Source: Rhodospirillaceae bacterium (lineage in GTDB: Bacteria > Pseudomonadota > Alphaproteobacteria > MPNO01 > UBA2964). From it: a stretch of DNA of 64,000 bases. Under the pieces are notes generated by a model. That model had not been told where the DNA came from. It made no database searches and worked only from the letters and a program-made list of their open reading frames with translations. Location of the stretch: the NCBI GenBank assembly GCA_002720855.1, contig PBIN01000004.1, positions 1-64,000 of the forward strand, in the 5' to 3' direction. The position numbers were made by a program, and so were the translations under genes. Within the stretch, counting starts at the first letter, position 1. Each line of letters starts with the position of its first letter. This document shows, piece after piece, positions 1-64,000 of this stretch.

Positions 1-179
1 AACCTTCCGTAATGATGAAAAACAAAAGTTCCCGTGACGAAAGAAGCCGTCGCGATGACCGTGAAAACGAAAACGTCGAAGCGGTATCGGAAGACTCTGC
101 CCCAAAAGAGGATGCAGCTCCCGAGGAGACCCCTGAGGATACTCCTGCCGAAGAAACCAGTGAAGGAGAAGACAAATGA
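1..179 (+). CDS. rpsF: 30S ribosomal protein S6, 3' end only
   Basis: The window opens inside this gene; the frame that ends with TGA at 177-179 encodes about 58 residues. They begin P-S-V-M-M-K-N-K, the usual end of the S6 core, and continue into a highly charged tail rich in Glu, Asp and Pro, as is common in alphaproteobacterial S6. The stop overlaps the rpsR start as ATGA (176-179), which indicates translational coupling. S6 binds S18 on the small-subunit platform, and rpsR follows directly. The assignment rests on this position and the C-terminal signature because the folded core lies outside the window. Confidence 0.88.
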
Positions 180-409
180 GAGGCGGTCGCAAACCTTTCT
201 TTCGGCGGCAGAAGAGCTGCCCTTTCTCTTCGCCGGACGCACCCAAGATCGATTATAAAGATGTTAAGCTGCTCCAGCGCTTTATTTCAGAACGCGGAAA
301 AATCGTCCCGCGCCGGATTACGGCAGTGTCGTCGAAGAAACAACGCGAACTTGCCCGTGCAATCAAACGTGCACGAAACCTCGCCCTTTTGCCATTCGTC
401 GTCGAATAG
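176..409 (+). CDS. rpsR: 30S ribosomal protein S18
   Basis: This 77-residue protein has the usual S18 length. It has the basic N-terminus ([16 protein letters not shown]), the central [19 protein letters not shown] segment and the [20 protein letters not shown] motif. S18 sits beside S6 on the 30S platform. The ATG overlaps the rpsF stop by four bases. DUF2232 and rplI follow in the same direction, the common alphaproteobacterial order. Nothing unusual is seen. Confidence 0.98.
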
Positions 410-429
410 CTTTAAGGACACCCAAGCGT

Positions 430-1368
430 ATGAATAGGGGGCTCCTTTTTGCCCTAATGGGGGGCCTCGCAAGCGCAACATTCTTCTGGACTGTAAAAAC
501 TGGGGCCGCCGGAGCAGTCGCGCTGGCATACCTCGCATCCGTCCCAGTTTTAGCGGTAGGCTTATCACAGGGGCTGACCCTCGCTCTTATATCTGCAACC
601 ATCGCAACGCTCGCAATTTTTGCCGGGATTGGTGCAAGAGCGGTAATAATTTATCTCGCGATTTCTGCTATTCCGGCAATTATTGTTGTTCGCCAGGCCC
701 TTTTCTCGCGACCTGGAAATGCACCTGGACAGCTAGAGTGGTACCCGATTGGGATGATTTTGGGCTGGCTCACCGGTTTCGGCCTACTGCTTTTGACAAT
801 CGCTTCAATTTATGCGCTTGCAGAAGATGGCGGTCTTAGGGGACTTGCCACTCAAATGCTGACGACAAGCTTTGCGAGGGGGATTGAAGTCACCCCCAAC
901 ATGGAAAAAGTTTTCGCTATCATGGCGCTGTATTTGCCAGGAACGATGTTAGCCACATGGCTCCTTATTTCGATCGCAAATACATTACTTGCGCAAAACG
1001 TTCTTTCAAGAATGGGCCACGCCATACGACCGCTCCCCACCTATAGTAGCTTTGACTTACCAAATTGGATGAGTATAGCGCTGGCTTCAGCGGTTTTATT
1101 GACATTTTTTTCGGGACAGATAGCTGATTTTGGACGAAATTCGGCCTTACTTTTATCAACACCCTTTTTTCTTTTGGGCCTTGCGGTTATACACACGCTT
1201 TCGCGAAACGTTTCAGCGCGGGCACCGCTCCTAGTCGGCTTTTATTTGGCGTTTGTTCTTTTTATGTCGTTGTTGGGGCCGTTGGTTGTGCTATTAGGTG
1301 TTTTTGAACAATGGATATCGCTGCGGCATCGTTTTGCCAAACCAGGCGAAGATCAGGAGAATGAGTGA
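430..1368 (+). CDS. DUF2232 family integral membrane protein
   Basis: This 312-residue hydrophobic protein has about eight predicted membrane segments, beginning with a short N-terminal leader (MNRGLLFALMGGLASA). It occupies the place between rpsR and rplI where alphaproteobacteria usually carry a YybS-like DUF2232 protein. Its biochemical role is not established. The family is sometimes proposed to have a transport or envelope role, which the sequence alone cannot confirm. The stop TGA (1366-1368) overlaps the rplI ATG, so the two are probably co-translated. Confidence 0.8.
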   Translation: MNRGLLFALMGGLASATFFWTVKTGAAGAVALAYLASVPVLAVGLSQGLTLALISATIATLAIFAGIGARAVIIYLAISAIPAIIVVRQALFSRPGNAPGQLEWYPIGMILGWLTGFGLLLLTIASIYALAEDGGLRGLATQMLTTSFARGIEVTPNMEKVFAIMALYLPGTMLATWLLISIANTLLAQNVLSRMGHAIRPLPTYSSFDLPNWMSIALASAVLLTFFSGQIADFGRNSALLLSTPFFLLGLAVIHTLSRNVSARAPLLVGFYLAFVLFMSLLGPLVVLLGVFEQWISLRHRFAKPGEDQENE

Positions 1369-1973
1369 TGGAAGTGATCCTCCTTGAACGGATTGAAAAA
1401 CTTGGGCAAATGGGTGACGTCGTAACGGTTCGTCCGGGATTCGCCCGTAACTATCTTCTTCCTCAAAAAAAGGCGCTACGGGCAACCCAGGAGAACAGGG
1501 ATTATTTTGAAACCCAACGGGCCCAGCTTGAAGCTTCAAATCTCGAACTTAAGAACGAAGCCGACTCACTATCGAAAAAGCTTGACGGACTTGCCATCAC
1601 GATTGTCCGGCAGGCGAGTGACAATGATCAGCTCTACGGTTCAGTAACCGTTCGAAATATTGCACAAGCGATTACTGAAGCGGGATTTACGGTAGACAGT
1701 AAACAAGTCCAAATGGCCCGGCCTATCAAAACGGTGGGTATGCACGAAGTTATCGTCCGTTTACATCCTGAGGTGAGTGTCTCCGTGACGGCAAATGTAG
1801 CCCGTTCGGAAGAGGAAGCGATTGTGCAGGCGGATAGCGATGATCCTATTGAAGAGGACCAGGTCGACACTGCGCAAGCGGAGGATACTGCCGATGAGCA
1901 AGCGGAACCGGCAATATCTGATGATGACACCGCGGATAACGAGACCGAAACAGAAGAAAAACCTTCGGAATAG
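1368..1973 (+). CDS. rplI: 50S ribosomal protein L9 with long acidic C-terminal tail
   Basis: The protein begins MEVILLERIEKLGQMGD and has the L9 signature GFARNYLLPQKKA near residues 24-36, then the long connecting helix and C-terminal domain. I chose ATG 1368 rather than the in-frame GTG at 1365 because L9 starts with Met-(Glu/Gln)-Val-Ile. The normal fold ends near residue 150, but here about 50 further residues follow, dominated by Asp, Glu, Thr and Ala. Such tails occur in some alphaproteobacterial L9 proteins. The gene overlaps the DUF2232 stop and probably closes the ribosomal operon. Confidence 0.97.
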   Translation: MEVILLERIEKLGQMGDVVTVRPGFARNYLLPQKKALRATQENRDYFETQRAQLEASNLELKNEADSLSKKLDGLAITIVRQASDNDQLYGSVTVRNIAQAITEAGFTVDSKQVQMARPIKTVGMHEVIVRLHPEVSVSVTANVARSEEEAIVQADSDDPIEEDQVDTAQAEDTADEQAEPAISDDDTADNETETEEKPSE

Positions 1974-2048
1974 TTGCACGAAAAAATTCACGCCGTTTCA
2001 ACTTAGTTGTCGTAATTGGGGTAAAAGCTCTGCTTTAATAGCAGCGTT

Positions 2049-3950
2049 ATGGCTTTTCGACGCATTAGGGAAATGTGGCTCGGTGCCACGCTCTCCACCA
2101 TCCTTCATGTCGGCCCGGTAGTCCTTCTTCTGGTCGGGCTGCCTATTTTCACGTTTGCGTTTAGCCAGGACGACAAAGAAGTCGAAAAAATCGATACGAA
2201 TGCTCAGGCAGGTGCTAGCAAAGCGAAGGCATCCGCGGAGATAAAATCAGAGCAAGTCGAAATCAGTCGCGATAGCACTGAAGGCCAAAAAACTGATGAG
2301 ACAAAAACAGAGGACGTCGGTCAAAGCGCTCCGAGCTTTGATATTCAGATAATTCCCGCTGAGAAAATTCCGCCTGCAGTTCAGAAAGTAATTGACCGAC
2401 AAACGGCCGCTTTGGACCAAAACGTCAATCAGACTCAGGACAAAAGTAGGACCGAGGCACCGGAATCAGCGCAAAAACCAAAGAAGACCGTAAGCGAGAA
2501 AACAAAAACCATTTCATCAAAAGAGAAAACCAAAAGGGTTGAAAAGCAGACAAAAAAGACAGAGGCGGTACCGATAGCGAAGAAAGAAAATAAGCAAGTT
2601 TCGGAGAGAAAGCCAAACGAGAGAAGAATTTCGTCCGAGAAACCCGTTCCGGTTAAAAAAACGAATTCGGAAAAGAGCAGGACCGTTAAATCTGAAACCG
2701 TTCAGATTGCCAAAACAGAAACATCCCGAAAAAAAACCGAAAAAACGAAGCCTATTGAGTTGGCGCAAAAGAAAACTAAGCCCGTTGAGAAATCAGTTGA
2801 GCAAATTACAAAAAAGCGCGAGCAAAGAACCCGTCGCGGTGGCGGCGGGGCGCAGGGTACAGATGACGTAGGGGCCGGTGGTGGCGATGTGGGAAATAGT
2901 GGTGGTGGCCAGGGAAAAGAATATGGTGCGCTTCTTAGTCCTTCTCAACCAATTCGATCAGCGAAGACACTTACCTCCATTCTCGAAGAGGAGAATCCAC
3001 AACTATTAAGAGATACGAGCAGAACGCCAGCCGGCAATCAAACACGTGCTCGTAAAAAACGTCAGGAGCGGATTTTTAAACGTGTCGAACGCGCAGCAAA
3101 GTCAGGTCACGCCAATGCGCAATTGAACGTCGCTAAATTGCTTATGCGTGGGCAAGGAGCAGAACAGGACTTTGATGCCGCGCGAAAATGGATTGAAAAA
3201 GCCGCAGATCGTGGATACGTCAGCGCCCAGGTACTTCTAGGATATCTGTACACCAAGCCCGGGCCCGCTCAAGATCTGGCACGAGCCGATGCGTGGTTCT
3301 GGGCCGCAGCAGCGCAGGGCAATAAGTTTGCGGCTGCCGCCAGAAAACCACTTCAGAGAATAATGCGGTCATCGGAAATTTTTAAATCTCAAAGGATACG
3401 CCAGGAGATGAAGAGTCTCTTCTCACTTCTGCCAATCAATTTTGGCGGCGGCGATGAAGGAGAAGCTAAGACCAAGAGCAATGACAAATTACGTAGTTCA
3501 GCCGCACGCGGTGAAGTGAAGGATTTATTGGATGCCCTTTTGCAGGGCGCTGATGTCGACGGCCAGGATATTGATGGTAAAACTGCGCTTATTAACGCCG
3601 CCTGGCGAGGCCGCCGGGAAATTATCGAGATATTGCTCGATCACGGCACCGATATCGAGATAGCTGATTTGCGTAAACGAACGCCGCTTATGTGGGGTGC
3701 GATCAACGGCCAATCCGCCGTCGTGACAACACTGATTAATGCTGGCGCTGAATTGGATATTCCGGACGACGAGAACGTGACTGCACTCATGCGGGCAGCA
3801 TGGAATGGTCATCTTAGTATCGTCAACCAACTAATTGCCGCAGGTGCCGATCCGAGGAGGCGGGACAATAACGGATTGTCGGCGATTGATCATGCCAAAC
3901 GCGAGGGGCACAACACAATTGTCGAAAGCCTCAAAATTGCCACCCAATAG
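2049..3950 (+). CDS. TonB/TolA-like anchored protein with Sel1 and ankyrin repeats
   Basis: This 633-residue protein has an N-terminal membrane anchor (about residues 11-38) containing S16-T-I-L-H20. That is the SxxxH arrangement of TonB and TolA, by which they contact ExbB-ExbD or TolQ-TolR. A long Lys/Glu-rich linker (about 40-262) and a Gly-rich patch (263-289) follow. Then come two Sel1-like repeats (about 349-425, with AQLNVAKLLMRGQG and AQVLLGYLYTKPG) and four or five ankyrin repeats (about 481-630). An N-in anchor would put the repeats in the periplasm. No TonB or TolA C-terminal domain is recognisable, so the repeats appear to replace it. The function is unknown; an adaptor role in the envelope is inferred. 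Confidence 0.72.
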   Translation: MAFRRIREMWLGATLSTILHVGPVVLLLVGLPIFTFAFSQDDKEVEKIDTNAQAGASKAKASAEIKSEQVEISRDSTEGQKTDETKTEDVGQSAPSFDIQIIPAEKIPPAVQKVIDRQTAALDQNVNQTQDKSRTEAPESAQKPKKTVSEKTKTISSKEKTKRVEKQTKKTEAVPIAKKENKQVSERKPNERRISSEKPVPVKKTNSEKSRTVKSETVQIAKTETSRKKTEKTKPIELAQKKTKPVEKSVEQITKKREQRTRRGGGGAQGTDDVGAGGGDVGNSGGGQGKEYGALLSPSQPIRSAKTLTSILEEENPQLLRDTSRTPAGNQTRARKKRQERIFKRVERAAKSGHANAQLNVAKLLMRGQGAEQDFDAARKWIEKAADRGYVSAQVLLGYLYTKPGPAQDLARADAWFWAAAAQGNKFAAAARKPLQRIMRSSEIFKSQRIRQEMKSLFSLLPINFGGGDEGEAKTKSNDKLRSSAARGEVKDLLDALLQGADVDGQDIDGKTALINAAWRGRREIIEILLDHGTDIEIADLRKRTPLMWGAINGQSAVVTTLINAGAELDIPDDENVTALMRAAWNGHLSIVNQLIAAGADPRRRDNNGLSAIDHAKREGHNTIVESLKIATQ

Positions 3951-4031
3951 GGCGCACCCGACTTCTCGAGTAAATGGCAAATAGAAGCTTCCTGTACACA
4001 TCAGCGAATTCCTGCCAAATTCCATCGCATC

Positions 4032-4799
4032 ATGAACTTCAAAAATATTGCTTTCATTAGCTCTAGTACGCAGGCAGCTCGAAATGCCTGTGCGCGCCTT
4101 CGCAAAAAGCATGGCCGTGTCCCATTGAAAAGCGCAGACGTTGTTGTTGTCCTCGGTGGCGACGGCACGATGCTCAAGACGCTTCATCAGTGCTTCGAAC
4201 TTAATATTCCTATTTACGGAATGAATAGAGGCACAGTTGGCTTTCTAATGAATGAGTTCAAGGAAACCAGCCTTCTCAAGAGATTGGAGCGCGCAAAAAC
4301 TGTTCAGCTCCACCCTCTTCTTATGAAGGTCAAGACCGTCTCCGGTGTTAAAAAAGATGCCTACTGCGTAAATGAGGTCGCGTTACTTCGACAAACCAGA
4401 CAGGCGGCAAATCTCCGCATTAGCATCGATGGAAAAATTCGCATGGAAGAGTTGATCTGTGATGGAGCCGTTGTAGCAACACCGGCAGGGAGTACAGCCT
4501 ATAATTTATCTGCTCATGGGCCGATAATCCCAATGGGAGCCGAATTACTCGCCCTTACTCCTATAAGCGCCTTTCGGCCGCGCCGATGGCGGGGTGCCTT
4601 GCTACCCGATAGCGCGAAAATTGTGCTGGAAATCCAGGAACCCAAAAAACGGCCGGTTAGTGCTGTGGCGGATTACACCGAAGTTCGGAATGTAAAATCC
4701 GTAACCATTCTTCAGCAGAAAGATATTTCTCTAAATCTCTTATTCGATGAAGAACATAACCTCGAGGAACGAATTCTGAACGAGCAGTTCATCCCCTGA
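4032..4799 (+). CDS. nadK: NAD kinase
   Basis: This 255-residue protein phosphorylates NAD to NADP in the cytoplasm. It contains the GGDG motif ([14 protein letters not shown], about residues 38-51), the [10 protein letters not shown] segment and the [11 protein letters not shown] substrate-binding stretch. The length matches the short alphaproteobacterial NadK type. It lies 81 bp downstream of the Sel1-ankyrin gene in the same direction. Its end is separated by about 10 bp from the convergent thiE gene, so transcription from both sides meets here. Confidence 0.96.
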
Positions 4800-4809
4800 T
4801 TACTACCAT

Positions 4810-5433
4810 TCATTTAACGGCATCAAGCAGCTCTGTGACGACTTGGCATGGATTGTCTGCTTGCATAACAGACCCCATAACGGCAACACCGTCGGCACCG
4901 CTCCTTAAACAATCTCCAACATTCGTTGGGAAAATACCAGCCAGCGCAATAAGCGGAATATCAATTTCGGCTGAAGCTTCCGCTAATCCGCCCAACCCGA
5001 TAGTGGGACCATACCCTGGCTTGCTGGCCGTTTCAAAGATGGGGCTAAGCGTTACATAATCTGCACCCGCTGCTTCGGCGGCTTGGGCGTCTTCGATAGA
5101 ATGACAGGAAACGCCGATGAGTGAAGAGCGGCCAAGAAGGGCGCGCCCAATCGCAACATCCTCACTCCTTTGCAGATGCAAGCTGTTTGAAGAAACCGCT
5201 TCCGCAACTTCCATCCGCTGATTGACGGTTAGGATGGCACCAAATTCTTTACATATCGAAACCAGCCCTGTTGCCGTCGAAAGAAATGTCGCTTCGGAAG
5301 CGGCCTTGTCGCGATACATGACCCAGCGACATCCGGCGCCTAATGAATCCCGAACAACATCCTCAATATGGCGGTTATCAGGTGCTTGGTCGGTGATAAC
5401 TAACAGTGACGGCTCCGGTAACGGGTTCCTCAC
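4810..5433 (-). CDS. thiE: thiamine phosphate synthase
   Basis: This 207-residue TIM-barrel protein joins the hydroxymethylpyrimidine diphosphate and thiazole phosphate units into thiamine phosphate. It has the characteristic segments [49 protein letters not shown] (read as pieces) and [13 protein letters not shown]. The start overlaps the thiG stop by four bases. It is the last gene of the minus-strand thiO-thiS-thiG-thiE operon and should share control by the TPP riboswitch upstream of thiO. Confidence 0.95.
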
Positions 5434-6215
5434 AATTCGATAGCACCATCGGTCGGCGTCGAAGCCGTCGCGTAAAGGCGGCGCGGAATTCTACCCGCCT
5501 CAAATGCATGACGCCCCGCTTCTATTCCCAGCTTCATTGCCAGCGCCATCTTTACGGGGTCTCTCGCGCCCGCAACTGCCGTATTCAACAGAATACCATC
5601 GCAACCAAGTTCAAGAGCGACCGCCGCATCAGAAGCCGTTCCCACACCTGCATCGACAATTATTGGCACAGAGCATTGCTCTCTGATAATTCTCAAATTG
5701 TAGGGATTTCGGATTCCCATACCGGAGCCGATTGGTGCGGCCAAGGGCATTACGGCGGCGCAACCAATGTCTTCAAGTTTCTTACAGGTGATCGGGTCAT
5801 CGTTGCAGTATGGCAGCACGATAAACCCTTTCCCAACCAACTCTTCTGCGGCCCGCAAGAGATGTTCTACGTCTGGAAACAATGTCTCATCATCACCGAT
5901 GACTTCAAGTTTGACCCAATTGGTCTCCAAAGCCTCACGGGCAAGCTCAGCAGTCAGAACGGCGTCCCGCGCAGTAAAACAACCCGCCGTATTGGGCAGA
6001 AGATGAAACCGATCGCCAAGCAAATCATAGAGTCCCTCCCCGCCGCTTTCCTGGCTGACACGCCTAACAGCGACAGTGACTATTTCTGCTCCACTTGCCT
6101 CGATTGCATCCATCATCACCTGTTGGTTGGGGTAACGCGATGTACCGATCAGGAAACGTGAAGAAAACGTCTTGCCGGCTATCGAAAAATCGGTGTTGGC
6201 TACTTTCGCGTCCAT
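5430..6215 (-). CDS. thiG: thiazole synthase
   Basis: ThiG builds the thiazole phosphate ring from deoxyxylulose phosphate, dehydroglycine and the ThiS thiocarboxylate. The chosen 261-residue form starts [17 protein letters not shown], immediately after thiS. The open frame extends about 52 residues further upstream, but those are thiS read out of frame. Family segments include [59 protein letters not shown] and [15 protein letters not shown]. The gene overlaps thiE by four bases at its end. Confidence 0.97.
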
Positions 6216-6216
6216 A

Positions 6217-6426
6217 TTATCCCCCGCGCACAATGTGCACGATTTCGACCTTATTTCCTGGTTTGATAGAAGTCTGATCCCAATTGGCGCGTGGCACAAC
6301 CTCGCCATTAAGTGCGACAGCGACACCGCCCTTGTTGATGTCAATATTCCTTTGACTGAGCAACTCGACAATCGATTTAGCGGTTAGCGGATGTATTTCG
6401 CCGTTGATGGAAATTGTATCGCTCAC
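6217..6426 (-). CDS. thiS: sulfur carrier protein ThiS
   Basis: This 69-residue beta-grasp protein carries sulfur as a C-terminal thiocarboxylate for thiazole synthesis. It ends in the required Gly-Gly ([10 protein letters not shown]) and has [13 protein letters not shown] in the middle. I chose the GTG at 6424-6426 because it gives the normal family length and avoids running into thiO; an upstream ATG in frame would overlap the thiO 3' end. thiG starts one base after its stop, so the two are almost certainly made together. Confidence 0.93.
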
Positions 6427-6457
6427 GAAATATGTTCCCAATTGAATCCAATAACTC

Positions 6458-7603
6458 TCACGCTGTAGCTGCAACCGAGCTTTCAAACCGGTCTAACAGA
6501 AACGGCTGAATAGAGCTACTTATCTCCCCAGTCGTTATATAGTCAGATATTGCCTGTGCGGTGAGAGGCGCCAGGAGAATTCCGTTCCGATGATGCCCGG
6601 TTGCCAAAACGAGACCCGGAGTTTTCGTTGGCCCCAATATAGGTGCGTCATCCCGGCTGGCGGGCCGTAGTCCGGCCCAGCTTTCGACAAGCGGTAAATC
6701 ATAGATGCCCGGCAAGACATCCCAGGCGAGTCGCAACAATTCCATGACACCACCAGCAGTGAGCCCTGTATCAAAGCCCATTTCTTCGACCGTGGCCCCC
6801 ACGATTAAACGACCATCACTCTTTGGCGCCAAATAGATCGATGGGACAACGCCATTACCTGGCCCCCAGATTACATTTTCAATCAAGGGGTTCTCGGGAT
6901 CCATCTGGATAGCGATCATTTGCCCTTTTAGCGGTCGGACGGGAGGCCTGGATATTTCAGGTAGACCGGCCAGATTGCGTGACCAAGCACCCGCTGCCAG
7001 AACAACGGCTTCAACAGCGACAGTTTCCTCTGCGATTTTGACGGCGGCGACTTTACCGTTTGAAGTCACAACTTCCGTTACTTCTGTGTGTTCCTTTAAT
7101 TTTCCGCCGGTATTCAAAAATGCTGCTTTCAAAGCCTCGGCTACTTTTCGGTTATCAACTTGATGATCCAGCGGACTATAGATCGCGCCGCCAATTGCGC
7201 GCGCCAGATGTGGCTCGCGTTTTCGTGCTTCATAGCCACTGAGCCATTCGACATCCAACTCAAGACTTTCAAAATAGGCCGATCGGTGCTCGAGGTGTTC
7301 AACATCATCACGGTCGAGACCAACGACCAACGTGCCCTCTTCGCGATAGTCGACGTCTATGTTTGTTTCAGAATGCAGTTCCCTCGCAAACCCTTTCCAC
7401 ATATCGCGGCTTTCGAGCGCCAGTGGTAGGAGTTCTTCTTCGCCGTGCTCCGCCTCGACATGCGGTGCCAGCATCCCTGCCGCCGCCCATGTCGCTTCCA
7501 TACCAGCTTCACCGCGGTCATACACGGTCACCTTTGCGCCGGACTGGGCAAGACGCCAGCCAATACCGAGACCACAAATTCCACCACCGATTATCGCGAT
7601 CAT
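6458..7603 (-). CDS. thiO: glycine oxidase ThiO
   Basis: ThiO is an FAD-dependent oxidase that converts glycine to the dehydroglycine used by ThiG. The chosen start (MIAIIGGGICGLGIGWRLAQ) puts the Rossmann GxGxxG at the very N-terminus; an in-frame start 20 codons upstream would lie next to the riboswitch. Other family features are GMEATWAAAGMLAPHVEAEH, the VVLAAGAWS segment near residue 200 and a C-terminal GHHRNGILLAP motif. It is the first gene of the thi operon. No thiC is present in the window. Confidence 0.93.
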   Translation of the reverse strand: MIAIIGGGICGLGIGWRLAQSGAKVTVYDRGEAGMEATWAAAGMLAPHVEAEHGEEELLPLALESRDMWKGFARELHSETNIDVDYREEGTLVVGLDRDDVEHLEHRSAYFESLELDVEWLSGYEARKREPHLARAIGGAIYSPLDHQVDNRKVAEALKAAFLNTGGKLKEHTEVTEVVTSNGKVAAVKIAEETVAVEAVVLAAGAWSRNLAGLPEISRPPVRPLKGQMIAIQMDPENPLIENVIWGPGNGVVPSIYLAPKSDGRLIVGATVEEMGFDTGLTAGGVMELLRLAWDVLPGIYDLPLVESWAGLRPASRDDAPILGPTKTPGLVLATGHHRNGILLAPLTAQAISDYITTGEISSSIQPFLLDRFESSVAATA

Positions 7604-7668
7604 CGCGGCAACTGCTCCAAGTTCTAAAGGAGCCATATTTAAAATGCTGGGATTTCCCTGCACGACGG

Positions 7669-7735
7669 CTCCCTACGCTGGTTCCAACCAGTTCAGGTTC
7701 AATGGGTGTTCTCTCAGTCCTACCGGACACCCCAG
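7669..7735 (-). promoter_or_regulatory. TPP riboswitch (THI element)
   Basis: Read on the minus strand, the segment contains GGGGTGTCC, then CTGAGAGAACACCC, then TTGAACCTGAACTGG and CCAGCGTAGGGA. These match the conserved TPP riboswitch core (CUGAGA, ACCC, GAACCUGA, AGCGUAGGGA). It lies directly upstream of thiO and should repress the thiO-S-G-E operon when thiamine diphosphate is abundant. It ends about 65 bases before the chosen thiO ATG, leaving room for an expression platform. Confidence 0.95.
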
Positions 7736-7833
7736 GTCAACCCTCAGGGTGAGCCCCTACCCCAAAACTGTCAAGACTGCGCATTGCTTTCACAACCTTG
7801 CCGTGGCGTGATCTTCATGGCAGGTACAAGGAA

Positions 7834-8760
7834 ATGAAAACGACAGATTCAGAGCCAACAGCAAAGTCCGCAATTCCAGTTTGGTTGGCTTATATCATGC
7901 TGATTCTGACGGCAGTCTTCTGGTCAGCCACAGCAGTTGCCGTGCGCGCATCCGCAGGGGATATCCCTCCACATACGTTTACCTTTTGGCGCTGGACAGT
8001 TGCCTTTCTCATTTTTCTGCCCTTCGCGTTCAGACCATACTGGCAACAACGATCACTGTATAAAAAACATTGGTTGATGATGTGCGGCCTGTCATTCGCA
8101 GGCATTACCGGATTTACGATCTTTTACTTCCTGGCGTTACAGGTCACGACGGCGATCAATGCCTCCGTTCTTAGCGGCGCAACGCCCATCATGATTATCA
8201 TCGTGTCGTTCGTCATCCTGCGGATCAAACTGACCCCTTCAATTGCCCTGGGGACAATCCTTGGAATAGTAGGCTCGCTCGTGATTATCCTGAATGGTGA
8301 CTTAAGCGCGATTGCAACGATGACATTTGGCCCGGGAGATTTATTGATTGTTGCAGCGATGACAAGTTGGGCCGTTTACACCGTCTGTCTAAAATGGCTG
8401 CCCGATGGGATCGATCCGTTTGGTCTCATATTGGTTTTGACAGGGCTTTCGATCCCAATGATCCTGCCCTTTTATGTTTGGGAACTTTCACAAGGACAGG
8501 TTTTTGATCTAAACATCCGGAACATCGGCCTCATACTATTTACCGCAATTTTTCCTTCAGTGGTTGCCTATCTCTTCTGGAACAAAGGGGTGGAAGTAAC
8601 CGGCCCCAATGCTGCTGGTTTCTCCAGCTATCTTATTCCCGTTTTCGGCACTATTTTATCCGTTCTCATACTGGACGAAACCTTTGAACTCTTTCACGCA
8701 GCAGCTATCGCACTCATTTTCGCAGGGTTATATTTTGGCATGCGTGTGCCGCAACGTTGA
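7834..8760 (+). CDS. EamA (DMT) family permease
   Basis: This 308-residue inner-membrane protein has ten predicted helices in two EamA halves (about residues 18-150 and 165-300). Typical features are the first-helix W-S-A-T-A-V-A-V-R motif, FTFWRWTVAFL, and TAINASVLSGATPI at the end of the first repeat. I chose the ATG at 7834 (MKTTDSEPT) preceded by AAGGAA; a TTG 12 codons upstream is less likely. It is divergent from the thi operon, but no substrate can be inferred. It belongs to the drug/metabolite transporter superfamily. Confidence 0.88.
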   Translation: MKTTDSEPTAKSAIPVWLAYIMLILTAVFWSATAVAVRASAGDIPPHTFTFWRWTVAFLIFLPFAFRPYWQQRSLYKKHWLMMCGLSFAGITGFTIFYFLALQVTTAINASVLSGATPIMIIIVSFVILRIKLTPSIALGTILGIVGSLVIILNGDLSAIATMTFGPGDLLIVAAMTSWAVYTVCLKWLPDGIDPFGLILVLTGLSIPMILPFYVWELSQGQVFDLNIRNIGLILFTAIFPSVVAYLFWNKGVEVTGPNAAGFSSYLIPVFGTILSVLILDETFELFHAAAIALIFAGLYFGMRVPQR

Positions 8761-8824
8761 GGGGTTGACCAGCAGCCTCCCACTTGTAAGGTCCGGCTAG
8801 TAGCTCTCAATTTGGACACCCAGA

Positions 8825-10048
8825 ATGTCTCCTGACAATCGTATTCTCATCGCTGGTGCCGGCCCCGTCGGCATGATCTCCGGCTATTACCTTGCCAATA
8901 AGGGTATTCCGGTAACTGTTTTTGATTCCTTGCCTCAAACAACGACAGATCACCGGGCATCTACCGTCCATCCTTCGACACTCGAAATGTTGTCGGAGTT
9001 AGGCATGACGGATGAAATGACAGAGAAAGGTTTAATTTCGGCCGTATTCCAATATCGTGACCGGTACGATGATCGAATTGTCGCCGAATTCGACTACGGA
9101 ATTATTTCCGATGAAACAAATTTTCCATATGCGCTGCAGGTCGAACAACACAAGGTCATAAATGTTGCCCGGGAACACGCTGAGCGATTGCCCGATTTCA
9201 GTTTGAAGCGCCCTTACGAAGTTGTCGGATTAGAACAGGACGATGATGGTGTCGCGCTATCCGTTAAAAACCCCGATGGGGAGATCGAAACCTATTCCGG
9301 GCGATACTTAATCGCGGCGGACGGCGGTCGAAGCGTCATTAGAAAGGCTCTCGATATTGAGTTTCCCGGCTTCACCTGGGGAGAACGCTTTGTAATTGCC
9401 ACAACCAAATTCGACTTCGGGAGTCCTGAGGCAGGCAATCATCGCTACCGAAATTATGTCGCCCATCCCGATCAATGGTGTGCGCTCATCAAGGTCGCAG
9501 GCGACGATATGACGGGATTGTGGCGAATTCTACTGCCAGCGTCAGGCGATGAATCCGACGAGTATGTCAAAAGCATCGACTGGGTACAGGATAAATTCGC
9601 TGAATGCCTGCCCTATGCGCCCCCGTACGAAGTCATTCATCGAAATTTGTACAACGTGCATCAGCGTGTTGCAGAAACATTCCATGTTGGCCGAGCGGTC
9701 CTTGCAGGCGATTCAGCACATGTAAACAACCCCCTTGGCGGTATGGGCATGAATGGCGGTATTCACGACGGGCTGAACATTGCCGAAAAACTCGTGCGAA
9801 TTTGGCGCGGTGAAGGCGATGATTCACTGCTGGCGCAATATGACCGCCAACGCCGAACCATGGCCAAAAAATATGTGCAGGCACAATCCATCCAAAACAA
9901 AGAGATTTTACAAGAAAGCGATATGGATGCGCGGCGCAAAAAACTCGATGCGCTTGGAGCAATTGCGGAGGACCGTGAAGCCTGCCACGAATACTTACTT
10001 AAATCGTCGCTCATCGCGATGGTTCGTGAAGCCAATAGCGTTCAATAG
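8825..10048 (+). CDS. FAD-dependent aromatic-ring-type monooxygenase
   Basis: This 407-residue flavoprotein of the PHBH/UbiH/TfdB group has the N-terminal dinucleotide fold (IAGAGPVGMISGYYLANKG, residues 7-25), the DGGRSVIRKAL motif near residue 167 and the second FAD motif AGDSAHVNNPLGGMGMNGG near residue 297. These enzymes hydroxylate aromatic or related substrates using NAD(P)H and oxygen. It lacks the C-terminal thioredoxin-like domain of the phenol hydroxylase group. It overlaps the convergent beta-helix gene by seven bases. The substrate is unknown. Confidence 0.87.
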   Translation: MSPDNRILIAGAGPVGMISGYYLANKGIPVTVFDSLPQTTTDHRASTVHPSTLEMLSELGMTDEMTEKGLISAVFQYRDRYDDRIVAEFDYGIISDETNFPYALQVEQHKVINVAREHAERLPDFSLKRPYEVVGLEQDDDGVALSVKNPDGEIETYSGRYLIAADGGRSVIRKALDIEFPGFTWGERFVIATTKFDFGSPEAGNHRYRNYVAHPDQWCALIKVAGDDMTGLWRILLPASGDESDEYVKSIDWVQDKFAECLPYAPPYEVIHRNLYNVHQRVAETFHVGRAVLAGDSAHVNNPLGGMGMNGGIHDGLNIAEKLVRIWRGEGDDSLLAQYDRQRRTMAKKYVQAQSIQNKEILQESDMDARRKKLDALGAIAEDREACHEYLLKSSLIAMVREANSVQ

Positions 10049-11412
10049 CGAATTCCAAATTTATCGAGGATCACATTGCGTACCGACTGGACATCGCAAC
10101 TTCCGGCGCTGTAATCGATTGCGCCGGAAAACACGACTTTTCCCCGCGGGCGGCCACAAAAATCTATTTTCACTTTACCGTAGTCATAGGGAACTGTCGG
10201 CGGTGCAAATCCTGGCCTGAGATTAAAATCACCAACCTCGGGTGCTGAAAAGCGCTCCGCTAAATCTTCATCGCCCCGTCCAACAGAACTCTTGGCAAGC
10301 CAGCCTGAAAAACTGTCGAGATATGTGCTCACAGTTTTGACATCTTCCAAATCGATCCAATTGCTATATTTCACGTGATAGTCGGAGATACGGACCTTGA
10401 GCCGCCGCGCGGCTACCGCGGCATAGGCTCCCAGCGCATAACCGGTTTGAATGTTGTCATCCGATTTTGCTTCGGCCCCTGATCTCAATGATACTGCACC
10501 CGAAAGAATGTTGTTTTGGATAGTGGCAAAACTGTCCTTATATCTTAGCAATGCCCCCCAGGCGCGGAACGACGTGTTGTGATAGATACCGATGTCGCGG
10601 GATCGGTTAATATAGATCGCCGGCGCATTGGGGCAGTTCACGATCACGTTGTTCCGCATTACACCTTTTCGGTGTTCCAATGGACAATCAGGACCGGTAC
10701 ACCGAAACGTGCCACCACCGCCAAAAGACAGACCCACTCGTTGGTGACCTTTGTGTTGCCACTCACACATCACGAGATTGCCTTCAAAGAGACCCCCTGT
10801 TCCGCCGCCTTTTAAAAAGGCGCCGTAGCTAATCTCGTTGCCGCCGTTCTTGGCAAAATCCGCGATAAAATTTTTGGTTATGCGCCAGTCGGAACCGCCA
10901 ACTACGTCTATCAACGTTACAGGCGCTGTCGTCTTACGGGGTGCTTCGTTGTAAAATGCATTTTGGGTAATGACCACTCTGTCCGGAGCGTCGTCCTCCT
11001 GTGGATTTCCTTTTACCGATGCATGAAATCCGACAATGTGATTGCCCCGCAAAACAATGTCGTCTCCGCGTCCAACAATGTGAAAAGCATGGTGCGCATC
11101 ACTTGACCCCCGTATATCGAGATTCTCAAACACCCAGAAAGGCGCATCGATTTTAAAAAGCTCTACGGCGCTGGATTTGATTTTCGTTCGCGCGGGAGAT
11201 CGTGCCGTTACGATAATTGGAGCCGCTTTAGTACCGGGTCTCGTAACACGCACCTTGTTTAAGTGATAAGTACCGGGTTGTAGCGTGATCTCGTCACCTG
11301 GCGTCGCCACTCTAATCGCCTGCAACAATTCTTTTGCATTGGTTACGCGAACTTCGCGAGCAGCACAGGGAAAAGCCGCTAGAACGGCGCAGAAGCACAA
11401 GATTAAACGCAT
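10042..11412 (-). CDS. secreted polysaccharide-lyase-6-like parallel beta-helix protein
   Basis: This 456-residue protein has a signal peptide (MRLILCFCAVLAAFPCAA) and then a right-handed parallel beta-helix. Repeated coils such as VFENLDIRG, IVLRGNHIVGFHAS, VVITQNAFYNEA and VMRNNVIVNC support this. The N-terminal pattern (ELLQAIRVATPGDEITLQPGTYHL) is typical of the chondroitinase-B/alginate-lyase family PL6. It probably acts on an acidic polysaccharide in the periplasm or outside the cell. No other polysaccharide-utilisation genes surround it, and I could not confirm the catalytic Lys/Arg pair by eye. Confidence 0.75.
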   Translation of the reverse strand: MRLILCFCAVLAAFPCAAREVRVTNAKELLQAIRVATPGDEITLQPGTYHLNKVRVTRPGTKAAPIIVTARSPARTKIKSSAVELFKIDAPFWVFENLDIRGSSDAHHAFHIVGRGDDIVLRGNHIVGFHASVKGNPQEDDAPDRVVITQNAFYNEAPRKTTAPVTLIDVVGGSDWRITKNFIADFAKNGGNEISYGAFLKGGGTGGLFEGNLVMCEWQHKGHQRVGLSFGGGGTFRCTGPDCPLEHRKGVMRNNVIVNCPNAPAIYINRSRDIGIYHNTSFRAWGALLRYKDSFATIQNNILSGAVSLRSGAEAKSDDNIQTGYALGAYAAVAARRLKVRISDYHVKYSNWIDLEDVKTVSTYLDSFSGWLAKSSVGRGDEDLAERFSAPEVGDFNLRPGFAPPTVPYDYGKVKIDFCGRPRGKVVFSGAIDYSAGSCDVQSVRNVILDKFGIRY

Positions 11413-11464
11413 GTGTTACTCAACGCACAAAACGGCTTGGACCGTCAATAGGGAATAAAACCTG

Positions 11465-12748
11465 TTAATGCGATCTCGCCAGCGGCGGCGTTTCAAGTGC
11501 ATTCTCTAATTTCTCTCTGCGCCTGTATGCCCATCCCCATAACAATATACAGATGAATGCACCGCCGGCGATTGGCCATTGTAGACCGGTATGATCGCCT
11601 ACCCAGCCCATTATAAACGACCCGAGAGAAGGACATCCGCGCGAAATAGCTCCATAGAGACTAACGACTCGGCCTCTCATTTGCTCGTCGACTGAGGCTT
11701 GTATCAACGTGTGTTCCCCGGTCCCGGCAACGGTCATTGTAAACCCGGCAATAAGGACAGACACAACGGCGACATAAAAGTTTGTTGAGATCGCAAAAAC
11801 GATCAGCACCACCGCCAAAATCAAAATATTCAAAAGAACGATACGGGTCAGCCCAACGACATTCCCACGTTGCGCCAACCAGAATCCACCGAGAACCGCT
11901 CCGACACCCACCGATGACACCAAGATTCCGAGCGCGTCGGCACCGAGCCCGAAAATGGTTTCAACAAAACCAGAAAACAAATCGATATAGGTTCTGCCGC
12001 AGACACCGACGACAAAAAGGATAATCATCAACGCACCGAGCCCGGTATGGGAGAATGTATAGCTAAAACCGGCGCGGATTTCCGAGGGTATACGACGCAG
12101 GGGCGCGTCGGAACGACTTATCCCTATTTGGACCAGATGGATTGAAAAGAGTGCCGCTGAAAACGCCAGGTTTCCAAAGCAGTTAAAGGCAAACACGATC
12201 GCCGCTCCAAGTATCCAGGCTTCATCGCCGGCGGCGGCGATAATACCGCCCGCGATCGAAGGTCCCGCCACACGTGCGACATTGAAAACCAGCGAGTTGA
12301 TGGCAACGGCGGAAGCAAGTGCATCGCGTTCAACCATATTGGGTACGATGACCAGCCGAACCGGATGGTTTATCGCAAGCACAAACCCCAACGACAACGC
12401 CAATGCAAAAACGATCTCAATCGTGACAATGTTCGTGAAACAGCAATAGGCGAGAACTGCGGCCTGTGCGGCGGAGAACAGCATTGCAAAACGCATCATG
12501 CCTAAACGATTAACGCGTTCGGTAATCGCTCCTGCAACCGGCGCAAGAAACACTGTTGGAAACAAATCTGCCATCGCAATGGCACCAAGCCAAAAGGCCG
12601 AACCGGTCAGTTTCCAGGTGAGCCACTGAAGAGCGATGCGATAAGCCCACATTCCAAAATGGGAGCAAATATTGCCTGCGGTGTAGATCCGGTAATTCCG
12701 GTTACTGAGCGCAAACAAGATAGCGTCAAAACGGCCGCCGAATGCCAT
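11465..12748 (-). CDS. MFS transporter, DHA3 (EntS-like) type
   Basis: This 427-residue inner-membrane protein has about twelve helices. The early segment (NYRIYTAGNICSHFGMWAYRIALQWLTWKLTGSAF) and GAITERVNRLGMM are typical of the DHA3 group, which includes EntS and macrolide efflux proteins. TGEHTLIQASVDEQMRGRVVSLYGAISRG in the second half is also a family hallmark. It is divergent from infA and lies just upstream (in its own direction) of the beta-helix gene, 52 bp apart, so the two may be co-transcribed. The substrate is unknown. Confidence 0.87.
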   Translation of the reverse strand: MAFGGRFDAILFALSNRNYRIYTAGNICSHFGMWAYRIALQWLTWKLTGSAFWLGAIAMADLFPTVFLAPVAGAITERVNRLGMMRFAMLFSAAQAAVLAYCCFTNIVTIEIVFALALSLGFVLAINHPVRLVIVPNMVERDALASAVAINSLVFNVARVAGPSIAGGIIAAAGDEAWILGAAIVFAFNCFGNLAFSAALFSIHLVQIGISRSDAPLRRIPSEIRAGFSYTFSHTGLGALMIILFVVGVCGRTYIDLFSGFVETIFGLGADALGILVSSVGVGAVLGGFWLAQRGNVVGLTRIVLLNILILAVVLIVFAISTNFYVAVVSVLIAGFTMTVAGTGEHTLIQASVDEQMRGRVVSLYGAISRGCPSLGSFIMGWVGDHTGLQWPIAGGAFICILLWGWAYRRREKLENALETPPLARSH

Positions 12749-12878
12749 TCAGTATCTCTCGTCAATTTTCATAAGAGCAATATGCTGAATCATACTCTTT
12801 GAGGTGTCTACTCCCAAGGCGACGAACAGGATCCTCGCGCATTCGTTTCTTCAAGAACGGAATTATCCGCGAAAACCC

Positions 12879-12907
12879 TTGACGAGAGCGCCATACGGGG
12901 CACTAAT
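12879..12907 (+). promoter_or_regulatory. predicted sigma-70-type promoter of infA
   Basis: TTGACG (12879-12884) is followed after 17 bases by ACTAAT (12902-12907), four of six matches to the -10 consensus. This would start transcription about 20-25 bases before the infA ATG at 12937. The prediction is by eye only. Confidence 0.5.
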
Positions 12908-12936
12908 GCGCCACCAGAAATCAAATTGTAGGAATT

Positions 12937-13155
12937 ATGGCGAAAGAAGAATTACTTGAGTTTTCCGGCACTGTGATGGAACGGCTGCCGAATGCGATGT
13001 TTAAGGTGAAATTAGAGAACGGTCACGAAGTGCTGGCTCATACAGCAGGCAAGATGCGCAAGTTCCGTATCAGGGTTCTCGAAGGCGATAAGGTAGATGT
13101 TGAAATGACACCTTATGACCTCACCAAAGCACGGATTATTTTCCGGCACAAATAA
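12937..13155 (+). CDS. infA: translation initiation factor IF-1
   Basis: This 72-residue OB-fold protein is of standard length: [22 protein letters not shown], then the [14 protein letters not shown] and [18 protein letters not shown] segments. It binds the 30S A site during initiation. It stands alone between a divergent MFS gene and a downstream MFS operon that starts 123 bp further on. Nothing in it is odd. Confidence 0.98.
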
Positions 13156-13278
13156 ACCCTTTTTTAGGCGTGCTAATTTTACTGGTCCGCCTGTTCCCGT
13201 TTTTATAACGCGGGTATAGTCTTTAAGTCCAAGAGGGCCTGTCCTTATTTCTGGACATCCGAAAACCACCGGTGATTT

Positions 13279-14496
13279 ATGACGACGCGATCCTGGCGAA
13301 CCCCTGTTGTTATTCTTACCTGCGCAACTCTCATTCTGTTGCTTTCCTTCGGTGCACGCCAAACTTACGGGCTATATCTCGCCCCAATCTCGAAAATTCA
13401 GGGTTGGGAAATTGGCGTTTTCTCCTTCGCCATGGCCCTTCAGACCCTGATTTGGGGACTTTCGCAGCCATTCTGGGGTAATATTGCCGATCGTTATGGC
13501 GCCGGACGTGTCGTAAGCGCAGGCCTGATCCTGTATGCGGCCGGACTGTGGATGATGGCAGAATCCACTAGCCCACTGGGAATCACGCTTTCCACAGGAC
13601 TGGTCACTGGGCTCGGAATGAGCGCCACAAGCTTCCCAATCATTCTCGCTGTCGTCGGACGCAGCGTTTCAGAGAAGCGCCGCAGCATGTTCCTTGGAAT
13701 TGCCAGCGCCGGCGGCTCGTCAGGCATGGTAATTGTCGTTCCCTTCGCCCAGTACTTTATCTCCGACGCGGGCTATACCGCAGCAATGATCGTCTTAGCT
13801 GTCTTGATGATTGCCATTGTGCCGTTGACCGCGGCGGTTGCGGGCAAACCGCAGTCGCCCGAAGGCGCTAACGTCGTCAAACAGAATACCAAGGAGGCTA
13901 TCCGCGAAGCACTAGGTCACAAAGGCTACGTCCTATTGGTTACCGCTTTCTTTGTCTGTGGATTTCAAACGATGTTCGTCGGCGGACATTTGCCAAACTT
14001 TTTGGATAAGTCTGGCATTGACGCTGTGACGGCGTCCTGGGCTCTTTCCTTCATCGGCCTTTTTAACATATTCGGTTGTTTCGTCTGGGGGGCACTCGGC
14101 GGCCGCTACAGCAAAAAATACATGCTGGCGCTCCTCTATATCTTCCGCTCCATAACAATCATCATTTTTATCATGTTGCCGGTGACGGATACGAGCGCGC
14201 TGATTTTTGCTGCCTTCACCGGCCTGATGTTCCTTGGAACCGTTCCGCTGACCAGCGGGCTGGTTGCCCAAATATTCGGTACGCAATATATGGCAATGCT
14301 GTATGGCTTCGCGTTCACCAGCCACCAAGTTGGCAGCTTCCTCGGGATTTGGATGGGTGGTCTCGTGTTCGACCTCACCGGCAGTTACGATGTCATGTGG
14401 TGGAGCGCAATCATATTAGGTTTCATTGCCGCCATTATGCACTGGCCGATCGACGAGCGCCCTGTTGAACGCCCACAGGCAAGCGCCGTCAGCTAG
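13279..14496 (+). CDS. MFS transporter, OFA-like, tandem copy 1
   Basis: This 405-residue, twelve-helix permease begins MTTRSWRTPVVILTCATLIL. Helix 1 carries GARQTYGLYLAPIS, a form typical of the oxalate/formate-antiporter-like MFS group. The loop NIADRYGAGRVV matches the MFS motif between helices 2 and 3. It shares layout and many segments with the next two genes, for example the central loop before helix 7 (EALGHKGY) and the C-terminal HWPIDERPVERP. It is the first of a three-gene tandem, probably one operon. The substrate is unknown; a small carboxylate is plausible from the family. Confidence 0.88.
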   Translation: MTTRSWRTPVVILTCATLILLLSFGARQTYGLYLAPISKIQGWEIGVFSFAMALQTLIWGLSQPFWGNIADRYGAGRVVSAGLILYAAGLWMMAESTSPLGITLSTGLVTGLGMSATSFPIILAVVGRSVSEKRRSMFLGIASAGGSSGMVIVVPFAQYFISDAGYTAAMIVLAVLMIAIVPLTAAVAGKPQSPEGANVVKQNTKEAIREALGHKGYVLLVTAFFVCGFQTMFVGGHLPNFLDKSGIDAVTASWALSFIGLFNIFGCFVWGALGGRYSKKYMLALLYIFRSITIIIFIMLPVTDTSALIFAAFTGLMFLGTVPLTSGLVAQIFGTQYMAMLYGFAFTSHQVGSFLGIWMGGLVFDLTGSYDVMWWSAIILGFIAAIMHWPIDERPVERPQASAVS

Positions 14497-14517
14497 AAAT
14501 TTATTGAGTAGGTAAAA

Positions 14518-15735
14518 ATGTCCCGCGAAACCTGGAAAAGCCCGTATCTGGTTCTTATTCTTTGTACTCTTGTCATACTCATTTCGTATGGAACACGGCA
14601 GAGTTTTGGCCTCTTTCTCATACCTATTAGCGATGCAATAAGTCCGGGTCGGGTTGAACCTTTCTCATTCGCCGTCAGTTTGCAAACCCTTGTCGTTGGC
14701 CTCAGCGTTCCCTTCGTCTCTGCGATTGCGGATAAATGGCTTGGCCCGGTAAAAATGCTTGTTATCGGCGGAGCATTTTACGCATTGGGAATGTTTCTGC
14801 TCGCCAATTCGACATCTGAAATGCATTTGACACTAAGTGTTGGTGTCCTCAGCGGTTTAGCCGCAGCGGGTTGCGGACTCCCTATGCTTTTGTCTGTTGT
14901 CGGACGTGTTGCACCAGAAGAGAAACGCAGCCTTTGGCTCGGCGTCGTTTCCGCAGGTGGCACCGGCGGTCAAATGTTTTTGGTTCCGTTCAATGGCTAC
15001 TTGCTGTCCCGTATGGATTGGACGGACGCGATGCTTATATTGGCAGCGTTGATTTTCGCCATCGTCCCGATGTCTATGATCGCAGGCAAAGCGAGCGGCG
15101 ACGCGCTTGATCAGAAAAAAGATACTCAGACGCTCGGTCAGGCGCTCCAAGAGGCCCGCGGCCACAAAAGTTATATTTATTTGTGCCTCGGATTCTTTAC
15201 CTGCGGTTTCCAGGTCCAATTCGTTGTCACGCACTTGCCAAAATATTTGGATGACACCGGCACCGGTGTGACCATCGGTGCCCACGCAATTGCGCTGATC
15301 GGTTTAACCAATGTTATCGGTACAGCCATTGCCGGAAAGCTTGGCGGCACCTACAAAAAGAAGAATCTGTTAGCGGGACTATATATCGGGCGTTCTTTGG
15401 TCATGCTTGTGTTCTTTTTGGCGCCACTCAGCCAGATGTCTGTATACATTTTTGCTTCTTGCATCGGGTTTCTCTGGCTCGCGACTGTGCCACTGACGGC
15501 CGGTTTGGTTTCTGGATTCTTTGGTCCCCGTTATATGGCGACTCTTTATGCCATCGCGTTCCTTAGTCATCAGGTCGGTGGGTTTTTGAGCACTTGGATG
15601 GGCGGCATCATCAGAGATGCGACAGGGTCATATGATATGTGGTGGTGGGTCATTATTTGCGGTGGCGCAGTCGCTGCGCTCTTCCATCTGCCGATCAATG
15701 AGCGACCCGTAGAAAGACTCGCGCAACCCGCATAA
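14518..15735 (+). CDS. MFS transporter, OFA-like, tandem copy 2
   Basis: This 405-residue permease is paralogous to its neighbours. Helix 1 reads YGTRQSFGLFLIPIS, the inter-domain loop has EARGHKSYIYLC, and the end is HLPINERPVERL. It starts 21 bp after copy 1 with a purine-rich site (GAGTAGGT) before the ATG. The central loop contains the charged KKDTQTLGQA segment also seen in copy 3 (KKDTQSLGDA), so copies 2 and 3 look closer to each other than to copy 1. No substrate can be named. Confidence 0.88.
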   Translation: MSRETWKSPYLVLILCTLVILISYGTRQSFGLFLIPISDAISPGRVEPFSFAVSLQTLVVGLSVPFVSAIADKWLGPVKMLVIGGAFYALGMFLLANSTSEMHLTLSVGVLSGLAAAGCGLPMLLSVVGRVAPEEKRSLWLGVVSAGGTGGQMFLVPFNGYLLSRMDWTDAMLILAALIFAIVPMSMIAGKASGDALDQKKDTQTLGQALQEARGHKSYIYLCLGFFTCGFQVQFVVTHLPKYLDDTGTGVTIGAHAIALIGLTNVIGTAIAGKLGGTYKKKNLLAGLYIGRSLVMLVFFLAPLSQMSVYIFASCIGFLWLATVPLTAGLVSGFFGPRYMATLYAIAFLSHQVGGFLSTWMGGIIRDATGSYDMWWWVIICGGAVAALFHLPINERPVERLAQPA

Positions 15736-15765
15736 ACCGACAGACCAGTTTCCGGAGATACTTAA

Positions 15766-17019
15766 ATGTCCAAGGCGTTTTGGCGTAGCCCATACTTCGT
15801 CCTTATTTCAGCCGTCGGCATAATCCTGTTCGCATACGGCGGACGGCAAAGTCTCGGCATGTTCCTAAGACCCGTAACTGAGTCATTAAACTTTATGACG
15901 ACCGACGCCAATGGCGTCCTGGTTCGTGATTTTGAACCCATGTCGTTTGCAACCGCCATTCAGGTTCTAATTTATGGTTGTGCGGCACCCTTTGTTGGCG
16001 CGATTGCCGACCGTTGGGGACCGATTAAGGTGCTCGTCATCTCTGGTCTGATCTATGCATTTGGCCTGTTTATGATGTCACAGTCCACGACGCAGGCTGG
16101 ACTTGTTATCAGTATCGGTTTCCTGATGGGTATCGGTTCGAGCGGTATCGCACTCCCAATGTTACTATCGATCGTCGGGCGTGTTGCGCCAGAAGAGCGA
16201 CGCACATTTTGGCTTGCGGTTGTTGTGTCGGGGGGTACCGCAGGACAAATGCTCATTGTACCGTTCAGCAACTATATGATCGGGAAAGAAGGCTGGGTCT
16301 TCACTTGCATTGTACTCGCGGTGATGGCGCTGATGGTCGCACCACTTTCAATGTGCATTCGTCATGCGGCGAGTGCAACGCTAAACAAAAAGGATACCCA
16401 GAGTCTAGGTGACGCGATTAAGGAAGCAGGCGGACACCGTGGTTTTTGGCTTCTTGTAATGGGGTTCTATGTCTGCGGCTTTCAAGTGCAGTTTATTAAC
16501 AACCACCTCGAAAACTATCTTGACGGTACCATCGTTGGCGGTGCAATGGCCGCTACCGCAATCGCTTTGATCGGTCTGTTCAATATGTTTGGTACACAAA
16601 CGGCGGGCGTCATCGGCGACAAAATGAGGAAGAAATATATTTTAGCCCATCTCTATATGGCCCGCTCCGTCATCTTTCTCATTTTCTTTATCGTACCGGT
16701 CAGCAAGGTCTCGGTTATTATATTTGCCTGTTCCGTAGGATTTCTGTGGCTTGCGACCGTCCCCTTAACGTCTGGCATTGTCGCCCAGGTCTTTGGACCG
16801 CGGTATCTGGCCACGTTATATGGAGTCGTGTTCCTAAGCCACCAACTCGGTAGCTTCACAAGCGTCTGGCTCGGCGGAATTATCCGAACCCAGACAGGCA
16901 GCTATGATTACGCTTGGTACATGATCATTGTTGCAGGATTTGTTGCCGCACTGCTGCATTGGCCGATAGACGACAAACCGGTTGCCCGTCTTCAAGCAGA
17001 GAAAGAAGCCGCCACTTAA
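15766..17019 (+). CDS. MFS transporter, OFA-like, tandem copy 3
   Basis: This 417-residue permease begins MSKAFWRSPYFVLISAVGII. Helix 1 contains YGGRQSLGMFLRPVT. It differs from copies 1 and 2 by an insertion after helix 1 (about residues 43-55, with MTTDANGVLVRDFEPM), in the extracytoplasmic loop. The rest, including the KKDTQSLGDAIKEAGGHRG loop and HWPIDDKPVARL end, follows its neighbours. It starts 30 bp after copy 2 and overlaps the convergent nfu gene by four bases. The substrate is unknown. Confidence 0.88.
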   Translation: MSKAFWRSPYFVLISAVGIILFAYGGRQSLGMFLRPVTESLNFMTTDANGVLVRDFEPMSFATAIQVLIYGCAAPFVGAIADRWGPIKVLVISGLIYAFGLFMMSQSTTQAGLVISIGFLMGIGSSGIALPMLLSIVGRVAPEERRTFWLAVVVSGGTAGQMLIVPFSNYMIGKEGWVFTCIVLAVMALMVAPLSMCIRHAASATLNKKDTQSLGDAIKEAGGHRGFWLLVMGFYVCGFQVQFINNHLENYLDGTIVGGAMAATAIALIGLFNMFGTQTAGVIGDKMRKKYILAHLYMARSVIFLIFFIVPVSKVSVIIFACSVGFLWLATVPLTSGIVAQVFGPRYLATLYGVVFLSHQLGSFTSVWLGGIIRTQTGSYDYAWYMIIVAGFVAALLHWPIDDKPVARLQAEKEAAT

Positions 17020-17855
17020 GCCTGATAGTATGGGTTGGTACCACCCGCGTGGTCTGTCACATCCAGCACTTCCCGAATGGTGGGAACCACTTTCTGAATT
17101 TCAACAGCGACGCCCTCTTTCAACGTGACGTTTGCCATGCCGCAACCCTGACAACCACCTTCCATACGGATATAGGCACGCGCACCGTCAACATCGATCA
17201 GGGAGATATGTCCACCATGTCCGGCAACGGAGGGGTTTATTCTGGTCTCAAGTATTTCCTGAATAGCTTTCGCCTCATCAGTATCCATGCCAGGCTTTGG
17301 CAAAGCGTCGCGCCAGTCCGAAACGCGCGTAACTTCAGGAATATAGTGCCGCAGCATGTTTTCGACGCCGCTTTGTAACGCCGCTGCACCGCCGCTATAT
17401 TCGATATAGACGACACCTTCGCTATATCCACGCAATTTTATATCGCCACCGCCTTGAGTTGCTGCGGGCCTAATCCGGGTTTCGATCAGTTCATTGATTT
17501 CACTGACAATTGGATCGCTATCATCAAGCTCCAAATCATCTTCCGACGCGTCATTGACCGCCTCAGACTTTTGCTCCACTACGGCATCGCCGGTCAGAAA
17601 GTGATCCATAATTGCGCCGAGAACGGCCGGTTTTAACTGAAGCCATTCAACCGCACCCGATTTCGTAACGGTGACATAATCGGCACCAAACTCCAGTGCT
17701 TCGACCTCCGCGACGCCAAAAAGGCGTCTGGCGAGTGGGGAATTCCCCGTCTCGCCGGATTTATCAAATGAAATAGTGCCCGATGTGTATACATCCTGAC
17801 CGGGCAGAAATTTCATGGTGTTGGCATTTTCTGTTGCTTCAGTCTGAATAAACAT
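17016..17855 (-). CDS. Nfu-type iron-sulfur cluster carrier with two NifU domains, first lacking its cysteines
   Basis: This 279-residue protein has an Nfu N-terminal domain (about residues 1-90, beginning MFIQTEATENANTMKFLPG) and two NifU C-terminal domains. The first (about 113-178) aligns with the usual alphaproteobacterial domain, including ETRIRPAATQGGGDI and GVENMLRHYIPEV. The stretch that should hold CxxC has shrunk to YSGGAAALQSG and has no cysteine. The second (about 195-279) carries C235-Q-G-C238 and the end DVTDHAGGTNPYY, resembling another NifU/NfuA subfamily. Alphaproteobacterial Nfu is normally near 190 residues. Cluster transfer is presumably done by the second domain. Confidence 0.9.
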   Translation of the reverse strand: MFIQTEATENANTMKFLPGQDVYTSGTISFDKSGETGNSPLARRLFGVAEVEALEFGADYVTVTKSGAVEWLQLKPAVLGAIMDHFLTGDAVVEQKSEAVNDASEDDLELDDSDPIVSEINELIETRIRPAATQGGGDIKLRGYSEGVVYIEYSGGAAALQSGVENMLRHYIPEVTRVSDWRDALPKPGMDTDEAKAIQEILETRINPSVAGHGGHISLIDVDGARAYIRMEGGCQGCGMANVTLKEGVAVEIQKVVPTIREVLDVTDHAGGTNPYYQA

Positions 17856-17920
17856 AGTGAAGAGTCACTCTTGGTTTCGATGGTATATTCAATGTTATAA
17901 GGATTCTCAAAAAGTCAAAC

Positions 17921-17954
17921 AAAAGCCGCGACCAAACAATCAGCCGCGGCTTTT
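17921..17954 (-). terminator. Rho-independent terminator downstream of mlaA
   Basis: AAAAGCCGCG (17921-17930) pairs with CGCGGCTTTT (17945-17954) around a 14-base loop. On the minus strand the stem is followed by T-rich sequence (TTTGACTTTTTGAG). It lies 25 bp after the mlaA stop and before the nfu gene. The symmetric A/T flanks could also allow action in the other direction. Confidence 0.7.
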
Positions 17955-17978
17955 TAAGGCTCTACTCATGGTATAAGC

Positions 17979-18923
17979 CTATTTGGTATTCAGGTCCGCG
18001 TTAAAGTCATATTTTAAATCTGGCAGCGGCGCATCACTTGTTTTGCCATTGCGAATCTCAGCTTTTCGTTTCTGGCGCGAAATACTGCGCAAGGCGGCAT
18101 AGTAATCAACCGACGTTTCCTTAAGCTTCTGTAGATCGTTCATGACACCAGCAAATTCGTCGACGCCGCTAACCAAAGTACGTGCTGTCGACCAATCGTC
18201 ACGATCCGTATTGTCGAGCCAATGGGACACGGGATCTAGATATGAATCGAGAAAGGTACCGACGGCATCACGCGGGTTGGAGGGTCCGAAAATTGGCAAC
18301 ACAAGGTAAAATCCGTCAGGAACACCCCAGACCGCCAAAGTCTGCCCCAAATCTTCAGAATGTGGCTTTATACCCCAGGCATCGGCGACATCCATTGTTC
18401 CACCAACGCCCAAAGTCGAATTTATTGCCATGCGCTTAGTAGTCACCCAGGCGCGTTCCATTTCGCCCTGAAGCAGATCGTTAGCCAGGACGACCGGCGA
18501 CCGCAAATTTTTCAGGAAATTGTGGACAGCTTTCTGTCCTTCATCAGGAAGGATGAAAGTATAAAGTTCGGCCATTGGACGGAGAATCAGCGCATGAACA
18601 AATTCATTGAATTGGAATATGACCCGGTTCATTGATTCAAGCGGATCATTGACGTCAGGCGTCGCTTGAGCGACTTCCGCATTCTTTGCTATTTGACCGG
18701 CGTCTACTTTCGGGGTCTTTTCTGCAAGTTGGGCTGATGCGGCCGATGGCAGAGAATATTCGCGTGTATCCTGCGAATCCTCTATCGCATGTGGAATCAG
18801 ATCGAAATTTGGGCCATTGCTGCTTGCGAAACTTGGCCCCGCCACAACCATTAATGCAAACGAAATGCAAACGATTGCCACTGCCGAAACCTTTTTATCT
18901 ATATTTTTTAATAGTATAGACAT
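17979..18923 (-). CDS. mlaA: MlaA (VacJ) family outer-membrane lipid asymmetry protein
   Basis: This 314-residue exported protein has an N-terminal signal segment (about 8-34, ending near VAGPSFASS). The MlaA domain starts at NDPLESMNRVIFQFNEFV and includes NLRSPVVLANDLLQG, NSTLGVGGTMDVA and DLGQTLAVWGVPDGFYLVLP. MlaA removes mislocalised phospholipid from the outer leaflet of the outer membrane. The usual lipobox cysteine is not evident, so it may not be lipidated. It is divergent from an MlaC/HpnM-like gene, consistent with linked lipid traffic. Confidence 0.92.
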   Translation of the reverse strand: MSILLKNIDKKVSAVAIVCISFALMVVAGPSFASSNGPNFDLIPHAIEDSQDTREYSLPSAASAQLAEKTPKVDAGQIAKNAEVAQATPDVNDPLESMNRVIFQFNEFVHALILRPMAELYTFILPDEGQKAVHNFLKNLRSPVVLANDLLQGEMERAWVTTKRMAINSTLGVGGTMDVADAWGIKPHSEDLGQTLAVWGVPDGFYLVLPIFGPSNPRDAVGTFLDSYLDPVSHWLDNTDRDDWSTARTLVSGVDEFAGVMNDLQKLKETSVDYYAALRSISRQKRKAEIRNGKTSDAPLPDLKYDFNADLNTK

Positions 18924-19158
18924 ATCCCATTCCTCAGGTCGCGGTTGTCGACTGCCGCGCTAAAAACTCTTCCCACCCCAGTTGCGTCGCATATTAAAAA
19001 AGCTAGCAGCTTTAGGCAATAGAATCGATTAACTAATATCGTTAAAAATATTTAAGAAATCTTTACAAATTAGATAGTTAGCAACAGAGGGATTGCGTCT
19101 CGACCGAGGGCTCCATAAATGTAAGAAACAATTCACTTTTTGGAAGCTTAGTCGGTTG

Positions 19159-19767
19159 ATGAAATTTTCAAAGATAGTAGCGGCCATTGTTATTGGTTTT
19201 TCCTTGAGCACGCCCGCTGTGGCGCAGGATCCCGGCACGCCTAAAGCCCTCGTAGAGTCATTCCATGTAAAATTACTGGAAACGATGAAGAGGGCTGAAC
19301 AACTTGGCATAAAAGGGCGATATAAATTTCTCGGCCCTTCGGTAAAGAAGACATTCGACTTCAAACTTATGATCGCACTTGCTACAGGCAAGCATTGGCG
19401 AAAAGCATCGGACCAGGCAAAGCAGCAACTTCAGGCAGCCTTTTCCCGGTTTAGCATTGCGACATATGCTGATCGATTTTCGGGTTATTCAGGGCAAACC
19501 TTTAAAACTATTTCGGCTTCGGATGGTCCGCGCAAAACCGTTTTGGTCAAAACGCAAATAACCCGCCCAAAAAAATCACCGGTCCCGCTGACTTACGTTA
19601 CGCGTAAGAGGGCCGGCCAATGGCGTATCGTTGATGTTCTGGTGGATGACGGAATTAGCGAATTGGCCACACGTCGTTCGGAATACCGCACCGTACTTAA
19701 AAAAAACGGCACTCAAGCCCTCGTTCGGCTCCTCAATAAAAAAACGGCGCGGCTTTTAAGTCGCTAG
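19159..19767 (+). CDS. hpnM: MlaC/Ttg2 family periplasmic protein, HpnM-like
   Basis: This 202-residue protein starts MKFSKIVAAIVIGFSLSTPAVAQ, a clear signal peptide; an in-frame TTG 22 codons upstream is not needed. The mature part follows the Ttg2D/MlaC fold with GRYKFLGPSVKKTFDFKLM, FSRFSIATYADRFSGYSG and RRSEYRTVLKKNG. MlaC proteins shuttle lipid across the periplasm, and the hopanoid-associated member is HpnM. Its position between mlaA and hpnL-hpnN, convergent with hpnL (four-base overlap), supports the HpnM name, but MlaC of a general Mla system cannot be excluded. Confidence 0.82.
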   Translation: MKFSKIVAAIVIGFSLSTPAVAQDPGTPKALVESFHVKLLETMKRAEQLGIKGRYKFLGPSVKKTFDFKLMIALATGKHWRKASDQAKQQLQAAFSRFSIATYADRFSGYSGQTFKTISASDGPRKTVLVKTQITRPKKSPVPLTYVTRKRAGQWRIVDVLVDDGISELATRRSEYRTVLKKNGTQALVRLLNKKTARLLSR

Positions 19768-20750
19768 ATCGACGATGATACCTTTTTTATTTTTGGTAGA
19801 ATCGTACTCAGTAAAAATCCGGCGCTGACCCAGACAATTTCGCGAATTCGGCGCACCAGCGCAGCCGCGAGACCCGAAGTTGGCGATCCCGTAAAAATTC
19901 CACACATTATCACGAAGATGCCTTCCTGGGCCCCGATACTCGCGGGAATAAAAAATGTACCGGATCTGATAAGTTGTGCAGCCGCCTCAATCACCCAGGC
20001 CTGCGACATGGAAACAGGGAAACCCAGCAAGTGAAGTGTCGCATAAATTTCGGCGACGCCAATACACCAGACGGCGAAGGCAACAAAAAGCGAACCCAGA
20101 AATTTTGCTCCGCTCCGGCCATAAAAATCTTTGAAATGGATTTCTACGTCGCTGATTTTCGCGGCAGCATTTTCAACCCATGGCCAACCTTTGGACTTAT
20201 TCAGGCTGGTTGCAAAGGCTGAAATCAATCCAAATCTTTGAACAGCAAAGAATGCGGTAATTGCAAAAACCAAAATCAATAACCCGATACCGGCGATACT
20301 GCGAAGGGATGGATCAACGGCGGCACTCAGGTGCATCAGACCAAAGCCGACAGAAAGAAAAGCAATAAGGGCAATCAGGTTTACAGTTTTGATCAGGATC
20401 AACGACGCTATTGCCGCATCGTAATCGATCCTGAAGTAGCGCTTTAAAAGAACCGCCTTTACCGGCTCACCCCCCATTCCTCCTGCCGGGAGAGTATAGT
20501 TGAATGCCTCACCGATCATTCTCACAAGCCAGAGCCGACAAAACCAAACGACGCCAACCGACGACCGCAGGGTCAGTTGCCACGCGAGGACATCGCCGAG
20601 AAAGGCAACAAAAAACAACCCAAGAATTATGCCTATTCCCCAGGACATTTTCGCGATCAGCTCAATGGCACCGCGTAGGTCAGTATTGATGACAATGGCC
20701 ACCAGAAGACTGACACCAATCAAAAGAAACGCGACTTTGAGAAATCTCAT
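19764..20750 (-). CDS. hpnL: hopanoid-associated membrane protein HpnL (LPG-synthase TM-domain-like)
   Basis: This 328-residue protein has about eight membrane helices. It carries the UPF0104/flippase-like signature NYTLPAGGMGGEPVKAVLLKR near residues 83-101 and AAQLIRSGTFFIPASIGAQEG near 255-275. The family is related to the membrane part of lysylphosphatidylglycerol synthase, and the HpnL subgroup is regularly found in hopanoid loci. The start overlaps the hpnN stop by four bases (ATGA), so the two are translationally coupled. A lipid-handling role is inferred. Confidence 0.85.
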   Translation of the reverse strand: MRFLKVAFLLIGVSLLVAIVINTDLRGAIELIAKMSWGIGIILGLFFVAFLGDVLAWQLTLRSSVGVVWFCRLWLVRMIGEAFNYTLPAGGMGGEPVKAVLLKRYFRIDYDAAIASLILIKTVNLIALIAFLSVGFGLMHLSAAVDPSLRSIAGIGLLILVFAITAFFAVQRFGLISAFATSLNKSKGWPWVENAAAKISDVEIHFKDFYGRSGAKFLGSLFVAFAVWCIGVAEIYATLHLLGFPVSMSQAWVIEAAAQLIRSGTFFIPASIGAQEGIFVIMCGIFTGSPTSGLAAALVRRIREIVWVSAGFLLSTILPKIKKVSSSI

Positions 20751-23347
20751 TTTTTATCGATGCGCGACGCCAGACAGGCCATCAACGCCGGCAAAAAATA
20801 AATTGTGCAGAGCAGTGTAAACCCGATGGATATCGCTAACAGGATGCCCATGCTTGCCGTTCCCGGGTGGCTTGAAAGAGCAATACTTGCAAACGATCCG
20901 ATTGTCGTAAGGGCGCTAAAAACAACTGCGCGCGGTGTACTGGTCCCCATCAACTCTCCTAGACCAGCCTCATCATGCGAACGCATTACGAAGTGAATTG
21001 CACTTGCTACGCCAAGACCAAACAGCAAGGGCAACACAATGACATTCGCGAAATTGAAAGGAAGGTCGAGGATAACCGTTGCAGCGATGGTAAAAATCGC
21101 CGCGAGTGTTAGCGGCGCAAATACAAGCAGAACGTCGCGGACGTCTCGCATCAAAACGATTACGAGAACAGCGATCGCGCAGACCGAAATCAGAGCCGCT
21201 TTTACAAACGCGTTGATCACCGCATTGCCAGCCTCAATGATAATTACGGGGGATCCAGTCGCCCGCGGCGCCACGGCTCGCACATCTGCTACAAAGCGAT
21301 CCAAATTACTTCGGTCACGAAGGTCGTCTTCTGGGAACACTTCAAGCCTTACAGCTCCCGAGCCAGATTCATAGCGCCGCTTCAATGCGCTCGGAATTGT
21401 ATCGACGGTGACCTCTGTTGCCTTCATGGCATCTTTCAAGGCAGTCAATCGGCCGTGCAAGCTGCCGATCAGATGCTTTTCTAGTTTGGCTAACCCGGAT
21501 TCTGATTTATCCGCTTTGGAAATGGCAATTCTCAGGTCATTTAAGGCTTGCGATAGCGCAGCCGGCCCTTGTTTTTTCAAATCACCAAGAAATTTCTCAA
21601 ATGCAATAATCGACTTTAGTCTTTCCGATGGGGTAGTCGGTCGTTTTCGTTGCGCTTCAAATCCTGGCAGCAGCAAAAATGCGATTTCCTCAATTATGGC
21701 AAGTTTGTCGCCTTGGTTTTTCGGAACGATGCGATCAAGGGACAGGACGTAGTCGACAGATTTAAGCTTTTCTAGACGAGAAATTAGGTCTTTGGCTGTT
21801 TTTAGGTTAGGTGCCAGAATGTCTATAGAATAAGGCCCTGTTTCACTTTCCGCCGTGAGGTCCAACAGCGTATCAACCGATTCAGTATTAGGATCGCGCA
21901 AATTCATCGGATCAAAATCAAAATGTATCATTGGCAAGGTAGCCGATGCTGCCAAAGCGAGAAGTAACGTAACCAAAACAACCGATCGCGCTTTTTTCGT
22001 AACCCATTGTGAGGATGTGCCGGTGATATCCGTTAGATTGACGGAGCCGCGTAGCGGCATAACGGTGATGAGGGCGGGCAAAACTGTCAGATTTGCGACC
22101 AAGGCAACAAACATGCCCATCCCGGCAATTATCCCTAACTCGGCAAGCCCGACATAATCTGTAAATACAAACGAAAAAAACGATATTGATGCGGCAACGG
22201 CACACAGGGTCAGCGCCCCACCGATGCTCTTGCCTGCAATTTGATTGCTGATGCTAGGGTCGTTGCCTGCAGTCAATCCCTCGCGAAAGCGAAGCGCAAA
22301 ATGAATACCAAAATCAACACTGAGACCGATGAAGAGAACGGCAAAGGCGACAGAGATCAAATTGAGCCGTCCGACAACAAATGTCGCCAATCCAGCCGTC
22401 CACAGCAATCCAACAACAAGCGTCAATAGCATCGCAAAAACCAACCGGCCCGAACGCAACCCCCAGCCCAGCAACCCGGACACCAGTAGCGCAGACAGAA
22501 TACCGGCAAGGCCCATTCCTTCCGCGACGCTTTCAAGTTCCTCCTCCTCCAAAACCGCAGACCCTGTAAGGCGAACCTTAAATCCATTGGCTGGTGTTAA
22601 ACCCAACTGCTCTGCCGTTTTTCGGATGGCGGAAATTGCCTCGCCCGCCGGCTGCAGCGACGCAGAATCCAGTGACGGTTGCACTATTAATATCCGTCGA
22701 TTTGGTGATTTCTGGTCGCTTTCGCTGCCATCGATCAGCGATTTCCAGGACAGCCGTTTAACCGACCCCGCGGTCGTCTCATTGATCGCAGCCGATATCT
22801 TTTCAAGGGTTGAAGATAAGGAACCCGGCGTTTGCGTATCCTCTGCATTCTCGATGGCAAGACGCAGTATCGAAAATAACCCGCGCAGCGAAGGATCTTG
22901 CCAAAGTTTGCCTAGAAATACTTGTGCAGACGCTAGCCGATCGGCAAGCGTTTCCAGTTCCGTAGTCTCCAGAAACAAAAGCCCGTTTTGCCGAAAAAAT
23001 GCGTCACCTCTCGGATCAAAAACCTCGTGAAAAGTTTTTGTTTGTTCCTTGAGACCGCGGCCGAGGGCGAGGGCACCGTCATCTACCTGATCCGGCGTCG
23101 CCCCGTCTATGACAACAACAATGTTGTTCGCAAACTGTGGAAAAGCACGTCTGAGCTGGATGGAATCCTGGCGAAAAGGTAGTTCCGCCGACAACATATC
23201 CGTTGTGTCGGTGTCGATGGACAAATTCGTTGCAACATACCAGGCGCTGCCAGCGGTCAGCAAAATCGAGAGACCGACAACGACCAGCGCGAAGCGACGA
23301 ACGCCATCAACCCAGTGGCCGATAAAATGTTTAAAGGCTTCCTCCAT
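20747..23347 (-). CDS. hpnN: RND/MMPL-family hopanoid transporter HpnN
   Basis: This 866-residue inner-membrane protein has two halves. Each half has a first helix, a large periplasmic domain and a block of five or six helices; SVAFAVLFIGLSVDFGIHFALRFREG and LPLLFGLGVASAIHFVMRSHDE (read as pieces) mark the two MMPL/SSD-like blocks. HpnN is known to carry hopanoids towards the outer membrane in Rhodopseudomonas and Burkholderia. It is followed by hpnL with a four-base overlap. It is preceded at 50 bp by a CDP-alcohol phosphotransferase gene, giving a three-gene minus-strand unit. Confidence 0.9.
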   Translation of the reverse strand: MEEAFKHFIGHWVDGVRRFALVVVGLSILLTAGSAWYVATNLSIDTDTTDMLSAELPFRQDSIQLRRAFPQFANNIVVVIDGATPDQVDDGALALGRGLKEQTKTFHEVFDPRGDAFFRQNGLLFLETTELETLADRLASAQVFLGKLWQDPSLRGLFSILRLAIENAEDTQTPGSLSSTLEKISAAINETTAGSVKRLSWKSLIDGSESDQKSPNRRILIVQPSLDSASLQPAGEAISAIRKTAEQLGLTPANGFKVRLTGSAVLEEEELESVAEGMGLAGILSALLVSGLLGWGLRSGRLVFAMLLTLVVGLLWTAGLATFVVGRLNLISVAFAVLFIGLSVDFGIHFALRFREGLTAGNDPSISNQIAGKSIGGALTLCAVAASISFFSFVFTDYVGLAELGIIAGMGMFVALVANLTVLPALITVMPLRGSVNLTDITGTSSQWVTKKARSVVLVTLLLALAASATLPMIHFDFDPMNLRDPNTESVDTLLDLTAESETGPYSIDILAPNLKTAKDLISRLEKLKSVDYVLSLDRIVPKNQGDKLAIIEEIAFLLLPGFEAQRKRPTTPSERLKSIIAFEKFLGDLKKQGPAALSQALNDLRIAISKADKSESGLAKLEKHLIGSLHGRLTALKDAMKATEVTVDTIPSALKRRYESGSGAVRLEVFPEDDLRDRSNLDRFVADVRAVAPRATGSPVIIIEAGNAVINAFVKAALISVCAIAVLVIVLMRDVRDVLLVFAPLTLAAIFTIAATVILDLPFNFANVIVLPLLFGLGVASAIHFVMRSHDEAGLGELMGTSTPRAVVFSALTTIGSFASIALSSHPGTASMGILLAISIGFTLLCTIYFLPALMACLASRIDKK

Positions 23348-23397
23348 TTCTCAGCCCGTGGGTTTCCCGTTATTCCTGTGCAGGTACAAAAATAACC

Positions 23398-24030
23398 TCA
23401 GCTAGCCGTTGGCGTCACGCGCCGCCTAATCCACCAGATCGCAAATACAGCGACCGCCGCTGACGCGCCGATGGCGGCGACGATCAATAGGGGTTCTGCC
23501 CACCCAAATGCCATTGCGATTGGGACGACAAACATACCGTCATCTGGATCGAATCCCCACTTACCGCCCAGATCCGCGCTACTGCGAACACCTGTAGAGT
23601 CCAACCGCATGACTAAAATTTCCGCAACCGCGACCAATACGCCGAAAATGAAACCCAACACAATCATCCAGCCAGAACTACCGGACAGCGACAAACCAAT
23701 CCCAATGCCGATAAATACTGCGGCATTTGATACACCGTCAGAAATCAGATCGTATATGTGACCACCTTTGCTCATTTTGCCGGAGAGCCGCGCGAGTTCC
23801 CCGTCCGCACGATCATGGCAAAGCGACACGACGAGGATTGCTGCCCCGGCGATTTGCCAAGCCATTTCTCCAGTCGCGAATGCCGTGGCTGCACCAAGAC
23901 CGGTTAAGAGCCGAAGTGTTGTGAGATGGTTGGGAACAACACGTGTATCTACAAGTGGACGAACCGCCCACCTTACTGATCGATGAACCCAGGTATTATG
24001 GCTTATGATGGCCTCCGAGTAGGTCGACAA
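23398..24030 (-). CDS. CDP-alcohol phosphotransferase
   Basis: This 210-residue membrane enzyme carries the complete family motif: D73, D76-G77, A80-R81, G90, D94 and D98 within CHDRADGELAR and GGHIYDLISD. Such enzymes displace CMP from a CDP-linked alcohol and transfer the head group to an acceptor alcohol. About six membrane helices are predicted. It heads a minus-strand unit with hpnN and hpnL and is divergent from the phosphonate transaminase gene (88 bp apart). A CDP-aminoethylphosphonate substrate is plausible because a PntC-like cytidylyltransferase is encoded at 28860-29606. The acceptor (diacylglycerol, a hopanoid polyol or another lipid) is unknown. Confidence 0.88.
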   Translation of the reverse strand: MSTYSEAIISHNTWVHRSVRWAVRPLVDTRVVPNHLTTLRLLTGLGAATAFATGEMAWQIAGAAILVVSLCHDRADGELARLSGKMSKGGHIYDLISDGVSNAAVFIGIGIGLSLSGSSGWMIVLGFIFGVLVAVAEILVMRLDSTGVRSSADLGGKWGFDPDDGMFVVPIAMAFGWAEPLLIVAAIGASAAVAVFAIWWIRRRVTPTAS

Positions 24031-24118
24031 TTATCGTATGCAACCATTACATTGGCAAAAATAATAGATGATTCAAGTAATTGGCCCATGGAATTGAAAG
24101 GCGGAGACATTTTACGTT

Positions 24119-25252
24119 ATGGCTGCTAACGAAACCCAAAAGCAAATTCTCCTGACGCCGGGGCCTCTAACAACGCTGCCTTCTGTTAAAGAAACCATGT
24201 TGCGGGACTGGGGGTCTCGTGATCAAGCTTTTATCGAGTTAACCGCACGCATTCGCGAAAAGCTTCTCGCAATTGCCGACGCGACCGAAAGCCATAGCTG
24301 TGTTCTCGTTCAAGGCAGCGGTACATTTGCGGTCGAAGCTACTCTGACAACATTACTGTCTCGCGAAGATCACCACGCACTTTTGTTGATTAACGGTGCT
24401 TATGGCAGACGCATTCAGCGAATCTGTGAAATTGCCGGGATCGAGTTCGACACTTATGAAACCCCAGAAAACTCACCACCAGATGCCAATCATGTCGCGG
24501 AATTGCTTCGCACAGACCCGAAAACTACGCACGTCGTTTTGGTTCACTGTGAAACAACATCTGGGATACTGAATCCTCTCGAAGAGATCGCTACTGTTGC
24601 TGCCAATGCTGGCAAAAAACTTATCGTCGATGCGATGAGTTCATTCGGTGCGCTGCCGGTCAATCTCTCGGAGATAGACGCGGAAGCGATTATCGCGTCC
24701 GCAAATAAATGTCTTGAAGGTGTCCCCGGACTTGGATTTGCACTGATTGAAAATACTGCGCTTCAAAAGTCAAAAGGGAATGCTTCGACACTGAGCCTCG
24801 ATCTCCACGATCAATGGGAATATATGGAGCGAACAGGACAATGGAGATTTACGCCCCCTACTCATGTCGTTGCAGCTTTCGAGCGTGCGATCAACGAACA
24901 TGAAAAAGAAGGCGGTGTCGCCGGGCGCGGCAGACGATACTCGGAGAATTGCAGCCGTCTGCTATCAGGGTTAAAGGCGCTGGGCTTCGAGACATTTCTA
25001 AGTGATAACCTGCAAGCCCCGATCATTGTCACTGTCCGCATGCCCGCCAGCGATATCTTCAACTTCGATAAGCTATATGCATTGATGAATGATCAGGGAA
25101 TCGTTCTTTACCCCGGCGCCGTGACAGAAGAGAAGAGCTTTCGGGTCGGATGTATAGGCCAGGTTGATGTTAAAGATATTGACCGGATGTTGAACGTATT
25201 GGAATCCGCACTTGATACGATGGGCGTCGCACCAGAAAATTTGGCGCCTTAA
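24119..25252 (+). CDS. phnW: 2-aminoethylphosphonate-pyruvate transaminase
   Basis: This 377-residue PLP enzyme of aminotransferase class V interconverts 2-aminoethylphosphonate plus pyruvate and phosphonoacetaldehyde plus alanine. It begins with the family LLTPGPLTTLPSVK. It contains VQGSGTFAVEA, the cofactor aspartate D171 (IVDAMSSFGALP) and the Schiff-base lysine K197 (SANKCLEGVPGLGF). Next to phosphonopyruvate decarboxylase it is likely to run in the biosynthetic direction, although the enzyme is best known from degradation. It is convergent with that gene, overlapping by four bases. Confidence 0.93.
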   Translation: MAANETQKQILLTPGPLTTLPSVKETMLRDWGSRDQAFIELTARIREKLLAIADATESHSCVLVQGSGTFAVEATLTTLLSREDHHALLLINGAYGRRIQRICEIAGIEFDTYETPENSPPDANHVAELLRTDPKTTHVVLVHCETTSGILNPLEEIATVAANAGKKLIVDAMSSFGALPVNLSEIDAEAIIASANKCLEGVPGLGFALIENTALQKSKGNASTLSLDLHDQWEYMERTGQWRFTPPTHVVAAFERAINEHEKEGGVAGRGRRYSENCSRLLSGLKALGFETFLSDNLQAPIIVTVRMPASDIFNFDKLYALMNDQGIVLYPGAVTEEKSFRVGCIGQVDVKDIDRMLNVLESALDTMGVAPENLAP

Positions 25253-26388
25253 TCTTCAGCCAAAAAAGCTTTAAAGCGCTGAGCAACTTCTGGTGGCGTA
25301 ATTTTTGGACGCCCAAGACCGTCGATGGTTCCGCGCGCCACTTTCATATGGATCAGATGCGGGCCTTCCTGCTCGAGCGATTTTTTGACCGCAGTCTCGA
25401 AACCATTCAAGTCATCGCTGGTAAATGCTGATGGATAGCCGCAGGCGAGCGCGGCAGCCGCGAAGTCGACAGTTGGAGAGACCGTTGGCTGACCACCTGT
25501 GGATTCATAGGCGCCATTGTCAAAAACGATGTGTATCAGGTTCTTTGGCGCATACGCCCCAACCGTACCAAGCGTGCCGAGCTTCATTAAAGCCGCGCCG
25601 TCACCATCCAGAACGATTACGGGCTTGTCACTATTGACGGCAACGCCCAACCCCATTCCAGCAGCACAGCCCATGGACCCGACCTGATAGAGATGTTGTT
25701 TACGATCCGAGACGGTAAATAGCTCGCGACCGGTAAAGCCCGTAGTCGCGATTAAGGCGGCATTATTAGGGACAAATTCAAGCAATCGTTCCATTGCCGA
25801 AACGCGCCCCGGTAAATCACCACTAATACTAAGGACAGAATGAATACCCTGGGTTGGCGGCTCAACAGGTTTCGTTTCAATTCCATCATCCCTTACTGCG
25901 CCTTTTTGCATAATCATCGCGTAGGGAAGATTGGAACTCCCAATTTTGGCGACCGCTTCCGCAATTGCGCCTGAAATTTCGTTATCTGAAGACGGAAAAT
26001 TGCCATAGGGCACCTGCATGACGTCCAGCATTGATGGGGTAATAGGACCCATAAGCTGATGCTGTGGTTCGTCTTCAATTCCGGGGCCACCACGCCAGGT
26101 GACAATTAATAGAGTGGGAATCTGAAAAGGGTGACTGAGTGACGTCAGCGGGTTGACGGCGTTTCCGAGACCAGAGTTTTGGCACATAACGACCGTACCC
26201 CGACCTGCAAGCCAAGCCCCTGCGGCGATCGCGACAGCTTCGCCTTCGCTTGCGGCACCAACGTAATCAAGGTCCTGATCGCTAATCACCCTATTGATGA
26301 TGGGCGTTAAGAAGGAACATGGAACCCCTGTATAAAAATCAAAACCGGCATCAACTGCTGAATTTAAAAAACTATCTGCTTCGATCAT
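25249..26388 (-). CDS. aepY: phosphonopyruvate decarboxylase
   Basis: This 379-residue thiamine-diphosphate enzyme converts phosphonopyruvate to phosphonoacetaldehyde, the step that drives phosphonate synthesis. The N-terminal half has FYTGVPCSFLTPIIN, the catalytic-type glutamate region GAASEGEAVAIAAG and CQNSGLGNAVNPLTSL. The C-terminal half has the ThDP motif DGDGAALMKLGTLG continuing to FDNGAYESTGGQPT. Unlike most genomes, no PEP mutase gene lies beside it. It is convergent with phnW. The next gene in the opposite direction is a PhyH dioxygenase starting 141 bp away. Confidence 0.92.
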   Translation of the reverse strand: MIEADSFLNSAVDAGFDFYTGVPCSFLTPIINRVISDQDLDYVGAASEGEAVAIAAGAWLAGRGTVVMCQNSGLGNAVNPLTSLSHPFQIPTLLIVTWRGGPGIEDEPQHQLMGPITPSMLDVMQVPYGNFPSSDNEISGAIAEAVAKIGSSNLPYAMIMQKGAVRDDGIETKPVEPPTQGIHSVLSISGDLPGRVSAMERLLEFVPNNAALIATTGFTGRELFTVSDRKQHLYQVGSMGCAAGMGLGVAVNSDKPVIVLDGDGAALMKLGTLGTVGAYAPKNLIHIVFDNGAYESTGGQPTVSPTVDFAAAALACGYPSAFTSDDLNGFETAVKKSLEQEGPHLIHMKVARGTIDGLGRPKITPPEVAQRFKAFLAED

Positions 26389-26529
26389 ATTCAGTACACC
26401 AAACCATCGCGCTAATGCGCGACCTTAACGAATATAATGACCGAAGAATACGCCGCCATTCGAATTACCGGGACTTGCAGCAGCTCATTTCATTACAATA
26501 ATAATAGCGAAGTGAAATACGAGTGGCGC

Positions 26530-27285
26530 ATGATAAAGACACCGATATTATCCGATAGTCAGATCGCCGAATTCCAACGCGACGGGTATGTCGTATGTCG
26601 AGGGGCCTTTAATACTGAAGAGACAGATACGATAACAACTTGGGCCACCGAAGTTGAGGAACTTCCCGAATTGCCGGGAAAGCAATGGGTTTTTCATGAA
26701 GAGAGCGCGCTGGATGGCAGCGACTTGATAAATCGCATTGAATATATTTCTCCATTTCACTCTGGGTTTGCATCGCTGACAGAAAACTTGAGACATGCGG
26801 CGGGCCAATTGCTTGGTGATGACGCCGTCTTATTCAAGGAGAAAATTAATTTCAAAATGCCGGGGGGTGGCGGCTTCGAACCGCATCAGGATTCTCAGGC
26901 CGGTTGGGAGGTGTATGCGAGCAATTTCATCACCGCCATGATTTGCATCGATGAGGCAACAGTCGAAAATGGCTGTCTGGAAATAGCCGCTGGTGAGAAT
27001 AAACGCGGCCTTATCCGTGGAATGGAACCACTCACCGCAAACGATACCAGCGACATGAATTTCATTGCAGTGCCAACGCGCCCCGGAGACATGGTGCTCT
27101 TCGATGCCTACACGCCGCATCGATCAGCCCCTAACCCGACGACAGAACAACGCCGCGTTTATTACGCGACCTATAACAGGGCATCAGAAGGCGACCATAT
27201 CGAACGGTATTACGCCGACAAACGTAAGAACTTTCCGCCTGACATCGAACGCGACCCTGATCGCGAATACGTATACAAAGTTTAG
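26530..27285 (+). CDS. phytanoyl-CoA dioxygenase family Fe(II)/2-oxoglutarate oxygenase
   Basis: This 251-residue protein starts MIKTPILSDSQIAEFQRDGYV, the usual PhyH opening; the open frame extends 31 codons upstream but that part is not family-like. The iron triad is H119-x-D121 (FEPHQDSQAGW) and H197, with arginines R208/R209 to hold 2-oxoglutarate. PhyH-family members PhnY and PhnY* hydroxylate 2-aminoethylphosphonate, so a similar reaction would fit this context. No PhnZ-type HD oxygenase is nearby, which argues against the known degradative pair. The substrate is not determined. Confidence 0.85.
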   Translation: MIKTPILSDSQIAEFQRDGYVVCRGAFNTEETDTITTWATEVEELPELPGKQWVFHEESALDGSDLINRIEYISPFHSGFASLTENLRHAAGQLLGDDAVLFKEKINFKMPGGGGFEPHQDSQAGWEVYASNFITAMICIDEATVENGCLEIAAGENKRGLIRGMEPLTANDTSDMNFIAVPTRPGDMVLFDAYTPHRSAPNPTTEQRRVYYATYNRASEGDHIERYYADKRKNFPPDIERDPDREYVYKV

Positions 27286-27322
27286 AAAACTTACCTCCTG
27301 CCCACATTCAGAGAAAAACAAT

Positions 27323-28849
27323 ATGCAAAACCAAACCGGGCGTCCTCTAACCTGTCTGTCAGGCGGGCAAATCCTAACATTTGATGGTTCTGACCGGGTA
27401 TTAGATCCCGGTGAAATGTGGATTGATGGCGATCAAATCATAGCGGTGGGTGCGCCGGGCAGGTTTAATCCGCCGACAGACAGACCCGTATCAAGAATGG
27501 ATACAACGGGTCGCATAATTTGCCCTGGATTTGTCAACGCACACACGCATTCATACAGCGCAATTTTGAAGGGTACGGTCGAAAAAAATCCACTCGACAT
27601 CTATATGCTCAGTGTCATTGCAGCCGGCACGGCAATGTCACCACGCGAAACCTACATTAGTGCCAAGCTCGATGCGCTTTCGATGTTGCGGGTCGGCGTT
27701 ACGTCGCTGATCGATCATTACACCGAACGGCCGGCTCTCACGACGGAAGCTCTGAACGCCGTATGCGAAGGCTTCACCGATATCGGCATTCGCGCGACGG
27801 TCGCCACAATGTTTTCTGACAAACCCTATATAGAGTCAGTGCCGATTAGTCGCGATGCATTGCCACAAGAAGTTCTCGAACGCTATGACGCCCAGCAAAG
27901 ACCCGATGCCACGAGCTATTTTGAGGTGATGAAAAACGCTTTAGATGATTGGGGAAACGAAGGCGAACGTGTTCATGTCATTTTGGGTGTTGATGGCCCG
28001 CAAAGGTGCTCTGACGCGCTAATCGACATGACAGGAGATTTCCAGAGAAACCATAACTTGGGCCTTCACACCCATATGCTGGAAACCAAGACACAGGCGG
28101 TCATGCGCGATCCCAAGCGTGGAAGCTTTATCCAGCGCATGCTGGATCTGGGCAGCCTCAATGAGAGGAGCTCTCTCGTACATTTTATTTGGGGACAGGA
28201 TGACGACATCGCCGCTGCAAAAGAAGCTGGTGTAACAATTGTGCATTGCCCGCAATCCAATACCATGCTGGGCGCCGGGATTTGCCCGGTGCTGCGGCTT
28301 CGAAAGGAAGGTATTCCGGTTGCCTACGGAACGGACGGCTCAAATTGCGGCCCCGCAAGTTATCTTGAAACCTTGCGCCTTGGAGCCCACCTGATGCGGC
28401 TGACGGATCCCGATTTTGAGGAATGGCCCGATGGCTCGATTATCTTAAAAGAAGCCTTTCAGAATGGTGCCCGTGCAATGGGAAATGCTGGAAAGTTTGG
28501 GACGCTGGAACCAGGCATGAAAGCTGATTTCGTGGTGATGAAACCAGTGGATCACTGGCATCGGCCAATGGGAGACCCAATGCTCCACTTGTTCTATTAC
28601 GAAACGGGAGAGTCCATCCAAGATGTTTGGGTAAATGGAGTGCAGGTCGTAAAAGAAGGAGAGATGACGACGGTCAACGAAGATGATCTGATAGCGGAAG
28701 CTGAAGAAATTGTTGCCCACAGAAAAGAGGCTTTACCTGCGGATGTTGTTGACATCGTGGCGGCACAATATCCAGCTTTTCGCAATATGATTATCGATAC
28801 TTTGAATTCGAAAGAGATGGCGATTGAGCGGCGCGTAAACCTGCGTTAG
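27323..28849 (+). CDS. amidohydrolase family metal-dependent deaminase/hydrolase
   Basis: This 508-residue protein starts MQNQTGRPLTCLSGGQILTF. It has the H74-T-H76 metal motif (FVNAHTHSYSAILKG), a second-site HTHMLETKTQA segment, VHCPQSNTMLGAG and the catalytic-aspartate region YGTDGSNCGPASYLETLR. This is the TrzA/ATZ and S-adenosylhomocysteine/guanine-deaminase-like subtype. Similar proteins act on heterocyclic amines or amides, so the natural substrate cannot be deduced. It starts 37 bp after the PhyH dioxygenase in the same direction, so the two are probably co-transcribed. It is convergent with the cytidylyltransferase gene. Confidence 0.87.
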   Translation: MQNQTGRPLTCLSGGQILTFDGSDRVLDPGEMWIDGDQIIAVGAPGRFNPPTDRPVSRMDTTGRIICPGFVNAHTHSYSAILKGTVEKNPLDIYMLSVIAAGTAMSPRETYISAKLDALSMLRVGVTSLIDHYTERPALTTEALNAVCEGFTDIGIRATVATMFSDKPYIESVPISRDALPQEVLERYDAQQRPDATSYFEVMKNALDDWGNEGERVHVILGVDGPQRCSDALIDMTGDFQRNHNLGLHTHMLETKTQAVMRDPKRGSFIQRMLDLGSLNERSSLVHFIWGQDDDIAAAKEAGVTIVHCPQSNTMLGAGICPVLRLRKEGIPVAYGTDGSNCGPASYLETLRLGAHLMRLTDPDFEEWPDGSIILKEAFQNGARAMGNAGKFGTLEPGMKADFVVMKPVDHWHRPMGDPMLHLFYYETGESIQDVWVNGVQVVKEGEMTTVNEDDLIAEAEEIVAHRKEALPADVVDIVAAQYPAFRNMIIDTLNSKEMAIERRVNLR

Positions 28850-28859
28850 CGGTGCGCCG

Positions 28860-29606
28860 TCAGCGTTTGATCGCTGGCAAAATTTCGTCCTCAGCACGGA
28901 CGATATCTTCGGGGAAATCAATTTCGATCCACGGCAAACCGGTGATGTCGACACCGGTCGCTGGACCACCATCACTATTTAGCAAAAGGTCGCGGACGGC
29001 ATCTTCATAGGGCGCCGATACGTCACCACCATCCGCATAATCAGCCGACCTATCTGCAAGTTCGGCGGCGAATTCTCCGGTCATTTTTATGAACCCAACC
29101 CATTCACCGATAGTATCGTACGAAACATCATCTGGAATTTTTCGAAATTCGACCGGCTTGCCCGCCATCGTCATGAACTTTACCGGTTCGTCTCCGGCTT
29201 CAAAATCGCGATCATAGGGAAAGGTTGTTACGCCCTCAGGTTCAACCATCCGCTCCAGAATTTCCGTGTCGTAAAGAACGTCAGCATCCATGGAAAGAAC
29301 ATCTTCACCTGAACACAACAATTCTCGCGCCGTCCACATTGATACAACGCTGCCCTCTCGATATCTCGGGTTTCGATAATATTTTACGATGTCCGCCATC
29401 TTAACTGCGTCGATTTCAGCTCGAATTTCTTCTTCGTGATAACCAACAACAATGCCGATTTCCTGAACCCCCATCGATGATAAATTCTCAACATGACGCG
29501 CCATAAGACTCTTGCCCGCAAAGCGAAGCAACGATTTCGGGCTTGCCTGGCCGTCACCACCGAACAACCGATTTCCGACGCCAGCGGCAAGAATTAACGC
29601 CTTCAC
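28860..29606 (-). CDS. PntC-like CTP:phosphonoalkyl (or phosphocholine) cytidylyltransferase
   Basis: This 248-residue nucleotidyltransferase opens with MKALILAAGVGNRLFGG and SPKSLLRFAGKSLMARH, the sugar-nucleotidyltransferase signature with its PK lysine. It has a metal-binding D-A-D (VLSMDADVLYDTEIL) and ends GLPWIEIDFPEDIVRAEDEIL. That end resembles LicC-type and PntC proteins, which activate phosphocholine or 2-aminoethylphosphonate as CDP derivatives. With phnW, phosphonopyruvate decarboxylase and a CDP-alcohol phosphotransferase nearby, PntC is the better fit. It lies 24 bp downstream of hpnA, so the two are likely one operon. Activation of a sugar phosphate remains possible. Confidence 0.8.
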   Translation of the reverse strand: MKALILAAGVGNRLFGGDGQASPKSLLRFAGKSLMARHVENLSSMGVQEIGIVVGYHEEEIRAEIDAVKMADIVKYYRNPRYREGSVVSMWTARELLCSGEDVLSMDADVLYDTEILERMVEPEGVTTFPYDRDFEAGDEPVKFMTMAGKPVEFRKIPDDVSYDTIGEWVGFIKMTGEFAAELADRSADYADGGDVSAPYEDAVRDLLLNSDGGPATGVDITGLPWIEIDFPEDIVRAEDEILPAIKR

Positions 29607-29630
29607 CTGTCACTCTCCCAAGAGTTTAGT

Positions 29631-30623
29631 TCAGTCCAGATAGCCATTTTCACGAAACCATTGAACGGCATCGGCAAATGCTTCTTTTACTGGACGGGAC
29701 TTATACCCAAGCTCGCGCTGCGCTTTGGCGGAACTGAAATACATCTTCTTTCGAGCCATCCTCACCTCATCGACAGCAACGAGTGGCTTCTCGCCACCAA
29801 CAATCCGCGTAAGGGTTTCGGCTATATACGCGATCGGCATAACAACGCCATGCGGAATACTGATGCTTGGCGGTTTGCGTCCAACCAGTTCAGAAATCTG
29901 TCCGATGATCGTTGCCAGAGATAGATTCTCACCGCCGAGAATATAGCGCTCACCGATTTTTCCTTTTTGCCAGGCCAAAATATGTCCGTCGGCAACATCA
30001 TCAACGTGAACCACGTTGAGCCCTGTATCCACAAACGCGGGCATACGACCAGCAGCTGCGTCCGCTATCAACTCACCCGTCCGTGTCGGTTTTATATCTC
30101 GAGGGCCGACCGGTGCAGAGGGGTTTACGATCACCACCGGGGCATTTTTTTCGGCAACCAGTGTGTGAACCGCCTCTTCAGCAAGAAATTTCGACCGCTT
30201 ATAGACCCCGATCATGTCATCAAGCGTCGAGGGCGTCGTCTCATCCGCCGGCGTCTCGTCTTTATTGATCCCAAGGGCCGCAACGCTCGAGGTATAGACA
30301 ATGCGATCCACATCTGCGTCTAACCCGGCTTCAATCAACGCCTTGGATCCGTCGATATTTGTCCGCATCATTTCTTCGGGATGGCGGGTCCACAGGCGAT
30401 AGTCGGCTGCGATATGAAAAATCGCAGTGCAACCTGAAACCGCTGCGTTTAACGATTGCGGTTCTGTCAAATCACCTACGCACACCTCGACATCGAGGCC
30501 ATCAATATTGCGTCGGTCGCTGGTGGGTCGGGCAAGAACTCTGACCGTTTCCCCTTTCGCAATGAGTTGCCGGGCAACTGCCGATCCGACAAAGCCAGTG
30601 GCGCCTGTTACAAGTACCGTCAT
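29631..30623 (-). CDS. hpnA: hopanoid-associated sugar epimerase/dihydroflavonol-reductase-like HpnA
   Basis: This 330-residue extended short-chain dehydrogenase has the TGATGFVGSAVARQL NAD-binding motif at residues 6-20, the YTSSVAALG serine region and the catalytic YKRSK (about residues 145-149). HpnA homologues are regular members of hopanoid loci; the precise reaction is not settled. The start is divergent from hpnH across 181 bp. The gene is followed at 24 bp by the PntC-like cytidylyltransferase, an unusual partner. Confidence 0.9.
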   Translation of the reverse strand: MTVLVTGATGFVGSAVARQLIAKGETVRVLARPTSDRRNIDGLDVEVCVGDLTEPQSLNAAVSGCTAIFHIAADYRLWTRHPEEMMRTNIDGSKALIEAGLDADVDRIVYTSSVAALGINKDETPADETTPSTLDDMIGVYKRSKFLAEEAVHTLVAEKNAPVVIVNPSAPVGPRDIKPTRTGELIADAAAGRMPAFVDTGLNVVHVDDVADGHILAWQKGKIGERYILGGENLSLATIIGQISELVGRKPPSISIPHGVVMPIAYIAETLTRIVGGEKPLVAVDEVRMARKKMYFSSAKAQRELGYKSRPVKEAFADAVQWFRENGYLD

Positions 30624-30804
30624 GGAGGAAAGGATAAGGTTATAGGAACGATGGCGCTACCGACTCCTTACTAAATGACATTTCAGGGGTTTCCTTTGAT
30701 GCAACAACTGCTTACATCTTTCAAATATATAGAATAAATTAGGGCGATTCTTGCCGACTGGTTGCGAACCGACTAGTTTGGCAACTTCAAACTGAGAGGA
30801 CATT

Positions 30805-31941
30805 GTGGGCGTACCCCTGATCCAACAATTTCGCGTCGGCAGCTATATTATGCGCCAGCGAATCTCCCGTAATGACAAGTATCCACTCGTCCTAATGCTC
30901 GAACCCTTGTTTCGCTGTAATCTCGCCTGTGTTGGCTGCGGCAAAATCGACTATGAGAACCATATATTGAACAAGCGCCTGTCTGTAGAAGACTGTTTTC
31001 AGGCTGTCGACGAATGTGGGGCACCCATTGTTTCGATACCCGGTGGTGAACCGCTATTGCACAAAGATATTAAAGAGATTGTCGAGGGTATCGTTGCTCG
31101 TAAAAAATTCGTTTATCTCTGCACGAATGCTTTACTTCTCGAAAAACGCCTCGAACGTTTCGAACCAACGCCCTATTTGACGTTCTCTGTTCATTTAGAC
31201 GGGTTGCGTGAGCACCATGATCACGCCGTCAACCAACCAGGCACTTTCGATCGCGCCGTATCTGCGATTAGAGCGGCAAAAGCGCGTGGCTTTCGTGTCA
31301 ACGTCAATTGCACCCTGTTTGACCAAATGTCAGCGCCGGAAGCAGCCAAATTTTTTGACTTTTGTATGGACTATTTAGAGGTCGAAGGGATTACGCTTTC
31401 CCCGGGTTACGCCTATGAACGCGCACCCGACCAGGAGCACTTTCTAAACCGTAGAAAGACCAAAGAACTATTTCGCGACATCTTTCGTATCGGGTCCCTT
31501 AAACGCTGGCGCTTTAGTCAGTCGACGTTGTTCATGGACTTTTTAGCCGGCAATCAGGAATACCATTGTACGCCCTGGGGAAACCCGACGCGCAATATAT
31601 TTGGCTGGCAAAAGCCTTGCTATCTATTGGCAGAAGGCTACACACAGAGTTTTAAAGCTTTGATGGAAGAGACCGATTGGGACGCCTACGGTACTGGAAA
31701 GTACGAAAAATGCGCCAATTGCATGGTTCATTGCGGTTATGAAGCGACGGCAGTTGCCGATACCGTCGCCCACCCTATCAAGGCGCTCAAAACCTTCCTC
31801 GGCGGGATAGAAACCGAAAAGCCGATGGCACCCGAAATCAGTCTCGAAGAACAGCGACCTGCTCAATTTGTTTTTGAAGATGTCGTAAAGACGATGTCAG
31901 AGCGCGCTGCGGAAGCTGAGGAGCGGAGCAATGCGGCGTAG
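30805..31941 (+). CDS. hpnH: adenosylhopane synthase, radical SAM protein HpnH
   Basis: This 378-residue enzyme adds a 5'-deoxyadenosyl group to diploptene, the first step of hopanoid side-chain extension. The N-terminus (MGVPLIQQFRVGSYIMRQRI) and the radical SAM motif C38-x3-C42-x2-C45 (FRCNLACVGCGKIDYEN) are characteristic, followed by SIPGGEPLLHKDI. The start codon is GTG at 30805, supported by AGAGGA seven bases upstream. The 3' end overlaps the convergent hpnG by 45 bp. It is probably read from the divergent promoter region shared with hpnA. Confidence 0.95.
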   Translation: MGVPLIQQFRVGSYIMRQRISRNDKYPLVLMLEPLFRCNLACVGCGKIDYENHILNKRLSVEDCFQAVDECGAPIVSIPGGEPLLHKDIKEIVEGIVARKKFVYLCTNALLLEKRLERFEPTPYLTFSVHLDGLREHHDHAVNQPGTFDRAVSAIRAAKARGFRVNVNCTLFDQMSAPEAAKFFDFCMDYLEVEGITLSPGYAYERAPDQEHFLNRRKTKELFRDIFRIGSLKRWRFSQSTLFMDFLAGNQEYHCTPWGNPTRNIFGWQKPCYLLAEGYTQSFKALMEETDWDAYGTGKYEKCANCMVHCGYEATAVADTVAHPIKALKTFLGGIETEKPMAPEISLEEQRPAQFVFEDVVKTMSERAAEAEERSNAA

Positions 31942-32583
31942 GGTCTCAAACCCAGCACCGCTCAATCGACGCATCCTCATCAAACCTGAAATATCCGAAG
32001 GCTTTTTTGCCAGTGCCATCAACAGGGAACCGTAATTGACGGCACCGTCCGGCAGAAGAGCATATGCGGCTGCATGAGGCACTTCGTCATTTGCCGTGTC
32101 TGCAACCACCCGCAGCCCTAAAAACGGAATATTCTTGATCGACGCCTCACGGATGACAGCGTGGCTTTCCATATCAACACACATTGCCTTCGTTCCCTGA
32201 AATAGGTCCTTTTTAGTTTCAGCCGAATAGGCAATCTCGTTCAGCCCCAAAATTGCGCCCGTTTTAAAGGAAACTTCATTTTCCTCGAAAACCTCGCCAA
32301 TATATTCGCGCCAGTATTTATCTGTTTGAACCTTTGTACCGTCTGGTCCAATAACGGTATCCGCTACAATCAATGATCCGGCTTCCAGCGAGGGATCTAA
32401 CCCTCCCGCGAGCCCAAAACTAACCAATCCTTCACAACCAGCCGCAATACTCGTTCTTGCTACTTCGCCTGCGCGATCCGAAGAGGCTCCCGAACATCTG
32501 ATGTCTAGTTCTGATGAAAAATCAGCTTGTCGAAGGCATTTAGCCTCGAGGTGACTGCCGGTGATGATGCCTAACCGGGCCAA
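31897..32583 (-). CDS. hpnG: hopanoid-associated nucleosidase/phosphorylase HpnG
   Basis: This 228-residue protein of the MTA/SAH nucleosidase-like fold begins MARLGIITGSHLEAKCL. It has VSFGLAGGLDPSLEAGSLIVADTVI (in pieces), a substrate-methionine region AMCVDMESHAVIREA and LRVVADTANDEVPHAA. HpnG removes adenine from adenosylhopane after HpnH. Translation appears to start with TTG directly after the shc stop (TGA-TTG), indicating tight coupling. The last 45 bp overlap the hpnH 3' end on the other strand. Confidence 0.92.
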   Translation of the reverse strand: MARLGIITGSHLEAKCLRQADFSSELDIRCSGASSDRAGEVARTSIAAGCEGLVSFGLAGGLDPSLEAGSLIVADTVIGPDGTKVQTDKYWREYIGEVFEENEVSFKTGAILGLNEIAYSAETKKDLFQGTKAMCVDMESHAVIREASIKNIPFLGLRVVADTANDEVPHAAAYALLPDGAVNYGSLLMALAKKPSDISGLMRMRRLSGAGFETLRRIAPLLSFRSAL

Positions 32584-34539
32584 TCACAAACCAAATGCAG
32601 GATATTGTGTATTGGAAGATTTTAGGTTGCGGTACCGTGCCAACGCCCAAAGCGGAAAATAAGCACTGTATCCGTGATAAAGCAGATAAAATACGCGGGG
32701 GAATCCTACGGCATTATAAAGTTCTTCGTGCCATTTTCCGTCGTCACGCGGTGCAGAAAGCAACCACTCGACCCCACGCTGTACCTCTTCTGTATCAACC
32801 TCTCCCGCAGCCATCAGGGCGAGCAAAGCCCAGGCTGTTTGAGAAGGCGTTGATTCAATCTGTTTTGTCTCGCGATCGGGCCAATAGCTTGAGCAATCTT
32901 CGCCCCAGCCACCGTCGTCATTTTGCTTGGAACGCAGCCAATTTACCGCCTTTCGGATATGCGGTGCATTCATATCCTCACCTGCAGCATTAAATGCGCA
33001 AAGTGCTGACCACGTACCATAAATATAATTGGTACCCCAGCGCCCGAACCAGGAACCATCGGTTTCTTGTTCTTTCCGGAGATATTCGAGCCCTCGGTCC
33101 ATAACAGGATGGGCACGATCATATCCAAGTTGCGCCAACATCGAGATGCACCTTGCACTAACATCCGAGGTTGCGGGATCAAGAAGCGCACCATGATCAG
33201 CAAACGGTATATGTTCCAGCCAGTAATATTCATTGTCGGCGTCAAACGCACCCCAGCCACCACGGGAGCCCTGCATGCCGACGACCCATTCCGCGGCCCG
33301 GGCAACGGATTCTCTTAATTCAAGATTTCCTGTTCGGTCCAATGCCGTTACCACGGCGGCGGTATCGTCAACATCAGGGTAGTAATCATTGCGGTATTGA
33401 AAGGCCCAGCCACCAGGACGGACGTTCTTTCGGTTTATCGACCAATCCCCTTTTACATCGAGAATTTGGCATTCGGTCAGCCACTTGCTGGCGCGTGTAA
33501 TAACGGGATCATCGCCGGGATGACCGGCCTCCAGGAGTGCATGTGCAGCGAGCGCAGTATCCCAAACAGGTGAAAGGCACGGCTGGCAATATGCGATGTC
33601 ATCGCCCTCTTCGACCAAAAGTTTTTCAATGGCCTTCCGCGCCGTCACGTACGTTGGGTCGCTTTTGGAATATCCAAGCGCATCAAATACCATCAACGTA
33701 TTGGCCATGGCCGGAAAGATACCGCCGAGGCCGTCCTCGCCGTTAAGTCTTTCCATGATAAAATCCATGGCTTTGTCGATCGCGCGTTGCTGAGCGAACT
33801 TAGGCATATAGGGAACGATGTGACGGGCAATTTTGTCCATCCACAACATAACCTCACCGAGCCAGTGACCCGTAGGATTTTGAAGCCAGTTTTTTTCTTC
33901 ATCTGGGGGCGTGACGAATAACTCAGAAACGCCGATGCCAAGCGGATTGGATGCTTTAGGTTTGAGGGCCTGCAGAACAAGAAGTGGAACCATGACGGTT
34001 CTCGACCAGTAAGAGACCTTGTCCATGACGCTTAACGGTGTACGTCTAGGCGCGAGCAACACTTCGACACGGATCAGCGGGCAAGCCGTCCAGGGCACCT
34101 GTTCAAACAGTGCGAGTGAAATTCGGGTAAAGACGTTACAACGCGCCGCGCCACCATTTGCCAAAATGGCTTCCCTCGCACGGACCATATGTGGTGAGTC
34201 GATATCGTCGCCAACCAGCTTTAATGCATAGTAGGCTTTCACGCTGGCACTCATATCGAGATCGCCGCCGTGATACAGCGGCCAGCCACCGTGGTCGCCT
34301 TGAATCTTCCGTAAATAATTGGCGAGCTTCGCTTCGGTTTTACGATCTATTTCGTCAACATAGTGATTGAGGAGAATATACTCCGCGGGAATTGTCGCGT
34401 CGGCTTCAAGATCGTAGACCCAGTGCCCGTCGGGAGCTTGCTGTTCGGCGATCGCCGCAGCGACCTCCTCTATCGTCGAATCAAGTAGTGCATTTTCGGA
34501 AGACGCGACCCCTGATTCTGAAAAAACTGATCTCAACAT
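32584..34539 (-). CDS. shc: squalene-hopene cyclase
   Basis: This 651-residue cyclase folds squalene into hopene at the inner membrane. The catalytic DxDDTA motif is D389-V-D391-D392-T393-A394 (YYPDVDDTAAV). Several QW repeats are visible, such as QQAPDGHWVYDLEAD near the N-terminus, QGSRGGWGAFDAD, QETDGSWFGRWG and QNDDGGWGEDCSSYW. The length is typical. hpnG follows without a gap, and hpnD lies 204 bp upstream in the same direction, leaving space for a separate promoter. Confidence 0.98.
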   Translation of the reverse strand: MLRSVFSESGVASSENALLDSTIEEVAAAIAEQQAPDGHWVYDLEADATIPAEYILLNHYVDEIDRKTEAKLANYLRKIQGDHGGWPLYHGGDLDMSASVKAYYALKLVGDDIDSPHMVRAREAILANGGAARCNVFTRISLALFEQVPWTACPLIRVEVLLAPRRTPLSVMDKVSYWSRTVMVPLLVLQALKPKASNPLGIGVSELFVTPPDEEKNWLQNPTGHWLGEVMLWMDKIARHIVPYMPKFAQQRAIDKAMDFIMERLNGEDGLGGIFPAMANTLMVFDALGYSKSDPTYVTARKAIEKLLVEEGDDIAYCQPCLSPVWDTALAAHALLEAGHPGDDPVITRASKWLTECQILDVKGDWSINRKNVRPGGWAFQYRNDYYPDVDDTAAVVTALDRTGNLELRESVARAAEWVVGMQGSRGGWGAFDADNEYYWLEHIPFADHGALLDPATSDVSARCISMLAQLGYDRAHPVMDRGLEYLRKEQETDGSWFGRWGTNYIYGTWSALCAFNAAGEDMNAPHIRKAVNWLRSKQNDDGGWGEDCSSYWPDRETKQIESTPSQTAWALLALMAAGEVDTEEVQRGVEWLLSAPRDDGKWHEELYNAVGFPRVFYLLYHGYSAYFPLWALARYRNLKSSNTQYPAFGL

Positions 34540-34743
34540 TTTTGCCTGGTTTACTTCGGTCTATCCGACATCATTTCGCCGAAAAGACCACAATCCTACT
34601 TCATACTATGCTTTGAAACGATATCGTACAAAAACTCATTATCATCAAGAATCAACAGCGAATTCAACAACTTCTGCCAGTGCAATAAAGTTAAGATGAT
34701 TTGGCCGAGTACGTATTGTGACAAACTAGTTTAATTTCCCCCT

Positions 34744-35586
34744 TCATATGAGGGCATAGCGCAATAAAAGCCAGAGTTTTTGTTGTTTGCTTAGTGATAC
34801 CGGGCTATCCAGGCGTTCCCAGCCCCGTGCAACCAGCTTGTTTAGAATCCGTCGATAATTTTGCATCATCATAATCGCGGGCTTCATTGTACGCCGATCA
34901 CATTGTGCAAGTGCCAGTTCGGCATCTGCATATCGCCGCCGCGCAACCGCTGCCAATTCCTCGCAGATTTCAGGAAAGCGGGGATGACGAATAACCAGTT
35001 TTACATCCGCGGGAGGAATGTCGTACGCGGAAAGCATGTCATTTGGGACATAAAGCCGATCAATTTCGGCATCCTCGTGGAGATCACGAAGAATATTTGT
35101 CAGTTGCAGTGCCTGTCCCAATGATTTTGCCACTGGATCGCCCAGAGTCTCATCTACTCCAAAAATACTATTGGAAAGTCTTCCAACGGCGCACGCAACA
35201 CGATCACAATAGTCTTCAAGCGCCGAGACCGACGGCATTCGAACACTGGCCGATGAGTCGATCTCCATCCCCTCTATGACAGCCAGGAATGTTTCCTTTC
35301 GGAGGTCGAACTGGTCTATGGGCTCAATCAGGGCAAATGACACCGGCATTTGCGGGCGTCCGGCATACAAGCGTTCAATCTCGACCCGCCAATCGGCAAG
35401 TCTTCTCAGCTTTTCGGCCTCCTCCCCGGGGTCATCGGCAATGTCATCAACAACACGGCAAAACGCATAGACAGCATACATGGCATCGCGCTTGTACCGC
35501 GGCAGCAACCGCATTGCCCAATAAAACGATGTTCCGGATTCCCGGACGACCGCTGTCACGTGTTCAAGGGCTTGCTCGGTTTTCAT
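34744..35586 (-). CDS. hpnD: presqualene diphosphate synthase HpnD (squalene/phytoene synthase family)
   Basis: This 280-residue prenyl synthase starts MKTEQALEHVTAVVRESGTS; the frame runs 18 codons further upstream without family features. The two aspartate-rich motifs are present: AFCRVVDDIADDPGEE and LTNILRDLHEDAEIDRLYVP. The second matches HpnD rather than HpnC. HpnD makes presqualene diphosphate from two farnesyl diphosphates. Partners HpnC and HpnE, which complete squalene in the three-enzyme route, are not in this window. hpnB lies 62 bp upstream in the same direction. Confidence 0.9.
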   Translation of the reverse strand: MKTEQALEHVTAVVRESGTSFYWAMRLLPRYKRDAMYAVYAFCRVVDDIADDPGEEAEKLRRLADWRVEIERLYAGRPQMPVSFALIEPIDQFDLRKETFLAVIEGMEIDSSASVRMPSVSALEDYCDRVACAVGRLSNSIFGVDETLGDPVAKSLGQALQLTNILRDLHEDAEIDRLYVPNDMLSAYDIPPADVKLVIRHPRFPEICEELAAVARRRYADAELALAQCDRRTMKPAIMMMQNYRRILNKLVARGWERLDSPVSLSKQQKLWLLLRYALI

Positions 35587-35648
35587 TGCGATAGCAGCAT
35601 AAAACACATCCCGGCTTAAGGCCACGCGCCCTTCAATCATGAAAAAAT

Positions 35649-36794
35649 TTAATAGTGCCTTCCTTTCCAGGCCCCACCTTTTCCACGTTTGTCACGTAAT
35701 GCCGAGGACACCGTCATCGATGTGTAGAATAGGCCAGCCAATGGCAAAAGAATTCCACAAACTGCAGGTAGCCCATACAACCATAGTGTTGGAATAATTG
35801 AGACCGTCATGATTGCCCATCCTGCGGCACCAAAGACGGTAGCAGGCAAATCGCCGAACCATAGTCCCGCGACGAATGCAACGGGAGGGACAAGATAAAG
35901 AAAGAGCATTCCAACCGTGGAAAGCGTGACCAGCAATATTGATCTTCGAAGCTGAACAAAAGCCGTCCGCGCGACCATATCCCAAATGCCCGCGAGCTGG
36001 TCGTAACCACGAAGACTGCGGCTCTTTTCTGCAAGGCCGAGCCAAATGGGACCACCCGGCTTTATCGCCGTCGCCAAAGCGCAATCATCAATCACTCGAT
36101 CGCGGATACGTGAAATTCCTCCTACCCGTTGTAATGCGCTCGACCTAACCAACATGCATCCACCAGCAGCGGCAGCGGCTTTCCTGCGCCGATCATTTAC
36201 CCACGGAAAAGGAAAAAGTTTTTGAAAAAAATACACAAAGGGCGGAATCAGGAGCTTTTCCCAAGCCGTACTGCAGCGCAACAAAACCATCAATGATACT
36301 AAATCCAGTTCTTCACGTTCCGCTTTGGAAACCAGGTCATGCAACACTCCTTCACCGTGCGCGATATCAGCATCGGTGAGGAGCAGATAGGGCGGTTTGG
36401 AAAATTCGTTTTCAGCATAAGCGGCACCTTGCGAAACGGCCCACATTTTTCCGGTCCACCCCTGCTCCAACGGTTGCCCCTGGATGAGAGAGACTCTGTC
36501 GTCGGTTATGCTTTCAACAATATCCGCTGTGCCATCGCTACTATTGTCATCAACCACGACAACATGCAGTTCGCCTTCATAATTTTGTTGCAGCAGCGAG
36601 TTCACAGCGGTTTCAATCGTCTCGGCTTCATCGCGCGCCGGAATAACAGCAACGATTTTCGGCCATTTGTCGATTATTGTCTTATCTTCCTTTAGTAGTT
36701 GATCACAACGCCAGTAGCCACCGCGCGCCAAAAGGAGCCAAAACCAGGCCAATAAGGACGCGATCGCGCAGATCGAAAGATAGGAAATCGACAT
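35649..36794 (-). CDS. hpnB: hopene-associated glycosyltransferase HpnB
   Basis: This roughly 381-residue protein is a family-2 glycosyltransferase with an N-terminal membrane anchor (MSISYLSICAIASLLAWFWLLLARGGYWR) and C-terminal helices. It has VIPARDEAETIETAVNSLLQQ, VVVDDNSSDGTADIV, a DAD metal motif (LLTDADIAHGEG) and the DDCALATAIK region. HpnB members occur in most hopanoid loci; the donor and acceptor are unproven. Starts at 36821 and 36944 are also in frame. I chose 36794 because it puts the anchor at the N-terminus as in relatives. It is divergent from the oxoprolinase gene. Confidence 0.88.
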   Translation of the reverse strand: MSISYLSICAIASLLAWFWLLLARGGYWRCDQLLKEDKTIIDKWPKIVAVIPARDEAETIETAVNSLLQQNYEGELHVVVVDDNSSDGTADIVESITDDRVSLIQGQPLEQGWTGKMWAVSQGAAYAENEFSKPPYLLLTDADIAHGEGVLHDLVSKAEREELDLVSLMVLLRCSTAWEKLLIPPFVYFFQKLFPFPWVNDRRRKAAAAAGGCMLVRSSALQRVGGISRIRDRVIDDCALATAIKPGGPIWLGLAEKSRSLRGYDQLAGIWDMVARTAFVQLRRSILLVTLSTVGMLFLYLVPPVAFVAGLWFGDLPATVFGAAGWAIMTVSIIPTLWLYGLPAVCGILLPLAGLFYTSMTVSSALRDKRGKGGAWKGRHY

Positions 36795-36917
36795 ACATCG
36801 TCGATACCGCTTTTGTTCCATGTTGCCAATATCAATATACCCGCTGGGGCCGGCTACCATTGACGGCTGGCAATGATACGCTAAAACCCTGTCTCCAAAC
36901 CGTGTTAGGAGAAAATA

Positions 36918-39900
36918 ATGACTGGCGAGACAAATGGCTGGCAATTTTGGGTAGATCGCGGAGGCACGTTCACTGATCTCGTTGCACGTCGTCCTGACGG
37001 CTCATTGCACGCATACAAACTCCTCTCGGAAAATCCTGAACGTTATAAAGATGCGGCAATTCAGGGGATTCGCGACCAGTTAGAAATCGACAAAGACAGT
37101 CCGATTCCCGACGAATTGGTGGACGCTGTCAAAATGGGAACCACGGTTGCAACCAATGCGCTTTTGGAACGTAAAGGCGACCGTACGCTGCTCGTCATAA
37201 CTGAAGGGTTCGCCGATCAATTGCGGATTGGTTACCAAAACCGGCCGAAAATTTTCGCCCGAAAAATCGAGTTACCCGAGCTACTCTACGAACGAGTCGT
37301 TGAGGTCAAAGAACGCTACAACGCGGAAGGCGAAGAGCTGGCTCCTGTCGATACTGAAGGTGCCCGCGAAGCGTTGCAAACCGCCTATAATGATGGAATT
37401 CGATCGGTAGCGATCTGTTTTATGCATGGATACCGTTATCACGATCATGAAAAAGCAGTTGCAGAAATAGCGCGCGACATCGGGTTCACACAGGTTTCGG
37501 TAAGTCATGAGGTAAGCCCGCTAATGAAGCTGGTTGGCCGAGGCGATACGACCGTCGTCGATGCCTATGTATCGCCAATCCTGCGTCGCTACGTCGATCA
37601 GGTCGCCTCCGCGCTCGGCGATGTCCAGTTGATGTTTATGCAATCCAACGGGGGCTTGACCGACGCCCAGTTTTTTCAGGGCAAGGATTCAATACTTTCC
37701 GGGCCCGCCGGCGGCATTGTCGGTGCTGCCAGAACCGCCGCGATGGCCGGCTATACAAAGCTGATCGGGTTTGACATGGGCGGCACTTCCACTGATGTCG
37801 CTCACTACAACGGCGAATACGAACGCGCCTTTGAAACACTCGTTGCCGGTGTTCGAATGCGCGCGCCGATGATGCACATCCATACCGTTGCCGCTGGCGG
37901 CGGTTCGATCCTGCATTTCGATGGTGCGCGCTATCGTGTCGGACCCGACTCTGCCGGAGCGAATCCAGGCCCTGCCTGCTATCGCCGGGGTGGCCCGCTA
38001 TGCGTAACCGATGCCAACGTTATGGTAGGCAAAATTAACCCCGAATTCTTTCCAAAGGTTTTCGGTCCTGAGGGTGACCAGCCGATGGATTCGGAAATTG
38101 TTTTCCAAAAATTTGCCGATCTCTCTGCTGAGATTGAGAAATCAACTGGCGACAAGCGCAGCCCAGTAGAGGTTGCTGATGGATTCCTCAAGATCGCCGT
38201 CGAAAATATGGCGAACGCGATCAAACAAATCTCGATTCAACGAGGATATGACGTAACCGAGTACACGCTGAATTGCTTTGGTGGCGCTGGAGGACAACAC
38301 GCATGTCTTGTCGCCGACGCGCTCGGCATGAAACGCGTATTTATTCATCCGTTTGCGGGTGTTTTGTCGGCATACGGTATGGGACTTGCCGATCAGCGCG
38401 TCATGCGCGAACGCGCTGTCGAAGATGAATTGACTGATGATCTAATCGACAATCTGGACTCGCTCCTCCAGGAGATGGAGCAGGATGGTCGTGCTGAAAT
38501 GGAACGTCAGGGTGTTAGCGCCTCAAGGATTAACGCTATCCGAAAAGCGCATATTCGATATGAGGGCACCGATACGGCATTGGTGATCGATTTTGGAAGC
38601 CGCGATGAAATCATCGAGAGCTTCAATGAAGCGCATCGACAGCAGTTCGGTTTCGTCTCGCCAGAGAAAAGCCACGTTGTCGAAGCTCTTTCAGTTGAAG
38701 TGATCGGCGAAGGTGAAATTCTTGAAGACCCTGTTTTGCCTGTCGATGAGAACGCAGAGACTCCGGATGCGCTTGCAACGGTAACCATGTATTCGGCCAA
38801 CGAAAACCACGACACCCCAATTTACGACCGGGATCAACTTGTTCCAGGTTGCAAAGTCAATGGACCGGCAATTCTAAAGGAAGCCAACGCGACGACGGTA
38901 GTCGAGCCTGGCTGGCAGGCTGAGGTCACGAAACACAATCATCTCGTTTTGACACGCGTAATTCCATTGCCCAAGCGGGTTGCCATCGGCACTGAAGCCG
39001 ATCCGGTTATGCTCGAGGTCTTCAACAATCTGTTCATGTCGATTGCCGAGCAGATGGGCGGCGTGCTTCAGAACACTTCCTATTCGGTGAACATCAAAGA
39101 ACGCCTCGATTTCTCCTGCGCGATTTTCGACACCAACGGTGACCTCGTGGCCAATGCGCCGCATATACCTGTTCATCTGGGGTCCATGAGCGAGAGTGTA
39201 AAAACAGTCGCCCGCCAGCGCGAAGGCACGATGAAGCCAGGCGATGTCTATATGCTCAACACACCCTATAACGGCGGCACGCATTTGCCCGACGTAACAA
39301 CCATAACGCCCGTTTTTGAGGAAGGTGTGGATGGGGTCCTGTTTTATGTTGCTTCGCGTGGACATCATGCGGAGATCGGCGGAATCACACCCGGCTCAGT
39401 ACCACCAAATTCAAAACATATCGGCGAAGAAGGTGTTCTTCTAGATGATGAGCAGCTTGTCGCTGAAGGCAGGTTACTGGAAGCCGAAACCGAAGCCTTT
39501 TTCACGGACAACGAATATCCGACACGGAATTTCCACCACAATCTTGGGGACCTGAAAGCGCAGATTGCTGCCAACGAAAAAGGTGTGCAGGAGTTGCATA
39601 ATATCGTCGCCCATTTCGGGCTCGACGTTGTCAAGGCCTATATGCAGCATGTTCAGGACAACGCCGAAGAAACCGTTCGTCGGGTTATCGATACGCTGCA
39701 TGACTGCTCTTTCGAATATGAGATGGATATCGGCGCGACGATCAAGGTCGCGATAACGGTGGATAAAGAAGCGCGAACAGCGCGGCTTGATTTTGCAGGT
39801 ACTTCGGAACAGCAGGAAAACAACTTCAATGCACCCTCTGCTATTTGCATGGCGGCAACGCTTTACGTTTTTCGGACGCTGGTGGATGACGACATTCCCC

Positions 39901-40550
39901 TTAACGCCGGTTGCCTTAAACCGCTGGATATCGTCATTCCTGAACGCTGTATGTTGAACCCTGTTTATCCTGCGGCCGTTGTTGCCGGTAATGTCGAAAC
40001 CTCACAGGCCATTACTGACACTCTATTTGGCGCGCTCGGCATCATGGGTGCGGCTCAGGGCACAATGAATAATTTCACTTTCGGCAACGACAACTTCCAG
40101 TATTACGAAACGATTTGCGGTGGCAGCGGCGCTGGCCCTGATTATCAAGGTGCCGATGGCGTGCACACCAACATGACCAACACTCGCCTGACGGACCCCG
40201 AAGTTCTCGAATGGCGTTTCCCCGTTCTGCTCGAAAGTTTCTCGTTGCGCCGTGGATCAGGCGGTGCCGGTAAACATAGAGGTGGTAACGGTATTATCCG
40301 GAAGGTGAAGTTTCTTGAGGGAATGACAGCCTCTATTCTGTCCGGCCATCGCGAAATACCGCCCTATGGCATGGCGGGCGGCGAGCCTGGACAAACCGGT
40401 CGGAACTACGTCATTCGATCAGACGGATCAATTCAGGAACTCAAAGGTACTGACTCGATTGAGATGGACGTCAACGATATGATCGTAATCGAGTCTCCCG
40501 GCGGCGGTGGTTATGGCAAGCCGGAATCCGGGCAGCAAGCTGCGGAGTAA
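36918..40550 (+). CDS. 5-oxoprolinase/hydantoinase (HyuA-HyuB fused)
   Basis: This 1210-residue protein is full length for ATP-dependent 5-oxoprolinase or N-methylhydantoinase. The N-terminal HyuA part begins [20 protein letters not shown] and has [29 protein letters not shown] and [19 protein letters not shown]. The HyuB part (about residue 690 on) has [39 protein letters not shown] and [25 protein letters not shown] six bases before the ATG supports the start. It opens glutathione-derived 5-oxoproline or cyclic amides. It stands alone, so which substrate is used cannot be decided. Confidence 0.92.
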
Positions 40551-40710
40551 TCGATTACCCTAATTCAGCGTGTTAACAACTTTTGATTGATGACGACTGA
40601 GTACACCCCTAGGGTTTGATCCCTGCATCACATTATATCGGGATTAAATTTCGTCGCTATCCATAACCGCTAAAAACGAAATCAAGATTTGCGGAATTTT
40701 GATTTTAGCA

Positions 40711-41937
40711 ATGGTGCTTATCAATTCGCTCAGAAACTTCGCAGGATACCCTACAGCACCAAACCTACCCATAGAGCAGAGTGCTCTGCGAATGTGGACC
40801 GATACATCCATCCGCTGGTTAATGATCAACGGATATTGGTTGTTTTTAATACCCCTAGGAATTGCGTTCGACCGGTATGGGGCTCTCAAGACCCTCGCTG
40901 TTGTGTTGAGCTCTTACGGTATTTTACTGTTATTAACGGCATTGAAGCCAAATCCTGAGACCCTTTATCCACTATACTTTCTAACAACAATTCTTTGGCT
41001 AGCAATTTCAGCAATCCCAATACTGTTGGCATTGACGATACTCCTCAAAAATGTCCGGACGAAGTATTTTGCCAGCTTATTTTTGGTGTTTTATTTCCTG
41101 TTTGCCAATCCGGGGGCAATGTTTTGGCTATTGTCGACGGTCGCGAATTGGAACCAATCATTGTCAAACGGGTTACTAAATACAGTTTATATTTTTTCCG
41201 GGTTTTTATTGTTGATCTCAATATGGGTTTTGTTCCGCAAGAAGCCTGTTTCGGGAATCCTGACTGCGTTCGATCAAAGAACCTTGAGATCTTTCAAAGA
41301 ATTGAAGGTTGGCCATATCGCACTTTCTCCAAAATTTTGGACTCTCGCAGCAATTTTCTTTTTCATCTCAAGCATAGATTTACTTACAAAAAACTGGGTT
41401 CCGCTATTCTCCGTCAGCGCGGTTTATGGAGAACCCGCCCATGAGGTGTGGCAGCAAAACAACCCAAAAATTTGGGCAATTATATATTTCGCGGTATTGT
41501 TGTTAGTCTTCTATTTCGCGGATCGTCGGGCGAACCATCAAAGATATTTCTATGTTAGTTTTGGCATCGTAGCAGCGATCTGCGCTGTTATACTTGCCAA
41601 CGTCATTCCGTTGAAAATTTTAATTGGGATCATCATCCCTTTACTCGGCTGCATCGGAGTTTTTATTACAATATTTCAATACAAGCTCATCACCTATTTC
41701 AAGGGATCGGCTTCGCTATCAACATTTTGTGGAGTTTACCTCGTCATCGCCTATTTAGGTGGTAAGGTTTTCAGCATACTAACGCCCCAATTTCACCTGA
41801 AAGAAGGCGTCCCTGCGCCGATGGAGTACGAGATCGCGCTATACGCTGCAATGGTCATTTCATTGTGCGCGATCATTTTTACTCACAAAACATGGAAATA
41901 TTTGGAAAGGACGAATGCCGAAACTGGGGACGCTTAA
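40711..41937 (+). CDS. MFS-like transporter in AT-rich segment
   Basis: This roughly 408-residue hydrophobic protein has about twelve helices. The loop after helix 2 reads GIAFDRYGALKTLAVV, a recognisable MFS A-like motif, and helix 1 contains INSLRNFAGYP. The start is uncertain: ATG 40711 lies inside the likely first helix, a TTG at 40699 is four codons upstream, and the frame is open back to 40648 without an ATG. The first helix may therefore be incomplete in the annotated form. The base composition is visibly more AT-rich than neighbouring genes, which may reflect transfer. The substrate is unknown. Confidence 0.7.
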   Translation: MVLINSLRNFAGYPTAPNLPIEQSALRMWTDTSIRWLMINGYWLFLIPLGIAFDRYGALKTLAVVLSSYGILLLLTALKPNPETLYPLYFLTTILWLAISAIPILLALTILLKNVRTKYFASLFLVFYFLFANPGAMFWLLSTVANWNQSLSNGLLNTVYIFSGFLLLISIWVLFRKKPVSGILTAFDQRTLRSFKELKVGHIALSPKFWTLAAIFFFISSIDLLTKNWVPLFSVSAVYGEPAHEVWQQNNPKIWAIIYFAVLLLVFYFADRRANHQRYFYVSFGIVAAICAVILANVIPLKILIGIIIPLLGCIGVFITIFQYKLITYFKGSASLSTFCGVYLVIAYLGGKVFSILTPQFHLKEGVPAPMEYEIALYAAMVISLCAIIFTHKTWKYLERTNAETGDA

Positions 41938-42369
41938 CTATGACGGCCACACCCCTGCTTCAACCATCTCAGCTTTCTTTCTGATAAACGGAATCTTGGC
42001 TTTACAATAGGTGTGTTTTTCAACCAGTTTCCCGTCGCGAAAATGAAGCAAGTCCAGTCCGCGATAGGCACCCGCGCGTGTCTCCTCCTCCAGGGTCAAA
42101 GCCCAACGGATCATCGCCTTTCCCGCATCAACGTCTAGAAACATGTCTTCGGTATGAAACCTCATTTTGCCGAAGGCCCCGTCGAATTGCGGTTCAAAAG
42201 CCTTTCTAATCGCCTCCAACCCTTCATTTCGAATGCCGTTGAACTCATCATAAATCGCGCCTTCTGCGAAATAAGACATCACTTCATCGATATTTTCCCG
42301 GTTAAACGCCTCGGTGAAATCGATGACAAGTTTTTCAAGCTCTGCCCGCGCCCTTTGTTGGTCCGCCAT
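41938..42369 (-). CDS. SnoaL/NTF2-like domain protein
   Basis: This 143-residue protein has the cone-shaped NTF2-like pattern: VIDFTEAFNREN near residue 15, VMSYFAEGAIYDEFNG, GLEAIRKAFEPQFDG and GAYRGLDLLHFRDGKLVEKHTY. The ATG at 42369 is supported by GGAG eight bases upstream; the frame extends nine codons further. Members are small ligand-binding proteins or isomerases. The name steroid isomerase or polyketide cyclase would over-interpret it. It is divergent from the AMP-dependent ligase gene. Confidence 0.8.
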   Translation of the reverse strand: MADQQRARAELEKLVIDFTEAFNRENIDEVMSYFAEGAIYDEFNGIRNEGLEAIRKAFEPQFDGAFGKMRFHTEDMFLDVDAGKAMIRWALTLEEETRAGAYRGLDLLHFRDGKLVEKHTYCKAKIPFIRKKAEMVEAGVWPS

Positions 42370-42508
42370 AACTGCATCTCCGTTTTTCAAAACCATGTTC
42401 GGAACTTCTCCCCTTCCCCGTCAAGTTTTTCTCGCTTTCACGCCTCGTCGCCTTGACGTTGAAGCTTCTGCGCCCCAAAATCCGCCGCCTCAAAAACAGG
42501 AGTTTCAA

Positions 42509-44104
42509 ATGGCGCCAAAAGCAGGCGGAACGCCCCCCGGCGGCACACACGATTATGCAATTCCATTCGCATCAGTCGGCACGTTGCTGGAAAATTATAA
42601 AGAACGGGATGCCAATAAAATCGCGCTTGTTGACGTTACCCAGGAAAAATCAATCAGCTTTGGCGAACTCCACGATGTCTCAAACCGTATTGCAAACTGG
42701 CTGGTTGCCAGAGGTATCGAAAAAGGCGACCGCATCGCTTTGCTTACAGAAGAACGGCTAGAGAAGTTAATACTTTGGCTGGGTATTTGGCGCGCAGGCG
42801 CGGTTTGCTGCCCAACCAATGTCGAAATGAATATCGCTTATGTCGCTGAAATTGTTGGGCATTTGGGCTGCAAACTCGCGATATATGACGCCGACCTTGA
42901 TATCAAACAGATGACGGAAGGTATCGATATTGAAAGCGTTAAATTCACTTCATGGTCCAACGACATAGCTGGCGATGCTGGGAGCGATGAAGCATTCGCT
43001 CAAATTGCAGCGGTTGCCGCTTCGCCGGAGTGCGACCGCGATTATATCGAAACCGATGACGCGACCATTTTCTGCACGTCAGGGACGACAGATAAGCCCA
43101 AGAACTTCTTGATCGATCATCTCGCACACTGGTCTTTTGGTATGTCGACCATCGACCAGATTGGTCTCACCGAAGAAGACCGGACGCTCGAATATCGCTC
43201 CTTCGGATGGAACTCGCCACAAGGGCTCTCACTGATGCCCTGGCTGGCGACGGGCTGCACACTGCACCTGGCGCGGCGCTTTTCACACAGCAATTTCTTT
43301 GACTGGATCAAGAAGTACGAGATTACGTTCTCAGCGGGAATTCCCACAGTCATCAATATGCTGCTTGACCGGCCAACCGGCGTGACATCAAAAGATGTTC
43401 CAAGCCTGCGACTCATGAGTTCATCCACCGCGCCACTCACTCCGGAACGCTGGAAACAATTTGAGGAGACATACGGCATAAATCTTTTGCAGTTCTTTGG
43501 CTGTTCAGAAGGTGGCTGGGTGTGTGGTAACCGGCATTATTACAAGAAGTACGGAACCGTTGGCCCGCCCGCAAAACACCAAGAATTCCTGCTGGTTGAT
43601 GAGGATGGCAATGCAGTGCCGCAGGGCGAAGAAGGTGAAGTTACACTCGGTGGACCACAATGCGCCAAGGCCTCTATGACGGCCGAGGGCGTTTGGGAAG
43701 ACCTCGATGGAAAACGTGTTCGACTGGGTGATCTCGCAGTAATGGATGATGAGGGATTCATTACTGTTACGGGACGCCTCAAGGATCTGATTATTCGAGG
43801 CGGCGTAAATATTTCGCCTGTCGAAGTTGACAATATAATGATGCAGCACCCCAAGGTGTATGAAGCCGCTGCAGTCGGTGTTCCGGATGACATTTATGGC
43901 GAGGAAATCGTCGCTTATGTCGTTGTCCGCGACGGCGAAACACTTTCGGCAGATGAGATCAACGCCCATTGTGCGGAAACCCTGGCGGATTATCGCCTAC
44001 CGAAACAATTCCACTTTATCGACGCCCTGCCCAAGAATGATCGCGGCAAAGTGCGACGGCCGGATTTGCAGGAAATGTGGAAAGAGGGGCACGGGTCGGC
44101 GTAA
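42509..44104 (+). CDS. AMP-dependent acyl-CoA synthetase/ligase
   Basis: This 531-residue ANL-superfamily enzyme starts MAPKAGGTPPGGTHDYAIPF; AGGAG just upstream supports ATG 42509 against the longer frame. It has the phosphate loop TIFCTSGTTDKPKNF, the YRSFGWNSPQGLSLMPWL segment and the C-terminal hinge and lysine region TGRLKDLIIRGGVNISPVEVD and PKNDRGKVRR. It activates a carboxylic acid as acyl-AMP and then acyl-CoA. Its TAA overlaps the next ATG (TAATG), so it is coupled to a zinc-type quinone oxidoreductase. The acid used is unknown. Confidence 0.9.
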   Translation: MAPKAGGTPPGGTHDYAIPFASVGTLLENYKERDANKIALVDVTQEKSISFGELHDVSNRIANWLVARGIEKGDRIALLTEERLEKLILWLGIWRAGAVCCPTNVEMNIAYVAEIVGHLGCKLAIYDADLDIKQMTEGIDIESVKFTSWSNDIAGDAGSDEAFAQIAAVAASPECDRDYIETDDATIFCTSGTTDKPKNFLIDHLAHWSFGMSTIDQIGLTEEDRTLEYRSFGWNSPQGLSLMPWLATGCTLHLARRFSHSNFFDWIKKYEITFSAGIPTVINMLLDRPTGVTSKDVPSLRLMSSSTAPLTPERWKQFEETYGINLLQFFGCSEGGWVCGNRHYYKKYGTVGPPAKHQEFLLVDEDGNAVPQGEEGEVTLGGPQCAKASMTAEGVWEDLDGKRVRLGDLAVMDDEGFITVTGRLKDLIIRGGVNISPVEVDNIMMQHPKVYEAAAVGVPDDIYGEEIVAYVVVRDGETLSADEINAHCAETLADYRLPKQFHFIDALPKNDRGKVRRPDLQEMWKEGHGSA

Positions 44105-45108
44105 TGCGCGGCCTTTGGGTCACCGAATATACCGAATTCGACAAGCTCACCGTCGAAGAAATTCCGTCGCCAGCGCTGGAACCGAAACAGGTTCGTATCA
44201 GAGTCGGTGCTGCCGGCGTCAGTTTTGCCGCAAATCTCGTCGTTGCGGGAAAGTATCAGCGAAAACCGCCCCTCCCCTTCACGCCTGGCACGGAATGCGC
44301 CGGCGAAGTCATCGAATGTGGATCCGGGGTCACGCGCTTCAAACCTGGTGACAGGGTATGCGCGGCCCTCGATTGGGGTGCCTACGCCGAGGAAGCGATC
44401 GCCTGGGAGGTAAACGTCTACCCGATAACTGAAATTTTAAGTTTCGCGCAAGCAACCAATTTCAATTCTTATGCAACTTCCGGTGCGGCACTGACGTGGC
44501 CGCATTTATTAAATCTGCAAGCAGGGCAAACATTGCTCATCCACGGTGCGGCGGGTGCAATCGGCCTCGCGGCAATCGACATCGCCAAGAATATCGGTGC
44601 CACCGTCATCGCCACCGCGAGTACGCAGGAGAAACGGGATGCCGCACTTAAACAAGGCGCCGATCATGCAGTCGATTATTCTGATGGTGAATTTCGCGAC
44701 GCGATAAATGACCTTACAGACGGCAGGGGTGCGAACGCCATTCTCGACCCCGTCGGTGGAGACGTTTTCGATCAGTCTCTACGCTGCATCGCGATGGAAG
44801 GACGCATCTGTCCCATAGGTTTTACCGCAGGCCGCGCCGCTCAAATTCCATCAAATATTGTACTCGTCAAAAATATTACGGTGTGCGGGCTCAATATGGG
44901 CACCTATTACGGCTGGAGTCCCAACGACGTGCGATATGAAATGGAAGATCGCGTACGTACACTGATGACGAAGTTCAGCGAATGGGCGTCGGAAGGCAAA
45001 ATCAACCCACAAGTGTGCGCAACATTCCCACTCAACGAATTTAAGGAAGCAATGGCCCTTGTGCTCTCACGTAAATCAATCGGGCGCGTCGCTTTTGAGA
45101 TGAAGTAA
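44104..45108 (+). CDS. NADPH:quinone oxidoreductase-like medium-chain dehydrogenase
   Basis: This 334-residue MDR-family protein begins MRGLWVTEYTEFDKLTVEEIP. It has the GroES-like part with FTPGTECAGEVIECGSGV and the nucleotide motif LLIHGAAGAIGLAAIDIAK, then DHAVDYSDGEFRD. No zinc-binding cysteine set is visible, as in the QOR/crotonyl reductase branch. ATG 44104 overlaps the ligase stop. It probably reduces an enoyl or quinone product of the same pathway. It is convergent with the aldehyde dehydrogenase gene. Confidence 0.88.
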   Translation: MRGLWVTEYTEFDKLTVEEIPSPALEPKQVRIRVGAAGVSFAANLVVAGKYQRKPPLPFTPGTECAGEVIECGSGVTRFKPGDRVCAALDWGAYAEEAIAWEVNVYPITEILSFAQATNFNSYATSGAALTWPHLLNLQAGQTLLIHGAAGAIGLAAIDIAKNIGATVIATASTQEKRDAALKQGADHAVDYSDGEFRDAINDLTDGRGANAILDPVGGDVFDQSLRCIAMEGRICPIGFTAGRAAQIPSNIVLVKNITVCGLNMGTYYGWSPNDVRYEMEDRVRTLMTKFSEWASEGKINPQVCATFPLNEFKEAMALVLSRKSIGRVAFEMK

Positions 45109-45118
45109 CGGCTGTATT

Positions 45119-46546
45119 TTAAACTGAAAATCCGCCGAGCTTTGTCTCCAGGTATTCCATGATGCCTTCGTGTCCGCCTTCGCGTCCCAGACCAGATTCT
45201 TTCTGCCCGCCAAACGGCGCAGCAGCACCAGTCGGGTTGATATCGTTGATGCCAATAATGCCAAAGCGCAGTCCTTCAAAAGTGCGCATCGCCGCCGACA
45301 GGTTCTGCGTGTAGATGTATGCCGCAAGCCCGTAATGGGTGTCGTTCGCCATGGCGAGAATGTCATCCTCATCATTGAAAGAGATAATCGGCGCGACAGG
45401 TCCAAAAGTTTCCTCGCGATAGATCAACATATCAGGCGTTACGTTACCCAGAACTGTCGGCGCATAGTAATGGCCACGATCAAGCCCATTATCCATAAGG
45501 CGGTGGCCGCCACAGAGTAGCGTTGCGCCTTTTTCCTTTGCGTCCTCAACCTGGCGCTCAACCTTTTCGATGGCTTTTTCATTCACCAGCGGGCCAATAT
45601 TAATGCCTTCGTCGAGACCATTGCCGGCACGCATTTTTTCGACGCGCGAGACAAATTCATTGGTAAAGGCATCAACGCCCGATTCGTGAACGAACAATCG
45701 GTTGGGACAGATACAGGCCTGTCCGGTATTGAGATATTTAACAAGGACCGCTCCTTTGGCCGCGAACACAGGGTCGGCATCTTTGAGAACGAGGAACGGC
45801 GCATGGCCGCCCAGTTCCAGTGAAACCCGCTTCATTTGATCGGCAGCACCTCGCGCCAGTAATTTTCCGGTTTCTGTTGAGCCGGTAAATGTAATCTTTC
45901 GAACCAAAGGATTGCTGACAAATTCCTCGCCAATTGGTTTGGGATCGAGGCCTGTAACGAGGTTCGCCACGCCAGCTGGTACCCCGGCCTCTTCCAGAAT
46001 CTTAAATATCTCAATAGCGCATAGTGGCGTCGCTTCAGCGGGTTTCAAAACGATCGTGCAGCCTGCAGCAAGCGCCGGCGCAACCTTTCGCGTAATCATC
46101 GAAGCGGGATAATTCCACGGCGTTACCGCAGCGACGACACCTACCGGCTGATGCAAAACTATAAACCGCTGATCGCCGCGCGGTGCAGGGATTGTTTCGC
46201 CGTAAACCCGTTTGGCTTCTTCGGCATACCACAGAAGAAAGTCCGCCCCATATTGAACTTCATTCATAGCAGCACGAAGCGGTTTGCCCTGTTCGATCGT
46301 CATCGTGCGGGCGATGTCTTCGCGTCGTTTGCTCATCAACTCATAGCCCTTGTAGAGAATGCGCGAACGCTGATAAGCAGTCATTCCCGACCACTCTGCA
46401 AAGGCATTGTCTGCCGCCTCAATCGCCCGGGCGGCATCCGCCTGACCACCGTCGGGAACATCGGCGATTTTCTCGCCCGTTGCCGGATTTGTTACTTCAA
46501 ACGTCTTGCCGCCATCCGCAGCGCACCACTCGCCATTGATAAACAT
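45119..46546 (-). CDS. gabD: NAD(P)-dependent succinate-semialdehyde dehydrogenase-like aldehyde dehydrogenase
   Basis: This 475-residue aldehyde dehydrogenase begins MFINGEWCAADGGKTFEVTNPATGE. It contains VTPWNYPASMITRKVAPALAAG, KITFTGSTETGKLL, the general base in SLELGGHAPFLVL and the nucleophile cysteine in NTGQACICPNRLFV. The EETFGPVAPIISF segment and FGGQKESGLGREGGHEGIMEYL end are of the GabD type. It oxidises succinic semialdehyde or a related omega-oxo acid. It is convergent with the MDR gene and divergent from the cupin gene. The precise substrate is inferred from family only. Confidence 0.88.
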   Translation of the reverse strand: MFINGEWCAADGGKTFEVTNPATGEKIADVPDGGQADAARAIEAADNAFAEWSGMTAYQRSRILYKGYELMSKRREDIARTMTIEQGKPLRAAMNEVQYGADFLLWYAEEAKRVYGETIPAPRGDQRFIVLHQPVGVVAAVTPWNYPASMITRKVAPALAAGCTIVLKPAEATPLCAIEIFKILEEAGVPAGVANLVTGLDPKPIGEEFVSNPLVRKITFTGSTETGKLLARGAADQMKRVSLELGGHAPFLVLKDADPVFAAKGAVLVKYLNTGQACICPNRLFVHESGVDAFTNEFVSRVEKMRAGNGLDEGINIGPLVNEKAIEKVERQVEDAKEKGATLLCGGHRLMDNGLDRGHYYAPTVLGNVTPDMLIYREETFGPVAPIISFNDEDDILAMANDTHYGLAAYIYTQNLSAAMRTFEGLRFGIIGINDINPTGAAAPFGGQKESGLGREGGHEGIMEYLETKLGGFSV

Positions 46547-46676
46547 CTAAACCCTCCATTCTGTGCGACGTTCATACCATTCACGCCGTGTGCATGGTAG
46601 GTCATGCAAACTCTTTCCTATCCTGCCCGGCTGGGTTAAATTCTTGGCGTATCAGTTGACATTGGAGCGAGAGAGA

Positions 46677-47210
46677 ATGGCGAGTGCGTTCGACCAGTTT
46701 TGCGAGGCATCCCGCGAAGCTTTGAGTACCCATAATGGACCAGAGGGACGCCGGCTGGTTCAACAACATTTGGAAACCCTGCTGAACGACCCGGATTTTG
46801 TTGCCGCAGAATGCGGTCCAGATGCTGAACCAGGCATACGCACAATTTACCGCGACAAGGAAACCGGTTTTAACGTTTTGGTCCACGTCTATGAGGGCGG
46901 CAAAAAGGGTCCGCCGCATGACCATGGGCGCAGTTGGGCTGTATACGGCCAGGCCGCGGAATGGACCGACATGACCACGTGGAAACGCAATGATGACGGT
47001 GATGACGCGGGTTTCGCTGACCTGGAGGAGGTCGAAACCTTCCGTCTGACACCTGGAAAGGCGGGCACATTCGAGATAGGTGACATCCATTCCATTCACT
47101 TTCCCGATGGCGCCCGGTTCGTTCGGGTGACGGGTACTGATCTCGACGCTATCCCTACCAATCGATTCAATCTTGAGGAAAAATCGGTTAACGTAGGCAG
47201 CAGATTGTAA
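46677..47210 (+). CDS. cupin-type metal-dependent dioxygenase-like protein
   Basis: This 177-residue protein starts MASAFDQFCEASREALSTHN; upstream in-frame codons lack similarity to relatives. A cupin metal motif is seen as KGPPHDHGRSWAVYGQAAEW, with the second-motif histidine in EIGDIHSIHFPDGARFVRVTG. The layout resembles cysteine-dioxygenase-like proteins of the double-stranded beta-helix class. It lies 13 bp before a TauD-family gene, so the two are likely co-transcribed. The substrate is unknown. Confidence 0.75.
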   Translation: MASAFDQFCEASREALSTHNGPEGRRLVQQHLETLLNDPDFVAAECGPDAEPGIRTIYRDKETGFNVLVHVYEGGKKGPPHDHGRSWAVYGQAAEWTDMTTWKRNDDGDDAGFADLEEVETFRLTPGKAGTFEIGDIHSIHFPDGARFVRVTGTDLDAIPTNRFNLEEKSVNVGSRL

Positions 47211-47223
47211 GCGGAGCAAATAG

Positions 47224-48078
47224 ATGACGATCACCATCGATTTGGAACCACTTTCAGAGGCCGTCGGCATGGCGGTTCGTGGTGTCGATCTCCGTGAGAC
47301 TCTGGATGACAGCACACAAGACGACCTTCGCGACCTGTTCGCTAAGGAATGTGTCCTGTGTTTTCCTGATCAAGATATTACCGCTGAAGACCAGCGCCGG
47401 TTTGCCGCCATTTTTGGTAGAGTCGACACTGGCAATAGAGGAAATTCAAAAAAGGACCTCAAGAAAGCGGCGACCCGGGGCGAAATGCTCGTCACCAACA
47501 TACGCGAGAATGGCAAACCAATCGGTTCTTTGCCGGATGGCGAAATGCAGTTTCATTCCGATGGCGCCCATCGTCAGGTTCCCTATAGAGCAACAACACT
47601 CTATGGCATCAGGATTCCGTCGACGGGCGGCAATACGATGTTCGCAAATTTGCAAGCTGCATACGACGCGCTTTCGCCAGAGATAAAAGGTCGTATTGAC
47701 GAATTGCAGACACAGACCGTTTATGATTACGAAGCGCAGAACCGGAGTACAATTGGGTCTGACCCAGATTTACCGCGTGCCCAACATGCCCTGGTAAAAA
47801 CGCATCCTGTGACAGGACGGAAGTCACTCTATCTCAGCCGTCTCATGACAGAAAAAATTCTCGATATGGATCATGACGACAGTGAAACGTTGCTTGCAGA
47901 GTTGTTCGATCACGCCGAGAAACCGGAGTTTGTCTATAGCCACAAATGGACACCGGGTGATCTGGTAATTTGGGACAACCGCTCCACCAATCATGCGCGC
48001 ACCGATTTTCCGCCGGAAGAACAGCGATTGTTAAGGCGCTATACCATTAGCGACCCTGACGCACCCCTGGCCAATTAA
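47224..48078 (+). CDS. TauD/TfdA family Fe(II)/2-oxoglutarate dioxygenase, copy A
   Basis: This 284-residue enzyme begins MTITIDLEPLSEAVGMAVRGVDL. The iron triad is in MQFHSDGAHRQVPYRATTLYG (HxD) and the distal histidine in WDNRSTNHARTDFPPEEQRLLRRY, with arginine for 2-oxoglutarate nearby. Related enzymes oxidise taurine, alkylsulfates, 2,4-D or carnitine-type substrates. The next gene is a close paralogue 27 bp downstream, and a third copy is at 62952-63791. The substrate is not known. Confidence 0.9.
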   Translation: MTITIDLEPLSEAVGMAVRGVDLRETLDDSTQDDLRDLFAKECVLCFPDQDITAEDQRRFAAIFGRVDTGNRGNSKKDLKKAATRGEMLVTNIRENGKPIGSLPDGEMQFHSDGAHRQVPYRATTLYGIRIPSTGGNTMFANLQAAYDALSPEIKGRIDELQTQTVYDYEAQNRSTIGSDPDLPRAQHALVKTHPVTGRKSLYLSRLMTEKILDMDHDDSETLLAELFDHAEKPEFVYSHKWTPGDLVIWDNRSTNHARTDFPPEEQRLLRRYTISDPDAPLAN

Positions 48079-48105
48079 CGTCTTACCGAGGACTGGAGCC
48101 AAAAT

Positions 48106-48966
48106 ATGACCCTAACCATTGATGTCGAACCTTTATCACCTGTCCTCGGCGCAAAAATTCGCGGCATTGATTTGAGTAAGCCGGTGGATAAGGCGACGCA
48201 GAAAATGCTCTATCAGGCCTTTGTCGATCACTCTGTGTTGTGCTTTCCAGATCAAGAACTGGCGGCTGCCGATCAGTTGCGATTTGCGAATTTTTTTGGC
48301 CGTGGCGATGGCGGCGAACGCGTAAAAAGGCGCGATAAGAACAAACGCCGTACTGGTGAACGTGGCATGATGTTTGTCAGCAACGTCCGCGAGAATGGCA
48401 AGCTTATCGGCGTTCTGCCAGATGGTGAAATGATGTTCCATTCAGATGGTGCTCACCGCGACAGCCCCTATCGCGCAACGACGTTGTACGGCATTAAAAT
48501 CCCGTCGCGTGGCGGCAACACGTTGTTTGCAAATCTTTACGCAGCCTATGATGCCCTATCGCAAGCAATGAAAGACCGAGTTGAAAATCTGGTAACACGG
48601 ATCGTTTACGACTATGAGGCCGTCAACCGTGCCGACACGATTGCAGCCGACCCGGTGCTTCCACGTGCGCACCACCGTCTCGTAAAGGTTCATCCTGATA
48701 GCGGCCGCAAGACGCTGTATCTGAGCCGCCTTATGACACAAGACATCGTCGATCTACCCGCCGATGAAGGGGAAGAGATCCTTCTTGAGTTGTTTGATCA
48801 TTGCGAGAAACCCGAGTTTGTTTATGCCCATGAATGGAAAGTCGATGACCTGCTGGTTTGGGACAATCGCTGCACAAATCATGCGCGCACCGACTTCCCC
48901 TCAGACGAACAACGCATGCTACGCCGTTATACCGTCAGCGAACCGGATGCACCGGTAGAGGCATAA
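48106..48966 (+). CDS. TauD/TfdA family Fe(II)/2-oxoglutarate dioxygenase, copy B
   Basis: This 286-residue paralogue of the preceding gene begins MTLTIDVEPLSPVLGAKIRGIDL. It has MMFHSDGAHRDSPYRATTLYG (HxD), HRLVKVHPDSGRKTLYLSRLM and the distal WDNRCTNHARTDFPSDEQRMLRRY. The two tandem copies are similar along their length, which suggests a local duplication followed by divergence. They could act on related substrates or form a mixed complex. It is followed by a small uncharacterised gene 20 bp downstream. Confidence 0.9.
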   Translation: MTLTIDVEPLSPVLGAKIRGIDLSKPVDKATQKMLYQAFVDHSVLCFPDQELAAADQLRFANFFGRGDGGERVKRRDKNKRRTGERGMMFVSNVRENGKLIGVLPDGEMMFHSDGAHRDSPYRATTLYGIKIPSRGGNTLFANLYAAYDALSQAMKDRVENLVTRIVYDYEAVNRADTIAADPVLPRAHHRLVKVHPDSGRKTLYLSRLMTQDIVDLPADEGEEILLELFDHCEKPEFVYAHEWKVDDLLVWDNRCTNHARTDFPSDEQRMLRRYTVSEPDAPVEA

Positions 48967-48986
48967 TTGCCTCCTACAGATATTTC

Positions 48987-49412
48987 ATGGCATTTGTAGA
49001 TGACCTTGCTGCAGCAATGGACGCCAGCGGCATTGATGTTTGCCTGAGCAACGACTCTGTCGACGGCGAAGAATGGAAATCACTTTTAATCAAACGCGCC
49101 GACGACCAGGTCACCCTGCCCTGCCGGACCTTTAAGCCCGATCATACATCCCCTGTTGAGTTGATGCAGGCGGCCTTCATCGCTGTTCAACACTTTGAAG
49201 AATGCGACGATTTCCTGGAATGGGCGGAGATTTACGGGCTGGACGATGGGGACGAAAAAGTTCTCGATGAATTCCGTGCTTTTGAAGCCGCGCAATGGCA
49301 GTTGCAGGATCTCATTGGACATGATGAGTTCCGCCGGTTGATGACGGGTATGTTTATCGAACAGGCAATTGGCGCTGCATGGGCCGGTGTGGCCCAGGAC
49401 CAATCCAAGTAG
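48987..49412 (+). CDS. uncharacterised small acidic protein
   Basis: This 141-residue protein starts MAFVDDLAAAMDASGIDVCL; the frame is open further upstream but overlaps the TauD gene. It is rich in Asp and Glu, with SNDSVDGEEWKSLLIKRADD, FEECDDFLEWAEIYGLDDG and ALGAAWAGV-like hydrophobic C-terminal residues. No signal peptide or membrane helix is seen. I do not recognise a family. Position suggests it belongs with the cupin-TauD-TauD run. Confidence 0.6.
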   Translation: MAFVDDLAAAMDASGIDVCLSNDSVDGEEWKSLLIKRADDQVTLPCRTFKPDHTSPVELMQAAFIAVQHFEECDDFLEWAEIYGLDDGDEKVLDEFRAFEAAQWQLQDLIGHDEFRRLMTGMFIEQAIGAAWAGVAQDQSK

Positions 49413-49553
49413 CTTCTTTCTTCGAAGAGGCCGGAGATCAATCTAGTCCCGAATGGCGGCGGGCTCTGAAGGCTTTGTTGACGATGAGGCGCCATCCGGA
49501 CAACCCAAATGAACCTCTTTCAATTAGTCTGGTACAATCGGCCGCTCCCAGAT

Positions 49554-50120
49554 ATGAGTAACGGCGAAATCGACTATGGCCCGTTGGCGGGCCTAATCGG
49601 TGTTTGGAAAGGCGACAAGGGAACGGACATTGCACCGGAACCAGACGGCACGGAAAACACCCCCTATCGCGAGACGATCACCTATACGGCGATCGGCGAT
49701 GTCAAAAATGCTGGAGAACAGGTTCTTACGGCACTTCATTATCGGCAGATCGTCCAGCGAAAATCGGACGATGAGGTATTCCATGATCAAACAGGATACT
49801 GGATGTGGGACGCCGCTGAACTAACAGTGATGCATTCTCTCCAAATACCACGCGCTGTCTCGGTGTTAGCGGGTGGGCATTTTAATGGTGAGACGAATGA
49901 AGCCGGTCAGGCAATCATCGAAGTATCCGCCAGCGCCGAAAGCAACGATTGGAAGATCATTGAGTCACCGTTCATGGCTGCAAAAGCCAGTACACGGTCA
50001 TTCAGCCAGAAGATAGTCGTCGGCGACGGAAATATGTCATACAGCCAGACGACGCTGGTTGATATATACGGAAGTCCGGAATTCCTACACACCGACGAGA
50101 ATGAATTGGTGCTTGGATAG
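49554..50120 (+). CDS. nitrobindin/FABP-like heme-binding beta-barrel protein
   Basis: This 188-residue protein begins MSNGEIDYGPLAGLIGVWKGDKGTD. GxWxGxG-type start residues (GVWKGDKG) are the hallmark of the nitrobindin/THAP4-like barrel family (DUF1794). The rest alternates short beta strands such as ETITYTAIGDV, VFHDQTGYWMWD and RSFSQKIVVGDGNMSYSQTTLV. Members bind heme or other hydrophobic ligands. An in-frame ATG at 49509 would add 15 residues. The role here is unknown. Confidence 0.75.
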   Translation: MSNGEIDYGPLAGLIGVWKGDKGTDIAPEPDGTENTPYRETITYTAIGDVKNAGEQVLTALHYRQIVQRKSDDEVFHDQTGYWMWDAAELTVMHSLQIPRAVSVLAGGHFNGETNEAGQAIIEVSASAESNDWKIIESPFMAAKASTRSFSQKIVVGDGNMSYSQTTLVDIYGSPEFLHTDENELVLG

Positions 50121-50122
50121 GG

Positions 50123-50608
50123 TCAGTCGCGAAAGTTTATATATTGCAAGGGGTGGTCAAACTTATTTTCCTTGATCAACGCAATGGCGGCCTGCAGATC
50201 GTCGCGCTTTTTGCCGGTCACCCGTAATTCGTCACCCTGAATTGCGACCTGGACCTTCATCTTCGCGCCTTTGATCGTTTTAACGATCTTTTGGGCCAGT
50301 TCTCGCTCAACACCCTGCTTGACCAACACATTCTGACGCATTGAGTTGCCAAAGGCTTTCTCAGGCTTTTGAAAATCCAGCGCGCGCACATCGACCTTTC
50401 TTTTTGCCATGTGGCCGCGCAGCAATTCCTGAACCTGTTTCAGCTTGAGTTCGTCGTCTGCCAGAATTTGCAGCACCTGTTCATTCCGCTCAATCGAGCT
50501 TGAACTCCCCTTGAAATCATAGCGCGTCCCTATCTCACGCATCGCACCCTGAACAGCGTTGTCGACTTCTGTCATTTCAGTTCGGGAAACAATATCGAAT
50601 GATGGCAT
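50123..50608 (-). CDS. yajQ: YajQ family nucleotide-binding protein
   Basis: This 161-residue protein of standard YajQ length begins MPSFDIVSRTEMTEVDNAVQG. It has YDFKGSSSSIERNEQ, the VDVRALDFQKPEKAFGNSMRQ segment and VQVAIQGDELRVTGKKRDDLQAAI. YajQ-like proteins bind nucleotides, and a Xanthomonas member binds cyclic di-GMP. It is convergent with the nitrobindin-like gene two bases away. Confidence 0.95.
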   Translation of the reverse strand: MPSFDIVSRTEMTEVDNAVQGAMREIGTRYDFKGSSSSIERNEQVLQILADDELKLKQVQELLRGHMAKRKVDVRALDFQKPEKAFGNSMRQNVLVKQGVERELAQKIVKTIKGAKMKVQVAIQGDELRVTGKKRDDLQAAIALIKENKFDHPLQYINFRD

Positions 50609-50745
50609 ATCAACCTCTCGCGGCTCCTATTAATAAATTTACCCTATAGCGCAATTAGGCCATCGCAACAGGTTCAATCCCGCAAGATTATAAAAAAATT
50701 GCCAAAAATTTCGGAGAACCCCTTGATTGTCATAAAATGCAACCT

Positions 50746-50762
50746 ATATGTTTACATATGTA
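50746..50762. promoter_or_regulatory. overlapping palindromes upstream of the PspA operon
   Basis: ATATGT-TT-ACATAT (50746-50759) and the perfect palindrome TACATATGTA (50753-50762) overlap. A further TATTACATAT follows at 50771-50780. They lie 60-75 bases before the predicted start of a protein with a ribbon-helix-helix-like N-terminus, a natural place for an autoregulatory operator. No binding evidence exists. Confidence 0.4.
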
Positions 50763-50820
50763 TGACAACGTATTACATATTGGGCATACGAAATGCAGAT
50801 TGCAGAGGGATTGGTCCGAA

Positions 50821-51333
50821 ATGCCTGATAAATCAGTTTCATTGAGCGTTCGATTGTCATCCAAGGATGCAGCGTTCCTGGCGGATTACGACGCACAAGG
50901 CGCAACTTCATTGAGCGAAAAAGTGCGCTCGATAATTGCAGAGGCACGGCAGAGAAACGCCGGAAACAAGAGTTATGATGATAGTCTCTATTTTGCCGAG
51001 GGTTTAATCGGTCCCGCCCTGCACCGCCTAAGGGAATTGGAAGCCAAGCAGCAGATGCATTCCGAGTTACTGCTTGCGCTCAACCATTGGCTGCCGGATG
51101 CCATGGCAAGCCTTATTTCGGGGGTTCCCGAAAAGGGAGGCGAGGACACAGCCGATGAACTAGTCAAACTCGAAGCTGTAATGGCTGATCGTATATTTTT
51201 CCTGAGTGAACAAATTCTGCGCCTTGGGGTGACGGGAGAAAGCCCGTGCTATGACCCGTCGGTAGTCAACGATAGAGCATCAACGGTTGTAAGACTTAGT
51301 CAAATCATCAAAGATACGTGCAACAAAAAATAG
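50821..51333 (+). CDS. ribbon-helix-helix-like protein heading the PspA/flotillin operon
   Basis: This 170-residue protein begins MPDKSVSLSVRLSSKDAAFLAD. A beta strand followed by two helices with SLSEKVRSIIAEARQR resembles a ribbon-helix-helix DNA-binding fold (residues 4-45). The remaining 120 residues are helical and of no family I recognise. The frame extends back to 50737, but that region holds palindromes and no family-like sequence. It lies 10 bp before the pspA start, so it is probably an operon regulator. That function is inferred from position and fold only. Confidence 0.65.
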   Translation: MPDKSVSLSVRLSSKDAAFLADYDAQGATSLSEKVRSIIAEARQRNAGNKSYDDSLYFAEGLIGPALHRLRELEAKQQMHSELLLALNHWLPDAMASLISGVPEKGGEDTADELVKLEAVMADRIFFLSEQILRLGVTGESPCYDPSVVNDRASTVVRLSQIIKDTCNKK

Positions 51334-51343
51334 GGAAAACGTT

Positions 51344-52026
51344 ATGGCAGAAAATATCGCATCACGCGTTGGAAGACTGATCAGCGGCACCGCTAACATG
51401 GTTGTCGACACAGTTGAAAATATGGCTCCTGAAATGGTTATGGAGGAGGCAATTCGTGAGGTGGACCGCGCTATCGATGACGTTCGAGCCGAGCTTGGCG
51501 CGTTCTATCGAAGCAACACATGGCCACAAGACGACTGGCTGAAGAAAACCGCAAACATGACGATATTTCAGGAAAAGTTGAGATCGCGCTAAAGGAAAAA
51601 CGCGATGATCTGGCAGAAGCAGCAGTCGCCCAGATATTGGACATAGAGGCTCAAATTCCGGTTCTGGAATCAACAATTTCAGAAACCAAACAGGCCGAAA
51701 CTGAATTGGAAGGTTACATTACCGCTCTTCAGGCGAGAAAGCGGGAAATGAAAGAAGAGCTCAGCCAGTTTCGCGATGCAAAGGCAGTCAGCTCCTCATC
51801 TGGTGGAGACGGTGATAGCGGTGGCAGCTCCTCTGGGACAGTTGAATCGAGCGTTAGAAAGGCTGAAGAAGCATTCGAACGCGCTGTAGAGGGTGCCGGC
51901 GGGGTGGGCACATCAGATAATGCACCGGGAAAGGTCGATGCCGCTAAACGCGCTGAACTCGATGATCTCGCAAGGCAAAACCGCATAAAAGAACGTCTGG
52001 AATCCTTTAAATCCGAGGATAGCTAG
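51344..52026 (+). pseudogene. pspA: PspA/IM30 family protein, frameshifted
   Basis: The first frame (51344-51592) starts MAENIASRVGRLISGTANMV and is PspA-like up to DDVRAELG; it then runs into unrelated residues and a stop. The second frame, open through 52026, picks up with RVLSKQHMATRRLAEENRK and continues KVEIALKEKRDDLAEAAVAQ and DIEAQIPVLES, as PspA should. The switch falls at GGCGCG (about 51497-51502). One added base, as in GGCCGCGTT, would restore a 227-residue protein of normal PspA length. PspA coats and protects the inner membrane under stress. It could be a real mutation, a sequencing error or, less likely, recoding. Confidence 0.85.
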
Positions 52027-52028
52027 CA

Positions 52029-52757
52029 TTGTTTAGCTTTATCCTCGCCGACGGGAATTTGCCCTTCGCGGTTGCGCTCGGCTTGATGCTGGGAATAGCA
52101 GTCCTCGAAGGCGTCATGACGCTGCTCGGTGCAGGAATTTCACAGGCGATCGACTCCCTTCTCCCGGAGTCACTGGGCGATGTCGATCTGGATGCCGATC
52201 TGGACATTGCGCCTGACATGGATTCTGTCGATGGCTCTGGCGCTGACTTTGGTGACGCACAAATAGGCTCTCCAACCGCGTTATCAAAACTTCTGGGTTG
52301 GCTTTGCGTTGGTAAGGTTCCTGTACTCATACTTTTGGTCACTTTCCTTACAGTATTTGGCCTGGCTGGCCTGTTTGTTCAGTCCGTCGTTCACGGCATT
52401 ACAGGTGCGCTTCTGCCTGGGGTCGTCGCCTCAATTCCAGCCTTTATTATTGCCGTTCCATCGGTGCGCCTGTTTGGCTCTGGGGTGGCAAGGCTCACCC
52501 CCAAGGATGAGACCGCGGCTGTTACTTCAAAATCCTTCGTCGGCAGGATTGCAACAATCACCATCGGAACGGCCCGAAAAGGAGAGCCAGCGGAAGCAAA
52601 GTTACAGGACACCCATGGCCAGACGCATTACGTCATGGTGGAGCCTGAAAAGGCGGAGGACGCCTTTGATGCCGGCACACAAGTGCTGATCATCCAAAAA
52701 GAAGGGGCGCGATTTATCGCAATTTTAAATACGAACCCGGCGCTCGTCGATGAATGA
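52029..52757 (+). CDS. YqiJ/OB-fold-like (DUF1449) membrane protein
   Basis: This 242-residue protein starts in the frame MFSFILADGNLPFAVALGLMLG; the start codon is TTG at 52029, two bases after the pspA stop. It has three or four membrane helices (about 10-35, 85-110, 118-140), an acidic linker (VDLDADLDIAPDMD) and a C-terminal beta domain with FVGRIATITIGTARKG. YqiJ pairs with the flotillin YqiK in enterobacteria, and a flotillin follows here. NfeD/YqiJ-type proteins are thought to act with flotillins in membrane microdomains. Confidence 0.82.
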   Translation: MFSFILADGNLPFAVALGLMLGIAVLEGVMTLLGAGISQAIDSLLPESLGDVDLDADLDIAPDMDSVDGSGADFGDAQIGSPTALSKLLGWLCVGKVPVLILLVTFLTVFGLAGLFVQSVVHGITGALLPGVVASIPAFIIAVPSVRLFGSGVARLTPKDETAAVTSKSFVGRIATITIGTARKGEPAEAKLQDTHGQTHYVMVEPEKAEDAFDAGTQVLIIQKEGARFIAILNTNPALVDE

Positions 52758-52799
52758 GCTGCCATTAGACGCAGGACCGACTAACGAAAGGAGCGGTGA

Positions 52800-52916
52800 A
52801 TGCTGAATACGGTGATTGTCGATCCGCCAAATCAAAATCTACCCATACCCCAACTACCTACGGAAGAAACACAGGGAATAGAGATTATGCAATTTTTGTC
52901 ACTCGTCGATATTTAA
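52800..52916 (+). other. 38-codon leader frame ending at the flotillin in-frame stop
   Basis: An ATG at 52800, seven bases after AAAGGAG, opens 38 codons that end at TAA 52914-52916. Its last nine codons, starting with ATG 52887, read MQFLSLVDI, like a flotillin N-terminus. The frame is the same as the flotillin gene downstream. It is either the cut-off N-terminus of flotillin or a short leader peptide. Confidence 0.45.
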
Positions 52917-52943
52917 ATTCTTGTCGGGATTATCCTGATCGCC

Positions 52944-54659
52944 TTGATAACCGTCGGATTGATCTTTTCACGACTCTACCGGCGATCATCGAAAGAAGTA
53001 ACATTCGTACGCACCGGCCTCGGCGGCCAAAAAGTCATTATGAATGGTGGCGCCCTTGTTTTTCCGGTCTTGCACGAAATCATTCCGGTCAACATGAATA
53101 CGATGCGGCTGGAAGTCCGCCGGGCAGACGATCAAGCCCTCATTACCCGGGACCGGATGCGCGTAGACGTGCTCGCTGAATTTTATACGCGTGTTCAGCC
53201 AACAACGGAATCAATTGCCAATGCCGCACAGACCCTTGGTCAACGGACAATGCATCCCGACTCCTTGCGCGAACTGATGGAGGGTAAATTTGTCGATGCT
53301 CTACGTGCCGTCGCCGCGGAGATGGCTATGGAGGAACTCCATGAACAACGCGGATCATTTGTTCAGAAAGTGCAGACGGCAGTATCCGAAGACCTCTTAA
53401 AAAATGGTCTGGAGCTCGAAACCGTGTCCCTGACCGGCCTCGATCAAACCAATCGGGATTTCTTTAATCCGGACAATGCGTTCGACGCGGCTGGTTTGAC
53501 CCGACTAACGTTAGAAATCGAGGAAAAGAGAAAACGCCGCAATGAAATCGAGCAAGACACTGAAGTGGCGGTTGCTCAAAAGAATTTGGAAGCCGAGGCG
53601 TCCAAACTGCAAATTGCTCGCGATGTTGAATATGCTCAATTGGAACAACAGAGGGAAGTCCAAGTAAGACGCGCTTCTCAGGCGACAGAAATTACTGCTG
53701 AACAAGCACGGCAACGGCGTGAAGCTGAAGACGCGGAGATATCGGCGAACCAGAACATCGAACTTTCGAAAATTGCGGCTGAACGGCAAGTTGAAGAAGA
53801 GCGGATTGAGAAAGAGCGTCAAATCAAAGAACGTGACATTTCGAGAGCGCAATCGGTCGAAACAGCAGAGGTCGAACGGCAAAAAACCGTCGAGCTTGCA
53901 AATCAGGACCGGTCCATTGCAATTGCTGAAAAATCCAAAGACCAATCTGAAGCACAAGCGATGGCAGATCGCGCTCGTGCAGACGCCGTGAAGGCGGAAG
54001 AAATGGTTATAACCGTACGCCAGACCGAAAAGGCGGAGCGGGAGAAGGAAGTTGACCTCGTCGAAGCTCGCCGGGGGGCGGAACGCGAAGCGATTAAGGT
54101 TACTGTAGCCGCCGAAGCAGAAAAAACTGCGGCGGAGGATGAAGCCGAAGCAATCAGAACGCTCGCAGAAGCTGACGCTGGCAAGGCCAGGATTGCAGCT
54201 GAAGGTGAATCGGATGCTGAAAAACTACGCGTTGCAGCCGCCGAACTCCGTTATGCAGTAGAAGCGGCAGGCACTAAGGCACTTAACGAAGCGGACAACC
54301 AGCTTAGTGCCGAAATTGTTGAGATGAGAGTCCGGCTCGCTATTGTCGAACACCTCAAAGACATCATTCATGAATCTGTTAAACCGATCGAAAATATTGA
54401 TGGTATCAAGATCGTTAAGGTTGATGGTTTAACTGGAAATGGATCTGGCGGCGGCGGCGATGGCGCCGGTAATAATGGAAGCTTGGCCGATCAGGTTGTC
54501 TCAAGTGCACTGCAATATCGCAGCCAAGCTCCTCTCATTGACTCTCTAATGAAGGAAATTGGCCTGACCGGCAGTGACCTGGACAATCTAACTGCAGCGG
54601 TCCGAAACAAAGGAGAAGGCAACGACCCCAATGATGGAGGTGGAAGCGCTGATTCCTGA
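52944..54659 (+). CDS. flotillin/YqiK family protein, N-terminus interrupted by in-frame stop
   Basis: The body is a clear YqiK-type flotillin: VRTGLGGQKVIMNGGALV, ITRDRMRVDVLAEFYTRVQP (SPFH domain, about residues 25-180), a long Glu/Ala/Arg-rich coiled coil to about 480, and the QAPLIDSLMKEIGL end. In family members a membrane anchor precedes this part. Here anchor-like codons ILVGIILIALITVGLIF are present from 52917, but they are cut off from the ATGs at 52800 or 52887 by TAA at 52914. The listed start is a TTG inside the anchor. The protein may be inactive, re-initiated, or mis-sequenced. A terminator follows. Confidence 0.85.
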   Translation: MITVGLIFSRLYRRSSKEVTFVRTGLGGQKVIMNGGALVFPVLHEIIPVNMNTMRLEVRRADDQALITRDRMRVDVLAEFYTRVQPTTESIANAAQTLGQRTMHPDSLRELMEGKFVDALRAVAAEMAMEELHEQRGSFVQKVQTAVSEDLLKNGLELETVSLTGLDQTNRDFFNPDNAFDAAGLTRLTLEIEEKRKRRNEIEQDTEVAVAQKNLEAEASKLQIARDVEYAQLEQQREVQVRRASQATEITAEQARQRREAEDAEISANQNIELSKIAAERQVEEERIEKERQIKERDISRAQSVETAEVERQKTVELANQDRSIAIAEKSKDQSEAQAMADRARADAVKAEEMVITVRQTEKAEREKEVDLVEARRGAEREAIKVTVAAEAEKTAAEDEAEAIRTLAEADAGKARIAAEGESDAEKLRVAAAELRYAVEAAGTKALNEADNQLSAEIVEMRVRLAIVEHLKDIIHESVKPIENIDGIKIVKVDGLTGNGSGGGGDGAGNNGSLADQVVSSALQYRSQAPLIDSLMKEIGLTGSDLDNLTAAVRNKGEGNDPNDGGGSADS

Positions 54660-54690
54660 TGCTGTTAGTCATAATAGTTTAAATTCACCT

Positions 54691-54718
54691 CCCCCCGTTT
54701 TTACGGGGGGATTTTTTT
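54691..54718 (+). terminator. Rho-independent terminator after flotillin
   Basis: CCCCCCG (54691-54697) pairs perfectly with CGGGGGG (54704-54710) around a six-base loop, followed by seven T residues (54712-54718). It closes the PspA-YqiJ-flotillin operon. Confidence 0.93.
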
Positions 54719-54825
54719 AACTTGAGGCAAATGAATTTTTCTTTCCTCTGAACAACTCGACGGAAAGCGATTTATCATTACTCTGGAAAACGGACGAACT
54801 TTTGACATCGAAAATCCAAAGAAAA

Positions 54826-55524
54826 ATGTCTTCAGAATTAATCGAAATCAGCGCAGCCGATGGTGGCACGTTTGACGCGTATCTTTCCTTGCCGACCCAT
54901 ACTCCGGCACCAGGCATCATCATGCTGCATGAAATATTTGGCGTGACAGGCTGGATAAAGGATACAGCTGACATGTTTGCGGAACGCGGCTTTTGTGTAC
55001 TAGCCCCGGAAATGTTCTGGAGGCTGCAACCGAACTTCACAGCAGACTTTGCTGTTCCCGAAGAACGTGAACAAGGACTTCGTCATAAAGCCGAGTTGAA
55101 CCATGAACTTGCTGTCTCCGACATTGATATCGCAATAGATCATCTCAAAGCTCTACCCGAATGCAGTGGAAAAGTTGGTGTCACTGGATTCTGTACCGGT
55201 GGAACAATGGCTTATCTCGCCGCTACGCGTCTAAACCCCGATGCAGCAGCAATATTTTACGGCACCCAAATTCATGAATATCTCGATGAAGCCTCAAACA
55301 TTTCCTGCCCCGCCATTTTCCATATGGGCACTCAGGACGATCACGTGCCATCCGACCTAGCAACCAAACTAGAAGCCGCGCTGGGTGGCATCTCACACGC
55401 CAAAATTCATACCTATGAAGCAGGCCACGCGTTCGCTCACATCGAACGTGATGACCATTATGTAGAAGAAGCAGCGCTTAAGGCGCACTCCTTAACATTC
55501 GAGCTATTCGATCAGTTGAAATAG
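54826..55524 (+). CDS. dienelactone hydrolase family protein
   Basis: This 232-residue alpha/beta hydrolase starts MSSELIEISAADGGTFDAYLS; an upstream in-frame TTG (54802) is less likely. The nucleophile cysteine sits in GVTGFCTGGTMAYLAA, as in carboxymethylenebutenolidase. The HEIFGVTGWIKDTADMFAERGF segment and the histidine in YEAGHAFAHIERDD complete the usual arrangement. It hydrolyses lactones or esters. The gene stands alone between a terminator and an AT-rich 113-bp gap. Confidence 0.9.
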   Translation: MSSELIEISAADGGTFDAYLSLPTHTPAPGIIMLHEIFGVTGWIKDTADMFAERGFCVLAPEMFWRLQPNFTADFAVPEEREQGLRHKAELNHELAVSDIDIAIDHLKALPECSGKVGVTGFCTGGTMAYLAATRLNPDAAAIFYGTQIHEYLDEASNISCPAIFHMGTQDDHVPSDLATKLEAALGGISHAKIHTYEAGHAFAHIERDDHYVEEAALKAHSLTFELFDQLK

Positions 55525-55637
55525 AACAGCTTCGGAGAATTCGATAGAATTTCGGATTCCGATATATAATAATTAGTTATTTAATATACTTATTTTATGA
55601 TTTTATTTTATATAAAATCTGTGGCATTAAGGTTGCT

Positions 55638-56873
55638 ATGGCACAGCTGTCACAAACGCATATTGGTGAAACGTTAGGCGGTGAAATAAAAATCCTCGGC
55701 CTGATCGGTACCGGCCATTTTATGAGCCATTTTTATTATCTCACCTTGCCATTGCTGATTGCGTTTTTGGCAGCAGATTTCGGGTTTAGCCCGGCGCAAC
55801 TCGGGTTCTTTATCGCTACATTTGCAATCGCAGCAGCAGCTGCACAACTACCCGTGGGGGTCCTGGTCGATGCCATCGGTGCACGGGCACTACTCGTAGG
55901 CGGACTTTCGTTGGAAGCGTTTTCTATCGGTGGCATGGCCTTCGCAAACAGCTATCCCGTCCTCATCACCCTTGCAGTGACAGCGGGGCTCGGCCACAGC
56001 GTCTTTCATCCCGCCGATTACGCCATCATGAATTCTTCGATTGAAGAAAGCCGTATTGGCCGCGCCTTCAGTATTCACACAGTATCGGGGACGGCAGGAT
56101 CGGCGCTTGCACCTATCCTGATTGCATATCTCGCCGCGCTCTGGCACTGGAAACTTGCGTTAATAACCGTAGCCGCATTCGGCCTGTTAACAGCCGTCGC
56201 TGTCGCCAGTCAGGCTCACATCCTGCAAGACCATGTCTCCGCAAAAAAACCTTCTAAGAACCTCAAAAGAAGACCAATCCGCAGCGCTAAAGCAAACCTT
56301 CGCATTTTAATGACGCCAAGCGTGCTGATCCTCTTTGCCTTTTTTCTAATCACGACGATGGCGACCAGCGGCATTCAGAGTTTTGCGATCTTTACCCTTG
56401 CTGAGTTGCATAATGTCTCAAACACCAACGCGAGCTCGGCGCTGACAGCGTTTCTGCTCGCCTCCGCAGTTGGCGTGATTGCTGGCGGCTGGGTCGCTGA
56501 TAAAACGCCGCGCCACGATCTCGTTGCGTCCGTCGCGTTTCTTGTTACAGCAGCGGCTCTAATTCTTATTGGTGAAGTAAAGTTGCCGGTCATTCTGCTG
56601 ATCGCCCTGTTTGCCGGTATCGGCATCCTTCAGGGCCTGGTCAAACCCGCGCGCGACATGATGGTCCGGTCAGCAATGCCGCCGGGCACCGCAGGTACAA
56701 TCTTCGCCTTTATGTCTACGGGACGTCTTATTGGAAGCGCTCTAACACCGATTATCGTCGGTCTTTTGATCGCCAATGGCATGACCGACAAAGTCTTTGC
56801 ATTGCTTGCCGTATTCTCGGTTGTCGGTCTCGCGACACTTTTGATGCCGCGAAAATCCGTCACACCTTCCTAG
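55638..56873 (+). CDS. MFS transporter
   Basis: This 411-residue, twelve-helix permease has YLTLPLLIAFLAADFGFSPAQLG in the first part, VDAIGARALLVGGL as the helix 2-3 loop and GLGHSVFHPADYAIMN after helix 4. The last of these is typical of fosmidomycin-resistance-like and related MFS groups. An AT-rich leader (about 55555-55620) precedes it and may hold its promoter. It overlaps the convergent hydrolase by four bases. The substrate is not known. Confidence 0.87.
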   Translation: MAQLSQTHIGETLGGEIKILGLIGTGHFMSHFYYLTLPLLIAFLAADFGFSPAQLGFFIATFAIAAAAAQLPVGVLVDAIGARALLVGGLSLEAFSIGGMAFANSYPVLITLAVTAGLGHSVFHPADYAIMNSSIEESRIGRAFSIHTVSGTAGSALAPILIAYLAALWHWKLALITVAAFGLLTAVAVASQAHILQDHVSAKKPSKNLKRRPIRSAKANLRILMTPSVLILFAFFLITTMATSGIQSFAIFTLAELHNVSNTNASSALTAFLLASAVGVIAGGWVADKTPRHDLVASVAFLVTAAALILIGEVKLPVILLIALFAGIGILQGLVKPARDMMVRSAMPPGTAGTIFAFMSTGRLIGSALTPIIVGLLIANGMTDKVFALLAVFSVVGLATLLMPRKSVTPS

Positions 56874-57658
56874 AGACTACCGAGGAAACCCTTCAAAGCT
56901 GCGTTGAAATCAGCCGGATTCTCGAGATTGGAGATATGCCCCGCATCTGGGACAACGACATGCTTTGCACCCGGTATGGCAGCAGCAGCTTCCGCCAGCG
57001 CTTCCGGCGGTGCACCTTTGTCCTTCGCACCGCCAATGATCATTGTCGGTACGGAAATTTCTCCCAATCGCGAACCAAACGACAGTGTTTTGAGCGCCTG
57101 ACAGCAACCGGCATGCCCTGTCTGGTCGGTTGAGCGGATCATCGCGCGGACCTTGTCGAGGACGGGGATATTCGCTTCGACAGAATCTGGTGTGAACCAT
57201 CTTGAAATCGTCGACTCAACAAGCCCTTCCATGCCTTCAGCCGCCGCCACATCAATTCGATGTTGGAAATAGTCCTGATAATCCGGTGGCGCATCCGGAC
57301 GGGAGTCACACGCCGTGAGGCTGAGCATTCGATCGCCATGGTCTTGCGCCAGCCCGTAACCCATCATGCCACCAATCGACAACCCACACCAATGCGTCTT
57401 ATCGACGCCGACGTGGTCCATAAGCGCCAGCGCATCGTCGATTATCATCGGGAATGTGTATGGGCCTTCAGGCGCAGAGGACTGGCCCAAACCGCGATGG
57501 TCATAGCGTAGGACACGATAATCGTCCTTTAGCATCTCCGCCTGTTCATCCCATAGTGTGAGATTGTTACACAGGGCATGTGCAAAGGTGATCCAGGGTT
57601 TCCCTTCACTGCCCGAAACTTCGTAATTAATCGAGATGCCGTTGACGTCCGCTTTCAC
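56870..57658 (-). CDS. alpha/beta hydrolase, 3-oxoadipate enol-lactonase-like
   Basis: This 262-residue protein starts with GTG at 57656-57658, chosen because AAAGGAGG lies about five bases upstream; an ATG eight codons earlier is in frame but lacks such a site. The nucleophile elbow is WCGLSIGGMMGYGLAQDHGD (G-x-S-x-G), the oxyanion region VLRYDHRGLGQSSAPEGPY and the histidine in VVPDAGHISNLENP. PcaD-type enol-lactonases act late in protocatechuate degradation, which would agree with the UbiD gene next to it (divergent), but other esters are possible. Confidence 0.85.
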   Translation of the reverse strand: MKADVNGISINYEVSGSEGKPWITFAHALCNNLTLWDEQAEMLKDDYRVLRYDHRGLGQSSAPEGPYTFPMIIDDALALMDHVGVDKTHWCGLSIGGMMGYGLAQDHGDRMLSLTACDSRPDAPPDYQDYFQHRIDVAAAEGMEGLVESTISRWFTPDSVEANIPVLDKVRAMIRSTDQTGHAGCCQALKTLSFGSRLGEISVPTMIIGGAKDKGAPPEALAEAAAAIPGAKHVVVPDAGHISNLENPADFNAALKGFLGSL

Positions 57659-57784
57659 TATATCCTCCTTTAATTCGTGCACTTGAAATAAGGGAGCACG
57701 CGGATTCTGTCCACCCGTGACCTTGCGTTTTTGGCCCCCGTCCCGTAGACAGACGCATTCTTTAAACCCAACTTGGAAGTGATA

Positions 57785-59365
57785 ATGAGCACGGCACGCA
57801 AATACGCCGCCCCTGGCACCCCGACGGACAAAATCTATGATCTTCGCGGAACCCTTGAGTATCTGGAATCAGAAGGTGACCTGGTCGTAACAGACAAAGA
57901 AGTTGATCCTGATCTTGAGATCATTTCTTTGCAAAAGAAGTTCGACGGCGGCTGCCCTATTCTCTTTAACAACGTTAAGGGAAAACCCAATAACCGTGTC
58001 GTCACGAACCTCTTGAGTGACCAGAACATTATCAACAAGCTGTTTGGTTGGCCTGACAACGTCACGCGCACGATGATGACGGCAGATGCGATCCGTAACC
58101 CGCTTCCCCCGGTCGTTATCGATCAGAAAGATGCACCGGTACAGGAAGTTGTTATTGAGAAACCGAACAACGTAAATGACTACATCGTTCCGGTTCGTCA
58201 TACCGAATACGAGCCTGAGCTTACAGTAGGATCCGGCATTCGTTGCGTCACCGGCGATCACTTCGAAGGCGGTACCGACCTAGGCTACAATCGGATGAAT
58301 TTCCGGTGGGGAGACGTGGGTACCTTTCAAATTTCGCCCGGCTCGCATATGTGGCAAGTCGTCAGCCGCTACTATAAGTCAGACCAACCAGTTCCGATCA
58401 CCATGTGTTTTGGCGTCCCGCCATCTTGCACGATGCTTGCGGGCGCCGGTTTCGACTACGTCATTCTGCCCGAAGGGTGTGACGAAATCGCCGTCGCCGG
58501 GGCAATGCAGGGCTCTCCTGTAAGAATGGTTCAGGCCCGTACCGTTGATGCGCTGACGTTGGCCGATGCTGAGGTTGTTTTGGAGGGCTATGTCTATCCG
58601 CGTGACCGCCGGTTTGAGACGGCTGAGTCGGAAGAGTCCGGCATGCAGGGCCGTCATCATTTCCATCCGGAATGGTCGGGCTATATGGGCAAAGCCTATA
58701 AGGCGCCAACCTTCCACTGTACGGCCGTTACAACGCGGGCACCGGAGTCCAAACCGATCATCTTTGCGCTTGGCGTCCATACGATGGATGAGCACAACAT
58801 CGACACCACCATCCGCGAAGCGGCAATTTTCGAACTTTGCGAGAGAATGCAGCCCGGCCTCGTCACCGACGTTAACATTCCGTACTGCATGACGGATTGG
58901 GGTGGCGCAATTATTCAGGTCAAAAAGAAGAGCCAGATCGATGAAGGCTGGCAGCGCAACTTCCTGTCGGCGATCCTTTCAACCTCACAAGGTGCCCGCA
59001 TCGCCATTGCCTGCTCTGAGGATACTGACATTTATGACATGGACGACGTTATGTGGTGCCTGACAACAAGGGTTAACCCGCATACAGACATCCTCAACCC
59101 ACTCCCTGGTGGCAGAGGCCAAACGTTTATGCCAGCCGAGCGCATGACAGCAGGTGATCGCGAATGGACAGCCTCCAATACCCGTTTCGAAGGCGGAATG
59201 GGTATCGATGCCACTGTTCCATATGGGTATGAGGAAGACTTCCTCCGTCCGCAATACCCTGTCGATAAGGTCGACCCGAAGAACTGGTTTACCGATGCTG
59301 ATATCGACAACATGTCGAAGCGCATGCACGGCTGGATGCATTCGCTGGCAAAATACGGGCGCTGA
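57785..59365 (+). CDS. UbiD family decarboxylase
   Basis: This 526-residue enzyme starts MSTARKYAAPGTPTDKIYDLRG. It belongs to the prenylated-FMN-dependent UbiD family, with DPDLEIISLQKKFDGGCPILF near the N-terminus, GYNRMNFRWGDVGTFQISPG, and the family-like PEGCDEIAVAGAMQGSPV. These enzymes reversibly decarboxylate aromatic or unsaturated acids. GGAAG before the ATG supports the start against a TTG 12 bases upstream. It is followed by a glutamine-synthetase-like ligase and Rieske oxygenase genes. A UbiX-type prenyltransferase was not seen in the window. Confidence 0.9.
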   Translation: MSTARKYAAPGTPTDKIYDLRGTLEYLESEGDLVVTDKEVDPDLEIISLQKKFDGGCPILFNNVKGKPNNRVVTNLLSDQNIINKLFGWPDNVTRTMMTADAIRNPLPPVVIDQKDAPVQEVVIEKPNNVNDYIVPVRHTEYEPELTVGSGIRCVTGDHFEGGTDLGYNRMNFRWGDVGTFQISPGSHMWQVVSRYYKSDQPVPITMCFGVPPSCTMLAGAGFDYVILPEGCDEIAVAGAMQGSPVRMVQARTVDALTLADAEVVLEGYVYPRDRRFETAESEESGMQGRHHFHPEWSGYMGKAYKAPTFHCTAVTTRAPESKPIIFALGVHTMDEHNIDTTIREAAIFELCERMQPGLVTDVNIPYCMTDWGGAIIQVKKKSQIDEGWQRNFLSAILSTSQGARIAIACSEDTDIYDMDDVMWCLTTRVNPHTDILNPLPGGRGQTFMPAERMTAGDREWTASNTRFEGGMGIDATVPYGYEEDFLRPQYPVDKVDPKNWFTDADIDNMSKRMHGWMHSLAKYGR

Positions 59366-59437
59366 TCTTTCGCCCTGTTTGAATGGCTGTATTCGAGATA
59401 CGCTGCCACTCAACAGGGGAACGGATAGGACATCGTC

Positions 59438-60925
59438 ATGAGCGGCGGGTTAATCGAGCGACACAGTCTGTGGAGTGACGAGCAGAAACGCTGTGCGGCA
59501 GAACTCGAACAGCAAATAAAGGCCGATGACATCAAGCTGATCCGATTGGCATGGTCGGATAGTCACGGAAGCTCGCGCGCTAAGGAAGTAACGGTGCCGG
59601 TGTTCCTAAAAGCGCTGACTGATGGCTACAATATCAATGTCGCGACCTTTACATTGGACGCGACCGGGGGCCGCGTGTTCCGTTCATTCATTCGCGGTGG
59701 AGGTATGGGTCTTGATGAAATGACGGGCTCACCAAACCTGACAATCATCCCCGACCCGTCGACATTTAGGACCCTACCCTGGGCAGCTGGACTTGGCTGG
59801 ATTTTATGCGATGAGTATTTCAACGACGGTACGCCGTTCCACTTCTCCAGCCGTCAGATATTGCGCAATCAAATCGGCCGGTTTGCGAAAAAGAATATCG
59901 ACCTCATCGTCGGTCTTGAAGTCGAATGGTATTTGCGGCGCGTCGAACAGGAGAGTCTGACGTCAGAAAATTCGGGTGTTCCGGGTGAAAGAGGCCGCCC
60001 GATTGAAACGTCTTCCGTCGAACCCGGTTACTCCTACCACCTGGAATCCAATTTCGATCTGATGCAGCCGGTTCTGAGCGAGCTGGCGGAAACATATGAG
60101 AGTTTGGGTTTACCATTACGATCCATAGAGAATGAATACGGGCCTGGCCAAATAGAGTGTACGTTTGAAGCCCAACCGGCTGCACGTGCTGCAGATAATT
60201 TTTTCCTTTTTCGTACCGTGACGAGGCAAATTTGCCGCCGCAACGGCTATTTCGCGACCTTTATGTGCAAACCCGCGATCGAAGGCTATTACACGAACGG
60301 TTGGCATCTTCATCAGTCACTGGCCGACCGGACAAATGGACTGAACCTCATGATGCCGGACAGTGAGGAAGAACCGCTATCGCCGTTGGCTACAAATTTT
60401 TTGGCGGGGTTGCTCGAGAACGCCAATGCATCGTCAGTATTCGCAACACCGACAGTCAATGGTTACAGGCGTTTTATGCCGAATTCACTGGCGCCAGACC
60501 GAGCAACATGGAGCCATGACCACCGTGGAACGATGTTGCGCGTCATAGGGGGTGCCGGCGATCCCGCGACCAGATTCGAGAACCGCATCGGCGAACCAGC
60601 AGCGAATCCCTATTTGTTTATGGCATCGCAAATAGTTGCCGGTCTGGATGGTATCGAACGGGAACTGCAGCCATGGGATGCGGATGATGCTCCCTACGAG
60701 GCAGACAGGCCCATGTTACCGACCTCTCTCGAAGATGCGCTTAATTTTCTGGACAATAGCGAACTATTCCGAGAGGCTTTTGGGGACATTTTTGTGAACT
60801 ACTATCTCGGCCTCAAACATGCCGAATTGAATCGATTTAAAGCGTATGTTGAAGATAATGGTGATGAGGATGCCGAGAACGGCATATCACACTGGGAACA
60901 AAACGAATATTTCGATTTCTTTTAG
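59438..60925 (+). CDS. glutamine-synthetase-like ligase
   Basis: This 495-residue protein of the glutamine synthetase fold has LIRLAWSDSHGSSRAKEVTV at the start, the metal/ATP region GLEVEWYL, NEYGPGQIECTFEAQPA, the NGWHLHQSLADR histidine motif and FENRIGEPAANPYLFMASQIVAG. A short Asp/Glu-rich C-terminus follows. Substitutions such as FENRIGE for the usual RIE-R-F suggest a gamma-glutamyl-amine or related ligase, not GlnA. It lies between UbiD and the Rieske oxygenase, matching the aniline-degradation layout, where a GS-like enzyme glutamylates the amine before oxidation. Confidence 0.88.
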   Translation: MSGGLIERHSLWSDEQKRCAAELEQQIKADDIKLIRLAWSDSHGSSRAKEVTVPVFLKALTDGYNINVATFTLDATGGRVFRSFIRGGGMGLDEMTGSPNLTIIPDPSTFRTLPWAAGLGWILCDEYFNDGTPFHFSSRQILRNQIGRFAKKNIDLIVGLEVEWYLRRVEQESLTSENSGVPGERGRPIETSSVEPGYSYHLESNFDLMQPVLSELAETYESLGLPLRSIENEYGPGQIECTFEAQPAARAADNFFLFRTVTRQICRRNGYFATFMCKPAIEGYYTNGWHLHQSLADRTNGLNLMMPDSEEEPLSPLATNFLAGLLENANASSVFATPTVNGYRRFMPNSLAPDRATWSHDHRGTMLRVIGGAGDPATRFENRIGEPAANPYLFMASQIVAGLDGIERELQPWDADDAPYEADRPMLPTSLEDALNFLDNSELFREAFGDIFVNYYLGLKHAELNRFKAYVEDNGDEDAENGISHWEQNEYFDFF

Positions 60926-60961
60926 TCGCGTAAAACAAAATAAAAGATCAAGGAGTCCGAT

Positions 60962-62359
60962 ATGACACCGGACGACAGCTTTAACAGAGGTATACCTGCG
61001 CCCTTCTCATCGCGGTTCGATTTTAACGACCTGATTTTCGAAGATCGGGTTCACCAATCGATCTATACCGATGAAGCTATCTTTCGCGAAGAGATGCGCA
61101 AAATATTCGGCGGTGTCTGGGTTTACCTTGCCCATGAGAGCCAGATTCCTGAAAAAAACGATTACGTCGCATCCAAGCTTGGTCTGAGGCCTATAATTGT
61201 TGTGCGTGATTTAACAGGGCGCATTCGTGCGCTCTACAATCGCTGCACCCATCGCGGTGCGACTGTCTGCCGTCATACACAAGGCAATGCAAAGTCGTTT
61301 GCCTGCCCTTACCACGGCTGGAGCTATTTCAACTCGGGCAAAATTAGCGGCGTGCCCTGGCCTGACGGATATGCCGATGATTTTTCCGATCCGAAATACA
61401 ATCTTGCGCAGGTGCCACGGGTTCAGTCCTATCGTGGCTTTATCTTCGGCACGCTCAACCCCGATATGCCACCTCTTGAGGAGTATCTGGGCGGCGTCAA
61501 GGCACCGCTCGACGATTGGCTGGATCGACATCCCGGCGGGACGTTATCTTTCTGTGACGCCAATCGCTTGAAATTCAATGGCAATTGGAAGCTGCTCTAC
61601 GATAATTCTGCAGACGGTTATCACGTGATCTTTTCACATCGTTCGCTTCTCGCGATGGAAAACCGTTTCGTGGAAAAAGGTGATGAAGACAAGGGCATGG
61701 CTTATTACAAATCCAGCCCTGACAACGCCCCGTTTTACGTCAAAGTCTTCGAGAATGGCCATCATTACAAAGACAAGCGACCGGCGGTCGATACGAGCCC
61801 GGGTGGGTTATGGTCGATCGAGGGACCACACCCCGGCATGGAACATTACGAAGAGATGATCCGCGAAAAGCTTGGTGACAAGGCCGGTGCAGTGCTTGAT
61901 CTTGCTTCTTCCGAACCCGTCAACATCAACATTTTCCCCAACCTTCATATTCTCGGAAACCATGTACAGGTTTCGCAGCCGATTTCTCTGACCGAAACCG
62001 ATACCACCTGGTGGGGCACTGCCGTAATCGACGAAAATGACGATCTCCATGGTTGTGTCGATGCGGTGAACGCGCTCCGCATGCGGACCCAGGAAAGTTT
62101 TCCAAATTTTGGCGAGCTCGATGATCTGATCAATTTTGAGCAGATCCAGACCGGACTCGCGGGTGTTGAGGATGAATGGGTTTACATGCATCGCGGATTA
62201 GGAATCCCCGATCGAATCAAACGGGATACTGACGGATATTTGATCGGCCCGCCAACGGACGAGGTGTTCCTGCGCGAAACCATGCAGGTGTATAAAAACC
62301 TCATGATGAATGATCCGAACCTCATCATCGAGCGCGACATCGACGCTGTATTTGATTGA
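60962..62359 (+). CDS. Rieske non-heme iron dioxygenase, large subunit
   Basis: This 465-residue oxygenase has the Rieske cluster ligands C95-x-H97 and C115-x2-H118 (NRCTHRGATVC and FACPYHGWSYF). The catalytic iron ligands are H221 and H226 with bridging D218 (SADGYHVIFSH). The arrangement matches aromatic-ring-hydroxylating dioxygenase alpha subunits. AAGGAG is eight bases upstream of the ATG. Its stop overlaps the beta-subunit ATG (TGATG). The reductase and ferredoxin that must supply electrons are not encoded in the window. Confidence 0.93.
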   Translation: MTPDDSFNRGIPAPFSSRFDFNDLIFEDRVHQSIYTDEAIFREEMRKIFGGVWVYLAHESQIPEKNDYVASKLGLRPIIVVRDLTGRIRALYNRCTHRGATVCRHTQGNAKSFACPYHGWSYFNSGKISGVPWPDGYADDFSDPKYNLAQVPRVQSYRGFIFGTLNPDMPPLEEYLGGVKAPLDDWLDRHPGGTLSFCDANRLKFNGNWKLLYDNSADGYHVIFSHRSLLAMENRFVEKGDEDKGMAYYKSSPDNAPFYVKVFENGHHYKDKRPAVDTSPGGLWSIEGPHPGMEHYEEMIREKLGDKAGAVLDLASSEPVNINIFPNLHILGNHVQVSQPISLTETDTTWWGTAVIDENDDLHGCVDAVNALRMRTQESFPNFGELDDLINFEQIQTGLAGVEDEWVYMHRGLGIPDRIKRDTDGYLIGPPTDEVFLRETMQVYKNLMMNDPNLIIERDIDAVFD

Positions 62360-62940
62360 TGCAACACGACCCATCCCGCACTTCGTACTATGTTGGCGAT
62401 GATTTTTATCAATCGCTGGTCGACAGCTATTCGGACTGGCAGACGGACGATTCCGAAATCACAGATCCAGAATTGCGGGACATCTGTCGACGGCTTCTCG
62501 AGAAAGAAGCAAGACTTCTCGAACAGAATCGGCTCGACGACTGGCTAACCTTGTATGTACCCGAATGCGTGTACTGGGTGCCTGCCACGCCACATGGCGG
62601 CGACCCTCGCACCGAAATCGCGGTGTGTTTCGACGACCGCCGCCGTGTCGAAGACCGGATATTTCGGCTGAAGAACGAATTTGCCTGGTCGCAACAACCG
62701 CAATCACGAACGGCACGGCTTGTATCAAATGTGTCTGCCTTCGCGACAGGCGACGATAACATTCTGATGGTGCGTTCAACATTTTTGACCACTGAGTTTC
62801 AGGCAGGCGACAAGCGGACTTACACCGGCTGGTATGGTCATAAATTCGAATTTCAGGAGGGTGACTGGAAGATAATCGTCAAGCAGGTCAACCTGATTGA
62901 CTGTGATCAGAACCTGCGCAATCTCAGTATCATCCTTTAG
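62356..62940 (+). CDS. Rieske dioxygenase small (beta) subunit
   Basis: This 194-residue NTF2-like protein has LEKEARLLEQNRLDDWLTLYVPECVYWVPA in the first half (in pieces), the conserved FDDRRRVEDRIFRL and a C-terminal GWYGHKFEFQEGDWKIIVKQVNLI. These are typical of ring-hydroxylating oxygenase beta subunits, which stabilise the alpha trimer. It overlaps the alpha-subunit stop by four bases, so stoichiometric synthesis is expected. Confidence 0.92.
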   Translation: MMQHDPSRTSYYVGDDFYQSLVDSYSDWQTDDSEITDPELRDICRRLLEKEARLLEQNRLDDWLTLYVPECVYWVPATPHGGDPRTEIAVCFDDRRRVEDRIFRLKNEFAWSQQPQSRTARLVSNVSAFATGDDNILMVRSTFLTTEFQAGDKRTYTGWYGHKFEFQEGDWKIIVKQVNLIDCDQNLRNLSIIL

Positions 62941-62951
62941 CGGCGACAAGC

Positions 62952-63791
62952 TTGTCTTCAACGCCGTATCCATTCGACACAGTTCCGCTTTCTTCCAACC
63001 TCGCGACAGAGATTGTTGGGCTAGATTTAGCACACCCCCTCACCTCCGATACGATATCCGCCCTGAGGGAAATATGGGTAAAACGCGGTGTCCTGGTGTT
63101 TCGAGATAACGACCTTTCCGATGAAGACCATATTCGTTTCGCCAACTATTTTGGTACACCGAGCGAAACCAATACACAGTCAGATTTGGACCGCGACCCA
63201 AGAATTCTGCTGATCAGCAATATCCGGGAAGACGGCAAGCCGATCGGGGCGTTACCGGATGGCGAATTACAGTTCCATTCGGATTCCGCCTTTCACGAAA
63301 AACCGCTCATGGCAACGTCGCTCTATGGCGTAGAGGTACCTCAGCAGGGTGGCGATACTCTTTTTTCCAACACACAGGAAGCCTATGCCCACCTTCCGGC
63401 TGATATAAAAGAGCGCTTAGCGAGTCTCAATGCGGTCAATGCCTACGACTTCAAAACCCAGGTTAAACAGGGCAGTTACGATCGCGAGACCGGGCCGTAT
63501 GCCATACATCCCGTTGTAAGGACTCACCCCGAGACCGGAGAAAAATCAATTTACGTCAATCGGCTGATGACGGAAGAGGTTGAAGGGCTCTCTAAACCCG
63601 AGAGCGATGCGTTGCTTGAGGAACTATTCGAACAGATCGAAGATATTGAGTTTCGCTACGCACATGCCTGGAAACCCGGCGACCTTTTATTGTGGGACAA
63701 CCGTTTCGTTCAACATGCGCGTACGGATTTTCCTGCGACTGAGCGGCGCCTGCTCAGACGCGTCGGGTTGATCGGCGACAAACCGTTCTGA
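62952..63791 (+). CDS. TauD/TfdA family Fe(II)/2-oxoglutarate dioxygenase, copy C
   Basis: This 279-residue paralogue of the two genes at 47-49 kb begins SSTPYPFDTVPLSSNLATEIVGLDL. The only suitable start is TTG at 62952, 11 bases after the beta-subunit stop. It has LQFHSDSAFHEKPLMATSLYG (HxD) and WDNRFVQHARTDFPATERRLLRR. It lies in the same run as the Rieske oxygenase, so it may act on the same compound, but its substrate is unknown. Confidence 0.88.
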   Translation: MSSTPYPFDTVPLSSNLATEIVGLDLAHPLTSDTISALREIWVKRGVLVFRDNDLSDEDHIRFANYFGTPSETNTQSDLDRDPRILLISNIREDGKPIGALPDGELQFHSDSAFHEKPLMATSLYGVEVPQQGGDTLFSNTQEAYAHLPADIKERLASLNAVNAYDFKTQVKQGSYDRETGPYAIHPVVRTHPETGEKSIYVNRLMTEEVEGLSKPESDALLEELFEQIEDIEFRYAHAWKPGDLLLWDNRFVQHARTDFPATERRLLRRVGLIGDKPF

Positions 63792-63875
63792 ATAGAGGCG
63801 AGGAATCCGATTGATCGCCGCTCCGGCCGACCATAAACTTCCGGTCGAGATTGCTGGTAACGTGTCAGGATTGAT

Positions 63876-64000
63876 ATGACCATTCCTGTAAAGTTTTTAC
63901 AGTTGCTCCTAACCGGACTGGTTCTGCAGTTTGCCGCTCCGGTGACAGCCGCGCCTGTTCTTGACCAATCTCACGACCTTCCTGTCGATTCAGGTGGCTT
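63876..64000 (+). CDS. exported protein, 5' end only
   Basis: An ATG at 63876 opens a frame that continues to the window end. The first 41 residues look like a signal peptide (MTIPVKFLQLLLTGLVLQFA, cleavage near VTAAP). The mature part is too short to identify. Confidence 0.5.
   Translation, partial: MTIPVKFLQLLLTGLVLQFAAPVTAAPVLDQSHDLPVDSGG

Follow-up and report, generated by a model that had tools for sequence, protein, structure and literature searches.

Genes for making and activating a phosphonate lie inside the hopanoid clusters of several bacterial families, which suggests an undescribed membrane lipid, perhaps a phosphonate-headed hopanoid. Hopanoids are bacterial sterol surrogates and the source of the geological hopane record, and both how readily they are extracted and how they behave in membranes depend on their polar heads. 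In the window, i.e. the whole 64,000-nt stretch of DNA analysed here, a preliminary description had placed a 2-aminoethylphosphonate (AEP) route between hpnN-hpnL on one side and hpnA-hpnH-hpnG-shc-hpnD-hpnB on the other, and we found all the named genes in that arrangement (profile-search scores in bits, with curated cut-offs where given):

17979..18923, minus strand: MlaA/VacJ-type lipoprotein, member of a lipid-trafficking group (PF04333, 225 bits)
19093..19767, plus strand: hpnM, MlaC-like hopanoid trafficking (TIGR03481, 196.4 bits, cut-off 160.1; PF05494)
19764..20750, minus strand: hpnL-like flippase-domain membrane protein (TIGR03476, 154.4 bits, below the cut-off of 195.65; PF03706)
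20747..23347, minus strand: hpnN, RND hopanoid transporter (TIGR03480, 976 bits, cut-off 751.85)
23398..24030, minus strand: CDP-alcohol phosphotransferase, start codon uncertain (PF01066, 52.1 bits, cut-off 22; motif DRADGELARLSGKMSKGGHIYDLISD)
24119..25252, plus strand: AEP transaminase (TIGR02326, 465.3 bits, cut-off 400.8; TIGR03301, 464 bits; PDB 7e7g)
25249..26388, minus strand: phosphonopyruvate decarboxylase, PPD (TIGR03297, 438.6 bits, cut-off 312.5)
26437..27285, plus strand: PhyH-type Fe(II)/2OG oxygenase (PF05721; PhnY-like model NF052437, 181 bits, cut-off 500)
27065..28849, plus strand: amidohydrolase-family protein (PF01979)
28860..29606, minus strand: stand-alone PntC/LicC-like cytidylyltransferase (PF12804, 47.4 bits, cut-off 27; GxGxR...PK intact)
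29631..30623, minus strand: hpnA (TIGR03466, 499.9 bits, cut-off 368)
30805..31941, plus strand: hpnH, adenosylhopane synthesis (TIGR03470, 561 bits, cut-off 225)
31897..32583, minus strand: hpnG, adenosylhopane phosphorylase (TIGR03468, 179.3 bits, below the cut-off of 187.1)
32584..34539, minus strand: shc, squalene-hopene cyclase (TIGR01507, 775 bits, cut-off 431)
34744..35640, minus strand: hpnD (TIGR03465, 329 bits, cut-off 279)
35649..36944, minus strand: hpnB (TIGR03469, 513 bits, cut-off 379)

The hopanoid genes shc, hpnD, hpnH, hpnA, hpnB and hpnN score above their cut-offs, with hpnG and hpnL slightly below. A scan of positions 19500-31000 gave 7 promoter-like and 15 terminator-like sites vs 11.7 and 14.5 in shuffled sequence, i.e. 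no signal. The PhyH-type oxygenase, the amidohydrolase and HpnM had been left out of the preliminary description. The amidohydrolase is probably a passenger gene, and its true start probably lies downstream of the ORF start, which overlaps the PhyH gene; we rejected it as a core component, since it is full-length in 2 of the 13 relatives' loci compared (L059 and L100). All-against-all clustering of the frames of 57 loci and the window slice, in which many unlabelled groups were assumed to be antisense frames without individual inspection, recognised no further core family.

The window holds no pepM. The gene is present on another contig of this genome (G000:C15:539790), as a fusion to a nucleotidyltransferase domain scoring 384.4 bits with TIGR02320 (cut-off 319.55) and carrying the PEP mutase motif EDKX5NS as EDKLFPKTNS. 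With it, families and motifs complete a gene set that could make and CTP-activate AEP. The pepM-shc linkage of the Roseomonas type is found in relatives (e.g. G053, G209 and Roseomonas marmotae) and not in this genome; in the single-contig genus-mate G017, pepM lies 0.96 Mb from the PPD gene. The idea that the fused nucleotidyltransferase is broken solely in hopanoid makers was dropped, as the variant also occurs in the shc-negative G642 and G503.

The stand-alone cytidylyltransferase gene follows hpnA on the same strand after 24 bp. Its closest matches of known structure are IPCT (2xme/4mnd), LicC (1jyk) and PntC-AEPT (6pd1), all of them weak (E 5e-6 to 1e-4). The nucleotidyltransferase signature GxG(T/S)R...PK reads GVGNR...PK in the window protein, and its arginine is kept in 37 of 38 loci (best match per locus, at least 100 bits), one of which (L089) has HK in place of PK, the 38th (L095) being unreadable. 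The residue aligned to the AEP-contacting Glu104 of Tde-PntC is Asp, as in LicC, and the Glu196 region aligns unreliably. The family is not confined to hopanoid makers, with matches in 132 plasmid records, many of them rhizobial. On Rhizobium rhizogenes pC5.7d a related gene has PPD, transaminase, PhyH protein and LicD as neighbours, and the 18.7-kb stretch around it shows no hopanoid gene.

The phosphotransferase gene lies 50 bp upstream of hpnN in the same direction. Its product has the full motif of CDP-alcohol phosphotransferases, D-x2-DG-x2-AR-x8-G-x3-D-x3-D. We doubt the annotated TTG start, since in four relatives a stop codon follows three codons later; this stop does not mark damage in the relative G013, as G015, G016 and G017, all with PPD above cut-off, share it. 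Among NCBIfam models the protein comes nearest to those for CDP-lipid enzymes (archaetidylinositol phosphate synthase, PIPS), each far below its cut-off, and PIPS structures are among its weak PDB matches. In one relative (L071), phosphotransferase and HpnN form a single 1,097-aa frame, and in the hpnL-hpnI-hpnJ-hpnK cluster of the present genome hpnK shares 4 nt with the gene of a CDP-alcohol phosphotransferase.

From gene families, motifs, the pepM of the same genome, linkage, co-occurrence and the joint loss of phosphonate genes in one relative, we infer the reactions, their order and the acceptor. PepM, PPD and the transaminase would make AEP, which the PhyH protein, whose closest model is PhnY, far below cut-off, might 1-hydroxylate. 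We propose that the stand-alone cytidylyltransferase would use CTP to form CMP-AEP, from which the membrane CDP-alcohol phosphotransferase would transfer AEP to a hydroxyl group on a membrane lipid. Transport of the AEP lipid, or of its hopanoid partner, towards the outer membrane may then fall to HpnL, HpnN, HpnM and MlaA. The likeliest acceptor would be a bacteriohopanepolyol formed through Shc, HpnH and HpnG, perhaps bacteriohopanetetrol, giving a phosphonate-headed hopanoid. We consider it probable that AEP is transferred to some membrane lipid tied to hopanoids, and give nearly even chances to the acceptor being itself a hopanoid, in which case the route would form a phosphonolipid branch of hopanoid metabolism. 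Of the route first described, the genes to make and CTP-activate AEP and the conserved tie to hopanoid genes stand, and the transfer step is a prediction.

The interleaving recurs in related genomes, with gene orders and strands that differ between families, and the arrangement of the locus is not chance because it recurs in this way. Hopanoid genes were found in 15 of 24 PPD loci with 6 kb available on both sides (9 of 17 families), so the phosphonate genes are not independent of them in all relatives; in the other 9, stretches of 17-20 kb contained none of the seven hopanoid genes searched for, and shc lies elsewhere in the genome in 7 of these 9. In the PPD scan, the interleaving is seen in 16 of the 18 loci whose titles read Alphaproteobacteria, Rhodospirillales/-aceae, Proteobacteria or Caenispirillum; note that this count overlaps the previous one, as the two sets are partly the same genomes and contigs. 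PPD and shc share a contig in 15 of 40 genomes having both (matched by eye), within 14.6 kb in 14 of them and 2.06 Mb apart in G040. The neighbours themselves recur: hpnM adjoins pepM on the same strand, with no more than 300 bp between them, in 16 of the 24 genomes whose stretch contains both, from 8 families; phosphotransferase adjoins hpnN in 11 of 21 genomes and cytidylyltransferase adjoins hpnA in 9 of 18, each in 3 families. Similar partner genes occur in Acetobacteraceae and Burkholderiaceae. We also considered that the module replaces hpnI in head-group synthesis, and rejected this: among the 27 genomes of the order, hpnI scores above cut-off in five, namely four module carriers (this genome, G015, G016 and G018) and G013.

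Among 385 genomes of the class, shc is present in 42 of 45 with pepM and 40 of 46 with PPD, vs 15 of 38 with the control phosphonate gene PhnX; all 39 pepM genomes (of the 45) whose frame has the fusion length of at least 550 aa carry shc. Within 10 kb of pepM, the phosphotransferase was found in 21 of 45 genomes with shc vs 1 of 15 without (G330), and the cytidylyltransferase in 23 of 45 vs 0 of 15, counts that exclude eight order-mates (G001, G009, G015, G016, G018, G019, G021 and G022) in which shc was unsearched. Fusion-length PepM without detected shc occurs in G642, G503, G509 (82% complete) and G556 (65% complete), and no phosphotransferase was found near pepM there. Among 72,556 plasmid records, the 15 matching the phosphotransferase are the same 15 that carry a pepM of at least 60% identity, and 8 hpnJ records outside this set gave no match to it. 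These co-occurrence counts are not independent, because the shc state changes only 4 times on the PepM tree (2 to 4 independent pairs), too few events for a phylogenetic sign test to reach significance; on this tree G001, G009, G019, G022 and four plasmid records were labelled shc-positive without a search, from the shc annotated for Roseomonas and the Shc in the loci of G001 and G009. Overall, the link between the phosphonate module and hopanoid genes is strong.

One relative, G013, has lost pepM, PPD and transaminase, the unlinked pepM together with the locus-embedded PPD, and kept open cytidylyltransferase and phosphotransferase frames. Its PhyH frameshift stands because 12 other loci have one frame (10 genomes, L017/L094 and L023/L070 being on the same contigs). 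Its hopanoid genes persist without the complete module.

This persistence bears on the main alternative, in which AEP goes onto diacylglycerol or ceramide, as an ordinary glycero- or sphingophosphonolipid co-regulated with hopanoids or sharing HpnN/HpnM/MlaA transport. The phosphonolipids known to us do carry AEP on glycerol or ceramide, the MlaA/MlaC-type genes of the locus are related to phospholipid-trafficking proteins, and in three modules (L066, L076 and L091) a search for seven hopanoid genes found none nearby. A need for shc would not, however, be expected of a plain glycerolipid route: in the sample searched within 10 kb of pepM only G330 has the phosphotransferase near pepM without detected shc, and the phosphotransferase abuts hpnN in 11 of 21 genomes, has a relative with hpnIJK and is joined to HpnN in L071. 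We regard this alternative as possible, on the doubtful side. The phosphotransferase could also take CDP-diacylglycerol as donor and a hopanoid polyol as acceptor, yielding a phosphatidyl-hopanoid with AEP synthesis as a separate neighbour, as its CDP-lipid-enzyme matches and its retention in G013 after the loss of AEP synthesis would allow. On plasmids, however, it tracks close pepM relatives rather than hpnJ alone, and its locus often also encodes a cytidylyltransferase of the kind producing CDP-head-group donors; the IPCT-DIPPS pair, in which the CDP-head group is the donor, also matches both proteins, and we find this reading improbable.

The neighbours of the unlinked pepM (UDP-sugar dehydrogenase, heparinase-like protein, carbamoyltransferase and sulfate-activation genes) would suit AEP on a surface glycan beside incidental hopanoid genes, as would LicD on pC5.7d and the common targeting of glycans by AEP (Rice et al, 2019; PMC6697681). 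Against this, LicD was not found among 18 window proteins (10 by Pfam, 18 by NCBIfam), the transferase is of the integral-membrane CDP-alcohol family, and the tie to hpnM, hpnN and hpnA is recurrent, which leaves a surface glycan quite improbable. Clustering by inherited chance, without functional link, fits the few events on the PepM tree and the shared ancestry of close relatives, but is hard to reconcile with linked families that differ in gene order and strand, with similar partners in Acetobacteraceae and Burkholderiaceae and with the joint loss in G013; we find it very unlikely.

A phosphonate-headed hopanoid would, if real, be a new lipid class with a zwitterionic, hydrolysis-resistant C-P head, could account for part of environmental aminophosphonate and would assign a definite cargo to HpnL, HpnM and HpnN. 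In its broadest form, which we hold tentatively and at slightly less than even chances, AEP- or hydroxy-AEP-bacteriohopanepolyols, perhaps also on the HpnI-HpnJ-HpnK glucosamine/cyclitol head, would be a widespread lipid class among Alphaproteobacteria and Burkholderiaceae, with a dedicated CMP-AEP:hopanoid phosphonotransferase for their synthesis and HpnL/HpnM/HpnN for their transport.

The hpnI-hpnJ-hpnK system likewise places polar heads on bacteriohopanetetrol and here stands alongside a true hpnL and CDP-alcohol phosphotransferases; to our knowledge, its products are sugar or cyclitol derivatives without C-P bonds. IPCT-DIPPS also pairs a cytidylyltransferase with a CDP-alcohol phosphotransferase; it is fused, uses inositol substrates and belongs to archaeal/thermophile routes, whereas the window pair resembles it by weak similarity only. 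The novelty first claimed has to be narrowed, as linkage of shc to pepM in some Roseomonas, with an undiscovered terpene-phosphonate suggested, is already in print (Guzman & Vilcinskas, 2021; PMC8776678). That 'hybrid cluster' was reported by antiSMASH for one family, whereas here pepM lies outside the cluster, and the available text of the report names no cytidylyltransferase, CDP-alcohol phosphotransferase or hpnN/hpnM/hpnIJK tie and gives no distribution beyond Acetobacteraceae. The Pnt pathways of Rice et al (2019; PMC6697681) resemble the gene set of the present genome: they comprise Ppm, Ppd, AEPT and activation by CTP, include a fusion of Ppm to a PF12804 domain and have clusters with fused plus separate nucleotidyltransferases. 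The words 'hopan' and 'squalene' are absent from the available text of that paper, and where Pnt neighbourhoods described there contain LicD-like or glycosyl transferases, the present locus has a membrane CDP-alcohol enzyme beside hopanoid genes.

The gene order read from the window agrees with the preliminary description, which had placed phosphonate genes between hopanoid genes: mlaA-like (-), hpnM (+), hpnL-like (-), hpnN (-), CDP-alcohol phosphotransferase (-), 2-aminoethylphosphonate (AEP) transaminase (+), phosphonopyruvate decarboxylase (PPD; -), PhyH oxygenase (+), amidohydrolase (+), cytidylyltransferase (-), hpnA (-), hpnH (+), hpnG (-), shc (-), hpnD (-) and hpnB (-). The features discussed below are:

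23398-24030, minus strand, CDP-alcohol phosphotransferase
24019-24030, region of the TTG start annotated for the phosphotransferase
27065-28849, plus strand, amidohydrolase
28860-29606, minus strand, stand-alone PntC/LicC-like cytidylyltransferase
36918-40550, 1,210-aa hydantoinase/oxoprolinase-type protein adjoining hpnB

From the coordinates, the phosphotransferase, hpnN and hpnL-like genes run in one direction, with a 50-bp gap and then a 4-nt overlap, and hpnA and the cytidylyltransferase share a direction across a 24-bp gap. At either end of the module, phosphonate and hopanoid genes thus probably share a transcript; a promoter scan gave no signal to back this. Four relatives carry a TGA three codons downstream of the TTG, so the true start of the phosphotransferase is probably internal to the annotated frame and may use a rare start codon. 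The amidohydrolase is full-length in only two of 13 other loci compared (G013 and G017, both genus-mates). The 1,210-aa protein is matched, below cut-off, by both caprolactamase-subunit models, and relatives 73-93% identical to it adjoin hopanoid genes within the same family.

The preliminary description had also called for a search for the same interleaving in related genomes, where it does recur. A scan of 84,980 species genomes for close PPD relatives returned 25 loci, and hopanoid genes are present in 16 of the 18 titled Alphaproteobacteria, Rhodospirillales, Rhodospirillaceae, Proteobacteria or Caenispirillum. One of these 18, L034, has no hopanoid gene in the locus; in L030, an HpnL-like protein (30%) is the only hopanoid-type gene and the rest of the module is present. 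The other seven loci (Streptomyces, Spirochaetales, Planctomycetota, Deltaproteobacteria) hold no hopanoid gene except a 25% HpnN-like match in L039. A second set took in every PPD place other than that of the window, from the class sample (threshold E 1e-70 or lower) and the order sample (over cut-off); one or more of seven hopanoid genes accompany 29 of these 53. Where 6 kb is available on both sides, hopanoid genes occur at 15 of 24 places, in 9 of 17 families; among the remaining nine, shc lies elsewhere in the genome in seven and was not detected in the genome in two (G341 and G345).

Gene order varies from family to family. The PEP mutase gene, pepM, neighbours hpnM in 16/24 genomes (8 families), the phosphotransferase neighbours hpnN in 11/21 (3 families), and hpnA neighbours the cytidylyltransferase in 9/18 (3 families). 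Roseomonas marmotae and Mycetohabitans rhizoxinica keep pepM, PPD, transaminase, cytidylyltransferase and phosphotransferase together, adjoining shc-hpnG-hpnH in the former and near an MMPL transporter in the latter, where the protein between oxygenase and cytidylyltransferase is a true HpnL (329.8 bits). In one draft genome (L071:11667-14960), the CDP-alcohol phosphotransferase and HpnN form a single uninterrupted 1,097-aa frame, possibly through a stop lost by error.

We then consider co-occurrence with shc in 385 genomes of the class, the window's own genome (G000) among them, of which 46 hold PPD, 45 pepM and 103 shc. PPD and shc coincide in 40 genomes (odds ratio 29) and pepM and shc in 42 (odds ratio 64); the control PhnX, a phosphonate-degradation gene, occurs in 38, of which 15 also hold shc (odds ratio 1.9, p 0.08). 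In the class, shc is present in all 39 genomes with pepM frames of 550 aa or longer, and the three shc-less pepM genomes have frames of 438-452 aa, on a separate branch of the PepM tree. In the order sample (27 genomes), pepM and hpnN are present in 12/12 genomes with PPD over cut-off; six others have hpnN without it, and two, 69% and 72% complete, have pepM without it. In four of those six (G003-G006), the hpnN stretches contain no cytidylyltransferase and no phosphotransferase. Among 319 phylum genomes, four (G642, G503, G509 and G556) encode PepM of fusion length, in frames of 541-586 aa, with no shc detected; their loci lack a stand-alone cytidylyltransferase at 100 bits, a phosphotransferase and HpnL. 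Within 10 kb of pepM, in 60 pepM genomes searched for shc and with short contigs included, the cytidylyltransferase is found in 23/45 shc-positive versus 0/15 shc-negative genomes and the phosphotransferase in 21/45 versus 1/15; with 6 kb on both sides the figures are 15/23 versus 0/11 and 11/23 versus 0/11, respectively. Since the shc state changes only 4 times on the PepM tree, the tie between shc and the phosphonate genes is an association and not independent replication.

A natural loss is seen in G013 (98% complete), in which hopanoid genes are retained beside decayed phosphonate genes (L100; G013:C17:148000-167999). Of PPD, a 29-aa stub is left, matching weakly (E 0.002), and of the transaminase one of 40 aa; PhyH is frameshifted, and a genome search at E 1e-60 found no pepM, even though that gene does not sit in the locus in this genus. 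The cytidylyltransferase still has an open frame and the phosphotransferase shows no proven damage, so either the loss is recent or these two genes have another use.

The gene for the first step, pepM, was not found in the window. Across the whole G000 genome (15 contigs totalling 3.58 Mb, 98% complete), one protein exceeds the PEP mutase cut-off; it carries EDKLFPKTNS and is a fusion with a PF12804 domain. G017, a genus-mate assembled as a single contig, has its PPD gene at 1.68 Mb and its pepM at 2.65 Mb. A quick PepM tree places the copies from the G000 family in an 8-row group with copies still inside hopanoid loci (SH-aLRT 88, below the 95 taken as firm), so that pepM probably moved out of the hopanoid locus in the G000 lineage. 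Around pepM in L015:3975-18038 lie a carbamoyltransferase, a heparinase II/III-like protein, a UDP-sugar dehydrogenase, an APS kinase, a pyruvate kinase-ATP sulfurylase fusion and a sulfatase.

The window phosphotransferase was compared with 72,556 plasmid records and matches 15 of them, the same accessions that pepM of at least 60% identity matches. No phosphotransferase match was obtained in 60 other pepM plasmid records (mostly rhizobial and agrobacterial among the 45 listed) or in the 8 hpnJ plasmid records outside the 15. Elsewhere in G000 (L142:4769-10779; G000:C1:42000-61999), a true hpnL, hpnI, hpnJ and hpnK stand in this order between two CDP-alcohol phosphotransferases, the second of which starts 4 nt inside the end of hpnK; the genus-mates G013, G016 and G017 likewise have an HpnL match with such a phosphotransferase on each side. 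The relatives' loci L032, L027, L055, L063, L064, L068 and L073 also contain CDP-alcohol phosphotransferases of another type, which share about 30-37% identity with the window protein and, in the 8 copies compared, have a different residue at the final Asp of the family motif.

The window cytidylyltransferase matches 132 plasmid records, many from Rhizobium and Sinorhizobium, and is thus not by itself a marker of hopanoids. On Rhizobium rhizogenes pC5.7d (L046), a 43% relative accompanies PPD, transaminase, PhyH and LicD, with no hopanoid gene in the plasmid stretch examined. The signature Arg is kept by the stand-alone enzyme in 37/37 readable loci and is missing from the PepM-fused domain in 58/62 readable rows, shc-positive or not; the four fused rows that have it are distant (26-35% identity). 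In L015:10616-11386 and other PepM fusions, GxGxR is mostly replaced by an AASRG-type sequence. As the R15A change lowers PntC activity to under 10%, according to the accessible text of Rice 2019 (PMC6697681), we propose the stand-alone cytidylyltransferase as the candidate AEP-activating enzyme.

The gene anatomy fits a route in which AEP would be converted to CMP-AEP and transferred to a lipid. The phosphotransferase adjoins the hopanoid exporter gene, and a relative of it stands beside head-group genes; a hopanoid acceptor is the best account of its dependence on shc. A glycerophosphonolipid that uses the same transport route as the hopanoids is a serious rival. The odds for the hopanoid acceptor rest on the phosphotransferase and its hpn neighbours, and the rhizobial cytidylyltransferases leave them unchanged. 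Within the text consulted, from openly accessible journals, no second paper linking hopanoids and phosphonates was found, and the text available for Acker et al. 2022 (PMC8931226) has no word beginning 'hopan'. The link between shc and pepM in Roseomonas, as far as the accessible part of PMC8776678 goes, is already in print there.
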